From: Blattamonas nauphoetae
Lineage: Eukaryota; Preaxostyla; Oxymonadida
DNA: 64,000 bases
Reading direction: 5' to 3'
Assembly (NCBI GenBank): GCA_033064195.1
Contig: JARBJD010000163.1
Span: 97,595-161,594 of the forward strand
The stretch's first letter is position 1; the number at the start of each line of letters is the position of its first letter. A model generated the notes under the pieces. It saw nothing but the letters and a program-made list of their open reading frames with translations, was not told where the DNA came from and searched no databases. Below are positions 1 to 64,000 of the stretch, piece after piece. Both the position numbers and the translations under genes were made by a program.

Positions 1-1439
1 ACGAATTGCAGAAGCATTGAAACGCAACACAACATTGGAATTTTTGAATCTCGAATGGAACGACATTGGAACTGAGGGGTTCTTAGCTCTTCTGAACGGA
101 ATCAAAGCCAATCCAAACAGCGCCATTCGTGTATTAGATTGCCATTCAAACAAAATTGGTCCTGAAGGAGCAATTGCTCTTGCAAACATGTTGAGCAAAG
201 ATCCACCTCTTCTCAGTGTGAACCTCCGCTTCAATCCACTTGGGAACGATGGTGTTAGTGCTCTTTTCCGCTGCCTTCCTCACAACAATCATATCCAAGC
301 CTGGGATTTCATTCGAAGTCAGGTGGGTGATGATGCTCTTGAGGCCTTCCGGATCGCAGTCCAAAGCGGAAATAGAGCATTGAGTGAATTCCCTAAGTTT
401 CATGCAACAGACAATCCTCTCTCGGTAATCCCTGAAAATTCACAGCCTCCATCTGATGGAATGCAAAATCTCCTCTATCCAGCAGGTCAAACTCAGTTTG
501 TGGCATTATTCCTCGATGGAAATGATATCACTTCTGTTGGTCTTGAATCTCTTGGTATGAAATTGACTACTTTTTACTCTTTTGTCAGCAAATGGTCTCC
601 TCTCTCTCTGCTCTCCTCCAACCCCAAAAAACCAAATTCCAAATCGTTATTCAATATCACAGCTCTCTCTCTATCAAAACAGAACTATTGCTCGAGCAGG
701 TCCTGTACCCCAAGTCGAAGGGCTGAAAGTTCTAAACAGAGTCTTATTGAATGAATTCTGTTGCCTAAAGCATCTGGATTTGGGCGGATGCGAATTGGAA
801 GATGCTGGAGTTCAATGTCTCTGTGAAAGTTTGATTGCTGCTCCAACACTGGAGTCACTCAGTCTTGTGAAGTATGAACAAAACAATTCTCTGTTCAGCA
901 TTCGTTAACACGCTTATTCTCACATATATTTTCTTCTTCAGGAACAAACTCACAAATATGACTGCTCACAACCTTCTCGATGTTCTTCCGAGTAATAAAG
1001 CTCTTCGCTCCCTCGACTTGAGTCACAATCTCTTCACCGAGCTCGGAATTCCCGATTTCTTTGCAATTGGAGCTCGAAATACCACTCTTGAATTTGTTGA
1101 CATTCGAGGAAACTCTTTTGGGAAGGAAGATTGGGATAAATGGGTCAAGACACACGAGAAAGATTGCCGACCTGGTGTCATCGTTTGGCGAGATGAAAAA
1201 CGCAACATCGACTCTGCGTCTGTTAAAGAGAACGTCAAGGTCACTCTCTATGACCCCACCCCACGAAAGGTATGACAACATGTGTTTTCTCTCATCGCTC
1301 ACCATTTTTGTCGAATTCTTTGTGTTTTCAGCTGTCAAAGCAACCTTCGACAAGCCGACTTCATCTTCATCCAAATACTTCAACAGCAACTCTTCCCACT
1401 CCAAATCCTGTCTCTGTACCCAAAACGAGTGCAAAGTAA
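1..1439 (+). CDS. Leucine-rich-repeat (ribonuclease-inhibitor-like) protein, 5' partial, 4 exons
   Basis: The gene enters the window from the left; its start is not visible. Four exons join in frame: <1-554, 700-871, 942-1269 and 1332-1439, giving 386 residues before TAA. The introns are 145, 70 and 62 nt, all GTATG...CAG, and the phases (1, 2, 0) agree. The protein repeats units such as TLEFLNLEWNDIGTEG, LKHLDLGGCELEDAG and ALRSLDLSHNLFTELG, the signature of RI-type leucine-rich repeats. These form a curved solenoid used for protein binding. The last ~60 residues are Ser/Thr/Pro-rich and carry no repeat. No other domain is visible in the part seen, so the partner and pathway are unknown. A NOD-like or RanGAP-like domain could lie upstream of the window. 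Confidence 0.8.
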
Positions 1440-1744
1440 CAGCCTACGGATGACAGTGAATCTTTATTTAATTTTGCACCTTACATCATTGATTCTATAT
1501 CGATTCTGGTAATTCTGAAGATGATAGAAAGTTTGTTTTGTCAGTGTTTAATTAATGGGAGGATCAGATGTTGTTTCAATGGAGAGATCTCTATTCAGTT
1601 TATCCTTAACAATACAACATACATGTGATTTATTTCATTGCATGAAAATGTTCTAAAATGAAATTTAACAAAAAACGTTAACGAGTTTTATTTCTCAAAA
1701 AGAAAGAATGGTTGTGATCAAATTATCAATAACCTTCTTCGATA
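1440..1744. other. Intergenic spacer
   Basis: About 305 bp of AT-rich DNA between two same-strand genes. I see no open frame with gene-like content and no RNA gene. It should hold the terminator of the LRR gene and the promoter of the F-box gene, but no clear motif stands out. Confidence 0.5.
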
Positions 1745-3253
1745 ATGTCAGCATCTGATTTCAATGTTAAAGACGGACTCCTTGGTCTTGGCCAAGATGT
1801 TCTCTTGGAAGTCATTCACCAAATGCACTCCCTTCGTGACCTTCAGAACGTTTGATTTTCCAAAAAGAATTAAATCTTTCTTCTCTCTGCTCAGTTTGTT
1901 GGTCTCTGCAACCAAACCTTCGACCTCACTGAACATCCCCGATTCTTGTGGTCAACTGAAACAGCCGGAAGTGACATTACAGGAACCAAGGCGTTCATCC
2001 TCAAGAGAGCCCCACATGTCAACACCGTGACCGACCCAGAGGCCGATGACATGCACAAGGAGGATGTGATCTACAGCATCTTCGATATCACTGAACAAGA
2101 AGAGTGCCCAGACATAGAGTCCCAACGTATTCTCTCGATGGGAATCCTCCACAAATCTCTCCGTATCGACAGCAACAGCTCGTACTTTGCTTATGCCATT
2201 CTCTACATTGATGGAAAGAACAAGCTCCACAAGTTGCCCCTCTCCATGCCTCCAGAGGGTCATGAGGACAAGCATATCAAGCAAACTCAGGAATGGTGCG
2301 ACAGCATCAAACTTCCTCCAGCAACGGAGAAATACGTTCGTGTCAAGACCCAAGGTTCATTCACCATCGTCCAGACTGACAAGGGCAAACTGTACTTCCG
2401 TGGAATGAACTCATCTGGAACATGGCAAGAAAGCGAGGAATTCATCACCTTCGCTCCATTCAACGATGAAAACGGTGTTGTCCAGAGCTCACTCGGCCCA
2501 TCCCGCATCAAGTCGTTCTACTTTGAGGATCTCCGCCAATACTACATCCTCGAAAACGGAGCTGTCTTCCTCACTGGTTGCCGTCAAGATTTCCTCTCTC
2601 ATCCAGAGGCAGGAAACATGCAAGGTGATGGTCTGATTGAAATCACCGACTCCACCAAGTTCAAGCCCAAGTACCTCGACTGCATCCGTGGCGCTATTCC
2701 TCAGACAGAAGGCCCATACGGAGTGTTCGGTACTTTCAAGCCAGTCCGTTACTATCGCCGCATGCGTAACTTCCTGATGGAAGATGGAACAGTCTTCCTC
2801 CGCACATACCAGTCAACCGATAAGACCGATTCGTTCCTCTTCTCACCCATGGACAAGGACAAGTTCTTTAACGGAGAGAAGATCGTCACCATGTGCCACT
2901 TCAGCCGTGAGGTGTATGTGACCGAATCAGGCCGCGTGTTGATCGTTGCTGGAGACAGATTGAACGACGAGGTTGAGGAAGATCTGAAGAACCCAAAATG
3001 GACCCACCAAGTTCCATTCAGTGTCAACCGTCTGAAGAAGGTTATCCTCCCAACAGACAGCAGCATCTTGTACTACAAGGACGATGGCCGCTTCTACCGC
3101 CAGTACAACGAGAAAGTTGGCGAGGAAGACAAGCCTCTCAAGGAAGTTACAGAGATGCTCACCAAGCGCTCAGAAGACAAGCGTTTCCCTGGAGGAATGC
3201 TTGCTAAGCACTACTGCCACTGCGGTCTCCAGTACTTCTTCCTCTTCGAATAA
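1745..3253 (+). CDS. F-box-like protein with RCC1-like repeats
   Basis: Two exons (1745-1849 and 1895-3253) are joined by a 45-nt phase-0 intron, giving 487 residues. The first ~50 residues read like an F-box: LGQDVLLEVIHQMHSLRDL followed by an FLW motif. F-boxes bind Skp1 in SCF ubiquitin ligases. The rest shows a recurring beta-hairpin with the pattern hydrophobic-x-x-x-D/E-x-G-x-V-F/L. Examples are YYILENGAVFLTG, NFLMEDGTVFLRT, VYVTESGRVLIVAG and ILYYKDDGRFYRQ, which resemble divergent RCC1/propeller blades. A role as an SCF substrate receptor is inferred from this layout. The ATG at 1745 is the first in frame and gives the F-box its full length. The RCC1 call is by pattern only. Confidence 0.65.
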
Positions 3254-3460
3254 AAAAGTTGCCTTGATCAAATCATCCACATTTCTTCTCATTACTTCAT
3301 TCTCATCTTTTCTCAACATATCGGGCATATTCATGTGAATATCGTTGTCGATAAACTCGACATCGCGGTTGAGATCACAAGACAGTAAACACTTTTTATG
3401 GTCTGATCGTCCGTGGAGCAATTGTCCAGAGAACGTTAATACCAGAAAAATCACGACCCA

Positions 3461-6400
3461 ATGTTGGTCATCCCGCTACTGATCTCATGCTTGATATCTA
3501 GAAGTTCACTCCCAGGTGTTCTTCCGTCACTTACCGACTCAGTCTTTTCTACGTCAAATGCGGAGACTATTGATGGACGTGTCGTGCGGTTCCTCCCTCT
3601 GAAGGCATATGAATCGAACACGCTCCTCTTGCATTCAATGACTATTTCAATCCATGGTTTATATGTAACTCCGTCGCGCATTGTTGAAGGCGAATCACCA
3701 CGTGGAAGCCTGATTGATGTTGTGAACTCAACGACAACTCTCTCCCATCTATGTTTCCACCCGACAGAAATCCGGTCAGTGAGAGTGGGAATCTCTTCCT
3801 TTGTGGAGATAATTGAGAGTGAAGTCTGGATTCCTTCCACAGACTCGCCTCTTGAATGCAACACTGGATTTCTTCATGTTGAACACAGTTCATTTGCTTT
3901 GATGAACCCTACACAAACAACACCGTCTCTGGCCACTTCAATGTCATCAGAATCGTCAGTCGTTTTCAGTTCGTGTTCATTTTCGGATTTGGGAGTATCT
4001 GACGATGGCCCGCTCTTCTGCAGCACAAATGTGTCGAATGTGACGCTTCTGAACTTGAAGATGTCGAACATCTCGACAACCCACTCATCACTCGCCAATC
4101 ACATCTCCAATCGAGCTGGGAATGTCAGCATTGTGGGGTCATCAGTGACAGACAGCGAAGATGCTCTGACAGGTGGACTTGTTCCCGGAATGAGTCTCGC
4201 AACCTCGTTTTTCGTTGCGAACACGACGATCTCGAAGTGTTTCACAAACGCCGTCGACATCACCGAAAACAACCCATCCATGACCCAAGAAACACTCTCT
4301 GCCTCCCACATCTTCATCAACTGCACGTGGACCTCTACAACAACGTCTGCCCATGGTGGAGCGATTCGTCTCAATAATATTGGCGATCTTACGGTCGACT
4401 CATGCAAATTCTTGCATTGCAATACAACAACAGAACAGTATTCAATCGGTGGCGCCATTTGTTTTGTATCAGAAGAGGACTCTCCATTTGCTTTCTCACT
4501 GAATTCATCTTTATTCGACACGTGTTATTCGGCACGTTATTCCGGATCGGTCTACGTGAATCGATCCTCCAACTTTTTCATGAAATTCACAAATTTCTCA
4601 AAATCGTCAGTTGGTAGAGCTCGTCTCACTGCTCATCTCATGTATCTCCCAGCCGGTTCTATACTCTCCAACCTCCGTTTCGAGTATGCAACCGCAGAAT
4701 ATGCAGAATCAAATAGTGGTGCGATTGATTTTGATACAATTCTTGCTGATATCACACACTCCAACATTTTATTCAATTCAAACACGGCTGGAAAAGGAGG
4801 TGCACTTCTCTATTCCTATACAAGTGGAAAACCGGATATTTCATGGTTCAGCTGCATCTTCTTCAACAACGTAGCCACCATGTTATTACCAATCGCTGAT
4901 GATCCTGGAAACACATGTTTATCAGGAGGTGATTTGTACTTCTTCATGGACACAGCTGATTGGAACGCCACACTTGCGAAAGAAGGGTCGTTTCGAAACT
5001 GCTTCTCGAATTCAGACTTCCCAAGAATCGTCATCAACACTCGTAGCGTGGGTACTCATAACACGATCCGCTTCCAGACAAATAACACGTTTTTTTCTGA
5101 TCTTTTCCCGACTCCCTCACTCATCGTGAGTGTCCGAGATGACGCGAATGATGAGGCTGGCTGTGGGATGAATTATTTTCTTCCTTGCAAGACGTTGGGA
5201 TATGCAGGACAGAACCAACTGTCTACGTCGACCGGAGAAGTCCTGGTTGAGGCAGGACTGTTCGAGGAGATGATGGGGTTTGTTGTGGACGCAAAGAGTG
5301 CGACAGTCACATCGTATGGAAACGAGAATCCAGTTTTCGATCTTTCGTCAGTTGAAGAGACTTTCGTGACGATCTCGAATGGCTTTAACGCGAATCTGAA
5401 ATATCTGTCATTCATCGTCGCTGGACATCCAGTCCTTCAACACACAGGAACAGGGAAAGTGAGCATGGAATCTTGTTTGTTTGTGGGAAGTGGGAATGAA
5501 GAAACTGTCACTCCAGGTCTGATCTCGATCTCGACGGGGGCTCTCACTGTGATCAACACGAACTTTTCTTCTCTGAAAGTGGGAAGTGGAGGACTTCTGA
5601 AATGGGACGCCGCAGAATCTGTCACTCTGACCAATCTCTTCTTCCTGAATTTGGAGACAACACACTCAGCTCCATTCACAATCACTCCAACAGCGACTCT
5701 GTCACTGAGTGGATTGTATTTCGAGAGATGCGTGGGAGCATCATTCTCAGATTTTGGAGTCGATTCATCAGAATTCTCACAAATATCAACCATCGATTCC
5801 TGGTTGAGCACAAGCACAAGCCCTCGAACTCCGCTGAAAGATGGAGAACAACTGACACTCTGGCCAAGTTATCAAATGGTTGTGGATGGGAACGAAGGAG
5901 TGGACGAGGCGTTCTGTTGGTTGACATCAAAGAAATGCCGAACACTCAGCAATCTCGTTACTCGATTGGGATCGAATTTCAAAGGAACGATCGCCGTAAC
6001 CAAAGGAAGGACCAGTGAAGCCGGGATTGTGGTGGCCAATACTCAAAAACTGACTGTCACAGGAGAATCACGAACAGAATCAATTTTTGATCTCGAATCA
6101 TCAGAAACCAGTCTGATCATCGTTCCCTCTGCCTCGTCTCTGTCGCTCTCCTCTCTCACTCTGACTCTGCCATCCTCGCAGACATCATCACCAGTGATCT
6201 CATCGACGGGGACCCTGACTCTCTCTTCAGTCACCATCACTCTCTCCTCGTCACATTCAGATCTCTCAGCGGACATCCTCTCTGTGACCTCAGGCACAGC
6301 ATCTTTGGTGTCGTGTTCATTTGATGGAGAGCACAATTCGATTGGTTCATTCTTGTCTCAGAATGGAGGAATTGTGACGTTTGAAGCGTGCTCGATGTCT

Positions 6401-9400
6401 CGAATGAGGATGAAAAAGTCGTTTGTGTCTGGAAGTGGGATTGTTCTGATGAAAGGCTGCTCGTTTTCATCGCTTGTTGATGATTGTTCATCTGGATCAG
6501 GAAATGTGATTGAGATGGGAATTGGGGAAGGAGAGAAACTGGAGATCATGAAAACTGCAACCCATTCGTCATCGTTCATCTCGTGCTCGTCGAAAGGGAA
6601 TGGAGGAGCGCTGAAGATCGCAGTTGTGTCATCTGGAACTCTGACGATCTCTGACACGTCGTTCGTGTCCTGCTCAGCAACTGGAAATGGAGGAGCGATG
6701 TGGTTGGATGTGACAGAAATGAGCTCACCGACACAGCTCTCCTTTTCCTCAGCTTCGTTCGGAACTGGAACGACAGCAAACACATGCACTGGAAATGGCA
6801 TGAATGTGTTTGTTCGAGTGAATGCGACTGATGCAACGACAACTCTCAAGCCGTCTCAGTTCCCGTCTTCGCTCACCACACCAGAAAACTCTGGCTTCTT
6901 CTCGTCAGCCCAATTCAAACTTGAAGTGGTGGAGCTGCTCTCTCCGTCCTCGCCTTCCGAAATCACGCCTTATTTGTATATCATCTTCCCCTACCTCGCT
7001 GGACAGCTCGATGTGAATTCTGTCAATGGTGTCGATCACACGCGATGTGGTCATTCCAGTCTTCCCTGCAAGACTCTCCCGATCGGCCATCAGAATCTGA
7101 AAGGGACAGGAATGGCTGTCCAGCTGAAGGAGAATGATGGGATCACAACTGTGTTTGACTCGACTGTTGATTGGATGCTAAAATCTGACGCGACGAGAAG
7201 AACATTGACCGTTTCCAACGCTGCCTCATTCAACGTGAAACAGAACTCACTCACACTCTCCTCTCTGACAGTTCAAGGATCTTCACTGGCCTCGTCTCTG
7301 TTCGTTCTCACTGGCGGATCGCTTGTCCTCACAACATGCTCTCTCACATCGCTCACCACCACCTCAACATCCAGTCCCATCACAGGAACGATCTCATCTG
7401 GACACAAACTCGTCATCAGCACCGACACATCGTTCACCTCGTGTTCGTCAGAGAACGGTGGAGTAGTGAATGTGAAGATTGTTGGAACAGGAATGGCAAC
7501 GCTGAGTGGGTCGTTCGATGGTTGTCATGCGACTTCGAAAGGAGGAGCTGTGTTCGTCGATATGACACAAATCTCAACAGGAACAGTCTCGTTCGTTGGG
7601 GCGAAGTTTGGGTCAACAACTGCCAACACTGCACCTGTCGGCACAAATCTGTATCTCGTCAGCGCTGCTCTGAAAACAGACGCGAACACAGCTGGAATCA
7701 GCGCCTTGAAGCCGCTCCTCCCAACAGATCGTCTTTTCACAGAAAATGAGAAAAATCAGTTTGTTGGATTCGAAACGGATTCATTGAAAGGGTCTCTGCT
7801 TCTGTTCTGGTTTTCGCATTCGTCTGGGCCTGTTCATATCAATTTGTTGGGCCAGGATCATCTTCATTGTGGAGATCTCGCACTGGCTTGTCGAACTTTG
7901 GAGGAATCGTTCGTCAGAATCAAAACAACAAGAGAGCTCAGCTTGGACAGTTCAATTGACATGGGAGTGGGTCTTTCGCCACTTTCTTCGTCTTTGACGA
8001 TCAAATCAACATCAACCACAACTAACACACTCGCTCTGACCAGCTCAAATTCATTCAAAGTCACATCAGGAACGTTGACATTCACAAACATCATTTTGAC
8101 ACTGGCAGCAGGCACAACAGATGGAGTGTTTGAGGTGGACGGAGGATCAATTGTGATGGAGAGCTCTCTGCAACTCACCCGACTCGGAACGGACATCCTG
8201 ACTTCATCACTTTTCACCACGAAAAGTGGGTTGATGAGACTGGATGGGTCAGCACTGAATCTCGGCGCCCAAGTGATGTTGTCGTCTCAACCACTTTTTG
8301 CTCAGAATGGAGGCAGATTGGAGATTGTGGGACTGACGCTGACAAATGTTGTTCGGACGATTGGAGATGGAAGTGTCATCTCATCAACACTGTCGTCAGG
8401 ATCGCTCTCGATTGCGAGTTGCTCGTTCTCGTCGTGTGTCTGTTCGAGTGGAAATGGAGGAGTGATGAAAGTTGTTTTGACTGGGACAGGAACGTTCACA
8501 GTGACTGGAACAACGACATTCTCGTCGTGCAGTGCGAGTGGGGATGGAAAGTTGATTCATCTGTCGTGTTCTGATTTGGTGTCGTTTCTAGGAGGAAGCA
8601 GTGCAACTGGTCCTCTTGATGCAATCCGACCGAACACGACATCGGGAGTGGCGTTCACGAGTGATGTTCACGAGGAGTTCTGGGGAATGGACACGAACGC
8701 AGTTTCTCCGTCTTCTGGGTCTCTTCTGTTCTACTGGTATCCTCACACGACTGGATCAGTTCGTGTTGCTTCCTCTGGAACTGACCATCCGAATTGTGGT
8801 CTCGTCGAACTGCCCTGCTCGTCACTAAGCCATTCGATGAATGTGATGAAAACCACAAAATCAGTCGTGATGCAGTCTGACCTGCTACTGGCGACTTCAC
8901 TAACCTCGATCGACACGACATGGTCTCTCTCTCGATCAGGTGCAGAGAAACTCACGCTGAGTGGAAATGGTGGGATCCTCGTTGACCAACCGACAACACA
9001 TCTCACACTCTCGTCGCTGGAGATGAAATGTGGAACGATGACAGTTGATCGAACATCTGCACTGATTTGTGTGACGAATGGAAAAGTGTCGATGGCAGAC
9101 TGTTCAGTTGGAGATGCGAGTGGAGAGATTCCGATTCCATTCTGCACAATCTCAACAGGAACAGTGGAGTTGACAGGAACCAACACGATTCTCAACCCAT
9201 CTGTCTCCTCTCCTCTCTTCACTGTTGCTTCAGGATCACTTTTGATTGATGGCAACTCAACATCGTTCACAACCATCACTTCCTCATCGACTGTCCGAAG
9301 CACATCTCTCTTCGCTCTGAACGGATGCAGCTCAACAGTGAACTTCGCCTCACTTCCGATCTTGGGGATTGGGACCGGACATGACTTGTTCGCAGTGAGT

Positions 9401-12400
9401 GGAACGGCCACTCTGAACCTGAACAAGATCACACTAGATGGAGGAGACGCGTCAGTGGAGTCGTTGTTGGGTCAGAATGGAGGAACAGTGACGTTTGAAG
9501 CGTGCTCGATGTCTCGAATGAGGATGAAAAAGTCGTTTGTGTCTGGAAGTGGGACTGTTCTGATGAAAGGCTGCTCGTTTTCATCGCTTGTTGATGATTG
9601 TTCATCTGGATCAGGAAATGTGATTGAGATGGGAATTGGGGAAGGAGAGAAACTGGAGATCATGAAAACTGCAACCCATTCGTCATCGTTCATCTCGTGC
9701 TCGTCGAAAGGGAATGGAGGAGCGCTGAAGATCGCAGTTGTGTCATCTGGAACTCTGACGATCTCTGACACGTTGTTCGTGTCCTGCTCAGCAACTGGAA
9801 ATGGAGGAGGAATCTGGCTCGACCTTTCTCTGTCCACTGCACCCACTCCATTCGCTTTCTCCGGCATCACATTCGGAACCAATCCGACAAAGAACACCGC
9901 CTCCAAAGGCCGAAATATCTACGCACTCGCCAAGGCAGGTTCAACCAGTGTCCTCCTTCCACTCAGCGCCTTCGTGCCATCCACTCCAGCTCAAATTGTT
10001 TTTGACCAAACAGAACGAACCATGGTTGAGTTTGGTGAGGTGTCGATGAATCTTGAGACTGAAATTGGGTCTCTTCTGTATCTTCTCCATCCTTCTGGAA
10101 ACGATGTTCGCGTGCGAGCATCAGTTGGGTTCGACCATTCTCTTTGTGGTGCTTCAGTCCTTCCGTGCTCATCTCTCCAAACGTCGTACACCAACGCTCA
10201 TTCGAGAAATGACAATTCTGCGAGTGTTGTGTTGGACTCAGATCTCGATTTCGCAGAAACCATCACTGCCCAAAGCAAAGCGATCACAATCACCAAAGCC
10301 TCGCAAAACACGCTCACTTTCGGTTCCTCTGCTCAGCTCAACGTTGTGTCGGACACACTCACTCTGACATCACTCAAGCTGGGACTCCCATCCTCCATCA
10401 CCACCACACCCTTCGTCGTCAGTGGAGGATCTCTGATCATCGAGTCATCAGCCGATATCTCCCACTCTGGAACCGACAGCACTCCGACGACCCTCACTTG
10501 TCCTCTGATGTCAATCACAAGCGGATCTCTATCGATGAAAGGAACGACGACAACTCCTCGCGCTCTCTCGTTCTTCTCAAACTCAGCCTCGACTGATTGT
10601 TGCCTCATCAAAATCGAAAGTGCTCAGAACGAAGCACCCACCCTCACACTCTCTTCCTGCCACTTCACAGACTGCTCGATGACACACGGAGCAGTGATGA
10701 TGTTTGGGGGAGCATCGTCTGGATCAGTCGATCTGGAAGAATGCTATTTCACCCGAAACGAAGGATCTGCTTCGAACGATGTCTTTGCGACCAAACCATG
10801 GGCAGCTGCTTTCTCAAATGAGACTGTCATCAACTGCTTCTCCGACAGCGACATGAACCATCTCGTGATTGGCTCGATTCCTCTGAACGACTTCATCCCA
10901 TATTCGATCCTTGGAGTGAATGGTGCGATCGTTGATGATGCACAATGTGATCTTCCAGGCTTTTCGTGTTCGTCTGTTCGTCTATCTCTCGGCCACTGCG
11001 ACCAAAAAGAAAATGAGACTCACTTCGCCCTTCGTCTGATTCAAATCGAAGATGATGTCATTGAGACAGACACTTTGAATGTCGGATCTCGACGTGTAGT
11101 GATTTTTGGATCCTCTGAGACGGTCTCTCTCACATGGAACTCTGATGACTCACTCCTGACACTCTCAGATGGATCAGCGTCTCTGGAATCGTTCACACTC
11201 ACCGTTCAATCTCACTCGTCGCAATCTTCTCCTGTCTTGGTTCTCTCGTCGACAGGCACACTGTCTTTGACATCCATCCATTTTGAAGGAGAAAATTCAG
11301 TCTTCACACAAAGTCTGATCAACGCCAAAACTGGATCTCTTCAGATCTCATCGAGTTCATTCAGAAACATTGAAATGTCAGGACATGCTCTGATTGAGAC
11401 GAGCTGTGTTGTTGACATTGAAGAATGCTCTTTCTCAGAAATCTCTCGAGAAGGGGAGAATGCAACTATTCTATCAGCACATATCTCCCAAGCCACTCCT
11501 CCATCTATTTCTTCTTCTGTCTCGATGCGAAAGACATCCTTCGAAAACTGCATGCCGACGGAGTCTCAACGATGGGTGGAACTGATTGGGCGAAATTCCG
11601 AGACATTCTCATCTTCGGGTTGGACAGGAACATTCAACAAGACATCGATTTGGGGAGGAATTGTTGTGGACGACGTTCTAATGGAGATCGAGGATGATTT
11701 GAAGCCGTTCTCTCTGATTTATGAATTCTTCCGTCGGACAGATCCCACACTGATTGTGTCGAGTGTTTCTGGAAATGTGGACCATCCTCTTTGTGGACAC
11801 TCGCAGCTGCCCTGCCACTCGATTGATGAAGGAAGAAAACTGACATCCGTTCAAACGATGGAGATTGTTTCAATTGGGGAGATTGGAGGAGTGTTGGATG
11901 TTGGAAACGAGACAGTTCGACTAAGTGGGCACAATGGTCATGGAACAGTGAGAATAATGAACGAGGGACAAATTGTGAGCAATGATGAAGCAGATCCAGG
12001 ACAACTGATCATCTCAAAACTGGATATTGACGTTTCGTCAAGCACTCTGAAGGAGAAAAGCACAATTTTGATGGAGACTGGATCACTTGAACTGTCATCC
12101 TGCTCAATAATCTCCACACAAATCGTTTCTGTCCCGATCATCTCGTCTTCTGGAAGCAATGTCGCTCTGACAAAATTGACTCTCTCTTCAATTGTCTTCG
12201 CAGCCACTCCACTTGTCTTCACACACCTCTCGTCAGCTCAGCTTGAAGCTATTCATATGGATAACTGCACTGTCTCTGAGCTCATCTCCATTTCAAACAT
12301 CCCATCGCTATCAATCTCACAATCAGATTTCGTTGGAATATCACCCAGCACGAAAAAAGACAATTCAGACTCGTGTGAATGGTCAACGGGTCTTATATCG

Positions 12401-14029
12401 ATCTCAGACTGCAAGTCGGCTTCTGTTGTGTCATCTCGTTTCACTGCTCTATCGCAAGGAGCTCTTCTCATCTCGAACTCAAATGTGACAGTTGCCACAA
12501 GCTCATTCTCCCTCAACACGCCGACTTCTGCACCTTCAGAACAAGTTCGTCGGAATATTCGATGTGAGAATTCATCAACCGTTGAAATTGAGAGTTTAAA
12601 TGGAGGAGACGGGGTTCAGACAACATCGCATTGGATCTCAGCGGATGAAAGCTGTGCTGTGACGAAAGAGACAAAGAAATTGAGTCCAGCGCTGTTCATC
12701 CCAACACTCACAACCAAGTCATCCAACAGTGTTTTTGACAAGAAGAAAGGGTCATTCAACGTGACACTCACAGGATCAGAATTGATTCCCTGTGGACTGT
12801 TCTTGGAAATATATGAACTGAACACGGAAAACGATCCAAAGACCAAAGAAATTACTCTGACGAAAGATAAAACAACAAAATTGACACAAACAGTCATCAT
12901 TCTTTCAGTTTCGCAATCAGAACTGGGATTGAATAACACTCTGGAATGGCGCGGCCGCCTACTCTATGAAGATGGACTCCGTACCGACTCGTTCCTTGTG
13001 AAGATGAGTGCGGCAAACGAACGAAAATCACTAGCCAAACAAGTCATGCGCTGGCTCGGTCCTCTGATTGGCGGACTTGTCGCGCTCTTCTTTCTCCTCC
13101 TCATCATTGTACTTCTTGTCCGACGACATCGAAAGAAGAAAGAGACAAAACAACAAACTGCAACCGAGTTGAACACCGTCGACGAAATGATTTTGAAGGA
13201 CGATGGCTTCAATCAAACGGATCTTCTCGACTATCACTCCACTTTCTCGCTGGATAATCCAAAAACCGCAATTCCAATTTCAGACATCACTGATTATACA
13301 CATCTCCCTCCTGAAAACAACAATAAAGATTCTGCCAAGGTTCAGAAAGATGAGATTGTTGCTGCTGTGTCATTTGGGGATTGTGTGACGACGACACCGA
13401 TGAACAAACAGCAGTCACTTTACTCCCGTCTGCACGGACAGAACAAAATCGAATTCGACAAGTTGAAAGTGAGAATGATATTGGCAAGAGGAGTCGAACG
13501 ACTGGCCTCTCTGAACCCACAAGCCGCAGAACTCGCCAATCTCTCCCCACACACCATCTTCATCGACACAGCCGGCAATCAGTTCTTCCAAGCAACAACA
13601 ACAACAAACGACCTCGGGGCTTTTTTCGGAAGCTGTCCCACTTCACTGGTAGAACAGTCGAAAGTGGGACACGAAAATCAGCGTTGGCAGGCACCCGAAG
13701 TTCGGCCGACAAACCAACAACTGGACAGGGAGAAGGCAGCGGTGTTCAGTCTGGGACTCTTGCTTTGGGAGATTGAGACAGAAGAGATTCCGATGAAAGA
13801 ACTTGATGCTGCGAATGCTCAACGAGTGTTGGGTGCTGGAATGCAGCTTGACATGGAGCACATCCACCCTGACGAGTATTCAGACCTGATCATCCGCTGC
13901 ATTCATCGAACTCCCAGTGAGCGGCCGACGGCAGCCGATACTGTGAAGCTTCTGGAAGAGATTGAGAAGAATAAGAACAAGCAAGAAGTCCCGGTCCCTC
14001 CCAATCCAGTCAACCTTCATAATTTGTGA
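3461..14029 (+). CDS. Giant beta-helix (PMP-like) surface protein with one TM helix and a C-terminal kinase-like domain
   Basis: A single exon of 3522 residues. It opens with a signal-peptide-like segment (MLVIPLLISCLI). About 3150 residues follow of Ser/Thr-rich parallel beta-helix sequence with GGA/GGV turns (NGGALKIAV, KGGAVFVDM), as in polymorphic membrane proteins and pectin-lyase-like solenoids. A Cys motif close to DHxxCGxxxLPCxSL recurs about eight times, near residues 565, 815, 1190, 1466, 1775, 2225, 2494 and 2774. A TM helix (LIGGLVALFFLLLIIVLLV) near residue 3205 is followed by RRHRKKK. The cytoplasmic tail ends in a protein-kinase C-lobe: ARGVERLASL, SPHTIFID in place of HRDLKPxN, RWQAPEV for APE, FSLGLLLWEI and ERPTAADTV. 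The DFG and the N-lobe VAIK lysine are not seen, so it is probably a pseudokinase. It is likely a surface receptor or adhesin. Related families are expanded in oxymonads and trichomonads. Confidence 0.8.
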   Translation: MLVIPLLISCLISRSSLPGVLPSLTDSVFSTSNAETIDGRVVRFLPLKAYESNTLLLHSMTISIHGLYVTPSRIVEGESPRGSLIDVVNSTTTLSHLCFHPTEIRSVRVGISSFVEIIESEVWIPSTDSPLECNTGFLHVEHSSFALMNPTQTTPSLATSMSSESSVVFSSCSFSDLGVSDDGPLFCSTNVSNVTLLNLKMSNISTTHSSLANHISNRAGNVSIVGSSVTDSEDALTGGLVPGMSLATSFFVANTTISKCFTNAVDITENNPSMTQETLSASHIFINCTWTSTTTSAHGGAIRLNNIGDLTVDSCKFLHCNTTTEQYSIGGAICFVSEEDSPFAFSLNSSLFDTCYSARYSGSVYVNRSSNFFMKFTNFSKSSVGRARLTAHLMYLPAGSILSNLRFEYATAEYAESNSGAIDFDTILADITHSNILFNSNTAGKGGALLYSYTSGKPDISWFSCIFFNNVATMLLPIADDPGNTCLSGGDLYFFMDTADWNATLAKEGSFRNCFSNSDFPRIVINTRSVGTHNTIRFQTNNTFFSDLFPTPSLIVSVRDDANDEAGCGMNYFLPCKTLGYAGQNQLSTSTGEVLVEAGLFEEMMGFVVDAKSATVTSYGNENPVFDLSSVEETFVTISNGFNANLKYLSFIVAGHPVLQHTGTGKVSMESCLFVGSGNEETVTPGLISISTGALTVINTNFSSLKVGSGGLLKWDAAESVTLTNLFFLNLETTHSAPFTITPTATLSLSGLYFERCVGASFSDFGVDSSEFSQISTIDSWLSTSTSPRTPLKDGEQLTLWPSYQMVVDGNEGVDEAFCWLTSKKCRTLSNLVTRLGSNFKGTIAVTKGRTSEAGIVVANTQKLTVTGESRTESIFDLESSETSLIIVPSASSLSLSSLTLTLPSSQTSSPVISSTGTLTLSSVTITLSSSHSDLSADILSVTSGTASLVSCSFDGEHNSIGSFLSQNGGIVTFEACSMSRMRMKKSFVSGSGIVLMKGCSFSSLVDDCSSGSGNVIEMGIGEGEKLEIMKTATHSSSFISCSSKGNGGALKIAVVSSGTLTISDTSFVSCSATGNGGAMWLDVTEMSSPTQLSFSSASFGTGTTANTCTGNGMNVFVRVNATDATTTLKPSQFPSSLTTPENSGFFSSAQFKLEVVELLSPSSPSEITPYLYIIFPYLAGQLDVNSVNGVDHTRCGHSSLPCKTLPIGHQNLKGTGMAVQLKENDGITTVFDSTVDWMLKSDATRRTLTVSNAASFNVKQNSLTLSSLTVQGSSLASSLFVLTGGSLVLTTCSLTSLTTTSTSSPITGTISSGHKLVISTDTSFTSCSSENGGVVNVKIVGTGMATLSGSFDGCHATSKGGAVFVDMTQISTGTVSFVGAKFGSTTANTAPVGTNLYLVSAALKTDANTAGISALKPLLPTDRLFTENEKNQFVGFETDSLKGSLLLFWFSHSSGPVHINLLGQDHLHCGDLALACRTLEESFVRIKTTRELSLDSSIDMGVGLSPLSSSLTIKSTSTTTNTLALTSSNSFKVTSGTLTFTNIILTLAAGTTDGVFEVDGGSIVMESSLQLTRLGTDILTSSLFTTKSGLMRLDGSALNLGAQVMLSSQPLFAQNGGRLEIVGLTLTNVVRTIGDGSVISSTLSSGSLSIASCSFSSCVCSSGNGGVMKVVLTGTGTFTVTGTTTFSSCSASGDGKLIHLSCSDLVSFLGGSSATGPLDAIRPNTTSGVAFTSDVHEEFWGMDTNAVSPSSGSLLFYWYPHTTGSVRVASSGTDHPNCGLVELPCSSLSHSMNVMKTTKSVVMQSDLLLATSLTSIDTTWSLSRSGAEKLTLSGNGGILVDQPTTHLTLSSLEMKCGTMTVDRTSALICVTNGKVSMADCSVGDASGEIPIPFCTISTGTVELTGTNTILNPSVSSPLFTVASGSLLIDGNSTSFTTITSSSTVRSTSLFALNGCSSTVNFASLPILGIGTGHDLFAVSGTATLNLNKITLDGGDASVESLLGQNGGTVTFEACSMSRMRMKKSFVSGSGTVLMKGCSFSSLVDDCSSGSGNVIEMGIGEGEKLEIMKTATHSSSFISCSSKGNGGALKIAVVSSGTLTISDTLFVSCSATGNGGGIWLDLSLSTAPTPFAFSGITFGTNPTKNTASKGRNIYALAKAGSTSVLLPLSAFVPSTPAQIVFDQTERTMVEFGEVSMNLETEIGSLLYLLHPSGNDVRVRASVGFDHSLCGASVLPCSSLQTSYTNAHSRNDNSASVVLDSDLDFAETITAQSKAITITKASQNTLTFGSSAQLNVVSDTLTLTSLKLGLPSSITTTPFVVSGGSLIIESSADISHSGTDSTPTTLTCPLMSITSGSLSMKGTTTTPRALSFFSNSASTDCCLIKIESAQNEAPTLTLSSCHFTDCSMTHGAVMMFGGASSGSVDLEECYFTRNEGSASNDVFATKPWAAAFSNETVINCFSDSDMNHLVIGSIPLNDFIPYSILGVNGAIVDDAQCDLPGFSCSSVRLSLGHCDQKENETHFALRLIQIEDDVIETDTLNVGSRRVVIFGSSETVSLTWNSDDSLLTLSDGSASLESFTLTVQSHSSQSSPVLVLSSTGTLSLTSIHFEGENSVFTQSLINAKTGSLQISSSSFRNIEMSGHALIETSCVVDIEECSFSEISREGENATILSAHISQATPPSISSSVSMRKTSFENCMPTESQRWVELIGRNSETFSSSGWTGTFNKTSIWGGIVVDDVLMEIEDDLKPFSLIYEFFRRTDPTLIVSSVSGNVDHPLCGHSQLPCHSIDEGRKLTSVQTMEIVSIGEIGGVLDVGNETVRLSGHNGHGTVRIMNEGQIVSNDEADPGQLIISKLDIDVSSSTLKEKSTILMETGSLELSSCSIISTQIVSVPIISSSGSNVALTKLTLSSIVFAATPLVFTHLSSAQLEAIHMDNCTVSELISISNIPSLSISQSDFVGISPSTKKDNSDSCEWSTGLISISDCKSASVVSSRFTALSQGALLISNSNVTVATSSFSLNTPTSAPSEQVRRNIRCENSSTVEIESLNGGDGVQTTSHWISADESCAVTKETKKLSPALFIPTLTTKSSNSVFDKKKGSFNVTLTGSELIPCGLFLEIYELNTENDPKTKEITLTKDKTTKLTQTVIILSVSQSELGLNNTLEWRGRLLYEDGLRTDSFLVKMSAANERKSLAKQVMRWLGPLIGGLVALFFLLLIIVLLVRRHRKKKETKQQTATELNTVDEMILKDDGFNQTDLLDYHSTFSLDNPKTAIPISDITDYTHLPPENNNKDSAKVQKDEIVAAVSFGDCVTTTPMNKQQSLYSRLHGQNKIEFDKLKVRMILARGVERLASLNPQAAELANLSPHTIFIDTAGNQFFQATTTTNDLGAFFGSCPTSLVEQSKVGHENQRWQAPEVRPTNQQLDREKAAVFSLGLLLWEIETEEIPMKELDAANAQRVLGAGMQLDMEHIHPDEYSDLIIRCIHRTPSERPTAADTVKLLEEIEKNKNKQEVPVPPNPVNLHNL
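6359..6695 (+). repeat. Intragenic duplicated segment, copy 1
   Basis: This 337-bp stretch inside the beta-helix gene is nearly identical to 9473-9809, at an offset of 3114 bp. I could find only a few substitutions, including two that change codons (Ile/Thr and Ser/Leu). The flanking repeat units are far more diverged, which points to recent duplication or gene conversion. Confidence 0.9.
9473..9809 (+). repeat. Intragenic duplicated segment, copy 2
   Basis: Second copy of the 337-bp segment at 6359-6695, in the same frame. Both boundaries fall at an NGG(A/G) turn of the beta-helix, so exactly a whole number of helix turns was exchanged. Confidence 0.9.
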
Positions 14030-15177
14030 TTGGACATACATCATCTGTTCTTTCTTTCTCACGTCACACAATATTGAATCAAGTTTCACCGACCTCTGAC
14101 GTTCACACACGTCCACGTCATTGATCTTCACCACCCCAACCACAACACCACAAACGAGAATTCGCTCCACACACGTCACACCATCGTGGATCGCTGGATT
14201 CTCACCAACATTTTCACACACGTCGGAGCACGAGATCTTCTCCTCATCATCCACAGGAGGACAGTAGAACTCACTCCGCACGACACCACAACCACATTTA
14301 TGGATGAAACGATGTCCTCACAATTTTTGATTACGTTGATTAGAATGATGAGCTCTCGTCCTCTCATCTCGACAGGGGGTGTTGAACTCGTGCTTGATTT
14401 CATCAAACAACACCAGCAGAATCATCGTTCAGGTCGACGTCAAAACACAGCCAAACTTTCTCATCTCCAACAAACTCTCACATTCACAACAGAAACGAAA
14501 GGCTGTTACAACTTTTTTTTCGTCTTAATTCTCACTTCTCCGCCAACTTTGCGGAGCTGTGCAGCCATCACACTCCCTTCATTTAACATCTGAGTATCTC
14601 CCTTTCATCAGGTCTGCTTGGAGATTGTATTCATCTACCATTCATCACAACGATTTCATCGGTGGGTATGGCACTACGTCTGAAAAACATCTTCACAATG
14701 TATCTGACTCCTCACTTCACAAATCAACACACATCACCCCAACACATATCATCACTTTACACATCAATCTCATCTCATCAAATCGCATTTGAGCACATCA
14801 CCTGACTTTGGTCAGTCCCTCGTTTCTCTCTCTTTTCACCACGCATTTCATCCTCCAGTCTCGGCTGGCTTCTCACACGCAGGCAACAACCGATTCATAT
14901 TTCATTGCACATTTCACTTCCATGGGATTCACACTTCATAATATGATTCATCCATAGTTTAGCATTCAATTTTGAAGAACAACAACCCAAAACAAGCACT
15001 AGGGACCGCCAGTTACGGACAGGATGATGTGCAGAATGAAGAAAAATGATTCATGATTGTTTTATCGGCTTGTGGGGCCATCGTGCACCTTTAATGTACG
15101 TGTTGATTGCTCGAACCTTGACGTCACCGCAAAACTCGCGTTCAAAACTGAAGGAGAATAATCAAGAAGAAGGCAGA
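14030..15177. other. Intergenic region between convergent genes, no gene recognised
   Basis: About 1.15 kb between the 3' ends of the beta-helix gene (plus) and the flippase gene (minus). It is rich in CA and TCA triplets. One open frame at 14186-14593 opens only with GTG, has no recognisable domain and no clear exon partners, so I do not call it a gene. No RNA gene or repeat was seen. Confidence 0.5.
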
Positions 15178-18100
15178 CTAGTAGACAATGGTGAACAGTA
15201 CTGCTACTGTCAGTGTTGTGAAGAGAATATAGAGGTAAAAGACAGGAGAAGCGAAGGCGTGGAAGAATTCGTGATAGAAATCTTTCCCGAGACTTGTAAC
15301 AACTGTCACGAGGATTGATCCAACACCATAGATGAGGATGCTGAGGATGAACCCAATGAAGATTAGAATTGTCCAGTACCTGAGAAGATATCATTCAGAA
15401 AGAAAGTCAGAGACAAACTGTGTCTTCCAGAGGTACACAAAACTTACTCCAGTGAAAGCAGCTGTCCCTGTCATCACCCCATAGAACAACAGTCCCTCAA
15501 CTGTTCCGTTCTTTGAGACTTCGCCGTAGTTGTGGAAGACCATTCCCGAGAAGAAGAGGACTAATGGAGAAAAAATGAGAGATGGGGGAAAATATGCATA
15601 CAAGTGGCAACAGCCCATCCGAGAAGTAGCCACTTGATAAAAGTCCGTATAGTGAAAGATTTGCCGTTTCTGTATTGTTTGTAGATTTTTGGTTGCCTTT
15701 CGAGAAGCCATTCCGGAATGTCCTTGTCCAGGAGCATGGTGACAATGATGGGAATAGATGTGTACAGGAGGTTAAAAAACGAAATAAAATGGCTGTCGTA
15801 TGGAACTTGAAAAGAACACAACGTGTACACCAAATAGAAGACAAATTGAGTGCAGAATGAAAGGTTCTTGTAGTACGAATATTTGATCATAGTTGAAAGA
15901 CGGTAGAAGTTGTAGTGGCCGTGGACAACAAGCAATCGCTTGAGGTACTTAAACTTCGCGATTGAGTAATCAGAGACTTGGGATGCACTTGTTCCTTCAA
16001 CTCCCTTGATACCAATACCAACATGGGCCTCTCGGATCATTGATACATCGTTTGCACCGTCACCGATGGCCAGAGAAATGATATCTCGTCGTCGAGATCG
16101 AACCATCCGCACAATCAATGCCTTCTGCATCGGAGCAATTCGACAACAGACAACACCCACACCGAGCTCAGCCAATTTCAAAAACTTGTCGACAAGAACT
16201 GCCGACGAGACGATCACGTTGAGAGCATATCCATCTGCGATGATGGCAATGTTTCCTCCATCGTTGTTGTTATCTCGTGAGGTCTCTTCTCGCTTGATTT
16301 TCTCCGACAAAAGATCATCCAGAAGGATCTGGATTGGTTCAGTAAGACCAGCATCTTCGTGTGCCTTCTTACATGGAAGCCGACTCGGGAGCTTGAGGTT
16401 GTCAGTGTCTGATCCGACTTTGACGTGTTCTGTATAGAGTGACTCTTTCCCCATCTTCACTCGAGTCTCATTGAATTCCTTGAGAGAGTCGTCCGTAATG
16501 TAAACTGGGATTGTGTCTCGAGAGATCAGACCACATGTGAACCCAACGTTGACAGCTGTTGCAACTTTGTCTCCGGTCAAAATCCAAATGTTCATTCCAC
16601 ACTCCTTGAGGAATGAGATAGTCTGTGGACAGTCTTCCTGGAGCTCATCCTCAACACCTGTGCACCCCACCAATTCCATGTTGTGTTCCAATTCATCAAA
16701 ACACTTCGCAGTCGCCTCCTCTCTGCCAACCAGTTGTTCCTGAGCAGTCTTCAACTTTTGTTTGAAAATGTCCAGCTCTTTCTCAGGGATCAGACGAGTG
16801 GCCACAGCCAATGTCCGAAGGCCATCCCTTGAGAAATCGTCAATCGACGCAAGAATGTTATGGAACTGCTCAACGATTCCTTGAGACTCCATCACGTCCC
16901 CAGCCTTTTCTTGTTCGGCAACGGTACACAGAGGAATGATTGATGAATCAGCCCCCTTCATGTACAAACGATTCGTCCCATCAGCCAGACGCACAATCAC
17001 ACTCATTCGACGACGTTCAGATGTGAAAGGGAGAAGGGCAACGAGTGGGAATGTATGGGTGCGGTTCTTCAGATTCACTTCAATAGTGTCGACAGTTCGG
17101 CTCAGATAACAGATATCACGTTTGGCAATGACTGATAAGAGTGCAATTTCGTCCGGTGAAGTCGATTGATAGATCTTTTCAAACACTTTGTCTCCATTGG
17201 CATCGACGTGGAGATTGGACAATTCAACGGAGCTTTTATTCTCTGGAATTGCATTAACTGACATGTTTCCGATCGGAGGTGGTGGCGCAGTGATTTCTCC
17301 TCGGAGGAGCTTCAGATCGAGTTGAGACTCGATGACTGCCTCGTGGCAGAGAAGGAGAGCGTTAATAAAATGAAACGCATTATATTTCGAATCCAGTCGA
17401 TTTAAATATGTTGGAGGCGCAGATAGTTGAATAGGGGGAGAGAAATCTGCCGGAGGAGGAGGGAGATCATCAGGCGGTGGTGGAAGGTCCGACATAGGAG
17501 ATGGAAGACCAATTGGAGGTGGTGGAAGACCAGTGGGGGGTGGAGGAAGGTCCAGAGACGGTGAAGGGAGTCCTGGAGCTGGAGGAAGATTCGGTGAGAC
17601 TGAATTGTTACCTGTTGACGATGGATTGGACAAGTACGTTGGGACACATTCATCCAAATATAAATGGGCAAGATCCTTGAATGCTTGGTGTTCACATGTA
17701 TTTGACATTCCATTGAAAATCTCACGTGGCTCGCTTTTCACTGAAACAGTTGAATTTACTCGAGGGCGTGGTGGTTTGTCGAGATCAGTGTTGAAGACAG
17801 AATGCCCCAATGATGCCCTCTTGAAATCCATTTTGTTGGCCGTAAGAGTGCCGGTTTTGTCTGAAAAAATGTGTCGAATCTTGAGAGAGGATGTTATGAT
17901 CGTGATGAGAAAGACACACCATTCCAAGTTCTTCGTTGAGATTGGAAGTTCTAGCGATCATCTTCCCATCACTTCCACGGGATTCATCGCGCATTTGATG
18001 ATCCCATTGAAGGAAGAACATCTGGATAAACCGACCAATTTCGATGGAGACGAAAAGTGATGTTGGGAGATTGTTGTGAAAATAGACAAAGCCTGCAAGA

Positions 18101-19396
18101 AGTTGGAATGCGAAGTCAAATCCGTTCATTGTTTCAGTTGCAAGGTAAGGGTGATCACTTCCTTGTGAATTCTAATGTCATTTCATGGCGATGGAATCGA
18201 TCAAGACGAAGAAACGAATAAATATAATGAGAGGGGCAGAAAAAAGCATACATTCAAATAAACTTGGAGGCCAGCCCCAAGGAACATGTAGAACAGGAGG
18301 AGCATGAACATGACCAAAACCGACCAATTTAGACGCCGATTGAGTCGGGAGAATTTTCCTTTCGACTTACGTGAGTTAAGTTGCATCTTTGTTTCTTTTC
18401 CAGTATATACAACAAGAGCAAGAGCATATTGAGTATTTTTCAAGAAGCAACCACGGAGAAGAAGTTGGGCCGTTGACAGAGACGCTGGTTCCGATTTCGA
18501 ATGAAATTCAAACCTGCCGGCAAACTGAGAAACGATTGAAATATTTGACAATGAAATAAAGATGTGAATTCATCCACTGACCTGGTTGATTTCTCGATTT
18601 GGTTGGAGACAGTGGAGGTCTCCCTTGAGGGTTGATATCTGTGGACGGAGTTCGTCCATTTTCAGAGAAACAGCTCCAGTTGTTTCATTTGTGTCGAATG
18701 GTAAACCATCTAGGGTGAGAAGATTCAAAATATTATTAAACATACGAAGAATTGTCGAGAGAAATGGATGTGAATGTTTCGTTTTCAGATTTCCTTCTCC
18801 ATCTAAGTTCATTGTGTTGACGTACGCAACGTTTCTCTCTTCCGTTGAAGCAAGAAGGACACAGTCTGCTGGAATTTCCTCATTGCTGAAAGAACGATGA
18901 AATAAAAATGATAAAGAGTACCTTTTTATGAGGACAAGATCCCCCACAACGAGTTCCAGTGTCGGGATCGTCTGAAAGGAACCATCACGATAAGCCTGAG
19001 TGGGAACATTGTTGACTTTTTTATCGGCATAAAAACGTCGAAGATCTTCAATGAGGTCTGTAACCAGTCCAATCCCAATCAAAAAGATGACTGGAATGAT
19101 TGAAGAAGTTGGGCTGACAATATTGATTCCAGGGCTGGAGTGAAGATCGGAGTTTTGAGGGAGTGTTTGTTTGCTATTGAAAAGAAAAGGATGACATACA
19201 TTAAATTTAACCCCATGTTCAAAATGAAATAGAGATTGGAGAATTTTTTGAGTTGGTTGAACAGACTTAGAGGAAGATATGACCACCAGGAAAACTTGGT
19301 CGTTTGAACTCGGTTCGAACAGAACTTATGTGACTGAGGCCCTTTCCCCACCGTGATATGCCTATTGTCTCCATGACCCTGCATTAAGTGAGTCAA
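15178..19396 (-). CDS. P4-type ATPase, phospholipid flippase catalytic subunit
   Basis: Eight exons (19396-19200, 19173-18922, 18885-18582, 18524-18252, 18171-17920, 17879-15602, 15560-15419, 15379-15178) sum to 3900 nt, or 1299 residues. The introns are 26, 36, 57, 80, 40, 41 and 39 nt. P4-ATPases move aminophospholipids from the outer/lumenal to the cytosolic leaflet at the expense of ATP. In order the protein shows SNRVQTTKFSWWSYLP and NLYF at the N-terminus, the actuator-side EEIPADCVLL and NLDGEGNLK, TSNLNEELG, the phosphorylation site SDKTGTLT (Asp ~433), a nucleotide-binding region with KGADSS, LTGDK, GDGANDVSMI and YSYYKN. Six hydrophobic segments follow. Between the phosphorylation site and the N-domain lies an unusual run of DLPPPP-type repeats (about residues 526-583). 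The start at 19396 is the first Met; Met 4 codons later is an alternative. A CDC50 partner is expected but not in the window. Confidence 0.92.
19174..19199 (-). other. 26-nt spliceosomal intron in the flippase gene
   Basis: Minus-strand GTATGT...CAATAG, 26 nt. Removing it restores the P4-ATPase frame exactly between NLYFILNMGLN and the next conserved segment. Its length is not a multiple of three, so it must be removed for the protein to be made. Confidence 0.8.
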
Positions 19397-20017
19397 AGAA
19401 ATGAAGAGTGGTCGATTGTGGATTCGATCAAACCACTTTTTTAATCAATTCTTTTTTCAAGTCCGTAAGAACTGATTATGTTCGTTTCGAATCCGGAAGA
19501 TGCTGTAAATAATAGAACGTGTACTGATTTAAGCTCAGAAATCTTAATTACTGTGATATAGCGCTTGGATTCACTAGATCTTATTCAAAGTGTTGGCAAG
19601 AGAGATAGGAATTCGCCAAATTTGTGATGAAGTACAAAAAGTGTTTAAAGGGAATTAGGAGAAAAAAAAATTTCATCGGGTAGAATTGAACGAAAGAGAA
19701 AAGGAACTGAAAGGAACAAAGGGAGAGAGGATCTTGTCAGGATGGGGTGACACGTGGGCAGGGTGTTGCAAAGAGAGACGGAGGGAGTGATGGAGATACT
19801 GTGACGTTGGGAGTGAACTAAAGAATGGCTTGAACGGGATTTGAAAGAAAGGATTATCACTGCTGTGGTATTCCTCAAACGTCTCTCGATTAATCTCTGT
19901 CCACTGAAGCCGAGAACAAAAGAAAATCCACAAACCATATCGTTCCTGCTGTGGACATCAAGATGGGCAATCCAGGGTTCAAGAGAAGGAGTTGGAGCAG
20001 TAAAATGGGCCAAAAAG
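19397..20017. other. Spacer between lipin 3' end and flippase 5' end
   Basis: About 620 bp between two minus-strand genes. Open frames here lack domain content and partly continue lipin's last exon in other frames. This spacer presumably holds the flippase promoter. No motif recognised. Confidence 0.5.
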
Positions 20018-23000
20018 TCAATCCGCACAGAATTCGTGACGAACGGATACTTCTGACTGCTCTCCGATCGATCTTCGTGAAAAACCCTTTGAGTGACTGG
20101 ACTGAGAAAGTGGGAGAAAACAATAAAATGAATATGAAGAAAGGGAGGGATACAGAGGAGCGACGGTCGATGGAAAATGAGTGATTGTGGGCCCAAAATA
20201 TGGCGATGACACGTTCCACCAGTCGTCTGTTCGGTGGAGCTGCCAAGTGCCCGTATTTCGTTGTGTATACAAAGGCCACTGGAGAGCTGAGGGATCAAAA
20301 GACAAGGGAATGGGTTTCACTTCCTTCTGTCTTTTCGGATCAACAACACTCTCCGGTTCTTCTTGGACTCTCCCCTTCTTTCCTCCCAGAAGCCAAGCCC
20401 CATTCCAACACAACCCGACTGACTGGAATCTATCCCAGAAACAGTATTGATTGAACTCACTCAACCCCCTGTTTCCGTATGGGTAGAGGATGTCGATCCA
20501 ATCGTCATGCATACGATGTTCAGTTTCATATCTGAAGAAAGACTTCGAATTGTCCAGTTCGTATCGACCCCGACGTCGGTCCAGTTCTGTTTCAGCAGTT
20601 TCAGAGTATGGCAGAAGCAGTTCATGGCCTGCGTCGGTTACGAAGAAAGATTGGACTGAATGGCGAATTCCTTGAAGGTAGCGGAGTTTGGTTTGTCGCA
20701 GTTCTCGCCATTTCTCGAACTCCTTCTCAATGAATGGGAATTGCATTTCATCATTATCCATAATCGGATTCATGGGTTCCCATTCAGTATCGAGTTCATC
20801 AGGCTGTTCGTCGTCATTTAGTTCGCCTGCTCCATTCTGTGGCACGAGAAGATGAGAGAATAGGTCGCTGGGGTCATCTCCGTCAAATCCCATAGAGGGT
20901 CGGTCAACCAACAAAAAAGAAACACCGTCATCTGGTGTTTTGGGAGAATGGAGGGGTGGTGATGAAGTCGGCGATCTCTGTGGCTTTTGAGGAGATTTCA
21001 TGAGAGACTGGGAGAGTGACATCGTCGTCTTCATCTGCAATCGGAGGTTGGCAATGAGTGCAGCCAATCCAGACGTGTGTTGTATCGCACTCTGTTGTGC
21101 AGTCGTCGAGTTTGTTGTGTTCGAAAGTGACGTGCTCAGATTGTTGTCTTCATTCGACTCTGTCCACTCGTCATCATTGTCCCGAGAGTCTCCTTGACGA
21201 TTTTCAGTGTTTGGTTTTCCCTCATTTCGTTGAAGTTTTTGCATAGCTTCCCGTTTCTTCTTTTCTTCTTCAGTCTTCCGTTTTTCTTCCTGACGGGTTT
21301 CTTTCTCCTGATTTTTCTTTTCTTTCCGAATTCGTTTTTCCTCTCTTTGTTTCTCTTCTTCTCGTATCTTTTCGGCTTCCTTGATCTTCTTCCCCTCTTC
21401 CTTCATCTGCCGATCAACCATCTTCAATCTCTTCTGCTCCTCCTTTTCTTTGAGTTTTTTGTCTTTTTGAGTCATATCTCCGTTCTCAGTGACGCGCGCG
21501 CTCGGAGAAGACGATATGTTATGGATGGAGGACGGTGCAGGATGAAGAGGAAGAGGAGGATTCGATGTTGATCGAGTGATCTGCGCCATTGCGAGGCCAT
21601 GTCCCGCTTTTGGTTGCCCGTGGTTCTGAACAGAATACTGTACATGGCTTGGGCCATTCAGAGTGACTGTGATTGGCGATGGTGGTGGTCGAGATGGCGC
21701 GATGGGAGGAAGAAGTCGATTTGGAGAGAAGACGCCACTCGGCTTGGGTTGCGGTGGAGGTCTTGATGGAAGAGGAAAAGTCGAGTCTGATTGTGTCTTG
21801 TTCACTGGAACAGACACAGATTGAATGGAAGCTGAAGTTGTTGGAGATGTGATGATTGATATTTGGCGAGGTGGAATCGGAGGAGGGTGAGGACGAAGTT
21901 TTGGGAGAGGAGGAATCCGTGATGGGAGTTGTGCAAAAAACTGTCCATAGCTTGGGCCATTCAGAGCGGTTGTGACTGGCAAGTGAGGAGATTGAGACAC
22001 AGCTGATGAGATTCCATCAAACATCGTCGTTGCCGACATGCTGTCAAATGGCGAGACTCCGACTTGAGGAGATGCAATTGACGTTCCTTCTGGTGTCCGT
22101 AATTCCGATTGTGGCCGGTTTGACGAATTGGCTCGATGGGGATAACTGGTCACTGGCCGGATGATGGTTGGTTCCATCGTCGAAGGAGATTCCGAACAGC
22201 CTCGTTCTGCCCATTTTCTTTCTCCTTCTGCCCATTTTCTTTCTCCTTCCAGTCGTCTCTCTTCTTTCCAGTCAACCATTCGCTGTTCAATATCAGCTGC
22301 CACTTCTTTTCCCTTTCCGATGATAGCTTCAACATTCGAGAATGCTTTCTGAAGGGCGGCCTCACGCTGTGTTTCCTCTTCTTCCCGAGGAACATCGAGG
22401 ATCATTCGTTGAGCGAGTCGGCCATCGTGTAGGCCTCGCTCTGAAGACAATTTTGCAGCCATTGATGCCAGCAAGCCATCCAGTTCTTTCTTCAGTTCAG
22501 AGACTTTTCGTTCCCCCTTCAATTCTCGCTTCTTTTGAGAATATTCCGTCTTCTTCATCTTGTGGACTTCTTTCAGTCTCTTGTCTGCTTCTTGTGCTTC
22601 AGCCCGAACTTGTGCTTTTTCTGCTTCCAATCTCTCGCGCCGTTCTTTCTTCTTTTTCTTTCTTGCCTCTTTTCGGAGTTTCCGCTGAAGTCTGTCCTCA
22701 TCCGGTTTGGAGATAGATGATGAAGATAACGATGCTTGTAGTTTTCGATCCAATTCTTCTTCCTTCATTCGAAACTCTTCTTTCATTCTTTGGCGATGAT
22801 ACTTGGTTTCTGGACAAGATGAAGAGTGAGGGAGATAAAGAGTTGACTCATCACGACAACAAACCTTGAATTTCGAGATAAAACGTCTCCTTCCAACGTT
22901 CATTCATGGCGTCTTCTTCCGCCTCGCCAAGTTTCCTCTTCAGTCTTGCGTCCCTTTCTTCTGTCTTCTTGAGCTGTTTTTGTTCCTTTCTCTTCTGATA

Positions 23001-25294
23001 ATCTTCTTCATCCTGCCTCTTTGATGCGTCTTCTCTTCTTTTCTCCTCCTCTTCTTTCCTCGTCTTTGCAGTCGTCTTCTCCTTCTTTTTTTCTTCCTTT
23101 CTATCCTTCAGCGTCTGTTTCTCTTCCTTCTTCCGAAGTCTTGCCGCTCTTTTCCATTTTGACTTCTCATCACTCAGCCCCATCAAAGAGTAGAGCGACC
23201 CAAACCATTTGCGCGAGATCCAAACAGATCCCCCTTTCTCCATCATGACGATGCGATTGAACGAGACACCACAACTGATGTACGCCTGGATGTCCGTTGA
23301 TTTGTTTCCGATTCCACTCCACATCATCTGATTGGAAAAGACTGTCAAAAGATGAAGAAGAGAAGTTGATCAAGTCATGGAGCAAACCTCGCTCAGGTCT
23401 TGGGAGGATAATTCTTCGTTTTCGCGTTCTTCCTCCTTGTGGGGTTGAATCAACGACTTTCTTCGTCTCGAACGGACCAAAACAATCATTCACTTCATAT
23501 AACACCAACATTTTCATCAACTCCGGCGTTTTGGAGACGACCTCGGCCCGGAATGATCCAAAGAGCGACAAGGGTGAAAAGAGAACTGGGCCAGATGGAA
23601 GATACGGATGCATCTTTCTCATCTTCTTCACCGCTTCTTTCTGAGTCTGCCATTCTATCTCAAGTGTTGTGGGAAGTCTGTGTTAACAAATGTGATGTCA
23701 AGAAAAAAGAGATGGAAACTGTTCATAATCATCTTCCGATGCACTCCAAAAGCTGGTTGGTGTTCCAGAGCTCCCACAACTACTTGAACTGTCATCTTCA
23801 GAATTTGCGCTGTAACCAGCGTTTCTCCTCGCTTCCCTCATTCTTTGTTTCTCCTCCTTTCGTTTCAATCGTGCTTGCTGCTTCAACTCCTTCAGCTCCA
23901 CTTCGTTCTGTTTGCGTGAATACTTAACTGAAGAAGTGACGTTCGATTAAAAGCACACTCATCTCTTTCATCGGCCCGTGCTTCTCCTGCACCCGCTGAA
24001 GCATTGTCTTCGTTCGTTGAGATGCTCCAACCCCTCGCGCTGTGAGGTACACAAAATTGTATCCGCTTTGAAGAGAAGATCGTGAGGGTGTATGATAACA
24101 ATGAGAAAAGGGAATGATGAAACCGGGCTGCAATTCGACTCATCATGACAGAGATTCCAACGTGTGAGTAGTCAATTCTGAGCGCAGAGGAGAGATGAAT
24201 GAGAGGGAGAGGGAGAATCACACCCCCAACTCGGGAGGATTTGTCCACCGACATCTGATCGTGTAATTGTGCCATCAATATCACTGACGACGATTGGTGA
24301 TGTCGAGTCGACTACAAACAAGCGGGCTGTTAATGATTTTTTCCTGGGAGCAGAGAAATGACCAAAAAAGAGTGAAGGTAAGAACGAAAACGCTAATAAA
24401 ATAAAAATAGCAGAAATATTCGGATAGTAGACCTGGTTGGTTCCGAATCTGTGACTGAAGATGTGGAATCATTTGACTCGTTAGAGAACGCTTTTGAGGC
24501 TCCTCTCCGTCGAATTCTCCACAAAGTAAATACAATTTTGTTTTCACCCACTTGAAAAGAAATCGAGGAGAGAGATATAAACAGACTATGGAGAGGGAGA
24601 GATGACAATTGAGCTGATGATGGGAATCGGGTTCTGCGAGCATGAGAAATAGTTGCTGTTTGATGAGTGAGTTTTTTAGGTCTAGTATATCCAGGGAAAG
24701 ATGTAGTTATTGTGGGAGATTGAAAGAAAAAGGAGGAAGGGTGTTTGTTCCTGTTGACAAAAAGATGAGAGATACTTGAGATCTGCAGCTCTATCCTTGG
24801 GAGGGACAAAATGTCGTTTAAGATCTTGATCAAATAAGATATCTGCCTTTTGAGTTTGGATATCATTAACAGCGTGTGGATCCTATGTTGTTGAGATAAA
24901 AATGGAGATGTGATCGTGAAGAGTGAACGAAATGAACGAAAATGAAGTTGATCGCGTGCACTTCATTTCCCGTAGAAAATGAATCGTGGTTATTCGCGAG
25001 TGATAGAAGAATGGCTCAATCTGTCCGTGTGCATACTGTATATGTTTCAAAGTATCCAAGCCCGGTTTCAGTGATAAACATTTCGAGGCCTGACAGAATA
25101 TTATTGACATTTATTCTGACAACCACATTATCGGGGTCTGATGCTCGGAAAATTCCGAAGCGAAAAGAAAAGGATGTGGAACGGTAAATTCCGGTTTGGT
25201 CTTTTACTACCAAAATATCGGAAACACCACTATTGAATGTCCGATTCTTACGTCTTGAGGGACTGTTTTCTGAGATCTGATCTGAATCAGACAT
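20018..25294 (-). CDS. Lipin-type phosphatidate phosphatase with a giant C-terminal extension
   Basis: Ten exons join in phase: 25294-25037, 24882-24776, 24750-24433, 24343-24224, 24177-24124, 24065-23959, 23927-23720, 23677-23388, 23341-22865, 22809-20018; 1576 residues. Lipins dephosphorylate phosphatidate to diacylglycerol at the ER or nuclear membrane. The N-LIP domain is near the start (SGVSDILVVKDQTGIYRST, then FRFGIFRASDPDNVVVRINV). The catalytic LNS2/HAD domain has SPIVVSDIDGTITRSD with the DxDGT motif intact (about residue 250), then DYSHVGIS, GYNFVYLTARGVG, LPSGPVLFSPLSLF and SGIGNKSTDIQAY. Two charged insertions interrupt LNS2: about 65-75 residues after GPMKEM, and a shorter KVVDSTPQGGRTRKRR stretch. 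About 1000 residues follow of Lys/Glu-rich coiled coil, a Pro-rich linker and a conserved-looking tail (FEKWRELRQTK). That extension is not part of usual lipins (about 700-1000 aa). Domain order is seen; function is from family knowledge. Confidence 0.9.
24751..24775 (-). other. 25-nt spliceosomal intron in the lipin gene
   Basis: Minus-strand GTATCT...CAACAG of 25 nt. It separates exons 2 and 3, and removing it is needed to keep the frame leading into the QVGENKIVFTLW part of LNS2. With the 26-nt flippase intron it is among the shortest spliceosomal introns known in any eukaryote outside ciliates and chlorarachniophyte nucleomorphs. Confidence 0.7.
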
Positions 25295-25907
25295 TCATGA
25301 TGGTTGGATCACACCTCTCCATCCGAATTTGGGAAGAAAATTGATGAAAAACCAAGGAACACTCTTGATCGCATTCTGTCTCAAAAATTTGTTGTATTTT
25401 ATCGACATTCCGTGGTTGAAATTCGTAGAAGTGATGTTTCTTGAATTCCTTCAGAATTCTGGTTATCATCGACCTCATGGGAGAAAATATAAAAAATCAC
25501 TCTCGATCTTCATGTATGTCAGATTTCTGGATTTGAATATGACTATATTCTCCGGTACATCAATTGATAATGTTCTGTCGATGAATGCTGAGTATTCAAT
25601 GGTTGAATCGTGATTAATCATTTTGAAATCGTTTATCACTAGAAATGAACATGGTTTGATAGTGAGTTCCAGAAAATTTGCATTTGTACCTCTTAAGGAG
25701 GAACCATCTGTCTTCTCTGAGAAAAGATGAATGAGTCCAGACAATGAAGGACTTCCCTTTCATGATAAGCTATTCAGGACCACGTTGATCATCATGATAT
25801 CTATCAGGTCTATGAAGTATGGCACATGTGACACTAAACTCAATGAGAATGTCAACTATTAGGGGTCTGGATCAACTTCAACCAAAATCAACTTGATTCC
25901 TGGTCTG
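25295..25907. other. Divergent promoter region between lipin and the CHD remodeller
   Basis: About 610 bp between head-to-head genes, so it should contain both promoters. Short open frames exist on both strands but none has recognisable content or exon partners. No clear regulatory motif was identified. Confidence 0.5.
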
Positions 25908-28900
25908 ATGCCCAAACCAAGAAAGAGACAGACCCACAATGCCTCAGACGATGAAGACTTCTACGACGAGGAGTTTGACAGTTTTGAAAAATCAATACGA
26001 GGTACTCGAGTCCAGAATGATCCTCAAAAACATAAAAAAACCATCGAGAAAGATGATGACACTGGACAGTCTAATGATGATTCTTCACCTTTCTCGGATT
26101 CTTCTCACTCTCATGAAGAAGAACCGAAAGACGATGGTATCAAATGGGAGAAGATCTTCGCAACTCGATTCAAGACGGATCATGGTCCGAACTCGCCAAC
26201 ACCTGACCCAAACGTTTCACTTTCGCAGGTGAACACTGAAACTTCAACTCAGACCACTCCATTTCAGAACACTCTCACACCCTACCTCCCAATCTCTCAC
26301 CTATCACCGTCTCCGACGCCTGGTCCCCAAGGTCAATCGCCAGGCCTTTCTTCAGATGGTGCTGTTCTTATGCGAACTTTCCCTCTTTTACCGTTTCCTA
26401 CCGAGGAGCAACTCGAGGCTGACCCTTCATTGCTCGAATTCCTCGTCAAATGGAAAAATGCTTCATATATCCACTGTAGTTGGATCCCATTCGAAGACCT
26501 TTCCCAAGACTTGCATTGGAAGATGAAATACAAAACGTTTTTAAAGAAAATGAGAGAGAAAATCGAAGAAAATTTCTCTAGATCCAGTTCCGGGGATGTT
26601 GATGCATTCGAAGAAGAATTTGAACCGTTTTCTCCAGAATATACAGAAGTTGATCGAATTCTTGGTGAGTCTGATGCTCCAGATCCATACTACGTTCCTC
26701 CTGATATTGACCCCGATGGCAACACCCAATCTGAAGAAGGAATGCAAGTCGACGTGCCAACGCGCAAACAATATCTAGTTAAATGGAAAGGACTGCAATA
26801 TTGTGACAGCACATGGGAATGGGAGGAACACTTTGTTGCTCCTGATAAAATTGCTGATTACCACCGAAGAATGGCTCAACCACCAATCCGCGATAACATC
26901 GAGCCAGAATACCCTGATCCCGATGATGCAAAAAGCCAAGTCCGTCAGAGATGGAAAAAAAGCCCAAAATACAAGAACGGGCACGAATTGCGCTCCTATC
27001 AAGTCGAAGGATTGAATTGGATGATCTTCAACTGGTACCAAGGACGAAATGCTATTTTGGCTGATGAAATGGGACTCGGCAAGGCACAGCCACTCACTGC
27101 AAACATTCTAACACCGAGCGGATGGAGGAAGATGGGAGACATCAAAGAAGGTGACGAAGTGATCGCGGCCTCAAACGGAAAAGCGACGAAAGTGGAGAAG
27201 GTGTATCCACAAGGGATTAAAGACATTTTTCAGGTTACTTTTTCAGATGGAACAAGCACTGAATGTACCGCAGAGCATCTGTGGACAATTGGACAACTTG
27301 GGAAAGAGGGGAGCATGATGACGGTTGAACTTCAAAGTATCAAAGACTCTCTTCTCGACGGACAAGGGAAACCGCAATTTTTTGTCCCAATCGCTGCTCC
27401 AATCGAGCAATATCAGTGCCAATCATTGTCTTCTGTTGGGTTGAGCGTTGAGGAGAGGTTTTCTGAACTTTTGAGAAGGATGGAACAAGCGGAAAGGTGC
27501 GTTGTTTCAGAAGAAATGGAGACAAAAGGAATGATTTCAATGAATGTTGAAACCAACACAGTTCAGGCAACATTAGAACTCATCAGATCTCTCGGAGGCT
27601 TTGCAGCTTCCGATGCATCGACCGCCTCTTCGACTCCTCTTCACTTCACTCTCCCGCCCCAATTCAACTTCAGCAAGTTGTCCAAATTAGCTGATTCAAT
27701 CAGTCAATATCGACCACTCACATCAACCTCTTCACATCGTATGATCACATCCGTCAAACAACTCCGCGCAGAGCCTGCCCAATGCATTCTCATTTCTGAT
27801 TCATCCCATCTTTACATCACCGACTCGTTCATTGTCACTCACAACACAGCACAATCCCTCAGCTTCATCAACCACATCGCACGTGTCGAGAAAATCCCAG
27901 GCCCATTCTTAATTGTTGCTCCTCTCTCAACCATCCCTCACTGGGAACGAGAGATCGAAGACTGGACTGATCTCAACTCAATTGTATTCCATGGCAACCC
28001 CACATCTCTCGAGCTCATCCGTGAGATTGAATGGATCAGATTAAACGAACGAAAGACAAAGCAAATTGGTGTTGGGTTTGAAGTGTTAATATCAACCTTT
28101 GAAACTGTTCAGAAGAACCTGGACTGGTTCATGGAAGTTCATTGGAGACTCATCGTTGTCGACGAAGCCCACAAACTCAAAAGCCGTGAATCTAAACTCT
28201 TCTGGCAGTTGAAGCAACTTCATGTTGATCGGAGACTCCTCCTGACAGGAACACCACTCCAAAACAACATGCAAGAACTGTTCTCCATTCTTAACTTCCT
28301 CCAGCCCAGTGAATTTCCATCTGAGGCCCACTTCCTCCAGAAATTTGGTGACATCAATGATCATCCAGAGAAAATCAACGACCTTCACAAAGTTCTCAAA
28401 CCGTACCTGTTGAGGCGGTTGAAGGATGACGTGGAAGATTCAATCCCGATCAAAGAAGAGACTATCATCGAAGTTGAGCTGACTCGTCTTCAGAAGAAGT
28501 ACTACAAAGCCATCCACGAAAAGAACTTCACTTTTCTTGCTCAAGGTTCGACAAAATCCTCAAACGTCCCGAATCTTATCAACGTGATGATGGAACTGCG
28601 AAAGTGCTGCAACCATCCTTTTCTGATCAAAGGAGCAGAAGAATCCATCATTAAACAAACACATGCCTACTCACTCAATGACCAGGCTGCTCTCCTTGTG
28701 ATGTCATCAGGAAAGTTAGTCCTGCTCGACAAGCTGCTTCCTCGTCTCCATCAGGAAGGGCATCGAGTCCTAATTTTCTCTCAGATGACCAAAGTACTCG
28801 ATCTTCTTCAGAAATATCTAAAATGGAAGAAGTATCCCTTCGAACGAATTGACGGTCGTGTGACTGGAAGCAACCGTCAAGCCGCGATCGACAGATTCTC

Positions 28901-31900
28901 CAAGGAAGGCTCAAATCGCTTTGTCTTCCTCCTCTGCACACGTGCCGGTGGTCTCGGAATCAACTTGACCGCTGCAGACACTGCGATCATCTTCGACTCT
29001 GACTGGAACCCGCAAAACGATATTCAGGCCCAGGCCAGATGTCACAGAATCGGGCAGACGAAGAACGTCACAGTCTACAGACTCATTACCCACAACACAT
29101 ACGAAGAGGAGATGTTCAACAGAGCCTCTCTCAAGCTCGGACTCGATCGAGCGGTGATGAGCGGTGTGCGCTCGTCTGCTCCTCAGATGGATCGGGATAC
29201 AATCGATAATCTTCTGAAGAAGGGAGCTTACAATACACTGCGAGACGATGACGATGGTGATGCGAAAGCAGCCGAGTTTGAAGCAGCAACAATCGATCAA
29301 ATCCTCGATCGCTCGAAGGTGTTGAAATATCAACACGCTGGCGAAGAAAAGAACGTGTTCAGCAAAGCATCATTCATGATGAAAGATGGAACAGATGTGA
29401 CGAATGAAGGCCAGAAAGATGAGTTTGACGATCCAAACTTTTGGGGCAAACTGCTTCCTGCAGCAAGTGCTCGAGCGATGATGGAAGAGGAAGCCTTTCT
29501 CCCAAGACTTAGAGAGCGAACATCAAAGGTATCGGTTCAGTCCAAGAGGAGGACGTTTCGAAAGAGAATGTATCGACATCGACGGAAGAAGGTAAAGGAA
29601 GCCACCGAACAAAAAGAAGAAGGACAAACAGCGATGGAAAAAGATGAAACGACTCCAACTCGACTCATCAAACCAGAACCCCAATTCCCATCCTCACTCA
29701 CTCTCGATGTGCAAGGAAACGGAACTGACCTTAATGTCGTTCTGCCTGATTCTCTCAAAGATGACGTGGGGATGATGATGGAACAGGCCGGTCTTGAATG
29801 GGGGAACTATATCGAGGACTCCCGTCCCGAATGTTCCAACTCAGAATGTTCCTGTCATCAGCGAGAATACTCCGAGGTTGAAACCGAATCTGTCGTGCGC
29901 GTCAAGGAAGATCAAATCATCGAAGACGACGATGGGGATGAGTCAAACCACAACGATGACCAGAGAGATGATGATGGAAACTACAGAGAGTCCAGCACTG
30001 TATTCAGAAGACTGGCCAAGGGTGATGGCCAGCAGAGTTCATGGCGGTTGGGAGATATTTCCAAATTGACCAGAGCGTTGCTGAGGTATGGTGAGCGATA
30101 CGATGTCATCCGCGCCAAGACGTTCCCACAACGAACCCTCCAAGATACCGTCAGGTTTGGAAACGGACTCGTTTGGTTGTATGAAACTGTTGGGAAAGTT
30201 ATCGAGCAACAGAAGGAAAGAAAGGATCATCTCAAACGTCTCCAAGAAAAGCTGAAAAACCTCAAACAAAGAGCCAATGAGTTCGATGAATTCCAAGTTG
30301 CAACAACCTCCTCCCAACTCTCAAATTCCTCGTCAACCAAACAACAAAACACTGTCATCAACCAACTCGAAGAAGAGATCAACAACTACCCTCCAGAACC
30401 AGAAATGCCAAGTTGGGAAAAGCTGCAGAAGACAGCCCCGATGACAATTGACCCTGCCATCATCCGCCAAGGGTATAACTCGATCAAATCTCGAGCCACC
30501 AATTTCATTCGAGAATGGGACCGTCAGACAGCACTCCGACGATTGATCACAGGCGATTGGAAAGGAGAACGTGAACAGGCTCGTGTTCTTGATCGACAAA
30601 AGAAAGACTTCAAAGTCTCGGCTGCTGATGAAAATCGAGTCTACGACCCGACCGAACCTGGCGGACCTCCCGGTCCGAAGGTCGTTGACACACTGACGTA
30701 CTCATATCGAGCCTCGGCGGAGTATCCTCTCCTTCTTGTTGAGTCCGCCAAAATGAAGGGATCATCACTCCCCATTTGGTGGTCACCACAATTCGATCGA
30801 GGTTTGCTGGTTGGTGTCTGGCGGTATGGAGCAGACAGTTTTCATGAAATCAGAAATGATCCGTCTCTGCCGTTCTTGCAGGTCGTTGGACCTGCGGATG
30901 TGGAAGAGGTCAAACGAGCAGAAGAAAAAGGGAACGAGGAAGAAGATGATGAAAAGGAGGAAGATAAAAAAGAGGATGATAATGATGATGAGAAAGGCGA
31001 AGATAAAGATGATGAAAAGGCGGAGGAGAAAGACGAAGATCATGAGGATGAGAAGGATGAGCTCAAAGGCGAAGGGAAAGAAGTATCGACGAAGAAAGGC
31101 CCAAAACAGAAGAAAGCTGACAAAAAAGTGGATCCAAATGGATTTCCGTCTGCAACAGTTCTGAAAACAAGAACACGAACTCTCATTCAAGCCTTCATCA
31201 GGATCGAACAGAAGATTCACAAAGAATCCACAACAGTCGAAGAAGAAAACGAAAAAATGACGAAAAGACGAAATCGGGAAACGGCTCAAAATACAGCAAC
31301 TCCTCCAAATCCGAAGGGATTCCCACAATTTCCGAATCGATCGCCTACGTACACATCTCATGTCCCTGGAGCCATTCAAATTCCAATCATCCTCGACAAC
31401 AGCGGCAAAATTGGCACGTATCATCTCGACATCCGACTCGACAAATCATCGGATCCTGACCAGACGATGGACCTCCTGATGGTTGTGTCGAAGTTGGAAT
31501 CGTTCGAACGAGCAGAGGAGTTGAATGTTCCATCAGATATCTACGATGCATCCTCCTTTTCCAGTCTCACGTGCCAGATTCCGAACATCGAAGTGTTTGA
31601 ATTGGATATGACAATCTTGTTCCGTTTCAGCACGAAGGAGAAGACCAAATTTGTGAATGCCATCATCAACTACTTCCCCCCTCCTGGAGTTGATGTCGAA
31701 TCCGAAATCCGAGCCGAAGAAGAACATCGACGCCTTCTGGCTCAGGAAAACTTAAACAAAATCGATGGTGAGCCCGACGCACCCATCATGCTGAAGGACG
31801 AAGAACCTGAAATGGACACACCGGAAGTGTCCACTGAGACGAAAGATCTACTCGGAATCGACATGTCAGACTTCGTTGTCGATCCTGAGCTGTTGAAGGA

Positions 31901-34900
31901 AAGAAAAAAAGCCAGACTGCTCGAATTGATCGCGTATTGGGATAGCTTCAAACTGTTGTTCGGCTTTGAGCAGAAGCCGAATGTCTATCTGTGTCTGTTT
32001 TATCTTCGCCTGCATCGTGAAATGGAACGGATGTCGATGAACGCGAAAGCAGACAAGAAATTCAAGACTTGGTATCAGACTTCTCGAATCGGCGAAAAGA
32101 AACAACAAGAAAATCGGGACAACATGGAAAGGATCCGAAAAGCCGAGGAGGATCGGAAAGCCAAAATTCTAAAACAGCGGAATCGACCCAATTCACTTCG
32201 GAACTTACGTCAAAGTGCATTGTACGACCAACCAACAAGCTTCGGAGAGAAAGAAGAGGATTCCATTGGCACGACACCCCAACCGAACACACCAATCCAC
32301 CCAAAGACTCCCCCACTGCCGTCAACTCCACTCAACCCACAGCTTTCACAGCAGGTCCGATCAGTTCAATCTTCTCCACAACAAATTGTTCAGCCTCAAC
32401 CACTTCCCCAGCAACCAGTCGTGCCATCACAACCGCGCCCACAACAAACTGGTCAGTCTCAGCCACAATTTGCTCAACAGGTTTCTCCATATCCACCGTT
32501 TCCTCAACAAGCTATCGGCCAGTCCCAAATACATCCTTCGCAAGCAATCGCTTCACCTCAGCATCCTCTCCCTCACCAGATCTCTCCATATCAGACGCAT
32601 CCACCACAGCAGAAGATTCCATCACACCCACTTCCTCTCCCTCAGGCAAACGATGTGAGACAACCTCTCGTCCTCAGCCAATCAAAACCTTTTCAACCAC
32701 TCGCACTCCACTCTCTCCCAACGTATTCAGGAGCCATGCAGCAACATGCGTTCATTCCGTTCGTGCCTGTTCGACTCGCAAGCTCGGGACAACACAACGC
32801 CCAACTTCATCCTCCAATCCATCACCTCTCCACCCTGCCTGTCATGGCTCAATACAACATTCCAACTGTTCAGTCGGGGAGGGCGAATCCACTCCCTTCT
32901 TTCTACCCTAATCCACCTCAGACATCTCTTGGTGTCCCACAACAACATCTTCATATTCCAAACAATCCCCCAACAATTTCATCCTCCGTTACCCAGACCC
33001 CTCCGTCCAACCGTTCAACATTCCAAATCAATTTTTTGCCAGAACAACGCACCTCTCGAAGCCGGTCGATGTATGGCAGACGACATGAGACAAACGCAAC
33101 CCCACCAATTCCAGCTAGGCCAAAGAAGATCGTCCCAGTCATTCCTCGACAGAAGTTGTGGGATTTTATCAATTTAGCGAAAGCGGAACTGTTTTTAAGC
33201 AATCGTGTTGCTTTGAAGGAAATTCAATACTACGTGATTCCACACATCTATCCACCAAACCAAATCCCATCATCCCACCCCATCTTCAAAAAACCATACT
33301 TCACACCTCCACCAGGCGAAGTGAATTCTTCCAAAGAAATGAAGGAAAAAGAAAACGTTGTTGATGACGCCCTGTTCGGTTCACTATCTCCATTCTTCCG
33401 CAAGCTCGGTCTCTCGTCATTCCCTGTCATAATGAACCGTCTACCGAACTGTTCTTGGTACGCTGGTTCCATTCTGGATGAAGATCTCTTTCGGGGGATT
33501 CAGAAATATGCTTTCTTCTGGTCACATATCCTTGTAGATAAAGACTTGAACTTCCAATACTTCATCCCTCTCGAGATCCTTCAAACTCTTCGTGACATCG
33601 CTCTCAAAGAGGGGATGAACCCACGGCAAATTTGTGCAATCAGAGACTTCAAAACCATCCTCAAAGAAACGACTGATGATGGCATCCCTCCTCCACCATA
33701 CAACGTCGAAGAGAGCAACAAACTCCACCCGTACAGAACCAACATCAAACAGAAGAAAAGAAAAAGATATCCAAAAAAGAAGACAGAAGAAGACACAGCG
33801 AAGGAGAATGATGAGACGACACATGAACAGACGGAGGGTCGTAAAGAGCCAGAGCCCAAACCGTTTGAAGAGAGGGAAGATGAAGTTGCCAAAGGAAAGT
33901 CACCCTCTCAACGAAAAAGGATCAAAAATGTGACTATTTATGATGACGTCCCTGCTGTTCCAAACAGGCAGTTCATTCTACAAAGAGCGCAGCAATTCAT
34001 CCAACTCTTCAAATGCCAACAAGTTCTCGACAATCTCGCTGAAGATCAAAACCTCGTCACTGAAATCGAGCGTACTGTTCTCAATGAACCGCAAACAGAG
34101 AAACTTGAAGAAAGTGAGATGCTGAAAGAAGAAGAGCCATCCAAAGAAGTCTTTTTCGACAGGCATGTGTATCTGATGAATGACGCGACTGTGCACAGTG
34201 TTAATGTGGATGTCTATCGTCAAACAGGAGAACCGAAAACTACTTTCGTCGGTGGGTTCAAAAAAGATGACTTTGTGAATGGGATTGTCGACCACGATTG
34301 GATCCTTGTCCAAGAAGATGGACAGAGACTCGGAGAAATCGAAGAACTTGTTCAGATGTTGATTGACGCATATTTCCGGAAAGAGCAAGACAAAGTCAAA
34401 CCAAAAAAAGGTCCAAAACAAGCAGAATCAGTTGCAGATAACAAAACTCGTTACGTTCCGAAAACCCCCCGAACATCAAATCGACCGTCTAAACCCTCAA
34501 CACCAATAACAGTGAAAAAGACACAAACCATTCAAAAGCTGATGCAGATGGTGCACTATCCATTCAACGTCGTGTACATCCCTCCTCACTCGAGATCCTC
34601 TGCTGACTACCCAAAAGCCACGTCAGAGAACCTTGGATACCAACTCCCACTGCAGCTCGGTCCAGTGCAGGTTCTGTCGTTTGGACAAGTCATCCCGAAT
34701 GTTCCAGGATGGGTTGAGCCAGATATCATCTATCCGTTTGGTCTGAGGATCTCCCGGCCGTTCTATTCAATGGCCGACGCGGTTTTCAACACGTCAGAGC
34801 CACAGCTGAAAGAGAACTTCGTCCTTGAAATTGTATTGGCTCCATCAGACAGACATTTGTTGGAAAAAGAATCCCCTTCAGTCTTTCAGATCACAGCCCC

Positions 34901-35423
34901 ACCACGTTTTCAAGTTTACCGAGCAGCTGATCCATCGATCATGGTTGAAGGGGACACTCCTGGGAAGGCTTGGAGGCAGATGGTTGAGCTCATCGCACAA
35001 TCGTGGAAGCAAAATCAAGTTCTCGATCCAACATGTTCCCTCGACTTCAAGGAGAATCACGAAAGAATCATTCGCGCCGAAACTGTCCCATTAGTTGCAC
35101 CTCCCATTCTCTATCCAGAAACTGCCGAGCAGCTCGATATGTTTTGCCTCCGAGCCCCAACACTCCGTGCCATCCTGGAATTCCTTCCTCTTTCAGAAAC
35201 ATGCACTCCTCCATACGTCTTTATGGAATACACAGAGGAAAGGCGAGCTCACATGCGGGTACAGTGGATGAGATCACATCTGCTGGTTAAGTCTTCTGCA
35301 CTTCAACGCGGAATGTTAGGAATCACTATGCCTCGTGTCCCAGGGATGATCCCTCCAGATCGGGACGTTGCTGATCAGACTCACGTGGATGAGGATGAGA
35401 GTGACGCACATCTCTTTGATTGA
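25908..35423 (+). CDS. CHD-family chromatin remodelling ATPase (contains an intein)
   Basis: A single exon; ATG at 25908 (in-frame TTG codons upstream are not used) gives 3171 residues including the intein. CHD proteins slide or space nucleosomes with ATP energy in the nucleus. Two chromodomains are visible: residues ~173-212 (EFLVKWKNASYIHCSW) and ~284-325 (QYLVKWKGLQYCDSTWEWEE). A SNF2 ATPase follows: ELRSYQVEGLNWM, P-loop DEMGLGK (Lys392), the 254-residue intein, then TAQSLSFI, VVDEAHKLKS, LLLTGTPLQNNMQEL, and helicase-C motifs (VLIFSQMTKVLDLLQ, DGRVTGSNRQAAIDRF, TRAGGLGINLTAADT, QARCHRIGQ). A SANT/SLIDE-like segment (YDVIRAKTFPQRTLQDTVRFG), a Glu/Asp/Lys run (~1665-1725), a long Gln/Pro-rich region (~2115-2380) and further unassigned blocks come after. 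No PHD finger was seen, so it is closer to CHD1/2 or CHD6-9 than CHD3-5. The subfamily is not settled. Confidence 0.92.
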   Translation: MPKPRKRQTHNASDDEDFYDEEFDSFEKSIRGTRVQNDPQKHKKTIEKDDDTGQSNDDSSPFSDSSHSHEEEPKDDGIKWEKIFATRFKTDHGPNSPTPDPNVSLSQVNTETSTQTTPFQNTLTPYLPISHLSPSPTPGPQGQSPGLSSDGAVLMRTFPLLPFPTEEQLEADPSLLEFLVKWKNASYIHCSWIPFEDLSQDLHWKMKYKTFLKKMREKIEENFSRSSSGDVDAFEEEFEPFSPEYTEVDRILGESDAPDPYYVPPDIDPDGNTQSEEGMQVDVPTRKQYLVKWKGLQYCDSTWEWEEHFVAPDKIADYHRRMAQPPIRDNIEPEYPDPDDAKSQVRQRWKKSPKYKNGHELRSYQVEGLNWMIFNWYQGRNAILADEMGLGKAQPLTANILTPSGWRKMGDIKEGDEVIAASNGKATKVEKVYPQGIKDIFQVTFSDGTSTECTAEHLWTIGQLGKEGSMMTVELQSIKDSLLDGQGKPQFFVPIAAPIEQYQCQSLSSVGLSVEERFSELLRRMEQAERCVVSEEMETKGMISMNVETNTVQATLELIRSLGGFAASDASTASSTPLHFTLPPQFNFSKLSKLADSISQYRPLTSTSSHRMITSVKQLRAEPAQCILISDSSHLYITDSFIVTHNTAQSLSFINHIARVEKIPGPFLIVAPLSTIPHWEREIEDWTDLNSIVFHGNPTSLELIREIEWIRLNERKTKQIGVGFEVLISTFETVQKNLDWFMEVHWRLIVVDEAHKLKSRESKLFWQLKQLHVDRRLLLTGTPLQNNMQELFSILNFLQPSEFPSEAHFLQKFGDINDHPEKINDLHKVLKPYLLRRLKDDVEDSIPIKEETIIEVELTRLQKKYYKAIHEKNFTFLAQGSTKSSNVPNLINVMMELRKCCNHPFLIKGAEESIIKQTHAYSLNDQAALLVMSSGKLVLLDKLLPRLHQEGHRVLIFSQMTKVLDLLQKYLKWKKYPFERIDGRVTGSNRQAAIDRFSKEGSNRFVFLLCTRAGGLGINLTAADTAIIFDSDWNPQNDIQAQARCHRIGQTKNVTVYRLITHNTYEEEMFNRASLKLGLDRAVMSGVRSSAPQMDRDTIDNLLKKGAYNTLRDDDDGDAKAAEFEAATIDQILDRSKVLKYQHAGEEKNVFSKASFMMKDGTDVTNEGQKDEFDDPNFWGKLLPAASARAMMEEEAFLPRLRERTSKVSVQSKRRTFRKRMYRHRRKKVKEATEQKEEGQTAMEKDETTPTRLIKPEPQFPSSLTLDVQGNGTDLNVVLPDSLKDDVGMMMEQAGLEWGNYIEDSRPECSNSECSCHQREYSEVETESVVRVKEDQIIEDDDGDESNHNDDQRDDDGNYRESSTVFRRLAKGDGQQSSWRLGDISKLTRALLRYGERYDVIRAKTFPQRTLQDTVRFGNGLVWLYETVGKVIEQQKERKDHLKRLQEKLKNLKQRANEFDEFQVATTSSQLSNSSSTKQQNTVINQLEEEINNYPPEPEMPSWEKLQKTAPMTIDPAIIRQGYNSIKSRATNFIREWDRQTALRRLITGDWKGEREQARVLDRQKKDFKVSAADENRVYDPTEPGGPPGPKVVDTLTYSYRASAEYPLLLVESAKMKGSSLPIWWSPQFDRGLLVGVWRYGADSFHEIRNDPSLPFLQVVGPADVEEVKRAEEKGNEEEDDEKEEDKKEDDNDDEKGEDKDDEKAEEKDEDHEDEKDELKGEGKEVSTKKGPKQKKADKKVDPNGFPSATVLKTRTRTLIQAFIRIEQKIHKESTTVEEENEKMTKRRNRETAQNTATPPNPKGFPQFPNRSPTYTSHVPGAIQIPIILDNSGKIGTYHLDIRLDKSSDPDQTMDLLMVVSKLESFERAEELNVPSDIYDASSFSSLTCQIPNIEVFELDMTILFRFSTKEKTKFVNAIINYFPPPGVDVESEIRAEEEHRRLLAQENLNKIDGEPDAPIMLKDEEPEMDTPEVSTETKDLLGIDMSDFVVDPELLKERKKARLLELIAYWDSFKLLFGFEQKPNVYLCLFYLRLHREMERMSMNAKADKKFKTWYQTSRIGEKKQQENRDNMERIRKAEEDRKAKILKQRNRPNSLRNLRQSALYDQPTSFGEKEEDSIGTTPQPNTPIHPKTPPLPSTPLNPQLSQQVRSVQSSPQQIVQPQPLPQQPVVPSQPRPQQTGQSQPQFAQQVSPYPPFPQQAIGQSQIHPSQAIASPQHPLPHQISPYQTHPPQQKIPSHPLPLPQANDVRQPLVLSQSKPFQPLALHSLPTYSGAMQQHAFIPFVPVRLASSGQHNAQLHPPIHHLSTLPVMAQYNIPTVQSGRANPLPSFYPNPPQTSLGVPQQHLHIPNNPPTISSSVTQTPPSNRSTFQINFLPEQRTSRSRSMYGRRHETNATPPIPARPKKIVPVIPRQKLWDFINLAKAELFLSNRVALKEIQYYVIPHIYPPNQIPSSHPIFKKPYFTPPPGEVNSSKEMKEKENVVDDALFGSLSPFFRKLGLSSFPVIMNRLPNCSWYAGSILDEDLFRGIQKYAFFWSHILVDKDLNFQYFIPLEILQTLRDIALKEGMNPRQICAIRDFKTILKETTDDGIPPPPYNVEESNKLHPYRTNIKQKKRKRYPKKKTEEDTAKENDETTHEQTEGRKEPEPKPFEEREDEVAKGKSPSQRKRIKNVTIYDDVPAVPNRQFILQRAQQFIQLFKCQQVLDNLAEDQNLVTEIERTVLNEPQTEKLEESEMLKEEEPSKEVFFDRHVYLMNDATVHSVNVDVYRQTGEPKTTFVGGFKKDDFVNGIVDHDWILVQEDGQRLGEIEELVQMLIDAYFRKEQDKVKPKKGPKQAESVADNKTRYVPKTPRTSNRPSKPSTPITVKKTQTIQKLMQMVHYPFNVVYIPPHSRSSADYPKATSENLGYQLPLQLGPVQVLSFGQVIPNVPGWVEPDIIYPFGLRISRPFYSMADAVFNTSEPQLKENFVLEIVLAPSDRHLLEKESPSVFQITAPPRFQVYRAADPSIMVEGDTPGKAWRQMVELIAQSWKQNQVLDPTCSLDFKENHERIIRAETVPLVAPPILYPETAEQLDMFCLRAPTLRAILEFLPLSETCTPPYVFMEYTEERRAHMRVQWMRSHLLVKSSALQRGMLGITMPRVPGMIPPDRDVADQTHVDEDESDAHLFD
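27084..27845 (+). other. Intein (254 aa) in the CHD ATPase P-loop, Ala at position 1
   Basis: The conserved DEMGLGKT P-loop is split after Lys by 762 nt in the same frame, and the SNF2 alignment resumes at Thr. The insert has intein splicing blocks: A (AQPLTANILTPSGWRKMGD, then EGDEV), B (STECTAEHLWTI, with the TxxH motif), F (CILISDSSHLYITDSFIV) and G (IVTHN, followed by Thr as the +1 extein residue). Position 1 is Ala rather than Cys or Ser, so splicing would have to skip the first acyl-shift step, as in Ala1 inteins that attack from the +1 residue. The penultimate His and terminal Asn are present. At 254 residues it is too short for a full LAGLIDADG endonuclease. A TLELIRSLGGFA segment resembles the tail of one. 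It is not an intron: it has no GT/AG ends and the frame is open throughout. Confidence 0.9.
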
Positions 35424-35614
35424 AACTTTTCTTCTTTCTTCTCGCATATTTGAGATCATAATTTCGACATTTCACAGAAACTTCTTCATTCTCTGAAGAT
35501 GAACGTTCCCTCTCTTTGTCACTGAAATATTGGATTCGTGGACAGTAGTTCGTTGAAAAAAAAAGATTCACGAAATGAATACAAATGAAGACAGCTCTAA
35601 ACTCAAGAAAACTT

Positions 35615-37151
35615 TCACACCCATTCAGTTTTTTCAGGATTTCGAAAAGACTGCTTCCGCGGTATTTCTGGGCTATAATATGCTGGACCAGGTGGTTTGA
35701 CATCAGAGATGAGATTTTCTACAACAGGAATTGATGACCGTGGATTGTTCGTCTGGTGGAGTGATTGCGGATTGTATGTTCGTTTTTGAGTATCTCTTTG
35801 AGTTTCTGAAAGAAACATTGAACTTGGATGAAGAACTGAAGAATTGTGTCGGACGACAAGATCAATCGGAAGTGTTCCTGGTTTCCTTCGCTTATCTCCC
35901 CAGGTTTTCTCATTCTGTGGAGATGAGATAATTTGGGAGCGTGTGGCCTTTTGAGGTGAGACCGTTGACAGATCTGCAACCTCATCGAGATCAAGAAGTT
36001 GTTTATTGTAGCAGCGTTCCGGATCGTAGCTGCCTGGCCCTGGATGTGTGTCCCAACGAGGTTTGTCGTACGGTTCGCCAAACCTATCCACAGCGGTGAC
36101 TGAAAAGTTCGCTGATTCTTTGATTTCATCGTATTGTGGAACATGTTGAACATATGGATCGTATGATCCAACACCAGGAACAAATGCAGTGTGTTTACTC
36201 CATTCAGTTCGTTTTGATCTTGACTGAAATGCAGAAGAAGGCATAAAATAGCGGGATGAGTCAATTGATGATTTGTGCTGACGGGAACGATTTGTTCGCC
36301 GTGATCTGTTCGTTTGATAGCCCGTCATGGTTCGTTGAGTAAACATCGGGTCTCCCTCCAACGCAGGAACAGGTGGACGCTTTCGACTTTGTAACCCCTC
36401 TGTTGATGGTCTGACTCGCATTCTTTGGCCAATTTCATCGAACTGGTCACGTTTTGTATAGTTCCCAGGACCCGGATAATTCCCATCGATCGATGGTGTG
36501 GATGGGAGAGCTCGTTTTGAGCTCGACTTAAACGAGGCTGATGTTGGATCTCCTTTATCAACCCAATGGGTTTCCACAACAGATCGGGTATATGCTCCTG
36601 GTCCAGGAGTGTCGAATGAACGTGTTTGGGTATTTATTGGCTGTTTAAAGCTAGCTGTGGCTATAGACTTCGTTGAAAGGGTAGATGTTGTCTCATATTC
36701 CCCAGGTCCAACTCGAGTTGGTGGTTTGAGCCTTTGAAAGCGGGATGACTGATAGAAAGGAATGAGGAGGGTAGGATGATACTGTTGAAGCAAAATCACC
36801 GTAGCCTTTTTTGGAAAATGAGTCACTTTTCAAATCGTAATCCACTGGATGGAAATAAGAACCTGGTTCTGGGCCTTCGTGTTCCTGAATAGTGTTGACA
36901 AAACAAAGTGGATATTTCACGATGAAGAGCAAACTACTGGGGCTGCAAAACGAGAGGCTTGTTGTCCAAATCCCTTTTTCTCGTGACAATCGGGATTTAG
37001 AATTGTAACATATTTGGTTGGAATCGTTGGGACAGTTGTATTTGTTCTCGTGACTCCTACAGATTGAGAATGAAAAAAGGATTAAAAATATTGAATATCA
37101 ACCTTTCACCACTCTTCCTGCTGTTTTCCTCCCACTTGTCCGGTAGTTCAT
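35615..37151 (-). CDS. SHIPPO/STPG-repeat flagellar (axonemal) protein
   Basis: Four exons (37151-37103, 37056-36938, 36884-36781, 36746-35615) join in phase to 467 residues; the introns are 46, 53 and 34 nt. The protein carries sperm-tail PG-rich repeats: PGPGAYTRS, YPGPGNYTKR, HPGPGSYDPE, GVGSYDPY, PGPAYYSPE, RVGPGEYET and PEPGSYFHP. STPG/ODF3-type proteins bind inside or along axonemal microtubules, so this predicts that the organism has flagella. Segments such as KKGFGQQASRFAAP and KKGYGDFA match the way such repeats alternate with short Phe/Gly blocks. No other domain. Which STPG paralogue it is cannot be told from sequence alone. Confidence 0.85.
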
Positions 37152-37414
37152 TTCTCAAAAAGAACGCGAAGTTGAAAAGACAAAAAAAGAAAGTGGGTAA
37201 GAATGATGGATCAATCATTTTGAAAATTGGAAGATTCAATGGATATGATAGATTTAGAAATGTCTCAAAAAATGAGTCTTGTTCAATTGACTGCAATCGG
37301 AGAAGATCTAATTCGGATCCAGAGTTGTCCCTTTGAAGGGAGACACGAATCTCAATCAAGAATTGAGTACCTTCCCAAAATATGGAGAGAAGAACGTCAG
37401 AGTAACTTTCCTAT

Positions 37415-38944
37415 TCAGGTATCTTCCATATCCCGAATGATGAATTTTGATGGATAGGCTGAGCGATCTCGAGCTGACGATTTGTATTCGCTCTGAAATT
37501 GGAGAAGAGAATGTGTATAGACACTTTCTGGGATGTTTCCAGAATTCATAGATTCAGAATCTCCATCTGAAGGTGGTGGTGGCTCATCTTTTGGTTTTGG
37601 ACGATGGACGGAAAGAAAGAAGAAAACAAGAGAAGGTATCATCACAAGCACAGCCAATATGAAGATAGCATCTAGAAAGAGAAAGATTGAGTTTTGTGAT
37701 GAAAATAAACGATCGAGAAGATAATCACAAAGAAAGCCCAGGAAGATGTTGATAAATGAAGAAAAAGTACAAGAAGCAATCAATGCTTCATACTTGATAA
37801 TCTCAGGTGGGTTAGTGTGTTGCTAGCGAGAGAGTCGATCGTGAGTCGTGAGAGGGCTTGTTCAGTGCAAGCCTCGAGTGGTGATGCTGGGAGAATCGGT
37901 GATGACGATGAGATGATGAGGTTTTCACAATTTGCTTTGGCAAAATGGTCAAATGCAGCTGAGCAGAGAGCTAGAATCAAAAAAATGTTAAAAGTGAGTG
38001 AGAGTACCGTCTGCTGTGTTGATGACATCTGCTTTCTCTTCTTCATTCAGTTGAAAGATGTCTCCACATTTTGCTTCGAACGATGGAGTGATAAGAGACT
38101 TGAGAGAAGAGTGTGAAGTAGCTTCTAAGACAATGATAATGACAAGCCCAATGGAAGCTAAAACGATGCCAACAATGAATGTACAGGTATGAATGTGTGT
38201 TGGACGAGATTTGCACAGCAGAACATGCTGTACAATCGAGAAAAGAACGAGAATTGAGAAACAGATCAGAAGAAGGAGTCCCCGGGACGAAAAATAGAGT
38301 CCGTGTGATGAAACATTGTTAAGGGCGCAGACAACGATTCCAAGAGTTGAGATGATGATTAAGACGGCAGTGAGAAGATGTGATGTGAATCGATACGAGA
38401 ATGATGAGACCATGTTCGCCAAACTGGCAAAAGAGAAGAAGAATGATGTTGCAGATATGACAGCGAGCAGAATTGACCCAAAAATGAGTGCAGAACGATG
38501 GCCAGTAATCTGATATCCCGAAGGAAAGAGTGCGGCATTCAAAATGTCTCCTTGAACACCAACCAAAACTTCCATGATTGTTCCAGAGTAGTATAACGAA
38601 GAGATCGAGAAAAGGTCCAGATATAGAAGAGAGAATGCCGCATTTCCGCATATGAGGTACACCAGGAACCCAATAAGATAATGACGGCTTGTATGGACTG
38701 ATTTCCGACTAAATTGATGAAAAGAAAACTGAAATACAAACTGATTCACACATATGCTAGGGAACCAAGTGATAAGGAAGATAAACCCGACGATGAACAT
38801 GATAGTCATTGACAGGTAGTTTTCCGTGAAATACACAATTTGTGTGATCCCAGAGAGGATTATAAAGCCAATCCAAAGAAATACAAGAGCTCCAGCTATT
38901 TTATGAAGAACATAATGCTTTGGGAAGCTTGATTGTTCAGACAT
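37415..38944 (-). CDS. Multi-pass membrane protein, unknown family
   Basis: Three exons (38944-38008, 37970-37794, 37671-37415) give 456 residues; the introns are 37 and 122 nt and the phases agree. I count about seven to eight hydrophobic helices in the first exon, for example ALVFLWIGFIILSGITQIVY, MTIMFIVGFIFLITWF, HLLTAVLIIISTLGIVVCAL and TFIVGIVLASIGLVIIIVL. Then comes a Cys-containing hydrophilic loop of ~80 residues and a last helix (AIFILAVLVMIPSLVFFFL). The tail is cytoplasmic-looking, Pro/Ser-rich (KPKDEPPPPSDGDSES). I do not recognise the family. The layout resembles a small transporter or a receptor-like membrane protein, and nothing in the neighbours narrows it down. Confidence 0.7.
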
Positions 38945-39112
38945 CGAAATGAGTGATGGTTCGATCTTATCAACAAGTGGAGGTTTTGTTGAACCGACTG
39001 GAGAACATCAGAGGACATGTAATTCTCGAAATAATTGTGAAAAAAACACATCACATAGACCTAAAATCTATGGTGTATGGAATTGAGTTGAGAAAGTGTG
39101 AATCAAACGTTC

Positions 39113-41080
39113 CTATTCGAACATGTTGTCAGCAGGCTCTACAGTATTAAACTGTGGGAGAACCATCCAATACTTTCCTGTCAGTTGGCAGAAGAGAGGC
39201 TTTGAAGTTAGTCCCTCTGAGCAGATCGACGGGAGATGCTCCGTATCGTAAATATTGAGTTTGGTGACATCCCCTTCGACCAATTCGTTCGCATTGAATT
39301 GGATGTTCACTTTCTTGTTGGATTCCGCTGTGTTTGTGTTGAAGAGAGGTTCGGTCTCGTTCAAGAATTTCGACATCCATTCGACGAATTCAGTGAGGTC
39401 TTCTTTGGACTGGTCTTGTGTGGTTTGCTTTCTGCTCGTTTTCTTTTGTTTCAGCTTTGTTTCCGCATCTGTCTTCATTTTGACAAAATCCTCGAAACTG
39501 ATCGTGTCCTCGTCATCTTCCTTTTTCTGTTCCGTTCGTTTCTTTCTGCCTTCAACTTTTCTGAGATCATCTCTCTTGAGAACACCCCCCTCTCTCAACA
39601 TGTTCATCACAAAGCTCGCCGACGACACAACAGGCCCACTTTCATACACCCACGTGTCGTCTTCTGGTTGATTGAAATAATCCTCAGCTGACTCTCCGTT
39701 GAGCATGATCGTGTTCAGACAGTCTGCGAGTGTTGTGCATGTGATCGCGTGTTTGTGGTATAGTCTCTGCGACAGTCCCTTGACCAGACGTGCCTTGACA
39801 TCAAAAATGCCCCCTTCCTGAACAGTGCTGACTTCTGCCTCCAACATCGACGAAATGAGGAGGAACGATTCGAACGAAAACTCGTCCGGAATGTCGTTTC
39901 TGATGTCATCAAAGAACGCGAACATTCGAGTTTCATTTTTGATGGATTGGACGTGTTGGTCGTACCAAGTAGTGGCGCTGGCCACATCAAAGTCGTCTGA
40001 GAGTGACTGTTTGATTGGAAGCCATGCAACGGAATATCCCTTCGATTGGAACTCTGCAAGCCAAGTCATGAATGGTGTCTTGCGGAATCCGACTCCCCAC
40101 GGCGGTACAACGGTTGAGGTGAACTCAATTGAGCTTGTCTCGTACACGAAGAGTTCATCCGTGCCGTCTTCTTTCTGTTCACGAACAGCAATCGCAACAT
40201 GTGTGATTGGCGAGTTTGTGAAGTACCAACGTAGTTGGTTCTCGCCATCAAGACGGTGGAGAGCAAAAATGTCACCAGTTTTGATTTCTGAGATAACACC
40301 AGAATGATAAAGTGTTTCACTTCTCTGTACAAGCTCAACACCCAATTGCTCTGTTGTGAACTTGAGTAAATCTTTTTCTTTCATGGAATATGTTTTAGTC
40401 AACAGTTTGCGAAGGAAGAGACCATTCTTGAGGAGTGTCCAAACGCTGTTTTAGAAGACGGTCAGTTAACAAGAAATTTATACTTGGAGTCGAAACTGAA
40501 CATATTCACGCCATGTTGGAGGACATATTGATACTCTTCGGGTGATGCCCATTTCTTATGTTTGATGAGATGTGTTCCCTATCAATATAATAATGCCGAA
40601 AGAAGAGAAAATCAAACAGCTTTGAAAACAGTATCAAAGAGCTGAGTTTCTGACGTTGTGTAGGCATGGTGATCCGCACAATACCACGCCTCAGGGTCAG
40701 CAGCTGTGAGGTTCAGAATAAATCCTGAATCTTGATCAACTGTGATAGTGGCTGTATTGGAACGGTGACAACGATCAGACCATGTTAACGGTTGATCAAG
40801 ACGGACAACACCTGAATGAAATGAATGGTGATAAGAAAAAACCATGAAAATGAGGAATAAAGTCGAATGGTGCATTATCTTTGATTTCTTTCCGAATGTT
40901 CTGTCGTTTAGCCCCTTTCAAAAGTTCATTTACTGTCAGATTATTGTGATCGAAGACATGCTCCCAAGTTGGGAATGGTGCGGTGACAGGGTTGATTGTT
41001 GTTGTTTGAAATGGAGAAAAATCAATCTTCTTCGCTGAGCTACCGACAATAAAGAGGATAATCGATATGACAATGTTCAT
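39113..41080 (-). CDS. Secreted/lumenal protein with a permuted papain-like (YiiX/NlpC-P60-type) domain
   Basis: Four exons (41080-40843, 40811-40618, 40578-40484, 40445-39113) give 619 residues; the introns are 31, 39 and 38 nt. A signal peptide is evident (MNIVISIILFIVGSSA). The middle resembles permuted NlpC/P60-type hydrolases: KTGDIFALHRLDG, then SPITHVAIAVRE (His ~251), then LFVYETSS. In such enzymes this His pairs with a downstream Cys in a CxxFV-like motif. Here the matching place (~454) reads SSASFVMNMLREGG, with Ser where Cys is expected. A Lys/Glu-rich linker and an unrecognised C-terminal ~100 residues follow. It may be an inactive or Ser-using relative; the substrate is unknown. 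The family assignment is by motif pattern only. Confidence 0.6.
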
Positions 41081-41365
41081 GTGTGAGAACAAAGGAATGA
41101 GAGTGAGGTGATTCGCATTGTAGATCGTTTACAGTATATGGTCTTCGAAATGAATTCACAATATCTCCCAGAAAAAGATGAAATATCAACGAACATGATA
41201 GATAGTTATTCTGATGTGTCTGTTCGATTTCAGAGGACATTGAAAAAATTGTGTGCCGATCAAGAAAAGTTGGACGAAGTGCAGAAACCACCATAAAACG
41301 TGAAGGGTTTGGTCATCGAATGGATTTGAAGTAGAAATTAGAGAAAATGCGCTGAAAACAGAATA

Positions 41366-43027
41366 TCATGCGAGTTTTGAAGTCAATCGTTCGGGTAGAC
41401 TTGAAAATATGCTGAACAAGATAGACATGGAAAGAATCAAACCTCGTATCTCTGCTTCCTTTTCAGGAGCAGGGTGAATCATGGTTTCATCCAGTGTTTC
41501 AAACACGACAGGATGGATTCCGTTCTCCCTAATGTATTTGGTAATCACATCACGTTCGTAGAATTCGTTAGGGTAACCTTCCAAAGTCACTGGAGTGGTA
41601 ATTCGCTGATTTGAATAAGCACAAATATATCCTTTTGCTTTTTGTTCATCGAGCGACAATTTGGGGATTTGTGGTGTTTGTGGTGAGATATGTTGAGGCG
41701 CTGGCATTTGAGGATTTGGACTGATTTGTGCCTGTTGGGACTGTTGTGGAAGAACTGTTTGTGGTTGCGTCTGGGGAGGAGTCTGATTGAAACCAGGATT
41801 TGATTGTGGTTGAAAGTGGTCCTGTTGTGGTGGAAAGTGGTTTTGCTGTGGCGGTAAGTGGTTTTGCTGTGGTTGAAAGTGGTTCTGCTGTGGTGGAAAG
41901 TGGTTTTGTTGCTGTTGAAAGTTGTTTTGTTGTGGTGGCAATGGTTGTTGGAAAGCGGGATTTGGAGTTTGTGACGCTGGGGCAGGAGAGGAATAATGCA
42001 CTGGGCTGGGGATATATGGGTGAGAGGTGGTTTGTGGATTTTGTTGGAGTGACGATGGTTGTTGGAAAGATGAATTTGTGATTTGATTTGGGTTTTGGAT
42101 TTGACCTGATGAAAATCCGGATGGAGCTGAGAATTGATTCCAACCATTTGGTTGTGTGTGTTGTTGCATGTTTGAGGTATAGTTCGGTGATTGCAGTGGC
42201 CGTTGAGGAAATGGTCCTTGGAACGATCTATTGATATTGTGAGGGACGACCGGTTGTTGGTTCGGAAGAGAAGCCTCATAAAACTGGATCAGTTCAAAAT
42301 AATAGCATTCGTCTATCCTCCAGGTCGGTTTGACGTGATAGCGGAGAGGGACCCTTTCATAGCGAGATAGGAGAAATGCGTGGCCGTCGTCATCATCAGG
42401 AATCAAGAGAAAGAATTGATGTGATGGTTTTATCGGTTCGATTGCTCTCGGTCGGACTTTAGATATGACAGTGTTGATGAGATGGCTGGGAACATCTGTC
42501 CATGGACTTTGGAGACGTATATGTTCGTGTTCACCCTCAATATCGAACGATACAGTGCTCCAAAAGGTGTTAAACAGAGCCTCTTGGATTGAAGGGTAGT
42601 TCGGTGAGCAAATTTGCCAGATCTTGGATGCATCTAGCATTGGATCGTATTGTTGGGAGTTTCTGTCATAGGTCATTGTAATTTCAAGTTTTGGAAGGTG
42701 ATGCTGGCGAGGTGTCGAGAAGTGTGGCAATTGACATGATAAAAGTTTTCCGATGATAGAAAATGTACCGTTTTGTTGGTGGGGAGAAATCAGATTCAAT
42801 TTTTCTCCTTTCTTGGACTCAACTATAAAAATGAATTGGTCTGGATCCACCTCAGGAATATCATGAATGCTCAGACGCATTTCTGAGGGGGTATTGAGGG
42901 TGATGACTCCAGTGATTAGGACGACTTTATTAGATAAAAAGCGATTAAATAGTTCATTTGGAACCAAATGTGGTTGAGAGTGATTAGTCCTCAGAAATTC
43001 GCGGAAGGATATGTCGAATAGTGACAT
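41366..43027 (-). CDS. Gln/Asn/Pro-rich protein with a C-terminal U-box-like domain
   Basis: ATG at 43027 opens 553 residues in one exon. Residues ~1-270 are an unrecognised globular region (KVVLITGVITLNTPSEMRLS, WRIDECYYFELIQFYE). Residues ~285-460 are low-complexity Gln/Asn/Pro, with a tandem PPQQNHF repeat of about seven units. The C-terminus (YICAYSNQRITTPVTLEGYP, then YERDVITKYIRENG and a HPAPEKEAEI stretch) has the spacing of a U-box, the zinc-free RING relative of some ubiquitin ligases. The usual Pro after Cys and the cPvt motif are altered, so activity is uncertain. The final ~25 residues may instead be removed by a 31-nt intron (GTTTGA...TTCAG) leading to an earlier stop. Confidence 0.6.
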   Translation of the reverse strand: MSLFDISFREFLRTNHSQPHLVPNELFNRFLSNKVVLITGVITLNTPSEMRLSIHDIPEVDPDQFIFIVESKKGEKLNLISPHQQNGTFSIIGKLLSCQLPHFSTPRQHHLPKLEITMTYDRNSQQYDPMLDASKIWQICSPNYPSIQEALFNTFWSTVSFDIEGEHEHIRLQSPWTDVPSHLINTVISKVRPRAIEPIKPSHQFFLLIPDDDDGHAFLLSRYERVPLRYHVKPTWRIDECYYFELIQFYEASLPNQQPVVPHNINRSFQGPFPQRPLQSPNYTSNMQQHTQPNGWNQFSAPSGFSSGQIQNPNQITNSSFQQPSSLQQNPQTTSHPYIPSPVHYSSPAPASQTPNPAFQQPLPPQQNNFQQQQNHFPPQQNHFQPQQNHLPPQQNHFPPQQDHFQPQSNPGFNQTPPQTQPQTVLPQQSQQAQISPNPQMPAPQHISPQTPQIPKLSLDEQKAKGYICAYSNQRITTPVTLEGYPNEFYERDVITKYIRENGIHPVVFETLDETMIHPAPEKEAEIRGLILSMSILFSIFSSLPERLTSKLA

Positions 43028-44512
43028 CTGCTCTTCGATCGAACCATCATCATTTTTTGGGAGGAATCTGTGAACGGATTTAATCTCAATCTCTCATTAA
43101 AATCTAATATTGTCTTGAATCATATGTTTTCTGGGGATGATGATTTGATTGATCCGCAAGGGTCAGTCTGTAATGATTCCCTTTTTTCTTTTGGGTCAGA
43201 TCAATCGGAACGTGAGAATTGAGTTCAAACATCGACAAAAATGACTAACTATTTATGAATATGCCTGCTGAAATAAATTCGTGAACGATTGGGATGTAAA
43301 GCGTAATATTTTGACAGATTTTTCACTCCTGATTATGGGGCCGGATTGAAAAGCAGGAATGTCTGCTACGGTCTGCTTTCACTTGAAATATTACAGAAAA
43401 TTTGATTTTTTCTATGACTTTGTTGTCCTTTAAAATTTGGGTTCTTTTGGTCGTTGTTTCGAGATCCCCATCAATTTTATCGATTTCATTTTGGCGTCAC
43501 CAATTCGTTCCGAGTCAACAATGTGTATGTTTTTCTGGAAAACCCAATATTGGTCAAAATAAGACAAGAATTAAATGTTAGACTGATACTCCCATGCGAT
43601 CCCGAGAAATCTTCAAAATACTGCAGATGGTAGATCTCAAAACATTTTCCAACCTCTTGACGATCATTTTTTCTCGAACCAGACATCCGTTTGGAATCGA
43701 AGAAAAACAGTACTTTCGTAAATTTTTCAATAAATACACTCAACAAAATCAATTTTTTTACCCTGATATTTTGTTGAGCGAAAAATCGCATGTTTCACAA
43801 TTTCCCAGATACTCCCACTTTTTGTCTCATTTGATTAGAAAATTCATTTCTCCTAAAGAAACTTTGCTGTGGAAAATTTTATCGTAATTGGTTCACAGGT
43901 TGTGATGATACGCCAAAACACATGAAAAAAGCGGTCGAAAAGCGGGATGTTGAGGTTTCGTCGGGTTCTCGTGAGAGAAAAATGCAAAAATGTTTGTCTT
44001 TTCTAAGATTGACCAATATTGGGTTTTCAAGAAAATAGTATTTTTTCGTTGACCGTGGTTTGACAACCCGTCCAAATTGGAAAACCCATCCACCGATGAA
44101 TTGGACACAAATTGTTTGTCTGAATATTTGATTATTGACCTTTGTTTTTGTTCTCCTTTCTGAATCATTGATAAATTTCGATTTGTTGAAATATATAGAA
44201 ATGAAAATTCATCTTTTTTCTTAAAATTGACTTCGAACGGAGGGATCTTCATTAACTTTTGTTCATCCCGTTCCTGCACAACCATCCATCTTTTACTCTC
44301 GCCAAGTCGTTCAATGATTGTCATATCAGTAGTATAGAAGGCGAATGTGGAACCACGTTGGCAAAGACACCACTTCTATAGCTTTTTCTCCATGCCGATT
44401 GACAATTCAGAAAATACTTGGAGTAAAAGTCATTTTCATTTCAGAAAGTTGTCAATCTTAGAGAAATATTCTCTTCCAGAGTTCAGTTACTTCAAACTTT
44501 CAAGTTGAAGCA
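43028..44512. other. AT-rich intergenic region next to the mobile element
   Basis: About 1.5 kb with no recognisable gene. Open frames up to 143 codons occur on both strands but read as low-complexity Lys/Phe/Ser sequence. One inverted repeat (43539-43557 against 44009-44027) is the only structure noted. If the element is as outlined here, this is the host flank of the insertion. Confidence 0.5.
43539..44027. repeat. 19-bp perfect inverted repeat with ~450-bp centre
   Basis: Bases 43539-43557 are the exact reverse complement of 44009-44027 (arm AAAACCCAATATTGGTCAA). Weaker similarity extends outward for ~30 bp. It may be a degenerate miniature inverted-repeat element. No target-site duplication was identified. 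Confidence 0.4.
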
Positions 44513-44720
44513 AAATTTCGAAAATTTCCAAAAATGCAAAAACCTTGATTTTGGCGGAAGCTGGTGTATTTTTTCAAGGTTCCGAAGGTTGCGACCCTTC
44601 TCATCGGTCCCTTTTAGACCGGCATCGGAACTCATTTTTATCGGTTTGAGTTCCGGAGACGTACGTTGGTCTTGCCAAGGGCCTAGACCATGCCAAAGGG
44701 CAGTGATATGTGAAATTAAA

Positions 44721-44806
44721 TGCTTCCGCCAGGAATTGAACCTAGGACCTTCAGCTTAGTAGTAGTAGTGCGTGCACTCACCATTACCACTAGACTATCC
44801 GGTCCT
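44721..44806 (-). other. tRNA-derived sequence 1, left arm
   Basis: On the minus strand it has a consensus RNA polymerase III A box (TAGTCTAGTGG) and B box (GGTTCAATTCC) spaced 55 nt start to start, plus a good 5-bp T-stem with a 7-nt loop. The acceptor arms do not pair and no proper anticodon arm forms, so it is a tRNA relic or Pol III promoter module, not a working tRNA. Confidence 0.5.
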
Positions 44807-44910
44807 GAAATTATCCCGGAAAATCAGAAACTTTATACCCGAAAAAAAGACACTATAGCAGATTTAAAATTTGAAAACTTTGTCAATAAATTCAATATAT
44901 AGCAAAATCG

Positions 44911-45134
44911 CTCCCGTGAAAAAGTCATGCTTTTTAACGAGGGTAACAAGTGGCCAAGAATTAAGATTTAGCAGATCGCTCCCGTGAAAAAGGCATGCTT
45001 TTAATCGGGGGTAAAAAGTTAAAAAGGAAAATCTAACTAATTTTGAAAAAATCGCTGACGAGAAAAAGTCGTGCTTTTTAACGGGGGTAAAAAAAGTCGT
45101 TCCCGTGATAAATCCATGCTTTTTAACGAGGGGA
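44911..45134. repeat. Cluster of four imperfect hairpins, left arm
   Basis: Four units near 44913, 44981, 45057 and 45101 share the form CCCGTGAAAAAG-NCATG-CTTTTTAACGGGG, each able to fold into a ~12-bp imperfect stem. Units differ by partly compensating changes (for example GACGAG against the usual CCCGTG). The spacing is irregular (45-75 bp). Confidence 0.6.
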
Positions 45135-45213
45135 GATAGGTAGACGATAAAAGGAATATATAGCAGATCTGAACATTCGAGGTATAAGGCACAGGTCGAA
45201 ACTAACATTTTCA

Positions 45214-45286
45214 GGAGCTAGTAGCTCAGTGGGTATGTTCCAGTGTCCACCCGTTTCTAGGGGGTGGTTCGATTCAGGCGAGGGGC
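45214..45286 (+). other. tRNA-derived sequence 2, left arm
   Basis: Contains the A box TAGCTCAGTGG (45222-45232) and B box GGTTCGATTCA (45266-45276) at tRNA-like spacing. The T-stem and acceptor pair poorly, so it is probably a Pol III promoter-like relic. Confidence 0.45.
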
Positions 45287-45293
45287 AATCTTA

Positions 45294-45490
45294 ATTTCAA
45301 AAAAAATGAAAAAGTTTCAAAATACCAAAACAATTTCAAAAATTTAAAAAAAATTCAAAAATTCAAAAAAAAATTTCAAAAAAAAATACTTAGGAAAATT
45401 TCAAAAATTTCAAAAAATTCAAAAATTCAAAAAATTCAAAAAATTCAAAAATTCAAAAAATTCAAAAATTCAAAAATTCAAAATTTCCAA
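45294..45490. repeat. Low-complexity (TTCAAAAA)n tract, left
   Basis: About 200 bp of irregular 7-10 bp TTCAAAAA units on the plus strand, mirrored in the right arm. It is not coding. Confidence 0.8.
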
Positions 45491-45977
45491 AAAAGTTGAA
45501 GTATGATACCTCGACGTAATTTCCCTTGATACTCAGGCAAAATGGTGCCCTCGTGGCTAATGCGTAGAACGAATTGAAGGTTGGATTGGAGCGGGACGAG
45601 CTGGGAGGCTGTCCCCGGGGGTTCACTGTGGGCATCACTTGAATGTGACCGTAAATCATGCCCCCCCCCAATACCTTAGCCCTTCAAGGAATTCGCCAGC
45701 AGTAGTCATTGAGTAGGATCATGATAGAGTGATCCCCAAAGGAGTATCGGGTTGTCCTACGGTAAAATCATACAAACTTGAAAAATTGAATGATGAATGA
45801 TTGAATGATTGAAAAATGAATGATGAATTGAATGAAAGAATGAAGAAACTGAAAGCATGCACTGCAAAGAAGGAAGAAACAAAAAAGAAAGAACAAAAAA
45901 GAAAGAAGCAAGATGAAAGCTGGCACAACAAGGAACAAAAAATAAAAAGTTCTCAACACTTCACATTTCATTTATGT

Positions 45978-46011
45978 TTTTTATTTTTTTGATTTTTTTA
46001 ATTTGTATTAA
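45978..46011 (+). promoter_or_regulatory. AT-rich leader of the first element gene
   Basis: A TTTTTTATTTTTTT-type run ends a few bases before the ATG at 46012. The same leader precedes most element genes and no host gene. Confidence 0.55.
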
Positions 46012-46437
46012 ATGACAACAGTGAATACTACATATGTCTCGCTAAAGACTTCGAACCCTCCAAAGGGGAGCGAAAAACGTCGAACAGAATCCAAGCAAGC
46101 TTTAATTCAGTCAATGAAAGAAGAGAACTGTGAACTTGTCTCTGAGTATGTGAGACATAACATCCCAGTCATCTATGTTCATGAAGGTGTTGAATGGAGG
46201 ATAAAGCCAAAGTTGTGGAATCAAGGAAACAGACCACACATGTCACAACGTCGACACTATACACAATCATTTGTGGAGAATGAACTGAGGAAGTACAACT
46301 GTGAGCTCGTTGGTGAGTACAAGCAGGTTCTAGTACCATTCACTTATCGAGAAATTGGTGGAACTGAAGTCTTCAAAGTGCGACTAGATTCCTGGCTAAA
46401 GGCAAAGAAGAAGCCACATTTGAGGAAGCCAAAATAA
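46012..46437 (+). CDS. Two-repeat treble-clef-like small protein
   Basis: A protein of 141 residues built of two similar halves. The first is ENCELVSEYVRHNIPVIYVH, then EWRIKPKLWNQGNRPHMSQ. The second is YNCELVGEYKQVLVPFTYRE, then FKVRLDSWLKAKKKPHLRK. This pattern (ELxSEY..., W...G..PH) resembles small treble-clef zinc-finger repeats found beside HNH endonucleases and in large DNA viruses, but the zinc Cys pairs are replaced, so metal binding is doubtful. The gene lies at the inner edge of the left terminal repeat. A frameshifted partial copy sits in the right repeat (61980-62246, minus). Function unknown; a DNA-binding role is a guess. Confidence 0.55.
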   Translation: MTTVNTTYVSLKTSNPPKGSEKRRTESKQALIQSMKEENCELVSEYVRHNIPVIYVHEGVEWRIKPKLWNQGNRPHMSQRRHYTQSFVENELRKYNCELVGEYKQVLVPFTYREIGGTEVFKVRLDSWLKAKKKPHLRKPK

Positions 46438-46446
46438 TCACTCAAC

Positions 46447-46480
46447 TTTTTTTATTTTTTATTTTTTTAATTCGTAGTAA
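46447..46480 (+). promoter_or_regulatory. AT-rich leader of the polymerase gene
   Basis: TTTTTTTATTTTTTATTTTT-like run ending just before the ATG at 46481, with only ~40 bp between this gene and the previous stop. Confidence 0.55.
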
Positions 46481-49400
46481 ATGACACAACTCTGGAAAGT
46501 GAAGGAACAAATCAGAGAAGTTAGAGAACTATTTCCAAACACTCAATTCGCATTTACTGATGGTCGAACATACAAACCTGACAGCCCATACAAGCAACAT
46601 CACTATTCATTTCTCCTGACAATGCTTCAACACCCAGATGTTGGATATCGAAATCCGAATCCAACAGCATATCTTAATATCAATTTAATTCCAAAATTCC
46701 TTCAAGAAGTTAGAAACCAACGACAAATGGAACAAGCTCAATTCATTCAGAAACAGAATGAAACAAACAACAATGCAACGATGAATGAAGAGGATAAAAA
46801 TGTAATCATCATTGACATGAAAGCAAATCCAAGAGTGAACGAAACTGAATTGAAGAAGCAAGTGTTCAAGATCACGAGGAAACTAAAGTCGATTGAAGAG
46901 AAGCTGATGGATCATTGGATGAAGAATCTGTTGATCATTCAGAAGAAGAATGAACAAATGGAAACAAGAAAAGTGAAGCAGTTTGATGGATTCAATGAAT
47001 GCATCTTACTTGCTGAACCAAGAGACAAACTTGCTTTCAATGAATGTTTGACCAATGCACGAAAGAAGTTCAAGAAGAATGAGGTCGAGAAGGTTGAAGA
47101 CAATGGAAAACCTAATCAGCTGTACTTCCACAATCATCTGAAGAATGTTGAGGAAATCACAACCTTCATCAAAACAGTGTATGAAAAAGAGAAGGATCGA
47201 CCATTCAAGATCAGTCTTGACTTCGGAAAGATTGTTGAGAGAAAAGACAAAGATGAGACACTGTACAATGACTTCAGACCAGAATTGGAGAACACATCAA
47301 AGAGTTTTCCAACAGTGATTCGAAGTGAAGCAGACATCACTGAGTATTCCAAGTATGCAATCAACCTCATCAAAGAATCACAAGAGAGAACACTGATGGA
47401 CACAAAGACAATGTTCATAGCCTTCCACTCCATTCTGGTTGCAGTTTACAGATTCCCAGTTGCTGGAAAAGCTAATGCCATTCTCACTGAACACATAAAA
47501 ACATACAACGTTCGGTACGTCGATTCTGAGTACAATATCTGCTTCTTTCAAGCACGATCATTCCTCACTCTTCCTGAGGTTCCAAAGAAGAAAATCTCAA
47601 TCAATATGAGGAATAGTGAAGCCTACAGATTGTTTGCACAATGGATGAAGCTTTCACATCTGAAGTCTCGACAATTGACACCACATCTTCAGAAGTATCC
47701 TGGATTTGATATTGCATGTGATATTGAGAAAGCAATGATTGAATTCAACATTACCGTCCACATTTATGAATACGACGAAGACAAGAAGCGATATTTCCTC
47801 AGTCAATCGTACATCAACGAGAATGATGATGCAAGAGTTCTCCCACTTCTGATGATTCCGCTCACTGCAACTCTCGTTCATGTAATGTACATTATCGATC
47901 CTGAGAAAATCACTGGATACAAACTCTGTCCCAACTGTCAATCGAGAGGATTCCAAGTAAAAGATTCTCACTTCAAGGCTTACTACGAGAAACATCTCAA
48001 AGAATGCAAAGAAGTCGATGGAAAACATGTGAAGAAAATCTCACTTGATAAAACGCCAAGGCCATATGTACCACACATTCTTAACAACAAGACTCATGAA
48101 TTTCTGATGGCACACAAGAGACAAGACGAATTCAAACCAACGCAGTACTTCATCACTTATGATTTCGAAACAATGGAAGATCTCATTCTTGACAATCTAT
48201 TCTCTGATGACAACACTCAACTGATCTCACATTTGAAACCTCTCTCTGTTGCATCAGCAATTAAAACAAAATCAGGAGTTCAATCAATCTACTTTGATCT
48301 TCGAAATGGAAAAGACTTTGTGAAGCAATGGATCAGAGATCTTTTCAAATATGCAGAAACTGTTCGAGAGAACAACCAATATGAAGACCCTGAAATTCCC
48401 TCACAAAATGAAGTCAGTGTGATTGGATTCAACAGTTCCAGATTCGACATCAATCTCATATTCCGTGATCTCGTTGACAAGGATTGGAAAGTGGTGAGCT
48501 TTCTTGGATCAACAACGAAGTACAAACAAGTATTGATCAGACACGAGAAAACGCAACAAGTTCTTCGGTTCATTGACATGCTGTCGTACACCGGACCAAT
48601 GACTTTGGATAATGCAGTCAAAGCCTTCGGAGGAAACACAACACTTCAGAAATCATTCTTTGCTTACGAATCATTTGATTCATCAGACTACGATGCAGTG
48701 CTGAGCAAACAAGAACCTTTCTCCAAGTATGAATTCTATTCCAGTCTGAATAATAGTGAAATGTCCGACACCGATTACCAACTTTACCTTGATGATTGGA
48801 ACAAACAAGGATTCAAGAACAGATGGGACTATCTAAAATTCTACAACATCAGAGACGTCGAATGTATGATTGCACCTTTGGATAATCTCATTGATTTGAA
48901 CTTCCAATACAAAGTGGATATGTTGCACAATCTCTCTTTATCAGCGAATGCTTCTGCAATCAAGTATGCATGCGCCTACAAAGACTTTGATATTGATGCT
49001 GACTACAACGAATGTGACGAATCTGGTCCAATCAAGATCACCAAACAATACTGGAAATACAAAGTTGAAGGATACAGGTATCAAGACCAGAAAGCTCATC
49101 GCAATACTACAGCCAATGTCACTGAAGCGGACTACGACTGGTTTGTTCAACAGTGCAAGAGAGTTTGCTATATCTGCAAGTGCCACTTCTCACAAGCAGT
49201 CAAACCTACATTAGACAGAATCGACAATGCAAAAGGACATTCTAAAGAGAACGTGAAGATCTGCTGTGATTACTGCAACACCTACAAGTCAGACCATGAT
49301 GAACATCTCACAAGATTGAGAATTCAACTGAAGAAGTATTGCATCTGGAAATCACTCCCAATGACTCTGACACATGAGCAAACATATCACAAACTGAGAG

Positions 49401-50887
49401 CAGCAGTTACTGGTGGATTATCGAATGTTCAGCATCGACAGAATATCAAAGACGTGACACCAATCAATCACTTCTCATTTGAAGATGGTGTTGTCAAATC
49501 AACCGATACTGAACACATCATGACTCACGTTTGCGGTGTTGATTTCAACTCTCTCTACCCAAGTGCTTTCTCATCAATCAAGAACAAGAATAATCCGTAC
49601 ACGAAACACAGAATGTACATGCCAGGAAGATGTTTGTACACAGCAACAGGAGATAAAGAATGTCGGGAGATTATCGAGAACAAGAATCAAAAGACATTGT
49701 TCGTTGCAGAACTGAAAGGACACATCGAAGAGAAGTATATCAATGAGTTCATTAACTTCCCACCAATCTTCAGAAACATCGTGGTCAATACGACTGAAGA
49801 GAACATTGGAGAGAAGACATATTCGTTGATGAAGAAACATGGATTGAAGACTGATGACAAACAACGGAAGCTAACCCAACTCTTGAGCACACACGATCAG
49901 TATATGTTCTTTTCGACATACTATCTGTGGTTCCTCATCGACAATTGTCACTTCATTATTGATGACGTAAAGAGTGTGATGGTGTTTTCGAGACACGCTG
50001 GATTTGAACCGTTCGTGACAACATTTATGAACGATAGAATAGAAGCAATGAAGGTTGGAAACAAGGGAAAGGAACAATTCTGTAAGACCAACTTGAATGG
50101 AAGTTACGGATATGATGGAATGAACACTGAGAAGTACAACTCAATCACAATCTGCAATGAGAAGAGAACATTCTTGAAACAAATGATGAAAGGATTTGTA
50201 GCGACAAGAGAGATCAATGAGGACAACTACATTGTGATTGAAGACAGAGAGAAAGCAGCATGCAAAACATGTCTGCAAGAAGCGGTGTTCACACTCGACA
50301 ATGCCAAGTTCTGGTATCTGAATTTCATCTACAACTTCATGTACAAGTGCCTAGACATGAACAAGATTCACTTCTGTGAGGGAGACACTGACTCGGCATA
50401 CTGGGCAATTAGTGGAGATCCAAATGCTGGAATTCATCAACAATTTGAACACGTGATTGCTGACAAAGAATTCTATGATGCACACAAATATGAATGGTTT
50501 CCAAATCCTGAAAAGGGAGTTGATGATGAGAAGAAACTGTTGGGATTAGCAATTGAAAAGGAAGGTGAACAGATGATCTGTCTTGCACCCAAGTGTTACT
50601 CTCTCGATGAGAAATGCAAAATCAAAGGAGTGTCTCTGAAGAAAACAAATATCACGAGTGATGACTATGTGAAGTGCCTCAATGGAGAGAAAACAGTGAC
50701 AACAACATTGAACTTTCAAACGAGAAGAGCTCACACTGACGATGACAGCAATGGATTTGAGATTGCGAAAATACAACAGCAAAAACTCAGTCTCAGTGGA
50801 ATACATCTGAAGGCAATCGTACTTGAAAATGAATCGTGTCCTCCATTCATTCATGGACTGAAAGCAACTGATTATCTTATCCAATAA
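46481..50887 (+). CDS. polB: Protein-primed-type family B DNA polymerase (Polinton PolB)
   Basis: Intact, 1468 residues. It replicates the element, in this family presumably from a protein primer at the terminal repeats. 3'-5' exonuclease motifs: TYDFETMED (~561), GFNSSRFDIN (~648) and YNIRDVE (~788). Polymerase motifs: A, VDFNSLYPSAF (~1020); B, KTNLNGSYGYDG (~1203); C, GDTDSAYWA (~1301). An HNH-like zinc module lies between the exonuclease and palm (~893-935; CYICKCHF ... LDRIDNAKGHSKENVKICC, then CNTYKSDHD). The N-terminal ~500 residues hold a YNICFFQARSFLTL segment that resembles the Cys-containing N-terminal domain of other Polinton polymerases, and a CPNCQSRGF zinc-finger-like stretch. 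All catalytic residues are present and the 4.4-kb frame is unbroken. Confidence 0.95.
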   Translation: MTQLWKVKEQIREVRELFPNTQFAFTDGRTYKPDSPYKQHHYSFLLTMLQHPDVGYRNPNPTAYLNINLIPKFLQEVRNQRQMEQAQFIQKQNETNNNATMNEEDKNVIIIDMKANPRVNETELKKQVFKITRKLKSIEEKLMDHWMKNLLIIQKKNEQMETRKVKQFDGFNECILLAEPRDKLAFNECLTNARKKFKKNEVEKVEDNGKPNQLYFHNHLKNVEEITTFIKTVYEKEKDRPFKISLDFGKIVERKDKDETLYNDFRPELENTSKSFPTVIRSEADITEYSKYAINLIKESQERTLMDTKTMFIAFHSILVAVYRFPVAGKANAILTEHIKTYNVRYVDSEYNICFFQARSFLTLPEVPKKKISINMRNSEAYRLFAQWMKLSHLKSRQLTPHLQKYPGFDIACDIEKAMIEFNITVHIYEYDEDKKRYFLSQSYINENDDARVLPLLMIPLTATLVHVMYIIDPEKITGYKLCPNCQSRGFQVKDSHFKAYYEKHLKECKEVDGKHVKKISLDKTPRPYVPHILNNKTHEFLMAHKRQDEFKPTQYFITYDFETMEDLILDNLFSDDNTQLISHLKPLSVASAIKTKSGVQSIYFDLRNGKDFVKQWIRDLFKYAETVRENNQYEDPEIPSQNEVSVIGFNSSRFDINLIFRDLVDKDWKVVSFLGSTTKYKQVLIRHEKTQQVLRFIDMLSYTGPMTLDNAVKAFGGNTTLQKSFFAYESFDSSDYDAVLSKQEPFSKYEFYSSLNNSEMSDTDYQLYLDDWNKQGFKNRWDYLKFYNIRDVECMIAPLDNLIDLNFQYKVDMLHNLSLSANASAIKYACAYKDFDIDADYNECDESGPIKITKQYWKYKVEGYRYQDQKAHRNTTANVTEADYDWFVQQCKRVCYICKCHFSQAVKPTLDRIDNAKGHSKENVKICCDYCNTYKSDHDEHLTRLRIQLKKYCIWKSLPMTLTHEQTYHKLRAAVTGGLSNVQHRQNIKDVTPINHFSFEDGVVKSTDTEHIMTHVCGVDFNSLYPSAFSSIKNKNNPYTKHRMYMPGRCLYTATGDKECREIIENKNQKTLFVAELKGHIEEKYINEFINFPPIFRNIVVNTTEENIGEKTYSLMKKHGLKTDDKQRKLTQLLSTHDQYMFFSTYYLWFLIDNCHFIIDDVKSVMVFSRHAGFEPFVTTFMNDRIEAMKVGNKGKEQFCKTNLNGSYGYDGMNTEKYNSITICNEKRTFLKQMMKGFVATREINEDNYIVIEDREKAACKTCLQEAVFTLDNAKFWYLNFIYNFMYKCLDMNKIHFCEGDTDSAYWAISGDPNAGIHQQFEHVIADKEFYDAHKYEWFPNPEKGVDDEKKLLGLAIEKEGEQMICLAPKCYSLDEKCKIKGVSLKKTNITSDDYVKCLNGEKTVTTTLNFQTRRAHTDDDSNGFEIAKIQQQKLSLSGIHLKAIVLENESCPPFIHGLKATDYLIQ
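49140..49320 (+). other. HNH-like zinc module inside PolB
   Basis: The CxxC (CYIC), a basic-RID-GH-N core (LDRIDNAKGHSKENV) and a CCDYC pair with an N after it match the HNH/treble-clef endonuclease pattern. It sits between the exonuclease and palm motifs of the polymerase in the same frame, so it is an inserted domain rather than a separate gene. Confidence 0.7.
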
Positions 50888-50911
50888 ATCCAAACTTTAT
50901 TTTTGTTAAAA

Positions 50912-52885
50912 ATGAGTAGACCGTATTTGAATTCAACACAAATTGATCGAATAGTGAAGAACCTCCTGGACAATTCGCGGCATTCTCAGACAAAAATATA
51001 CAATACCACACTTACGTTTTCCCAGATTTTACCAACCTATCATGTCAATGATTCAAATGGACAATACGACGCAAATGATGAGACATACTTCAATGATTGG
51101 CTGAATGGAGAATTACCTCCTGATTTAAACATAGCTGATGGAAAAATTGTTGTTCAAAGATTTGTGAAACAATTCACCGGATGGATCCTTAGTAACAACA
51201 CTGCAAGACAAGCATACAGAGCATATCAACAGTATTATCAGGAAGCACAGAATATTCATTTCAATCAACCACCAGCCATCGTAATTCCAACACTATCTCC
51301 GAGTCAAAAATCACAACCATTACCTATTGAAACACCTGAATCTCCAATCATTCCTGGACAGAAGAGAAACCCGACATCAATTGGTTCAGAATATGAATTC
51401 CCAATGAAAGAGATGAGGTTTGAAGATGATGATCCACTGATCCCCAAGTCACCAGATCCACCAACAATTGTGAAGATTGACAAAGGTTTTGTGCCATATG
51501 TGAGAGAGATCAACAAGGTCGAACCAACTCTCCCCTCAGGAGGGTTCGAAGCCTCTAGCAAGACGACAAGGCAAGTACTGGGAATGTTGGAACGAGTGAA
51601 AGGTTATTTTGACCATCAACTGAAAGACAATTCAGAGGAGGAACAAATCAAAGCAGAGAATTCAATGATGGACAATCAACAGAAAATGGAACAATTCATT
51701 GACAAACAGATCGTTGAATCAAAGAAACTGAATCGAAATATGTTTATTCTTTCACACGTAAGCAGAACTCTCGGAAATGACGAAACTGAGTTCATTTTAG
51801 CACATCCTAAACAAATCCCATTTGGTGGAAGATCATTTCAGGAATGGTACGATGAATATGTTCACCGATGGGATTCTACACATCCTCGGAAAATAAGGAG
51901 GGAACAAGGAGGGAACACATTGATGATTGATCAACCAACGATTCCAAAAGCCGTGACAAAAATACAATATCCGTTTCGATCAAAGATGCAATTCATGTCC
52001 AAAGACATCACTGGTGATTCAGAAAAGACCGCAGACAAAAAGGTTCCACAGAAATGTGACAGACCTTACTTTTCTCCCAAGTTTGGATCTTGGGAAATTG
52101 ATCTTATCTTTATCCAATCACCAACGTCGAAAACAGTTCTGCAGATTTATCTATTCGCAATTAACATCAACACCAAGTTCCTTGTTGTGATTCCTGTATT
52201 GGATAAATCATGGAGCAAAGTCAAGACTGCAATCAATGATCTGATTAATCATCGTGGAGTTCATGTCAACAACATTCGAGGTGATGGAGAAGCAGCATGG
52301 ACAAGTGGAGTAGCAGAAAAGTTCTTTAGAAAGCAAAAGGTTAGTACATATTTCACAAGCTCACCATTCACAAATCATAATCGAATTGTCGATCGAGTGA
52401 TCAGGACAATCAGAGATGGATTCCAAGACAATGCGACACAAATGGCAAATCATTCAATGATGAATCAGATGGTGGAATACTACAACATGACTCCACATCG
52501 AGCGTACTGGAACAAGTTCACTCCACAGCAAGCACAAAACAATCGTGAAATCGAAGCATTGTATATCTCCAGTTGTGAAGAGCAATTGAAGAACATCCAA
52601 AGACAACAGACAACACAACTGCTTTGGCGATACAAACCAGGAAACATTCTGTTGATTCACCTTGACTTAAACAAGACTGTTGCCAAATTTCAGAAGAAGC
52701 GAAGACAGTTTCAATTTGTTGGACAATTCATTGAGTACAAACACGGAAATGTGGTGGCAAAACTTCTGAATGGACTCACATGTCTACCAAAAATAGTGTA
52801 CGTTCCAATCCAACACACGAAGTTTCATGCAGACTCAATTGACAATTTAACTCCTGAGTTCATTAATGAGTTCAATTTGGTTTAA
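50912..52885 (+). CDS. Retroviral-type (rve) integrase of the Polinton
   Basis: ATG at 50912 follows a TTTATTTTTGTTAAA leader, 24 bp after the polymerase stop; 657 residues. It inserts the element ends into host DNA. The catalytic core shows Asp397 (GSWEIDLIF), Asp458 (IRGDGEAAW) and Asp494 (NRIVDRVIRTIRD). The last pair is separated by exactly 35 residues, so the triad is DD35D rather than the usual DD35E. An N-terminal ~380-residue region has no recognised domain. The C-terminal part (FVGQFIEYKHGNVVAKLL) looks like the small barrel following rve cores, not a chromodomain. Frame intact. Confidence 0.9.
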   Translation: MSRPYLNSTQIDRIVKNLLDNSRHSQTKIYNTTLTFSQILPTYHVNDSNGQYDANDETYFNDWLNGELPPDLNIADGKIVVQRFVKQFTGWILSNNTARQAYRAYQQYYQEAQNIHFNQPPAIVIPTLSPSQKSQPLPIETPESPIIPGQKRNPTSIGSEYEFPMKEMRFEDDDPLIPKSPDPPTIVKIDKGFVPYVREINKVEPTLPSGGFEASSKTTRQVLGMLERVKGYFDHQLKDNSEEEQIKAENSMMDNQQKMEQFIDKQIVESKKLNRNMFILSHVSRTLGNDETEFILAHPKQIPFGGRSFQEWYDEYVHRWDSTHPRKIRREQGGNTLMIDQPTIPKAVTKIQYPFRSKMQFMSKDITGDSEKTADKKVPQKCDRPYFSPKFGSWEIDLIFIQSPTSKTVLQIYLFAININTKFLVVIPVLDKSWSKVKTAINDLINHRGVHVNNIRGDGEAAWTSGVAEKFFRKQKVSTYFTSSPFTNHNRIVDRVIRTIRDGFQDNATQMANHSMMNQMVEYYNMTPHRAYWNKFTPQQAQNNREIEALYISSCEEQLKNIQRQQTTQLLWRYKPGNILLIHLDLNKTVAKFQKKRRQFQFVGQFIEYKHGNVVAKLLNGLTCLPKIVYVPIQHTKFHADSIDNLTPEFINEFNLV

Positions 52886-52920
52886 ATCAAAACTGTTTCG
52901 AATATTTTTATTCCATTGAA

Positions 52921-53271
52921 ATGTCAACACTGAAAATTTTAGAACCGTTTGATCCTGAACAGAAATGTTTCGAAAACATCTATGACTTTCAGAGACATTT
53001 GGAAAAGAACAGAGAAGAACTGAATAAATACACAACTCAGAAACTGAATAGGTTGATGAGAATTGATGGATACCGAATCACAAAAATAAGAGGTGAGATC
53101 GCACTAAGGAAATCAAGTACAGAGAACAACGGTGAATCATCGATTGATCAAAGACTGTCAGACATTGAAGAATCAATTCGGACGCTAACAGATACTCTCA
53201 GCATGAGGCTTCGAAGTCTTGATGAGACCATCAACAACCTTATCCAAGAGTTAACGGACAGTTCGGTTTAA
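52921..53271 (+). CDS. Small coiled-coil protein, unknown
   Basis: A protein of 116 residues preceded by an AT-rich leader (ATATTTTTATTCC) after the integrase stop. The C-terminal half has heptad-like spacing (DIEESIRTLTDTLSMRLRSL, then DETINNLIQEL), so a coiled-coil oligomer is likely. Its 3' end overlaps the end of the opposite-strand ATPase gene by 21 bp. Family not recognised; a structural or accessory virion role is possible. Confidence 0.6.
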   Translation: MSTLKILEPFDPEQKCFENIYDFQRHLEKNREELNKYTTQKLNRLMRIDGYRITKIRGEIALRKSSTENNGESSIDQRLSDIEESIRTLTDTLSMRLRSLDETINNLIQELTDSSV

Positions 53272-54162
53272 ACCTTCTTTGTTGATCTCAGTCAAAGCAA
53301 CTCCATCAGTGTTGTATCGAAGAATGATTGCTTCACATTTTTGTTTTCGTTGGTAGACATTCCAGAAGTGTCGAATGTCAATTGGGGAGTTCAACTGAGG
53401 ATAGACTCGACTGATTCGTTCTTTGTTGAATCCTCCAAAGATCCACATTGAATCAATGTTTGACTTCATATCTGCTGACAAACTGAAGAGTTCATGCATC
53501 GTCAGAAAGAATGTGAATTTCGGTTGTCGATTCTCCAATAACAAGTCCATCATTGTCATTCTATTTTTGGAAGTCCTTCGTTCACCAAGGATTCTACGAC
53601 AGTCATCAAGGAGGATAATTGTTTGGAGATTCTTCACTGAGAAGTCCTCAATGTAAAGAGCATTAAAGAGATCCTCCCTGCATTCGTCAGTAATTCTATC
53701 TTGCCACTGGTTGTCAATGATCTCTTCATACGCTGCTTTTGACTCAGAAAGTTCCAACAGAAATGGAAGAGCATCTTCATATTTCACTTTCACATAAGGA
53801 ACGTTCAGAATTGGTTTGAACTTATCGAAGGTTGGATCAATGTTCTTATCAGTGACGAAGACAAACAAATGGAATAGTTCATTCCGAACTTGAACATTCT
53901 GGAGCTTGGCAACCTCTCGAAGAGCATTGAATGTTTTTCCACTTCCTCTGTTACCAACGAGGACATTAACACTGTTGCGATTGAAATTTAGGTCGGGATG
54001 AATCTGTGATTGAACTTCATGAGAAACATTCCTTCTAGATGCTTCACTCAGTTTTGCATTCACATATGCTGTAAGAGAAGAGGGTTCCACCCTCCGCGAA
54101 ACCAAAGGTTTTGTTGTTGAAGATACGGGCTGTGCGCTCAGAATGGAATTCGTTCTTTTCAT
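53251..54162 (-). CDS. A32/FtsK-HerA-like packaging ATPase
   Basis: Intact, 303 residues, the only core gene on the minus strand. Walker A VGNRGSGKTF (~residues 70-79) and Walker B IILLDDCRR (~residue 187) are present, followed by an arginine-rich stretch and FTFFLTMHELFSL, which fits sensor/strand-4 of A32-like ATPases. In Polintons and related viruses this enzyme pumps DNA into the capsid. It starts at ATG 54162 after an AT-rich leader. It is read toward the integrase and converges with the small coiled-coil gene. Confidence 0.85.
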   Translation of the reverse strand: MKRTNSILSAQPVSSTTKPLVSRRVEPSSLTAYVNAKLSEASRRNVSHEVQSQIHPDLNFNRNSVNVLVGNRGSGKTFNALREVAKLQNVQVRNELFHLFVFVTDKNIDPTFDKFKPILNVPYVKVKYEDALPFLLELSESKAAYEEIIDNQWQDRITDECREDLFNALYIEDFSVKNLQTIILLDDCRRILGERRTSKNRMTMMDLLLENRQPKFTFFLTMHELFSLSADMKSNIDSMWIFGGFNKERISRVYPQLNSPIDIRHFWNVYQRKQKCEAIILRYNTDGVALTEINKEGLNRTVR

Positions 54163-54221
54163 TTATGATTTCTCTCTAATTAAAATATAGTTTTGGATTT
54201 TTTATTTTATATGAAAACACA

Positions 54222-54751
54222 ATGTCGAAGATACAATACATTCCCGCAAAGAGAAAGGCACCAGCGAAGAAACCAAAAATGAGATATGATCAGGGGCTTT
54301 GGATGCAATGAAACAAATCTTTGCTGATGATGACATTCGCACCAAATTCAATTCTGCACTCAGTAGTGTTCCATCAGCTTTAGAATACATTGAAAGGACT
54401 GGACATAACTGGAGAGTGGAAATGGAAAAACATGGAAAAGTTCCTGATGTGATGGTCTACGACAGAGACAATGGAGATCTGGTTGCAGCGAATGGATTCA
54501 TGCTTGCATCATACAACAGTCGACCTGTCGTCGAGACTTACTATTCAATGAATCCAACACCAGATATGCGAAGACAAACTCCATACTCATCATTTCGTCA
54601 AGATCATGGAAGAAGAATCAAAGCTGCACACAACAACTTCCTCAAAACTGGAACATACGATTTACCAGGAAACTATCGTGAAGTCAACTACCAAGAAATG
54701 CAAGCACAACGATCACAACAACCTTATGCAATAATGAAGAGCAGTTGGTGA
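54222..54751 (+). pseudogene. Small element protein with basic N-terminus, apparent frameshift
   Basis: ATG at 54222 opens a basic N-terminal stretch (IPAKRKAPAKKPK) that ends at a stop after 29 codons. Near the G-run at ~54292 the frame moves by -1 into a clean 150-codon frame ending at 54751 (EYIERTGHNWRVEMEKHGK, then HGRRIKAAHNNFLKTG). The length and basic head suggest a capsid- or DNA-associated protein; no family recognised. The break may be real, programmed, or a one-base homopolymer loss in the consensus. Confidence 0.55.
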
Positions 54752-54755
54752 TTTC

Positions 54756-55172
54756 ATGAATGATACTTTGAAGGTGTATCGAGCCAGTCGAGACACTCCA
54801 GCCGATCCTGGGAAAGGAGTGTTGGACAATATGGTTTTCAATTCCATTCAGTCTAAAGTTGCATCAAAGATGTGGGATCAGTGGCTTGAAGACTATGTTG
54901 AAGGTTTCATCAGTTCAAATCCAGATCATCAGAGAACGAAAGCAAGAAAAGCATTTAAAGAACAGATTCATCCACAGTTTCTCGAAATCATTTCAAACAC
55001 AGAAGATTTGCAAACTTTCCTTGGTCGTTTTTCAACTCAGATATCAACATTTGTGAACGAACAGACAACTGCAGCATACCGAACAAGAACGGGAGATATC
55101 GGTAGATACCAAACAGGACATATGTCTGAATATGCTCGATTCGCACACTTGGAGAAAGATATGAGTGATTAA
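54756..55172 (+). CDS. Element protein, unknown, 138 aa
   Basis: Starts 4 bp after the previous stop, without its own AT-rich leader, which suggests co-expression with the upstream gene. Mostly helical and charged (VASKMWDQWLEDYVEGFI). No domain recognised. The next gene has an AT-rich leader again. Confidence 0.55.
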   Translation: MNDTLKVYRASRDTPADPGKGVLDNMVFNSIQSKVASKMWDQWLEDYVEGFISSNPDHQRTKARKAFKEQIHPQFLEIISNTEDLQTFLGRFSTQISTFVNEQTTAAYRTRTGDIGRYQTGHMSEYARFAHLEKDMSD

Positions 55173-55210
55173 AAACATTAATATTTATTTTTTTATTTTT
55201 ATAGAAAGTG

Positions 55211-55723
55211 ATGCAGCCAATTCTAAGTTGTCAATTTACGAAACACACAAGTTCTTCTTCAGTTCCAACGTCAATCACCAACAATGTCATCATCGACAAT
55301 AAAGGATCAACGTCTGGAAGATCTAAGCTCGAAGATCGCAATGAACAAAGCGCTAATGTCGAACTCGATAATGTTCCAGGAACGTATGATCCACCACCAC
55401 TTGAGATCTACCCATCTGCACCAATCCAAAGTCGTTCAATCCCACTTCGTGAGTACACATCCAACATTGCAGCATTCAAAGATCAATTATTGCTTGTTTA
55501 CAAGAATGCATTTGCTTGTGAAAAGAAACTACTGAATAATCTCATTGAACCATCGAAGAAACTGATCACAAACCAAAGTGATTTATGTGCACTGATTGCT
55601 ACACTCACTGGAATCAATGATGTGGTGATTGAACTGGATGATTTGTCTGACAAGTGTCTATGTCTGAATAAACTACCAATCTTTCGAACAATTTTCAAGA
55701 TTCTTGTTGGTGGAAAGATATGA
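55211..55723 (+). CDS. Element protein, unknown, 170 aa
   Basis: ATG at 55211 follows a TATTTTTTTATTTTTATAG leader. The N-terminal half is Ser/Asn-rich and probably disordered; the middle has a Pro/Tyr segment (YDPPPLEIYPSAP); the C-terminal half is helical (FKDQLLLVYKNAFACEKKLL). Just past the stop another frame (55717-55795) continues with an amphipathic sequence ending in TAG, so the real C-terminus may be longer by a frameshift. Family not recognised. Confidence 0.55.
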   Translation: MQPILSCQFTKHTSSSSVPTSITNNVIIDNKGSTSGRSKLEDRNEQSANVELDNVPGTYDPPPLEIYPSAPIQSRSIPLREYTSNIAAFKDQLLLVYKNAFACEKKLLNNLIEPSKKLITNQSDLCALIATLTGINDVVIELDDLSDKCLCLNKLPIFRTIFKILVGGKI

Positions 55724-55810
55724 GCATTGCCTTCAACGAAGCATACAACACTATACTCAATTTTGGAATTTCATTGACAAAGACAATTCCTCGTTAGAAA
55801 AATTAATGAA

Positions 55811-55834
55811 TTGTATTTTTTATTTTTTACATAA
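55811..55834 (+). promoter_or_regulatory. AT-rich leader of minor-capsid-like gene 1
   Basis: TTGTATTTTTTATTTTTTAC then ATAA directly before ATG 55835. The same block recurs before 56180 and 58439. Confidence 0.6.
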
Positions 55835-56162
55835 ATGGCACCAGGAAGCTTCAACAAACTCAAAAATATTGGCAAACAGTTCTTTCAATTCATCAAACCG
55901 CTTGCTCCATCACTGCTTCCAGGTTGGAGGTGGCTTGCTCTCACAGACAAACAACAAGTTTGGACAAACAGCAGGAGGAATCCTCAGTGGCATAGGCGGA
56001 ATGATGGATGTGTACCAGCAAAACAAAGCAATCAATCGAGCACCACAACAACAGATGATTGATTATGAACCTCCACGAAATGCTCGGTATGTTAATGATG
56101 ACATGCCCCAGTCGTCAAATTCAAAATTCAATTCAAAGGATTATAAGTTGTTTATGTTCTAG
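55835..56162 (+). pseudogene. Minor-capsid-like protein 1, apparent frameshift
   Basis: The head (MAPGSFNKLKNIGKQFFQFI) is in one frame. About 30 codons on, near 55920, the sequence continues one base out of frame into a Gly-rich amphipathic stretch (VGGGLLSQTNNKFGQTAGGI), ending at 56162. Short proteins with an N-terminal amphipathic helix and a Gly-rich hydrophobic patch are typical of Polinton pVI-like minor capsid proteins. The break is consistent with one extra T. The assignment is inferred from composition and position. Confidence 0.5.
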
Positions 56163-56179
56163 TTTTTATTTTTACATAA
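56162..56179 (+). promoter_or_regulatory. AT-rich leader of minor-capsid-like gene 2
   Basis: GTTTTTATTTTTACATAA immediately before ATG 56180, overlapping the previous stop codon. Confidence 0.6.
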
Positions 56180-56500
56180 ATGGCACCAGGTTGGTTATCA
56201 AAATTAGCAGCAGTCGGAAAAACATACTCAGAGTTGGAGCTCCATTTCTGAATCTCATTCCCTTCGTTGGACCACTGATTTCGAAGGTTGCACAGACAGG
56301 TGTTGAGATGATTCCAGATGTGAAGTCGGATCAGCAAATCCATGCAGAAAAGATGGCACAATATGAGCAAGCAATCAATGAAGGAAACACAGCAGTTGCG
56401 AACAAGCTCAGAGGAGAAATACTGAAGCTAGAAGAAAAGCTGAAGCCGAAAGCGAAGAAGAAGAAACTGAAAAGAAATAAGCATTATTGTTTTTTTATTT
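56180..56500 (+). pseudogene. Minor-capsid-like protein 2, apparent frameshift
   Basis: Begins with the same MAPG head as gene 1 (MAPGWLSKLAAVGK). After ~15 codons the frame moves by -1 into VGAPFLNLIPFVGPLISKVA, then an acidic/Gln helical part and a Lys-rich tail (KLKPKAKKKKLKRN). A hydrophobic amphipathic patch plus a basic tail suits a membrane-active, DNA-contacting minor capsid protein. The exact stop is uncertain because the open frame runs into the next gene. Confidence 0.5.
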
Positions 56501-56508
56501 TTGATAAA
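56486..56508 (+). promoter_or_regulatory. AT-rich leader of major-capsid-like gene 1
   Basis: TATTGTTTTTTTATTTTTGA then TAA directly before ATG 56509. Confidence 0.55.
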
Positions 56509-58392
56509 ATGAACTCACATATAACACATCTGACAAACAAAGAACTGGAGCATCATCATTGACTGGAAATACAACTGGATCAATCAAGTACACTCGAGAT
56601 GATATTGGTCAAATACAACAACAACTCATGTCTGAACATCACATTAATTATCTTCTGAATGATGGAGCACACAGTACATCCATTCAAGAATTGAAACCAT
56701 CAGAGAATTCACGCTTCTACAAGGGACAAGAGATAATCATTCCATTGACTGGGAATCAAGACATTTGTCAAATCGATGATTCCTTCATTACTTTCACAAT
56801 GACAGCGACATTGAAAGTCAATAACTGGAAACAAACTGCAGGTAAAATTGGCTCGTACATGAATGAAAGGATATTCATCTTCGTTGGACTCAAACATTCG
56901 GCATCAATCTTTCGTGACCATACTGTTCTTCACAACAATCAGAGAATTATCAGCACAACAACCAATGACGTATCAATGGAGTCTCACATCTACAATATGA
57001 TCAAACCGAAGAGTCAATTGGAGAATCGAAAGCATTGTCACACACCTTGGCAGAATGCTTGGAATCATGATGAATCGGTTGCTGGTGTGTATATTCCATT
57101 GTCAAACTTCACTACAACATCCGGAACAGGAGTGTTTCAAGACACTATTGATGTGCCAATTCGTGTGTCGATTAATCTTGAAGATCTTCTGATATTCTCA
57201 GGGATGACTGACTATCCAAGATGTCTTTTTGGAGATCTGAAATTGAGTGTTCACATAAATGAAGATGCGTTTGTTTGTTGTTCTGTGAATCCTGAACTGA
57301 CATTGAAGAATACACTCTCGTTCTTGATCAGTGAATATACATCAAAGTTACCTCCCATCCGAGATTCACTTGTTTATTGTAATCGTGATCGTCCAACCTT
57401 CATTCCATATCTCGTCCCCCCATGTACAAAGAACTTCGTTCAAATCGGTCAATCATTTAAGATCATGGCAGTCAAAACAAGATTGTGTATATACACATCC
57501 GACTGGTATTACCTCGGAACCTTCCCCTGATGAACAATACATTTCTCTCAACATTATGGATTATCGCATTGATGATGTGTATTGCATGAGTGCTGGATAC
57601 AAAATGAAAGAAATTGCGAAAGAGAATCTGAAGAAAATGTATCAGGATCGTCCTGGAACAATTCCAGCTGAAAAGATCTCATTCTATCCATTTCAGAAGA
57701 CACCAACGGCAACAGGAATTGATTGTACTCAGCAAATGGTGGTTGTTAATGCCAAGGACATCATGCTTCTCTTCCGTCACTACGACAATGAAGTCACTTG
57801 TTTCCACAATCCAATGCAAAAGGATATCCAAGTGAATCTACTCGACAAATACTATCCAGAACAACCGACTACAACTATTGGAGCTCGTTTCTATCAGTTT
57901 GCATTGTCGACTCTCAATCTTGATTCATACCTTACTGTTCCAGATGATTTGGAGCGATCACTTACAGATTCTCTCGTTCAAGAGAAACTCACTGGTGATC
58001 AGAATTATCCAAATGAAACAATGACAAGAGTGCGACCAATTCATGACAATTCTGACTTCCTATTATGCTTTTCAACACAACGAAGTGGATGTCCAACGAA
58101 CTGTAATGATTCAATCAGTTCCAGAGGTCAGAATGTTCCAGTCACTTTGAGATCTCAGCCAATATATCAAGGAGTGCTTGACACATACTATAATGTTCTA
58201 AATCCAAGTCAGCAAATTGATAAAAGCGATGGTTTTATGACAAAATTTACACATCCTCCTGCACCCATTTTAGCAACAACTGCAACAACTTGGTGGGTAT
58301 TACGATACAGCAATGGTGAACCGAAAGTTGAGTACTATCCAAATCACACACTGAAAGCGTTGCACAAGGAACTTGGAATACTGAAATCTTAA
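56509..58392 (+). pseudogene. Major-capsid-like protein 1, two apparent frameshifts
   Basis: About 620 codons in three frame segments: a short head from ATG 56509, a 323-codon part, and a last part to TAA 58392. Breaks fall near 56550 and near 57485. The size, beta-rich sequence, FGDLKLSVHI-type strands and position after the minor capsid genes fit a double-jelly-roll major capsid protein. The downstream paralogue aligns along its length: KHCHTPWQN against KHCYSLWEN, CLFGDLKLSVHI against SIFGNLRLRFHL, and VRPIHDNSDF against TRPVTDATSF. The fold call is inferred; no structure comparison was possible. Confidence 0.6.
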
Positions 58393-58415
58393 AACAGGAA
58401 AAGAAAATCATGATA

Positions 58416-58438
58416 TTGTATTTTTTATTTTTCTATAA
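58416..58438 (+). promoter_or_regulatory. AT-rich leader of major-capsid-like gene 2
   Basis: TTGTATTTTTTATTTTTCTA then TAA just before ATG 58439. Nearly identical to the leader at 55811-55834. Confidence 0.6.
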
Positions 58439-60118
58439 ATGAGAAGTATCAGATCAAATCAATCAAAGCCAACATCGACATTAATTGAGCAAATCGAAGT
58501 GCAATCATACATGCCAAAACAGTGGGATTCCGAGCCGCACGTCTACTCCATCAAAGTGCATCCAACAAATCCTCCAATGCCATGCAGAATTGGAGATGAA
58601 ATTGAAGTTCCACTGTGCTATGATGGACATGATGTGACTGAGTTTTCGAAGAGTCATCTACGTATCGATCTCACAGTTACCGTTCCATATTCGAAACCAA
58701 CGAGTGCATCTGCGCAATATGTTGGAATGTATGGTATGTTCTACGGATTTAAATCATCATCAGATGCAATTCGAGACATGAGACTCGTCGACAGTCAAGG
58801 AAACATCATTGACAATACACTTCAGAATAATCATGTTCACGAATCATTTCTATACCACACTTTCAAATCTCATGAAGAGAAAAATAACATGAAGCATTGC
58901 TACAGTCTTTGGGAAAATGTTCAGAGAATGGATCCAAGCGTATGTGGATACTATCATTGTCCAGTCGATGCTGCCTCTTCAAACATCACATTTACAATTC
59001 CATTGGTCATTCCATTTGTGAATCTCCTATCATTGAGTACTTTCGATCAGTATCCAAATTCCATCTTTGGCAATCTCCGATTGAGATTTCATTTAACAAC
59101 TGATTCACTTGTGTATTGTCCTATTCGAGTTTCCACAATCGTAAGGAAAACACTTGAAAACAGTATCGATCAAAATCCAAGTAAATCGATATCAACTCTG
59201 TCAACTCAATCCCAAACAGAATTAATCAACGATGGAGACTTCTCGACATTGACTCAAGAATTTACACAAATCGGGAATCCAGTTCAACGAATTCAATATT
59301 TTCAACCGGCATCATCAGGTACTGTGAAATACATCGCTACATCGCCAGACACTTCCACTGTTCTTTCTTCATCAGTGGATAAAGTCACTTCGATTTGCTA
59401 TGGATATCAAATGACTGATGCAACAAAGCAATCTCTCTTCAACACATATTCAAAGACTCTTTATGTTCTGAAAGCTGAAAGAATTGACACACAATCGTTC
59501 CAATCAAAAGCAAATGCCATGGGAGTCAGATCAAACATCAGCATCAAACTCAACAATCTCATGAATCTGATGTGCTTATTCCCTGAAAGACCAAATGAAT
59601 GTACAGTCTTCAGAAATCCTCAATATGTTGGTCAATTCGAAATGCTTGGATCCAACTTTCCCGAATTTCCCGATGTCAACTATATCACCAGAGTTCTATC
59701 AAATGATGATGGTGAATGGTGATTTCATTGGTTGTTCAGCAACAGAAGAGTTTGAGAATTCAATTTGTTCCACTCGAGTATTTCACGACAGAGGAGCTGA
59801 CTACAAGAGAACAAGACCAGTCACGGATGCGACTTCTTTCACATTCATGGTTCCAACAGATCGAAGTGAAATCGCTGGTGGAGAAGAAGGAATCTCGACA
59901 GCAGAATCAGTTAATATTGTCTACAGAGGAACACCAATCAAACAGGAGAGCTTGATCCATATTTCACATCAACTCCAGAAGGTCCTCCTCCACCAATTCT
60001 CGCACTACATCAAGCAACATACTGGCTGTTCTGGATTGAGAATGGACAGCCACGAGTGCGATACGTCATTGATCGTCGACTCCAAGAAGCATATGAAGAA
60101 GTGAAGAGAGGATACTAA
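58439..60118 (+). pseudogene. Major-capsid-like protein 2, two apparent frameshifts
   Basis: The first 427 codons are open (to 59722), then the frame moves by +1 near 59710 and by -1 near 59945, reaching TAA at 60118. The last segment (PPPPILALHQATYWLFW) aligns with PPAPILATTATTWWVLR at the end of protein 1, which confirms the joined reading. Total ~560 codons. It is a paralogue of protein 1, not a copy: identity is modest. It may be a second hexon-like shell protein or a penton-like variant. Confidence 0.6.
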
Positions 60119-60158
60119 ATTGAATAAATATGATATTTTATTTTTGTAGAAATCACAA

Positions 60159-60566
60159 ATGGTCAAACGTTACTTCTCAATTCAGAATTCTCACACTGCT
60201 CAACTCCTCCTGATTTTACCAATTCCAGAAAACAAAATACATCTACTTTCTTGACTGCAAACTCATCCATGTGAAAGAAGAGATTAGTGATGCATCGACA
60301 GTCATTTCAAAGATGTACCGCAGCACATAACAATCCATGGTGATTGGATCCAGACTGATGCATTCAATGATTCATATGTTGCTTTCTGCAATGAACAGAT
60401 TGCGAAGCGAAAGAAGTGGGAATTAACTACTCGACAATCTATAGTGAAGATCTGGTTCAAAGACAGTTCTGGTGAGTCAATCGAGATGGAAACATCAGAG
60501 ACAATCAATGGAAAAATAATAAAAGAGTACTATGAATTTCTGGTTGATCTCATGTTGGAATACTAA
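60159..60566 (+). pseudogene. Small element protein, unknown, at least two apparent frameshifts
   Basis: ATG at 60159 follows a TTTTATTTTTGTAGAAATCAC leader. Three frame segments follow one another without overlap loss (MVKRYFSIQNSHTAQLLL; YIYFLDCKLIHVKEEISDAS; WELTTRQSIVKIWFKDSSGE), ending at TAA 60566. Together ~135 codons of beta-rich sequence. In Polintons a single-jelly-roll penton often sits near here, but this is shorter, so the role stays open. Confidence 0.4.
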
Positions 60567-61469
60567 TCAGTGTATTATATTTTTGGATCAGTTCATTGAT
60601 GAGTGTCTGTTGTTGTCCGACGATAGAGGATAATTCCTGAATGGCTTTCACACAGAAGCAAGAGAGTTCTGCATAATCAACTTGAAGACAATCTGGATTC
60701 GAATCATTCACAACTTCAGGGAATATCTCTTGGATCTGTTGTGCAATCACACCAATATGTTTCTTCTCACTTTCCTTCTTCAAGCATTCACATTTCTCTT
60801 TGCAGTTCTTCAAGTGTTCTTCATCTGTCTCATTTCTATTTGCTTTGTGACTTTGCTGATCTTCGGAGTCGAATGTGTTGAACTGATACTGCACAATTTC
60901 GACTTTATTCAGTTGCTCAAGAACATCAGGGTATGGTTCAATATTTCTTTTGACTCTTCTGTCTGACAACTGAGAAAAACTCCTGTTGGTGATATTGAAA
61001 ATACTCCTGAACCAGTGTCTTCATCGTAGTAATACAATGCTGGTGTGTCACACGGTGACCACATGATAATACCATCACCATTGAACTGAATTCCAGAAGT
61101 TTCTGAAATCGATTGTGAGATTGATATGCCAGACTTAAATGTTGAAGCCGGATATGTTCCAGGATACTTCGGAAGTGATCCTTCTGAGATATTCCACTTC
61201 GCTCCATTAACATTTATCAATCCTCCAATTTCTGGTGTCGCAATACCAGCTGAACAACTGATTGATCCGTTTGTGCTTACCACTTTTGGATTGAGGATAT
61301 CGCTGTCTGCTGTGCTTCAGTTGTCTTCTTAAGTGTGTCGACTTCTTCCTTGATTCGTTTCTAATTCCGTCTGTAGTGAGTGAATGACTGCTGCATTCTC
61401 AGTGATCGTCGAAAGATTATGATCAATCATTTTCTCAATCATTTGTGAATTGTATTTTTGTCGATTCAT
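60550..61469 (-). pseudogene. Spike/fibre-like protein with C-terminal peptidase S74 chaperone domain, frameshifted
   Basis: Read on the minus strand from ATG 61469. It has a helical N-terminus (MNRQKYNSQMIEKMID), a Gly/Ser-rich repetitive beta stretch (ISETSGIQFNGDGIIMWSP), and a C-terminal S74-type intramolecular chaperone: SDRRVKRNIEPYPDVLEQL with the Ser and Lys of the autocleavage dyad, then KKHIGVIAQQIQEIFPEVV and DYAELSCFCVKAIQELS. S74 domains trimerise phage tail spikes and are clipped off. The family also occurs in MYRF-type proteins. The frame breaks near 61375, in the span 61285-61330, and near 60965 (just before SDRRVK). The chaperone domain itself is unbroken. Confidence 0.75.
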
Positions 61470-61949
61470 TTTTTGGTAACTCTTTCATTGCAATTAAAAA
61501 AGACAAAAATAGCCGTTGAGTAGTTCCTGTTCATGTTCGTGTGAGTTTCCTATGGACACCCCGATACTCCTTTGGGGACGATCTATCTCAATCCTTCTCA
61601 ATGACTGCTACGCTCTCACAGAGAATAGCGAATTCCTTGAAGGGATAAGTCTTGGGTGGGCATGATTTGGTCAAACTCTGGTAAAGAATCTGAAGCCAAC
61701 ATGAACCCCGGGGACAATCTTTCGATCATCCGTCTCCAATCCAACCTTCAATTCGTTCTACGCATCAGTCACGAGGGCACCATTTTGCCTGAGTATCTTG
61801 GAACGTTACGTCGAGGTCTCACACTTGCACTAACTGGACCTACTCTTCATATGCAAAATAAAAAATCAAATAAAAAAATCAGCGTTAATTTTGTGAACAC
61901 TCAGAACACCCCAAAACATCTCTGTAGAACAGGAACCTGCTTGTACTCA
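61470..61949. other. Subterminal non-coding region
   Basis: Holds the spike leader (AT-rich on the minus strand) and the innermost copy of the ~250-bp direct repeat. No gene recognised. Confidence 0.5.
61555..61815 (+). repeat. Subterminal ~250-bp direct repeat, copy A
   Basis: Begins with CCCCGATACTCCTTTGGGGA and ends with GAGTATCTTGGAACGTTACG. It is related to copies B and C and, inverted, to 45500-45762 in the left arm. Most diverged of the three. Confidence 0.75.
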
Positions 61950-61979
61950 CCAACGAGCTCACAGTTGTACTTCCTCAGT

Positions 61980-62246
61980 TCATTCTCCACAAACGATTGT
62001 GTAGTGTCGACGTTGTGACATGTGTGGTCTGTTACCTTGATTCCACAACTTTGGTTTTATCCTCCACTCAACACCTTCATGAACATAGATGACTGGGATA
62101 TTATGTCTGACATACTCAGAGACAAGTTCACAGTTCTCTTCTTTCATTGACTGAATCAAAGCATGCTTGGCTTCTGTTCGACGTTTTCGCTCCTTTGGAG
62201 GGTTCGAAGTCTTTAGCGAGACATAAGTAGTATTCACTGTTGTCAT
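61980..62246 (-). pseudogene. Truncated copy of the two-repeat small protein
   Basis: The start and first repeat match the 141-residue protein at 46012-46437 with few changes (PPKERKRRTEAKHALIQ). A two-base loss near its end shifts the frame, and homology stops in the second repeat near 61945. It is the part of the gene that lies inside the terminal repeat. Confidence 0.8.
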
Positions 62247-62449
62247 TTAATACAAATTAAAAATCAAAAAATAAAAATGAAATGTGAAGTGAGGTGTTGA
62301 GAGTTTTTATTTTTTGTTCCTTGTTGTGCCAGCTTTCATCTTGCTTCTTTCTTTTTGTTTCTTTCTTCCCTAGTTTCATTTTTTCATTCATTCATTTTCA
62401 ATCATTCAATCATTCATCATTCAATTTTTCAAGTTTGTATGATTGTACC

Positions 62450-62711
62450 GTAGGACAACCCGATACTCCTTTGGGGATCATTCTATCGTGATCCTACTCA
62501 ATGACTACTGCTGGCGAATTCCTTGAAGGGTTAAGTCTTGGGTGGGCATGATTTACGGTCAAACTCTCTATAGAGAATCTGAAGCCAACATGAACCCCGG
62601 GGCGGATTCCTAGAAATCCACCGTCTCCAATTCAACCTTCAATTCGTTCTACGCATTAGTCACGAGGGCACCATTTTGCCTGAGTATCAAGGAAATTACG
62701 TCGAGGTATCA
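62450..62711 (+). repeat. Subterminal ~250-bp direct repeat, copy B
   Basis: Same unit as copy A. It shares the central AATCTGAAGCCAACATGAAC block with A but the flanks with C, so it looks like a recombinant between them. Confidence 0.75.
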
Positions 62712-62797
62712 TTTTTCAACTTGAAATTCAATCATTCAAGCCTTCATCGTTCAATCGTTCATCATTTCCTTTATCAAGTTTTTGTATGATTTTACCG

Positions 62798-63045
62798 TAG
62801 GACAACCCGATACTCCTTTGGGGATCACTCTATCATGATCCTACTCAATGACTACTGCTGGCGAATTCCTTGAAGGGCTAAGGTATTGGGGGGCATGATT
62901 TACAGTCACATTCAAGTGATGCCCACAGTGGGGACAGCCTCCCAGCTCGTCCCGCTCCAATCCAACCTTCAATTCGTTCTACGCATTAGCCACGAGGGCA
63001 CCATTTTGCCTGAGTATCAAGGAAATTACGTCGAGGTATCATACT
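62798..63045 (+). repeat. Subterminal ~250-bp direct repeat, copy C
   Basis: The copy that corresponds to the single inverted unit of the left arm (45500-45762), with the same AAGTGATGCCCACAGTG centre. Confidence 0.8.
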
Positions 63046-63049
63046 TCAA

Positions 63050-63240
63050 CTTTTTGGAAATTTTGAATTTTTGAATTTTTTGAATTTTTGAATTTTTGAA
63101 TTTTTGAATTTTTGAATTTTTGAATTTTTGAAATTTTTGAAATTTTCCTAAGTATTTTTTTGAAATTTTTTGAATTTTTGAATTTTTTTTAAATTTTGAA
63201 ATTGTTTTGGTATTTTGAAACTTTTTCATTTTTTGAAATT
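63050..63240. repeat. Low-complexity (TTTTTGAA)n tract, right
   Basis: Inverse of the tract at 45294-45490. Unit number and length differ slightly between arms. Confidence 0.8.
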
Positions 63241-63243
63241 AAG

Positions 63244-63320
63244 ATTGCCCCTCGCCTGAATCAGAACCACCCCCTAGAAACGGGTGGACACTGGAACATA
63301 CCCACTGAGCTACTAGCTCC
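63244..63320 (-). other. tRNA-derived sequence 2, right arm
   Basis: Inverse copy of 45214-45286. The B box has a one-base insertion (GGTTCTGATTC), so this copy deviates from the Pol III consensus. Confidence 0.45.
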
Positions 63321-63402
63321 TGAAAATGTTAGTTTCGACCTGTGCCTTTATAATCTCGAATGTTCAGATCTGCTATATATTCCTTTTATCGTCTACCTAT
63401 CT

Positions 63403-63620
63403 CCCCTCGTTAAAAGCATGGATTTATCACGGGAACGACTTTTTACCCCCGTTAAAAGCACGACTTTTCTCGTCAGCGATTTTTTCAAATTAGTTAGATT
63501 TTCCTTTTTAACTTTTTACCCCGATTAAAAGCATGCCTTTTCACGGGAGCGATCTGCTAAATCTTAATTCTTGGCCACTTGTTACCCTCGTTAAAAGCAT
63601 GACTTTTCACGGGAGCGATT
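63403..63620. repeat. Cluster of four imperfect hairpins, right arm
   Basis: Inverse of the cluster at 44911-45134. The A/T runs in the stems are one base shorter (AAAAG/CTTTT), so the pairing is kept. Confidence 0.6.
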
Positions 63621-63710
63621 ATATTGAATTTATTGACAAAGTTTTCAAATTTTAAATCTGCTATAGTGTCTTTTTCGGGTATAAAGTTTCTGATTTTCGG
63701 GATAATTTCA

Positions 63711-63795
63711 GGACCGGATAGTCTAGTGGTAATGGTGAGTGCACGCACTACTACTACTAAGCTGAAGGTCCTAGGTTCAATTCCTGGCGGAAGCA
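63711..63795 (+). other. tRNA-derived sequence 1, right arm
   Basis: Inverse copy of 44721-44806 with intact A box (63719-63729) and B box (63774-63784). In both arms this sequence reads outward, toward the nearer end of the element. Confidence 0.5.
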
Positions 63796-64000
63796 TTTAA
63801 TTTCACATATCACTGCCCTTTGGCATGGTCTAGGCCCTGGCAAGACCAACGTACGTCTCCGGAACTCAAACCGATAAAAAATGAGTTCCGATGCCGGTCT
63901 AAAAGGGACCGATGAGAAGGGTCGCAACCTTCGGAACCTTGAAAAATACACCAGCTTCCGCCAAAATCAAGGTTTTTTTTTTGGAAATTTTTCGAAATTT

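Follow-up and report, generated by a model that had tools for sequence, protein, structure and literature searches.

The locus raises the question of what has split the P-loop of a chromatin remodeller and how it came to be there. A reading frame open between positions 25866 and 35423 of the window (the whole analyzed stretch of 64,000 nt), with the first ATG at 25908, encodes a CHD1-like remodeller (Table 1). Pfam domains over the cut-off in its product are Chromo (two stretches), SNF2 (two stretches), Helicase_C and FYRN, with the FYRC and CHD1 HTH matches below the cut-off. The best PDB match of the C-extein is CHD1 (424.5 bits), followed by CHD4 (395.3) and ISWI (382.6). Both tandem chromodomains and an SNF2 ATPase of the CHD1 type are present, in agreement with the first-pass annotation, which had proposed a two-chromodomain SNF2 ATPase as the host. 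It had also placed a 254-codon in-frame insert after the P-loop Lys, and these junctions (27084-27845) are correct to the base; the SNF2 profile (PF00176) is resumed at position 31 directly after the insert.

Table 1. Features of the CHD1-like gene and of its insert, in window coordinates
Feature	Position	Strand	Basis
CHD1-like chromatin remodeller gene (host protein, exteins)	25908..35423	+	putative start codon; open frame, Pfam, PDB
Best-scoring chromodomain stretch (host residues 299-335)	26760..26870	+	Pfam PF00385
N-extein half of the P-loop, DEMGLGK	27063..27083	+	reading frame
Class 3 intein, 254 aa, Ala1 to Asn254	27084..27845	+	sequence, predicted fold, junction residues
Block B, TECTAEHLW; His B:10 at 27276-27278, Trp B:12 at 27282-27284	27258..27284	+	alignment
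Endonuclease-region remnant (R..LL....LIRSLGG), without acidic LAGLIDADG motifs	27444..27611	+	alignment, motif scan
Cys F:4, predicted to be the nucleophile that starts splicing	27783..27785	+	alignment
End of block G: Thr G:5, His, Asn	27837..27845	+	T252 H253 N254 invariant in alignment
Thr at +1, doubling as P-loop Thr in the mature ATPase	27846..27848	+	reading frame
C-extein part of the SNF2 ATPase domain	27846..28622	+	PF00176 positions 31-289
Helicase_C domain	28713..29054	+	PF00271

The host C-terminus (34641-35207) carries the FYRN domain together with the weak FYRC match, and FYRN is also found in the related gene on contig C223. The FYRN/FYRC pair is known from trithorax-type proteins and is not known from CHD1. 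Elsewhere in the window, an open frame of 3522 aa (3461-14029) has a single Pfam match, to the C-terminal portion of the protein kinase domain. The region 43000-64000 has a GC content of about 0.35-0.41 (about 0.38-0.50 up to 43 kb) and contains three long open frames without a Pfam match at E 0.001.

The translated insert starts with AQPLTANILTPSGW and ends with ITDSFIVTHN, directly followed by Thr. The residues defining class 3 inteins are Trp B:12, Cys F:4 and Thr G:5 (accessible text of PMC5222942 and PMC3196547), and this triplet is invariant across our 15-row alignment, as are H65 and W67 in block B and C234, which is Cys F:4 (15/15 each). Position 1 is not Cys, Ser or Thr, being Ala in all six copies found in the genome (see below), and the other class 3 features, His B:10, the terminal His-Asn pair and Thr at +1 (6/6), are present as well. 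Moreover, the predicted structure of the insert has the HINT fold. The intein blocks, THN end and following Thr noticed in the first-pass annotation are borne out; the class, the further copies and the loss of the endonuclease motifs go beyond it.

The similarity to known inteins that it called for was found in the PDB, where a phmmer search with the insert alone retrieves 6rix (1.8e-9), 6riy (4.9e-9) and 6bs8 (1.8e-8), all class 3 DnaB1 inteins, and then gp41-1 inteins; with a profile of the six copies the E-value improves to 1.3e-14. The curated collections, however, did not recover the insert: it scores 12.7 bits with Pfam Hint_2 (cut-off 28.4) and 13.9 bits with TIGR01445 (cut-off 24.5), and PF14890 and TIGR01445 run genome-wide yield zero matches, which we attribute to the poor class 3 coverage of these models. 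An hhalign comparison with the prokaryotic class 3 set gives 100%, the tree set containing no class 1 or class 2 inteins. Taken together, the sequence, the predicted fold, the junction residues and the bacterial SNF2 relatives interrupted at the same codon support the view that the P-loop of a nuclear CHD remodeller is here interrupted by an intein.

Complete copies of the insert that are in frame number six in the assembly holding the window (88.3 Mb, 837 contigs). They lie on contigs C72 (which holds the window), C223, C334, C71, C67 and C13 and are 254, 257, 257, 285, 309 and 303 codons long, respectively. All six are inserted after DEMGLGK, start with AQP and end with THN. Since five further copies occupy the same codon in frame and the insert matches inteins in the PDB, it is beyond chance. 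Three hosts are CHD1-type genes, those on C223 and C334 being 75% identical to the window gene over the ATPase. The C71 host is BRM/SNF2 (528 bits, vs 375 for the best ISWI chain in the PDB), and the C67 host is SRCAP/SWR1 (396 bits, vs 230 for INO80). The C13 host is probably SMARCAL1-like, a weak call, as its HARP match has 24.6 bits (cut-off 25) and its best PDB matches are Mot1 and SNF2 (~124 bits).

Broken copies are found on C334. The CHD1 gene of this contig has a reverse-oriented segmental duplicate of 3.4 kb (C334:270500-280490), 93% identical to it, which breaks off inside the intein. At C334:678000-687990 there are two isolated fragments, ~3 kb apart, of 161 and 124 bp (98% and 93% identity), one comprising the P-loop and the intein start, the other the intein end. 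Beyond the six copies and these broken ones, no further intein hosts were identified with four intein queries and PF14890, TIGR01445 and PF14528. Weak matches on C216 (39 residues, 31% identity), C831, C386 and C46 (E 0.09 to 0.98) were taken as chance.

Uninterrupted GLGK was observed in 11 SNF2-type P-loops among the loci examined: DEMGLGK^T (four), DEMGLGK^S (one), DDMGLGK^T (two), DESGLGK^T (two, both on C434) and DESGLGK^R (two); C27 (DQMGLGK^T) is the twelfth. Among the best candidates scored in the assembly, with introns ignored, there is no intein-free CHD1, BRM or SWR1 ATPase: the next-best matches have 43%, 45% and 42% identity, respectively, and come from the other subfamilies named here, and short pieces on C7 show 47-53% identity in the search for second copies. 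For the matches at C72:90k, C16 and C1, the P-loop was not seen in the sequence read. Subfamily names of uninterrupted genes come from one PDB search each for the Mot1-like and ISWI/LSH-like ones. The C7 gene (C7:121-123 kb) was assigned by eye as ISWI-like; between DEM and GLGKT of its P-loop, nearly at the intein site, it has an intron-like GT...CAG stretch with an in-frame stop. The SNF2 matches at C723:176006-176332 and C112:447547-447867, with DESGLGKR and the P-loop Thr/Ser absent, lie within frames as long as 4109 and 4022 aa.

Relatives of the insert are phage and bacterial. A tblastn search found them in 593 phage records, ten of which were fetched, and at least 80 loci each came from IMG/VR and from prokaryotic (bacterial and archaeal) genomes, the THN end being common to these loci by construction, since the scan pattern included it. 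Of the 160 loci listed, 120 were parsed (64 viral, 56 bacterial), the other 40 being dropped as partial matches or near-duplicates. Among the matches listed, the insertion follows GK in 99 of the 120 parsed loci, and in 6 of these 99 it lies within a DxMGxGK motif. Of eight host proteins tested, five have a strong PF00176 match right behind the intein, one a weak match and two none; in four of the five bacterial SNF2 helicases the match starts at profile position 31, as in the window.

The phage and bacterial class 3 P-loop inteins share with the six copies the WCT triplet, Ala1 (in most), the AQPL...LTPxGW start and the HLYVTDDFIVTHN^T end, but their hosts are prokaryotic or viral and their endonuclease motifs are mostly present (0/6 in the eukaryotic copies). 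The mycobacterial DnaB1 mini-inteins (6BS8, 6RIX, 6RIY) are similar in fold, catalytic residues, P-loop site and absence of an endonuclease (accessible text of PMC6195587), while differing in the bacterial DnaB host, Ser+1 and block B, which is DxxH there and TxxH here; unlike in them, blocks B and F are here separated by an insert of more than 100 residues. Thr at B:7 (TxxH) is found in 6/6 eukaryotic copies vs 10/129 prokaryotic ones among the matches listed, where Cys is the commonest. The Deinococcus radiodurans Snf2 intein, a class 3 intein that splices in a model precursor, resembles the copies described here in class and Snf2 host and differs in the bacterial nature of this host, a comparison made by description (accessible text of PMC3196547).

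The remnant in the middle of the insert aligns to RxAxLQGLMDTDG...LVxSLGG of the full-length relatives. In a loose pattern scan the acidic LAGLIDADG motifs of homing-endonuclease inteins are present in none of the six eukaryotic copies, and the 101 of 135 scanned sequences that match the loose endonuclease pattern among the matches listed are all prokaryotic or viral. PF14528 has zero matches genome-wide; as the genome yielded no active endonuclease, we only infer a spread by homing. For the three CHD1 pairs, the intein dN/dS is 0.22, 0.18 and 0.23, rough values because dS (1.3-2.6) is close to saturation. The intein blocks have dN of 0.20-0.30, and the middle part 0.42-0.68. In the two of three pairs where it was computable, the extein dN/dS is 0.09 and 0.10; the inteins evolve faster than the exteins.

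Could the insert be something other than a splicing intein? It could be a long spliceosomal intron, open in frame by chance, given that the host has introns and that the C7 SNF2 gene has an intron-like GT...CAG stretch in its own P-loop. This is scarcely credible, as six copies are open over 254-309 codons, their ends (GCACAG or GCTCAA...AAC) do not follow GT...AG, and the conservation is at the protein level, with a predicted intein fold; the C7 stretch shows what a true intron looks like at this place. The phage and bacterial origin of the relatives found would fit an assembly chimera or contaminant, with bacterial DNA fused to a eukaryotic gene. It is a very improbable explanation too: the six copies lie on six contigs of 162-817 kb, each sharing an uninterrupted reading frame with SNF2 subfamilies of eukaryotic type and with chromodomains, and the intein GC content (0.45-0.53) is near that of the exteins. 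A domain derived from an intein that cleaves only, or is a dead relic, would leave the remodeller inactive or in two pieces. The endonuclease region is indeed decayed, truncated copies are also present in the genome, and a pseudogenised class 3 intein has been described from Arthrobacter (accessible text of PMC3196547). Nevertheless, all six copies retain His B:10 and Cys F:4, both lost in that pseudogene, the intein dN/dS is about 0.2, and among the best candidates scored there is no second, intein-free CHD1, BRM or SWR1 that could stand in, making such a relic improbable.

The origin of the six copies is less clear-cut. The tree was built from 121 rows (6 and 115 phage/bacterial ones, among the matches listed) and 122 columns, after removal of those at least 88% identical from 135 sequences. 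The six eukaryotic inteins form one clade (98/90), in a tree with many other open branchings and a bootstrap that had not converged; the clade appears in 98% of 200 bootstrap trees, and the six still group together (SH-aLRT 92) in a quick tree from which the long mycobacteriophage row was removed. One acquisition followed by spread among paralogues is, on these sequences, the better supported and reasonably probable history. It is unproven, since neither the AU tests nor the identities separate the C67 and C13 copies from prokaryotic groups: moving the SWR1-type copy to prokaryotic groups is not rejected (p-AU 0.11 and 0.255), nor is moving the SMARCAL1-type copy (p-AU 0.145), and these two copies have 40-50% identity to the other eukaryotic ones vs 47-49% to the best prokaryotic match, the level of unrelated relatives. 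These observations would allow class 3 inteins to have been gained at least twice independently from phages or bacteria, each time in a different SNF2 gene; repeated landing at one codon could then be due to the high conservation of the DEMGLGK^T DNA. We consider this rather unlikely, as the free tree joins all six, Thr B:7 is common to them and rare among the prokaryotic rows listed (see above), and two to four transfers to the same codon in a single eukaryote make a costlier history. Between-subfamily identity was rejected as proof of recent spread: in 12/12 pairs the intein blocks (44-62%) are more alike than the exteins (24-43%), but the best prokaryotic row also reaches 47-56%, so this likeness is largely explained by a high identity floor. 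The SNF2 subfamilies concerned are generally held to be older than the last common ancestor of eukaryotes, which makes inheritance from an ancestral SNF2 gene unlikely.

The explanation that we prefer as a whole, and hold to be likely from the sequence evidence, is a class 3 intein whose splicing restores the ATPase, with a single entry, spread and endonuclease loss. By the mechanism described in the class 3 literature, Cys F:4 would attack the N-junction Lys-Ala bond post-translationally, the N-extein would then be transferred to Thr+1, Asn254 would cyclise, and ligation of the exteins would restore GLGKT and an active CHD1 ATPase. Each of the six motors probably must be cut and rejoined before working, as their sequences suggest. 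Judging by the intein position, the unspliced ATPase would be inactive, as is also stated for the unspliced host of the RadA P-loop intein (accessible text of PMC6195587). A phage or bacterial class 3 intein, already favouring P-loop GK^T sites, would have entered the lineage once; its endonuclease would have copied it into paralogous SNF2 P-loops and later been lost, and the present copies may persist because the host depends on the spliced proteins. We infer here the retention of the insert in the mRNA, splicing itself, the direction of transfer, the homing spread and any regulation.

The host protist is presumably anaerobic. A redox-sensitive shared checkpoint is conceivable by analogy, though quite doubtful: oxidation would hold several remodellers as inactive precursors and release them together. 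As the first step needs a free Cys F:4, protein splicing could serve as a global chromatin switch, acting through the P-loops of all CHD1, BRM and SWR1 ATPases identified and of the SMARCAL1-like repair helicase. Such chemistry has a precedent, since oxidation reversibly blocks a class 3 intein located in a mycobacterial P-loop (accessible text of PMC6195587).

Known nuclear inteins (Prp8, VMA1, RNA polymerase, ThrRS, GLT, CHS, eIF5B) similarly reside in essential nuclear genes, and intragenomic spread has been proposed for some. In the accessible part of Green et al. 2018, Table 1 lists no SNF2 host, the text contains neither "class 3" nor "Snf2", and the table of the commonest inteins comprises mainly fungi, plus a few amoebae, algae and choanoflagellates. 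The word "intein" is absent from the accessible text of the Blattamonas nauphoetae genome paper (PMC10703272). In the open-licence literature, which leaves most subscription papers outside, we found no paper on class 3 inteins in nuclear genes of eukaryotes or on inteins of any class in eukaryotic SNF2 remodellers.

If the splicing is true, SNF2 remodellers join the short list of nuclear intein hosts, and the principal chromatin remodellers of a eukaryote depend on protein splicing, by an intein class known so far, as far as we found, from phages and bacteria. The intein would have crossed domains of life at a homologous codon, from bacterial to eukaryotic SNF2, and probably spread between paralogues of ancient divergence. 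Six related inteins in different exteins would then make a natural set for testing splicing-based regulation of chromatin.
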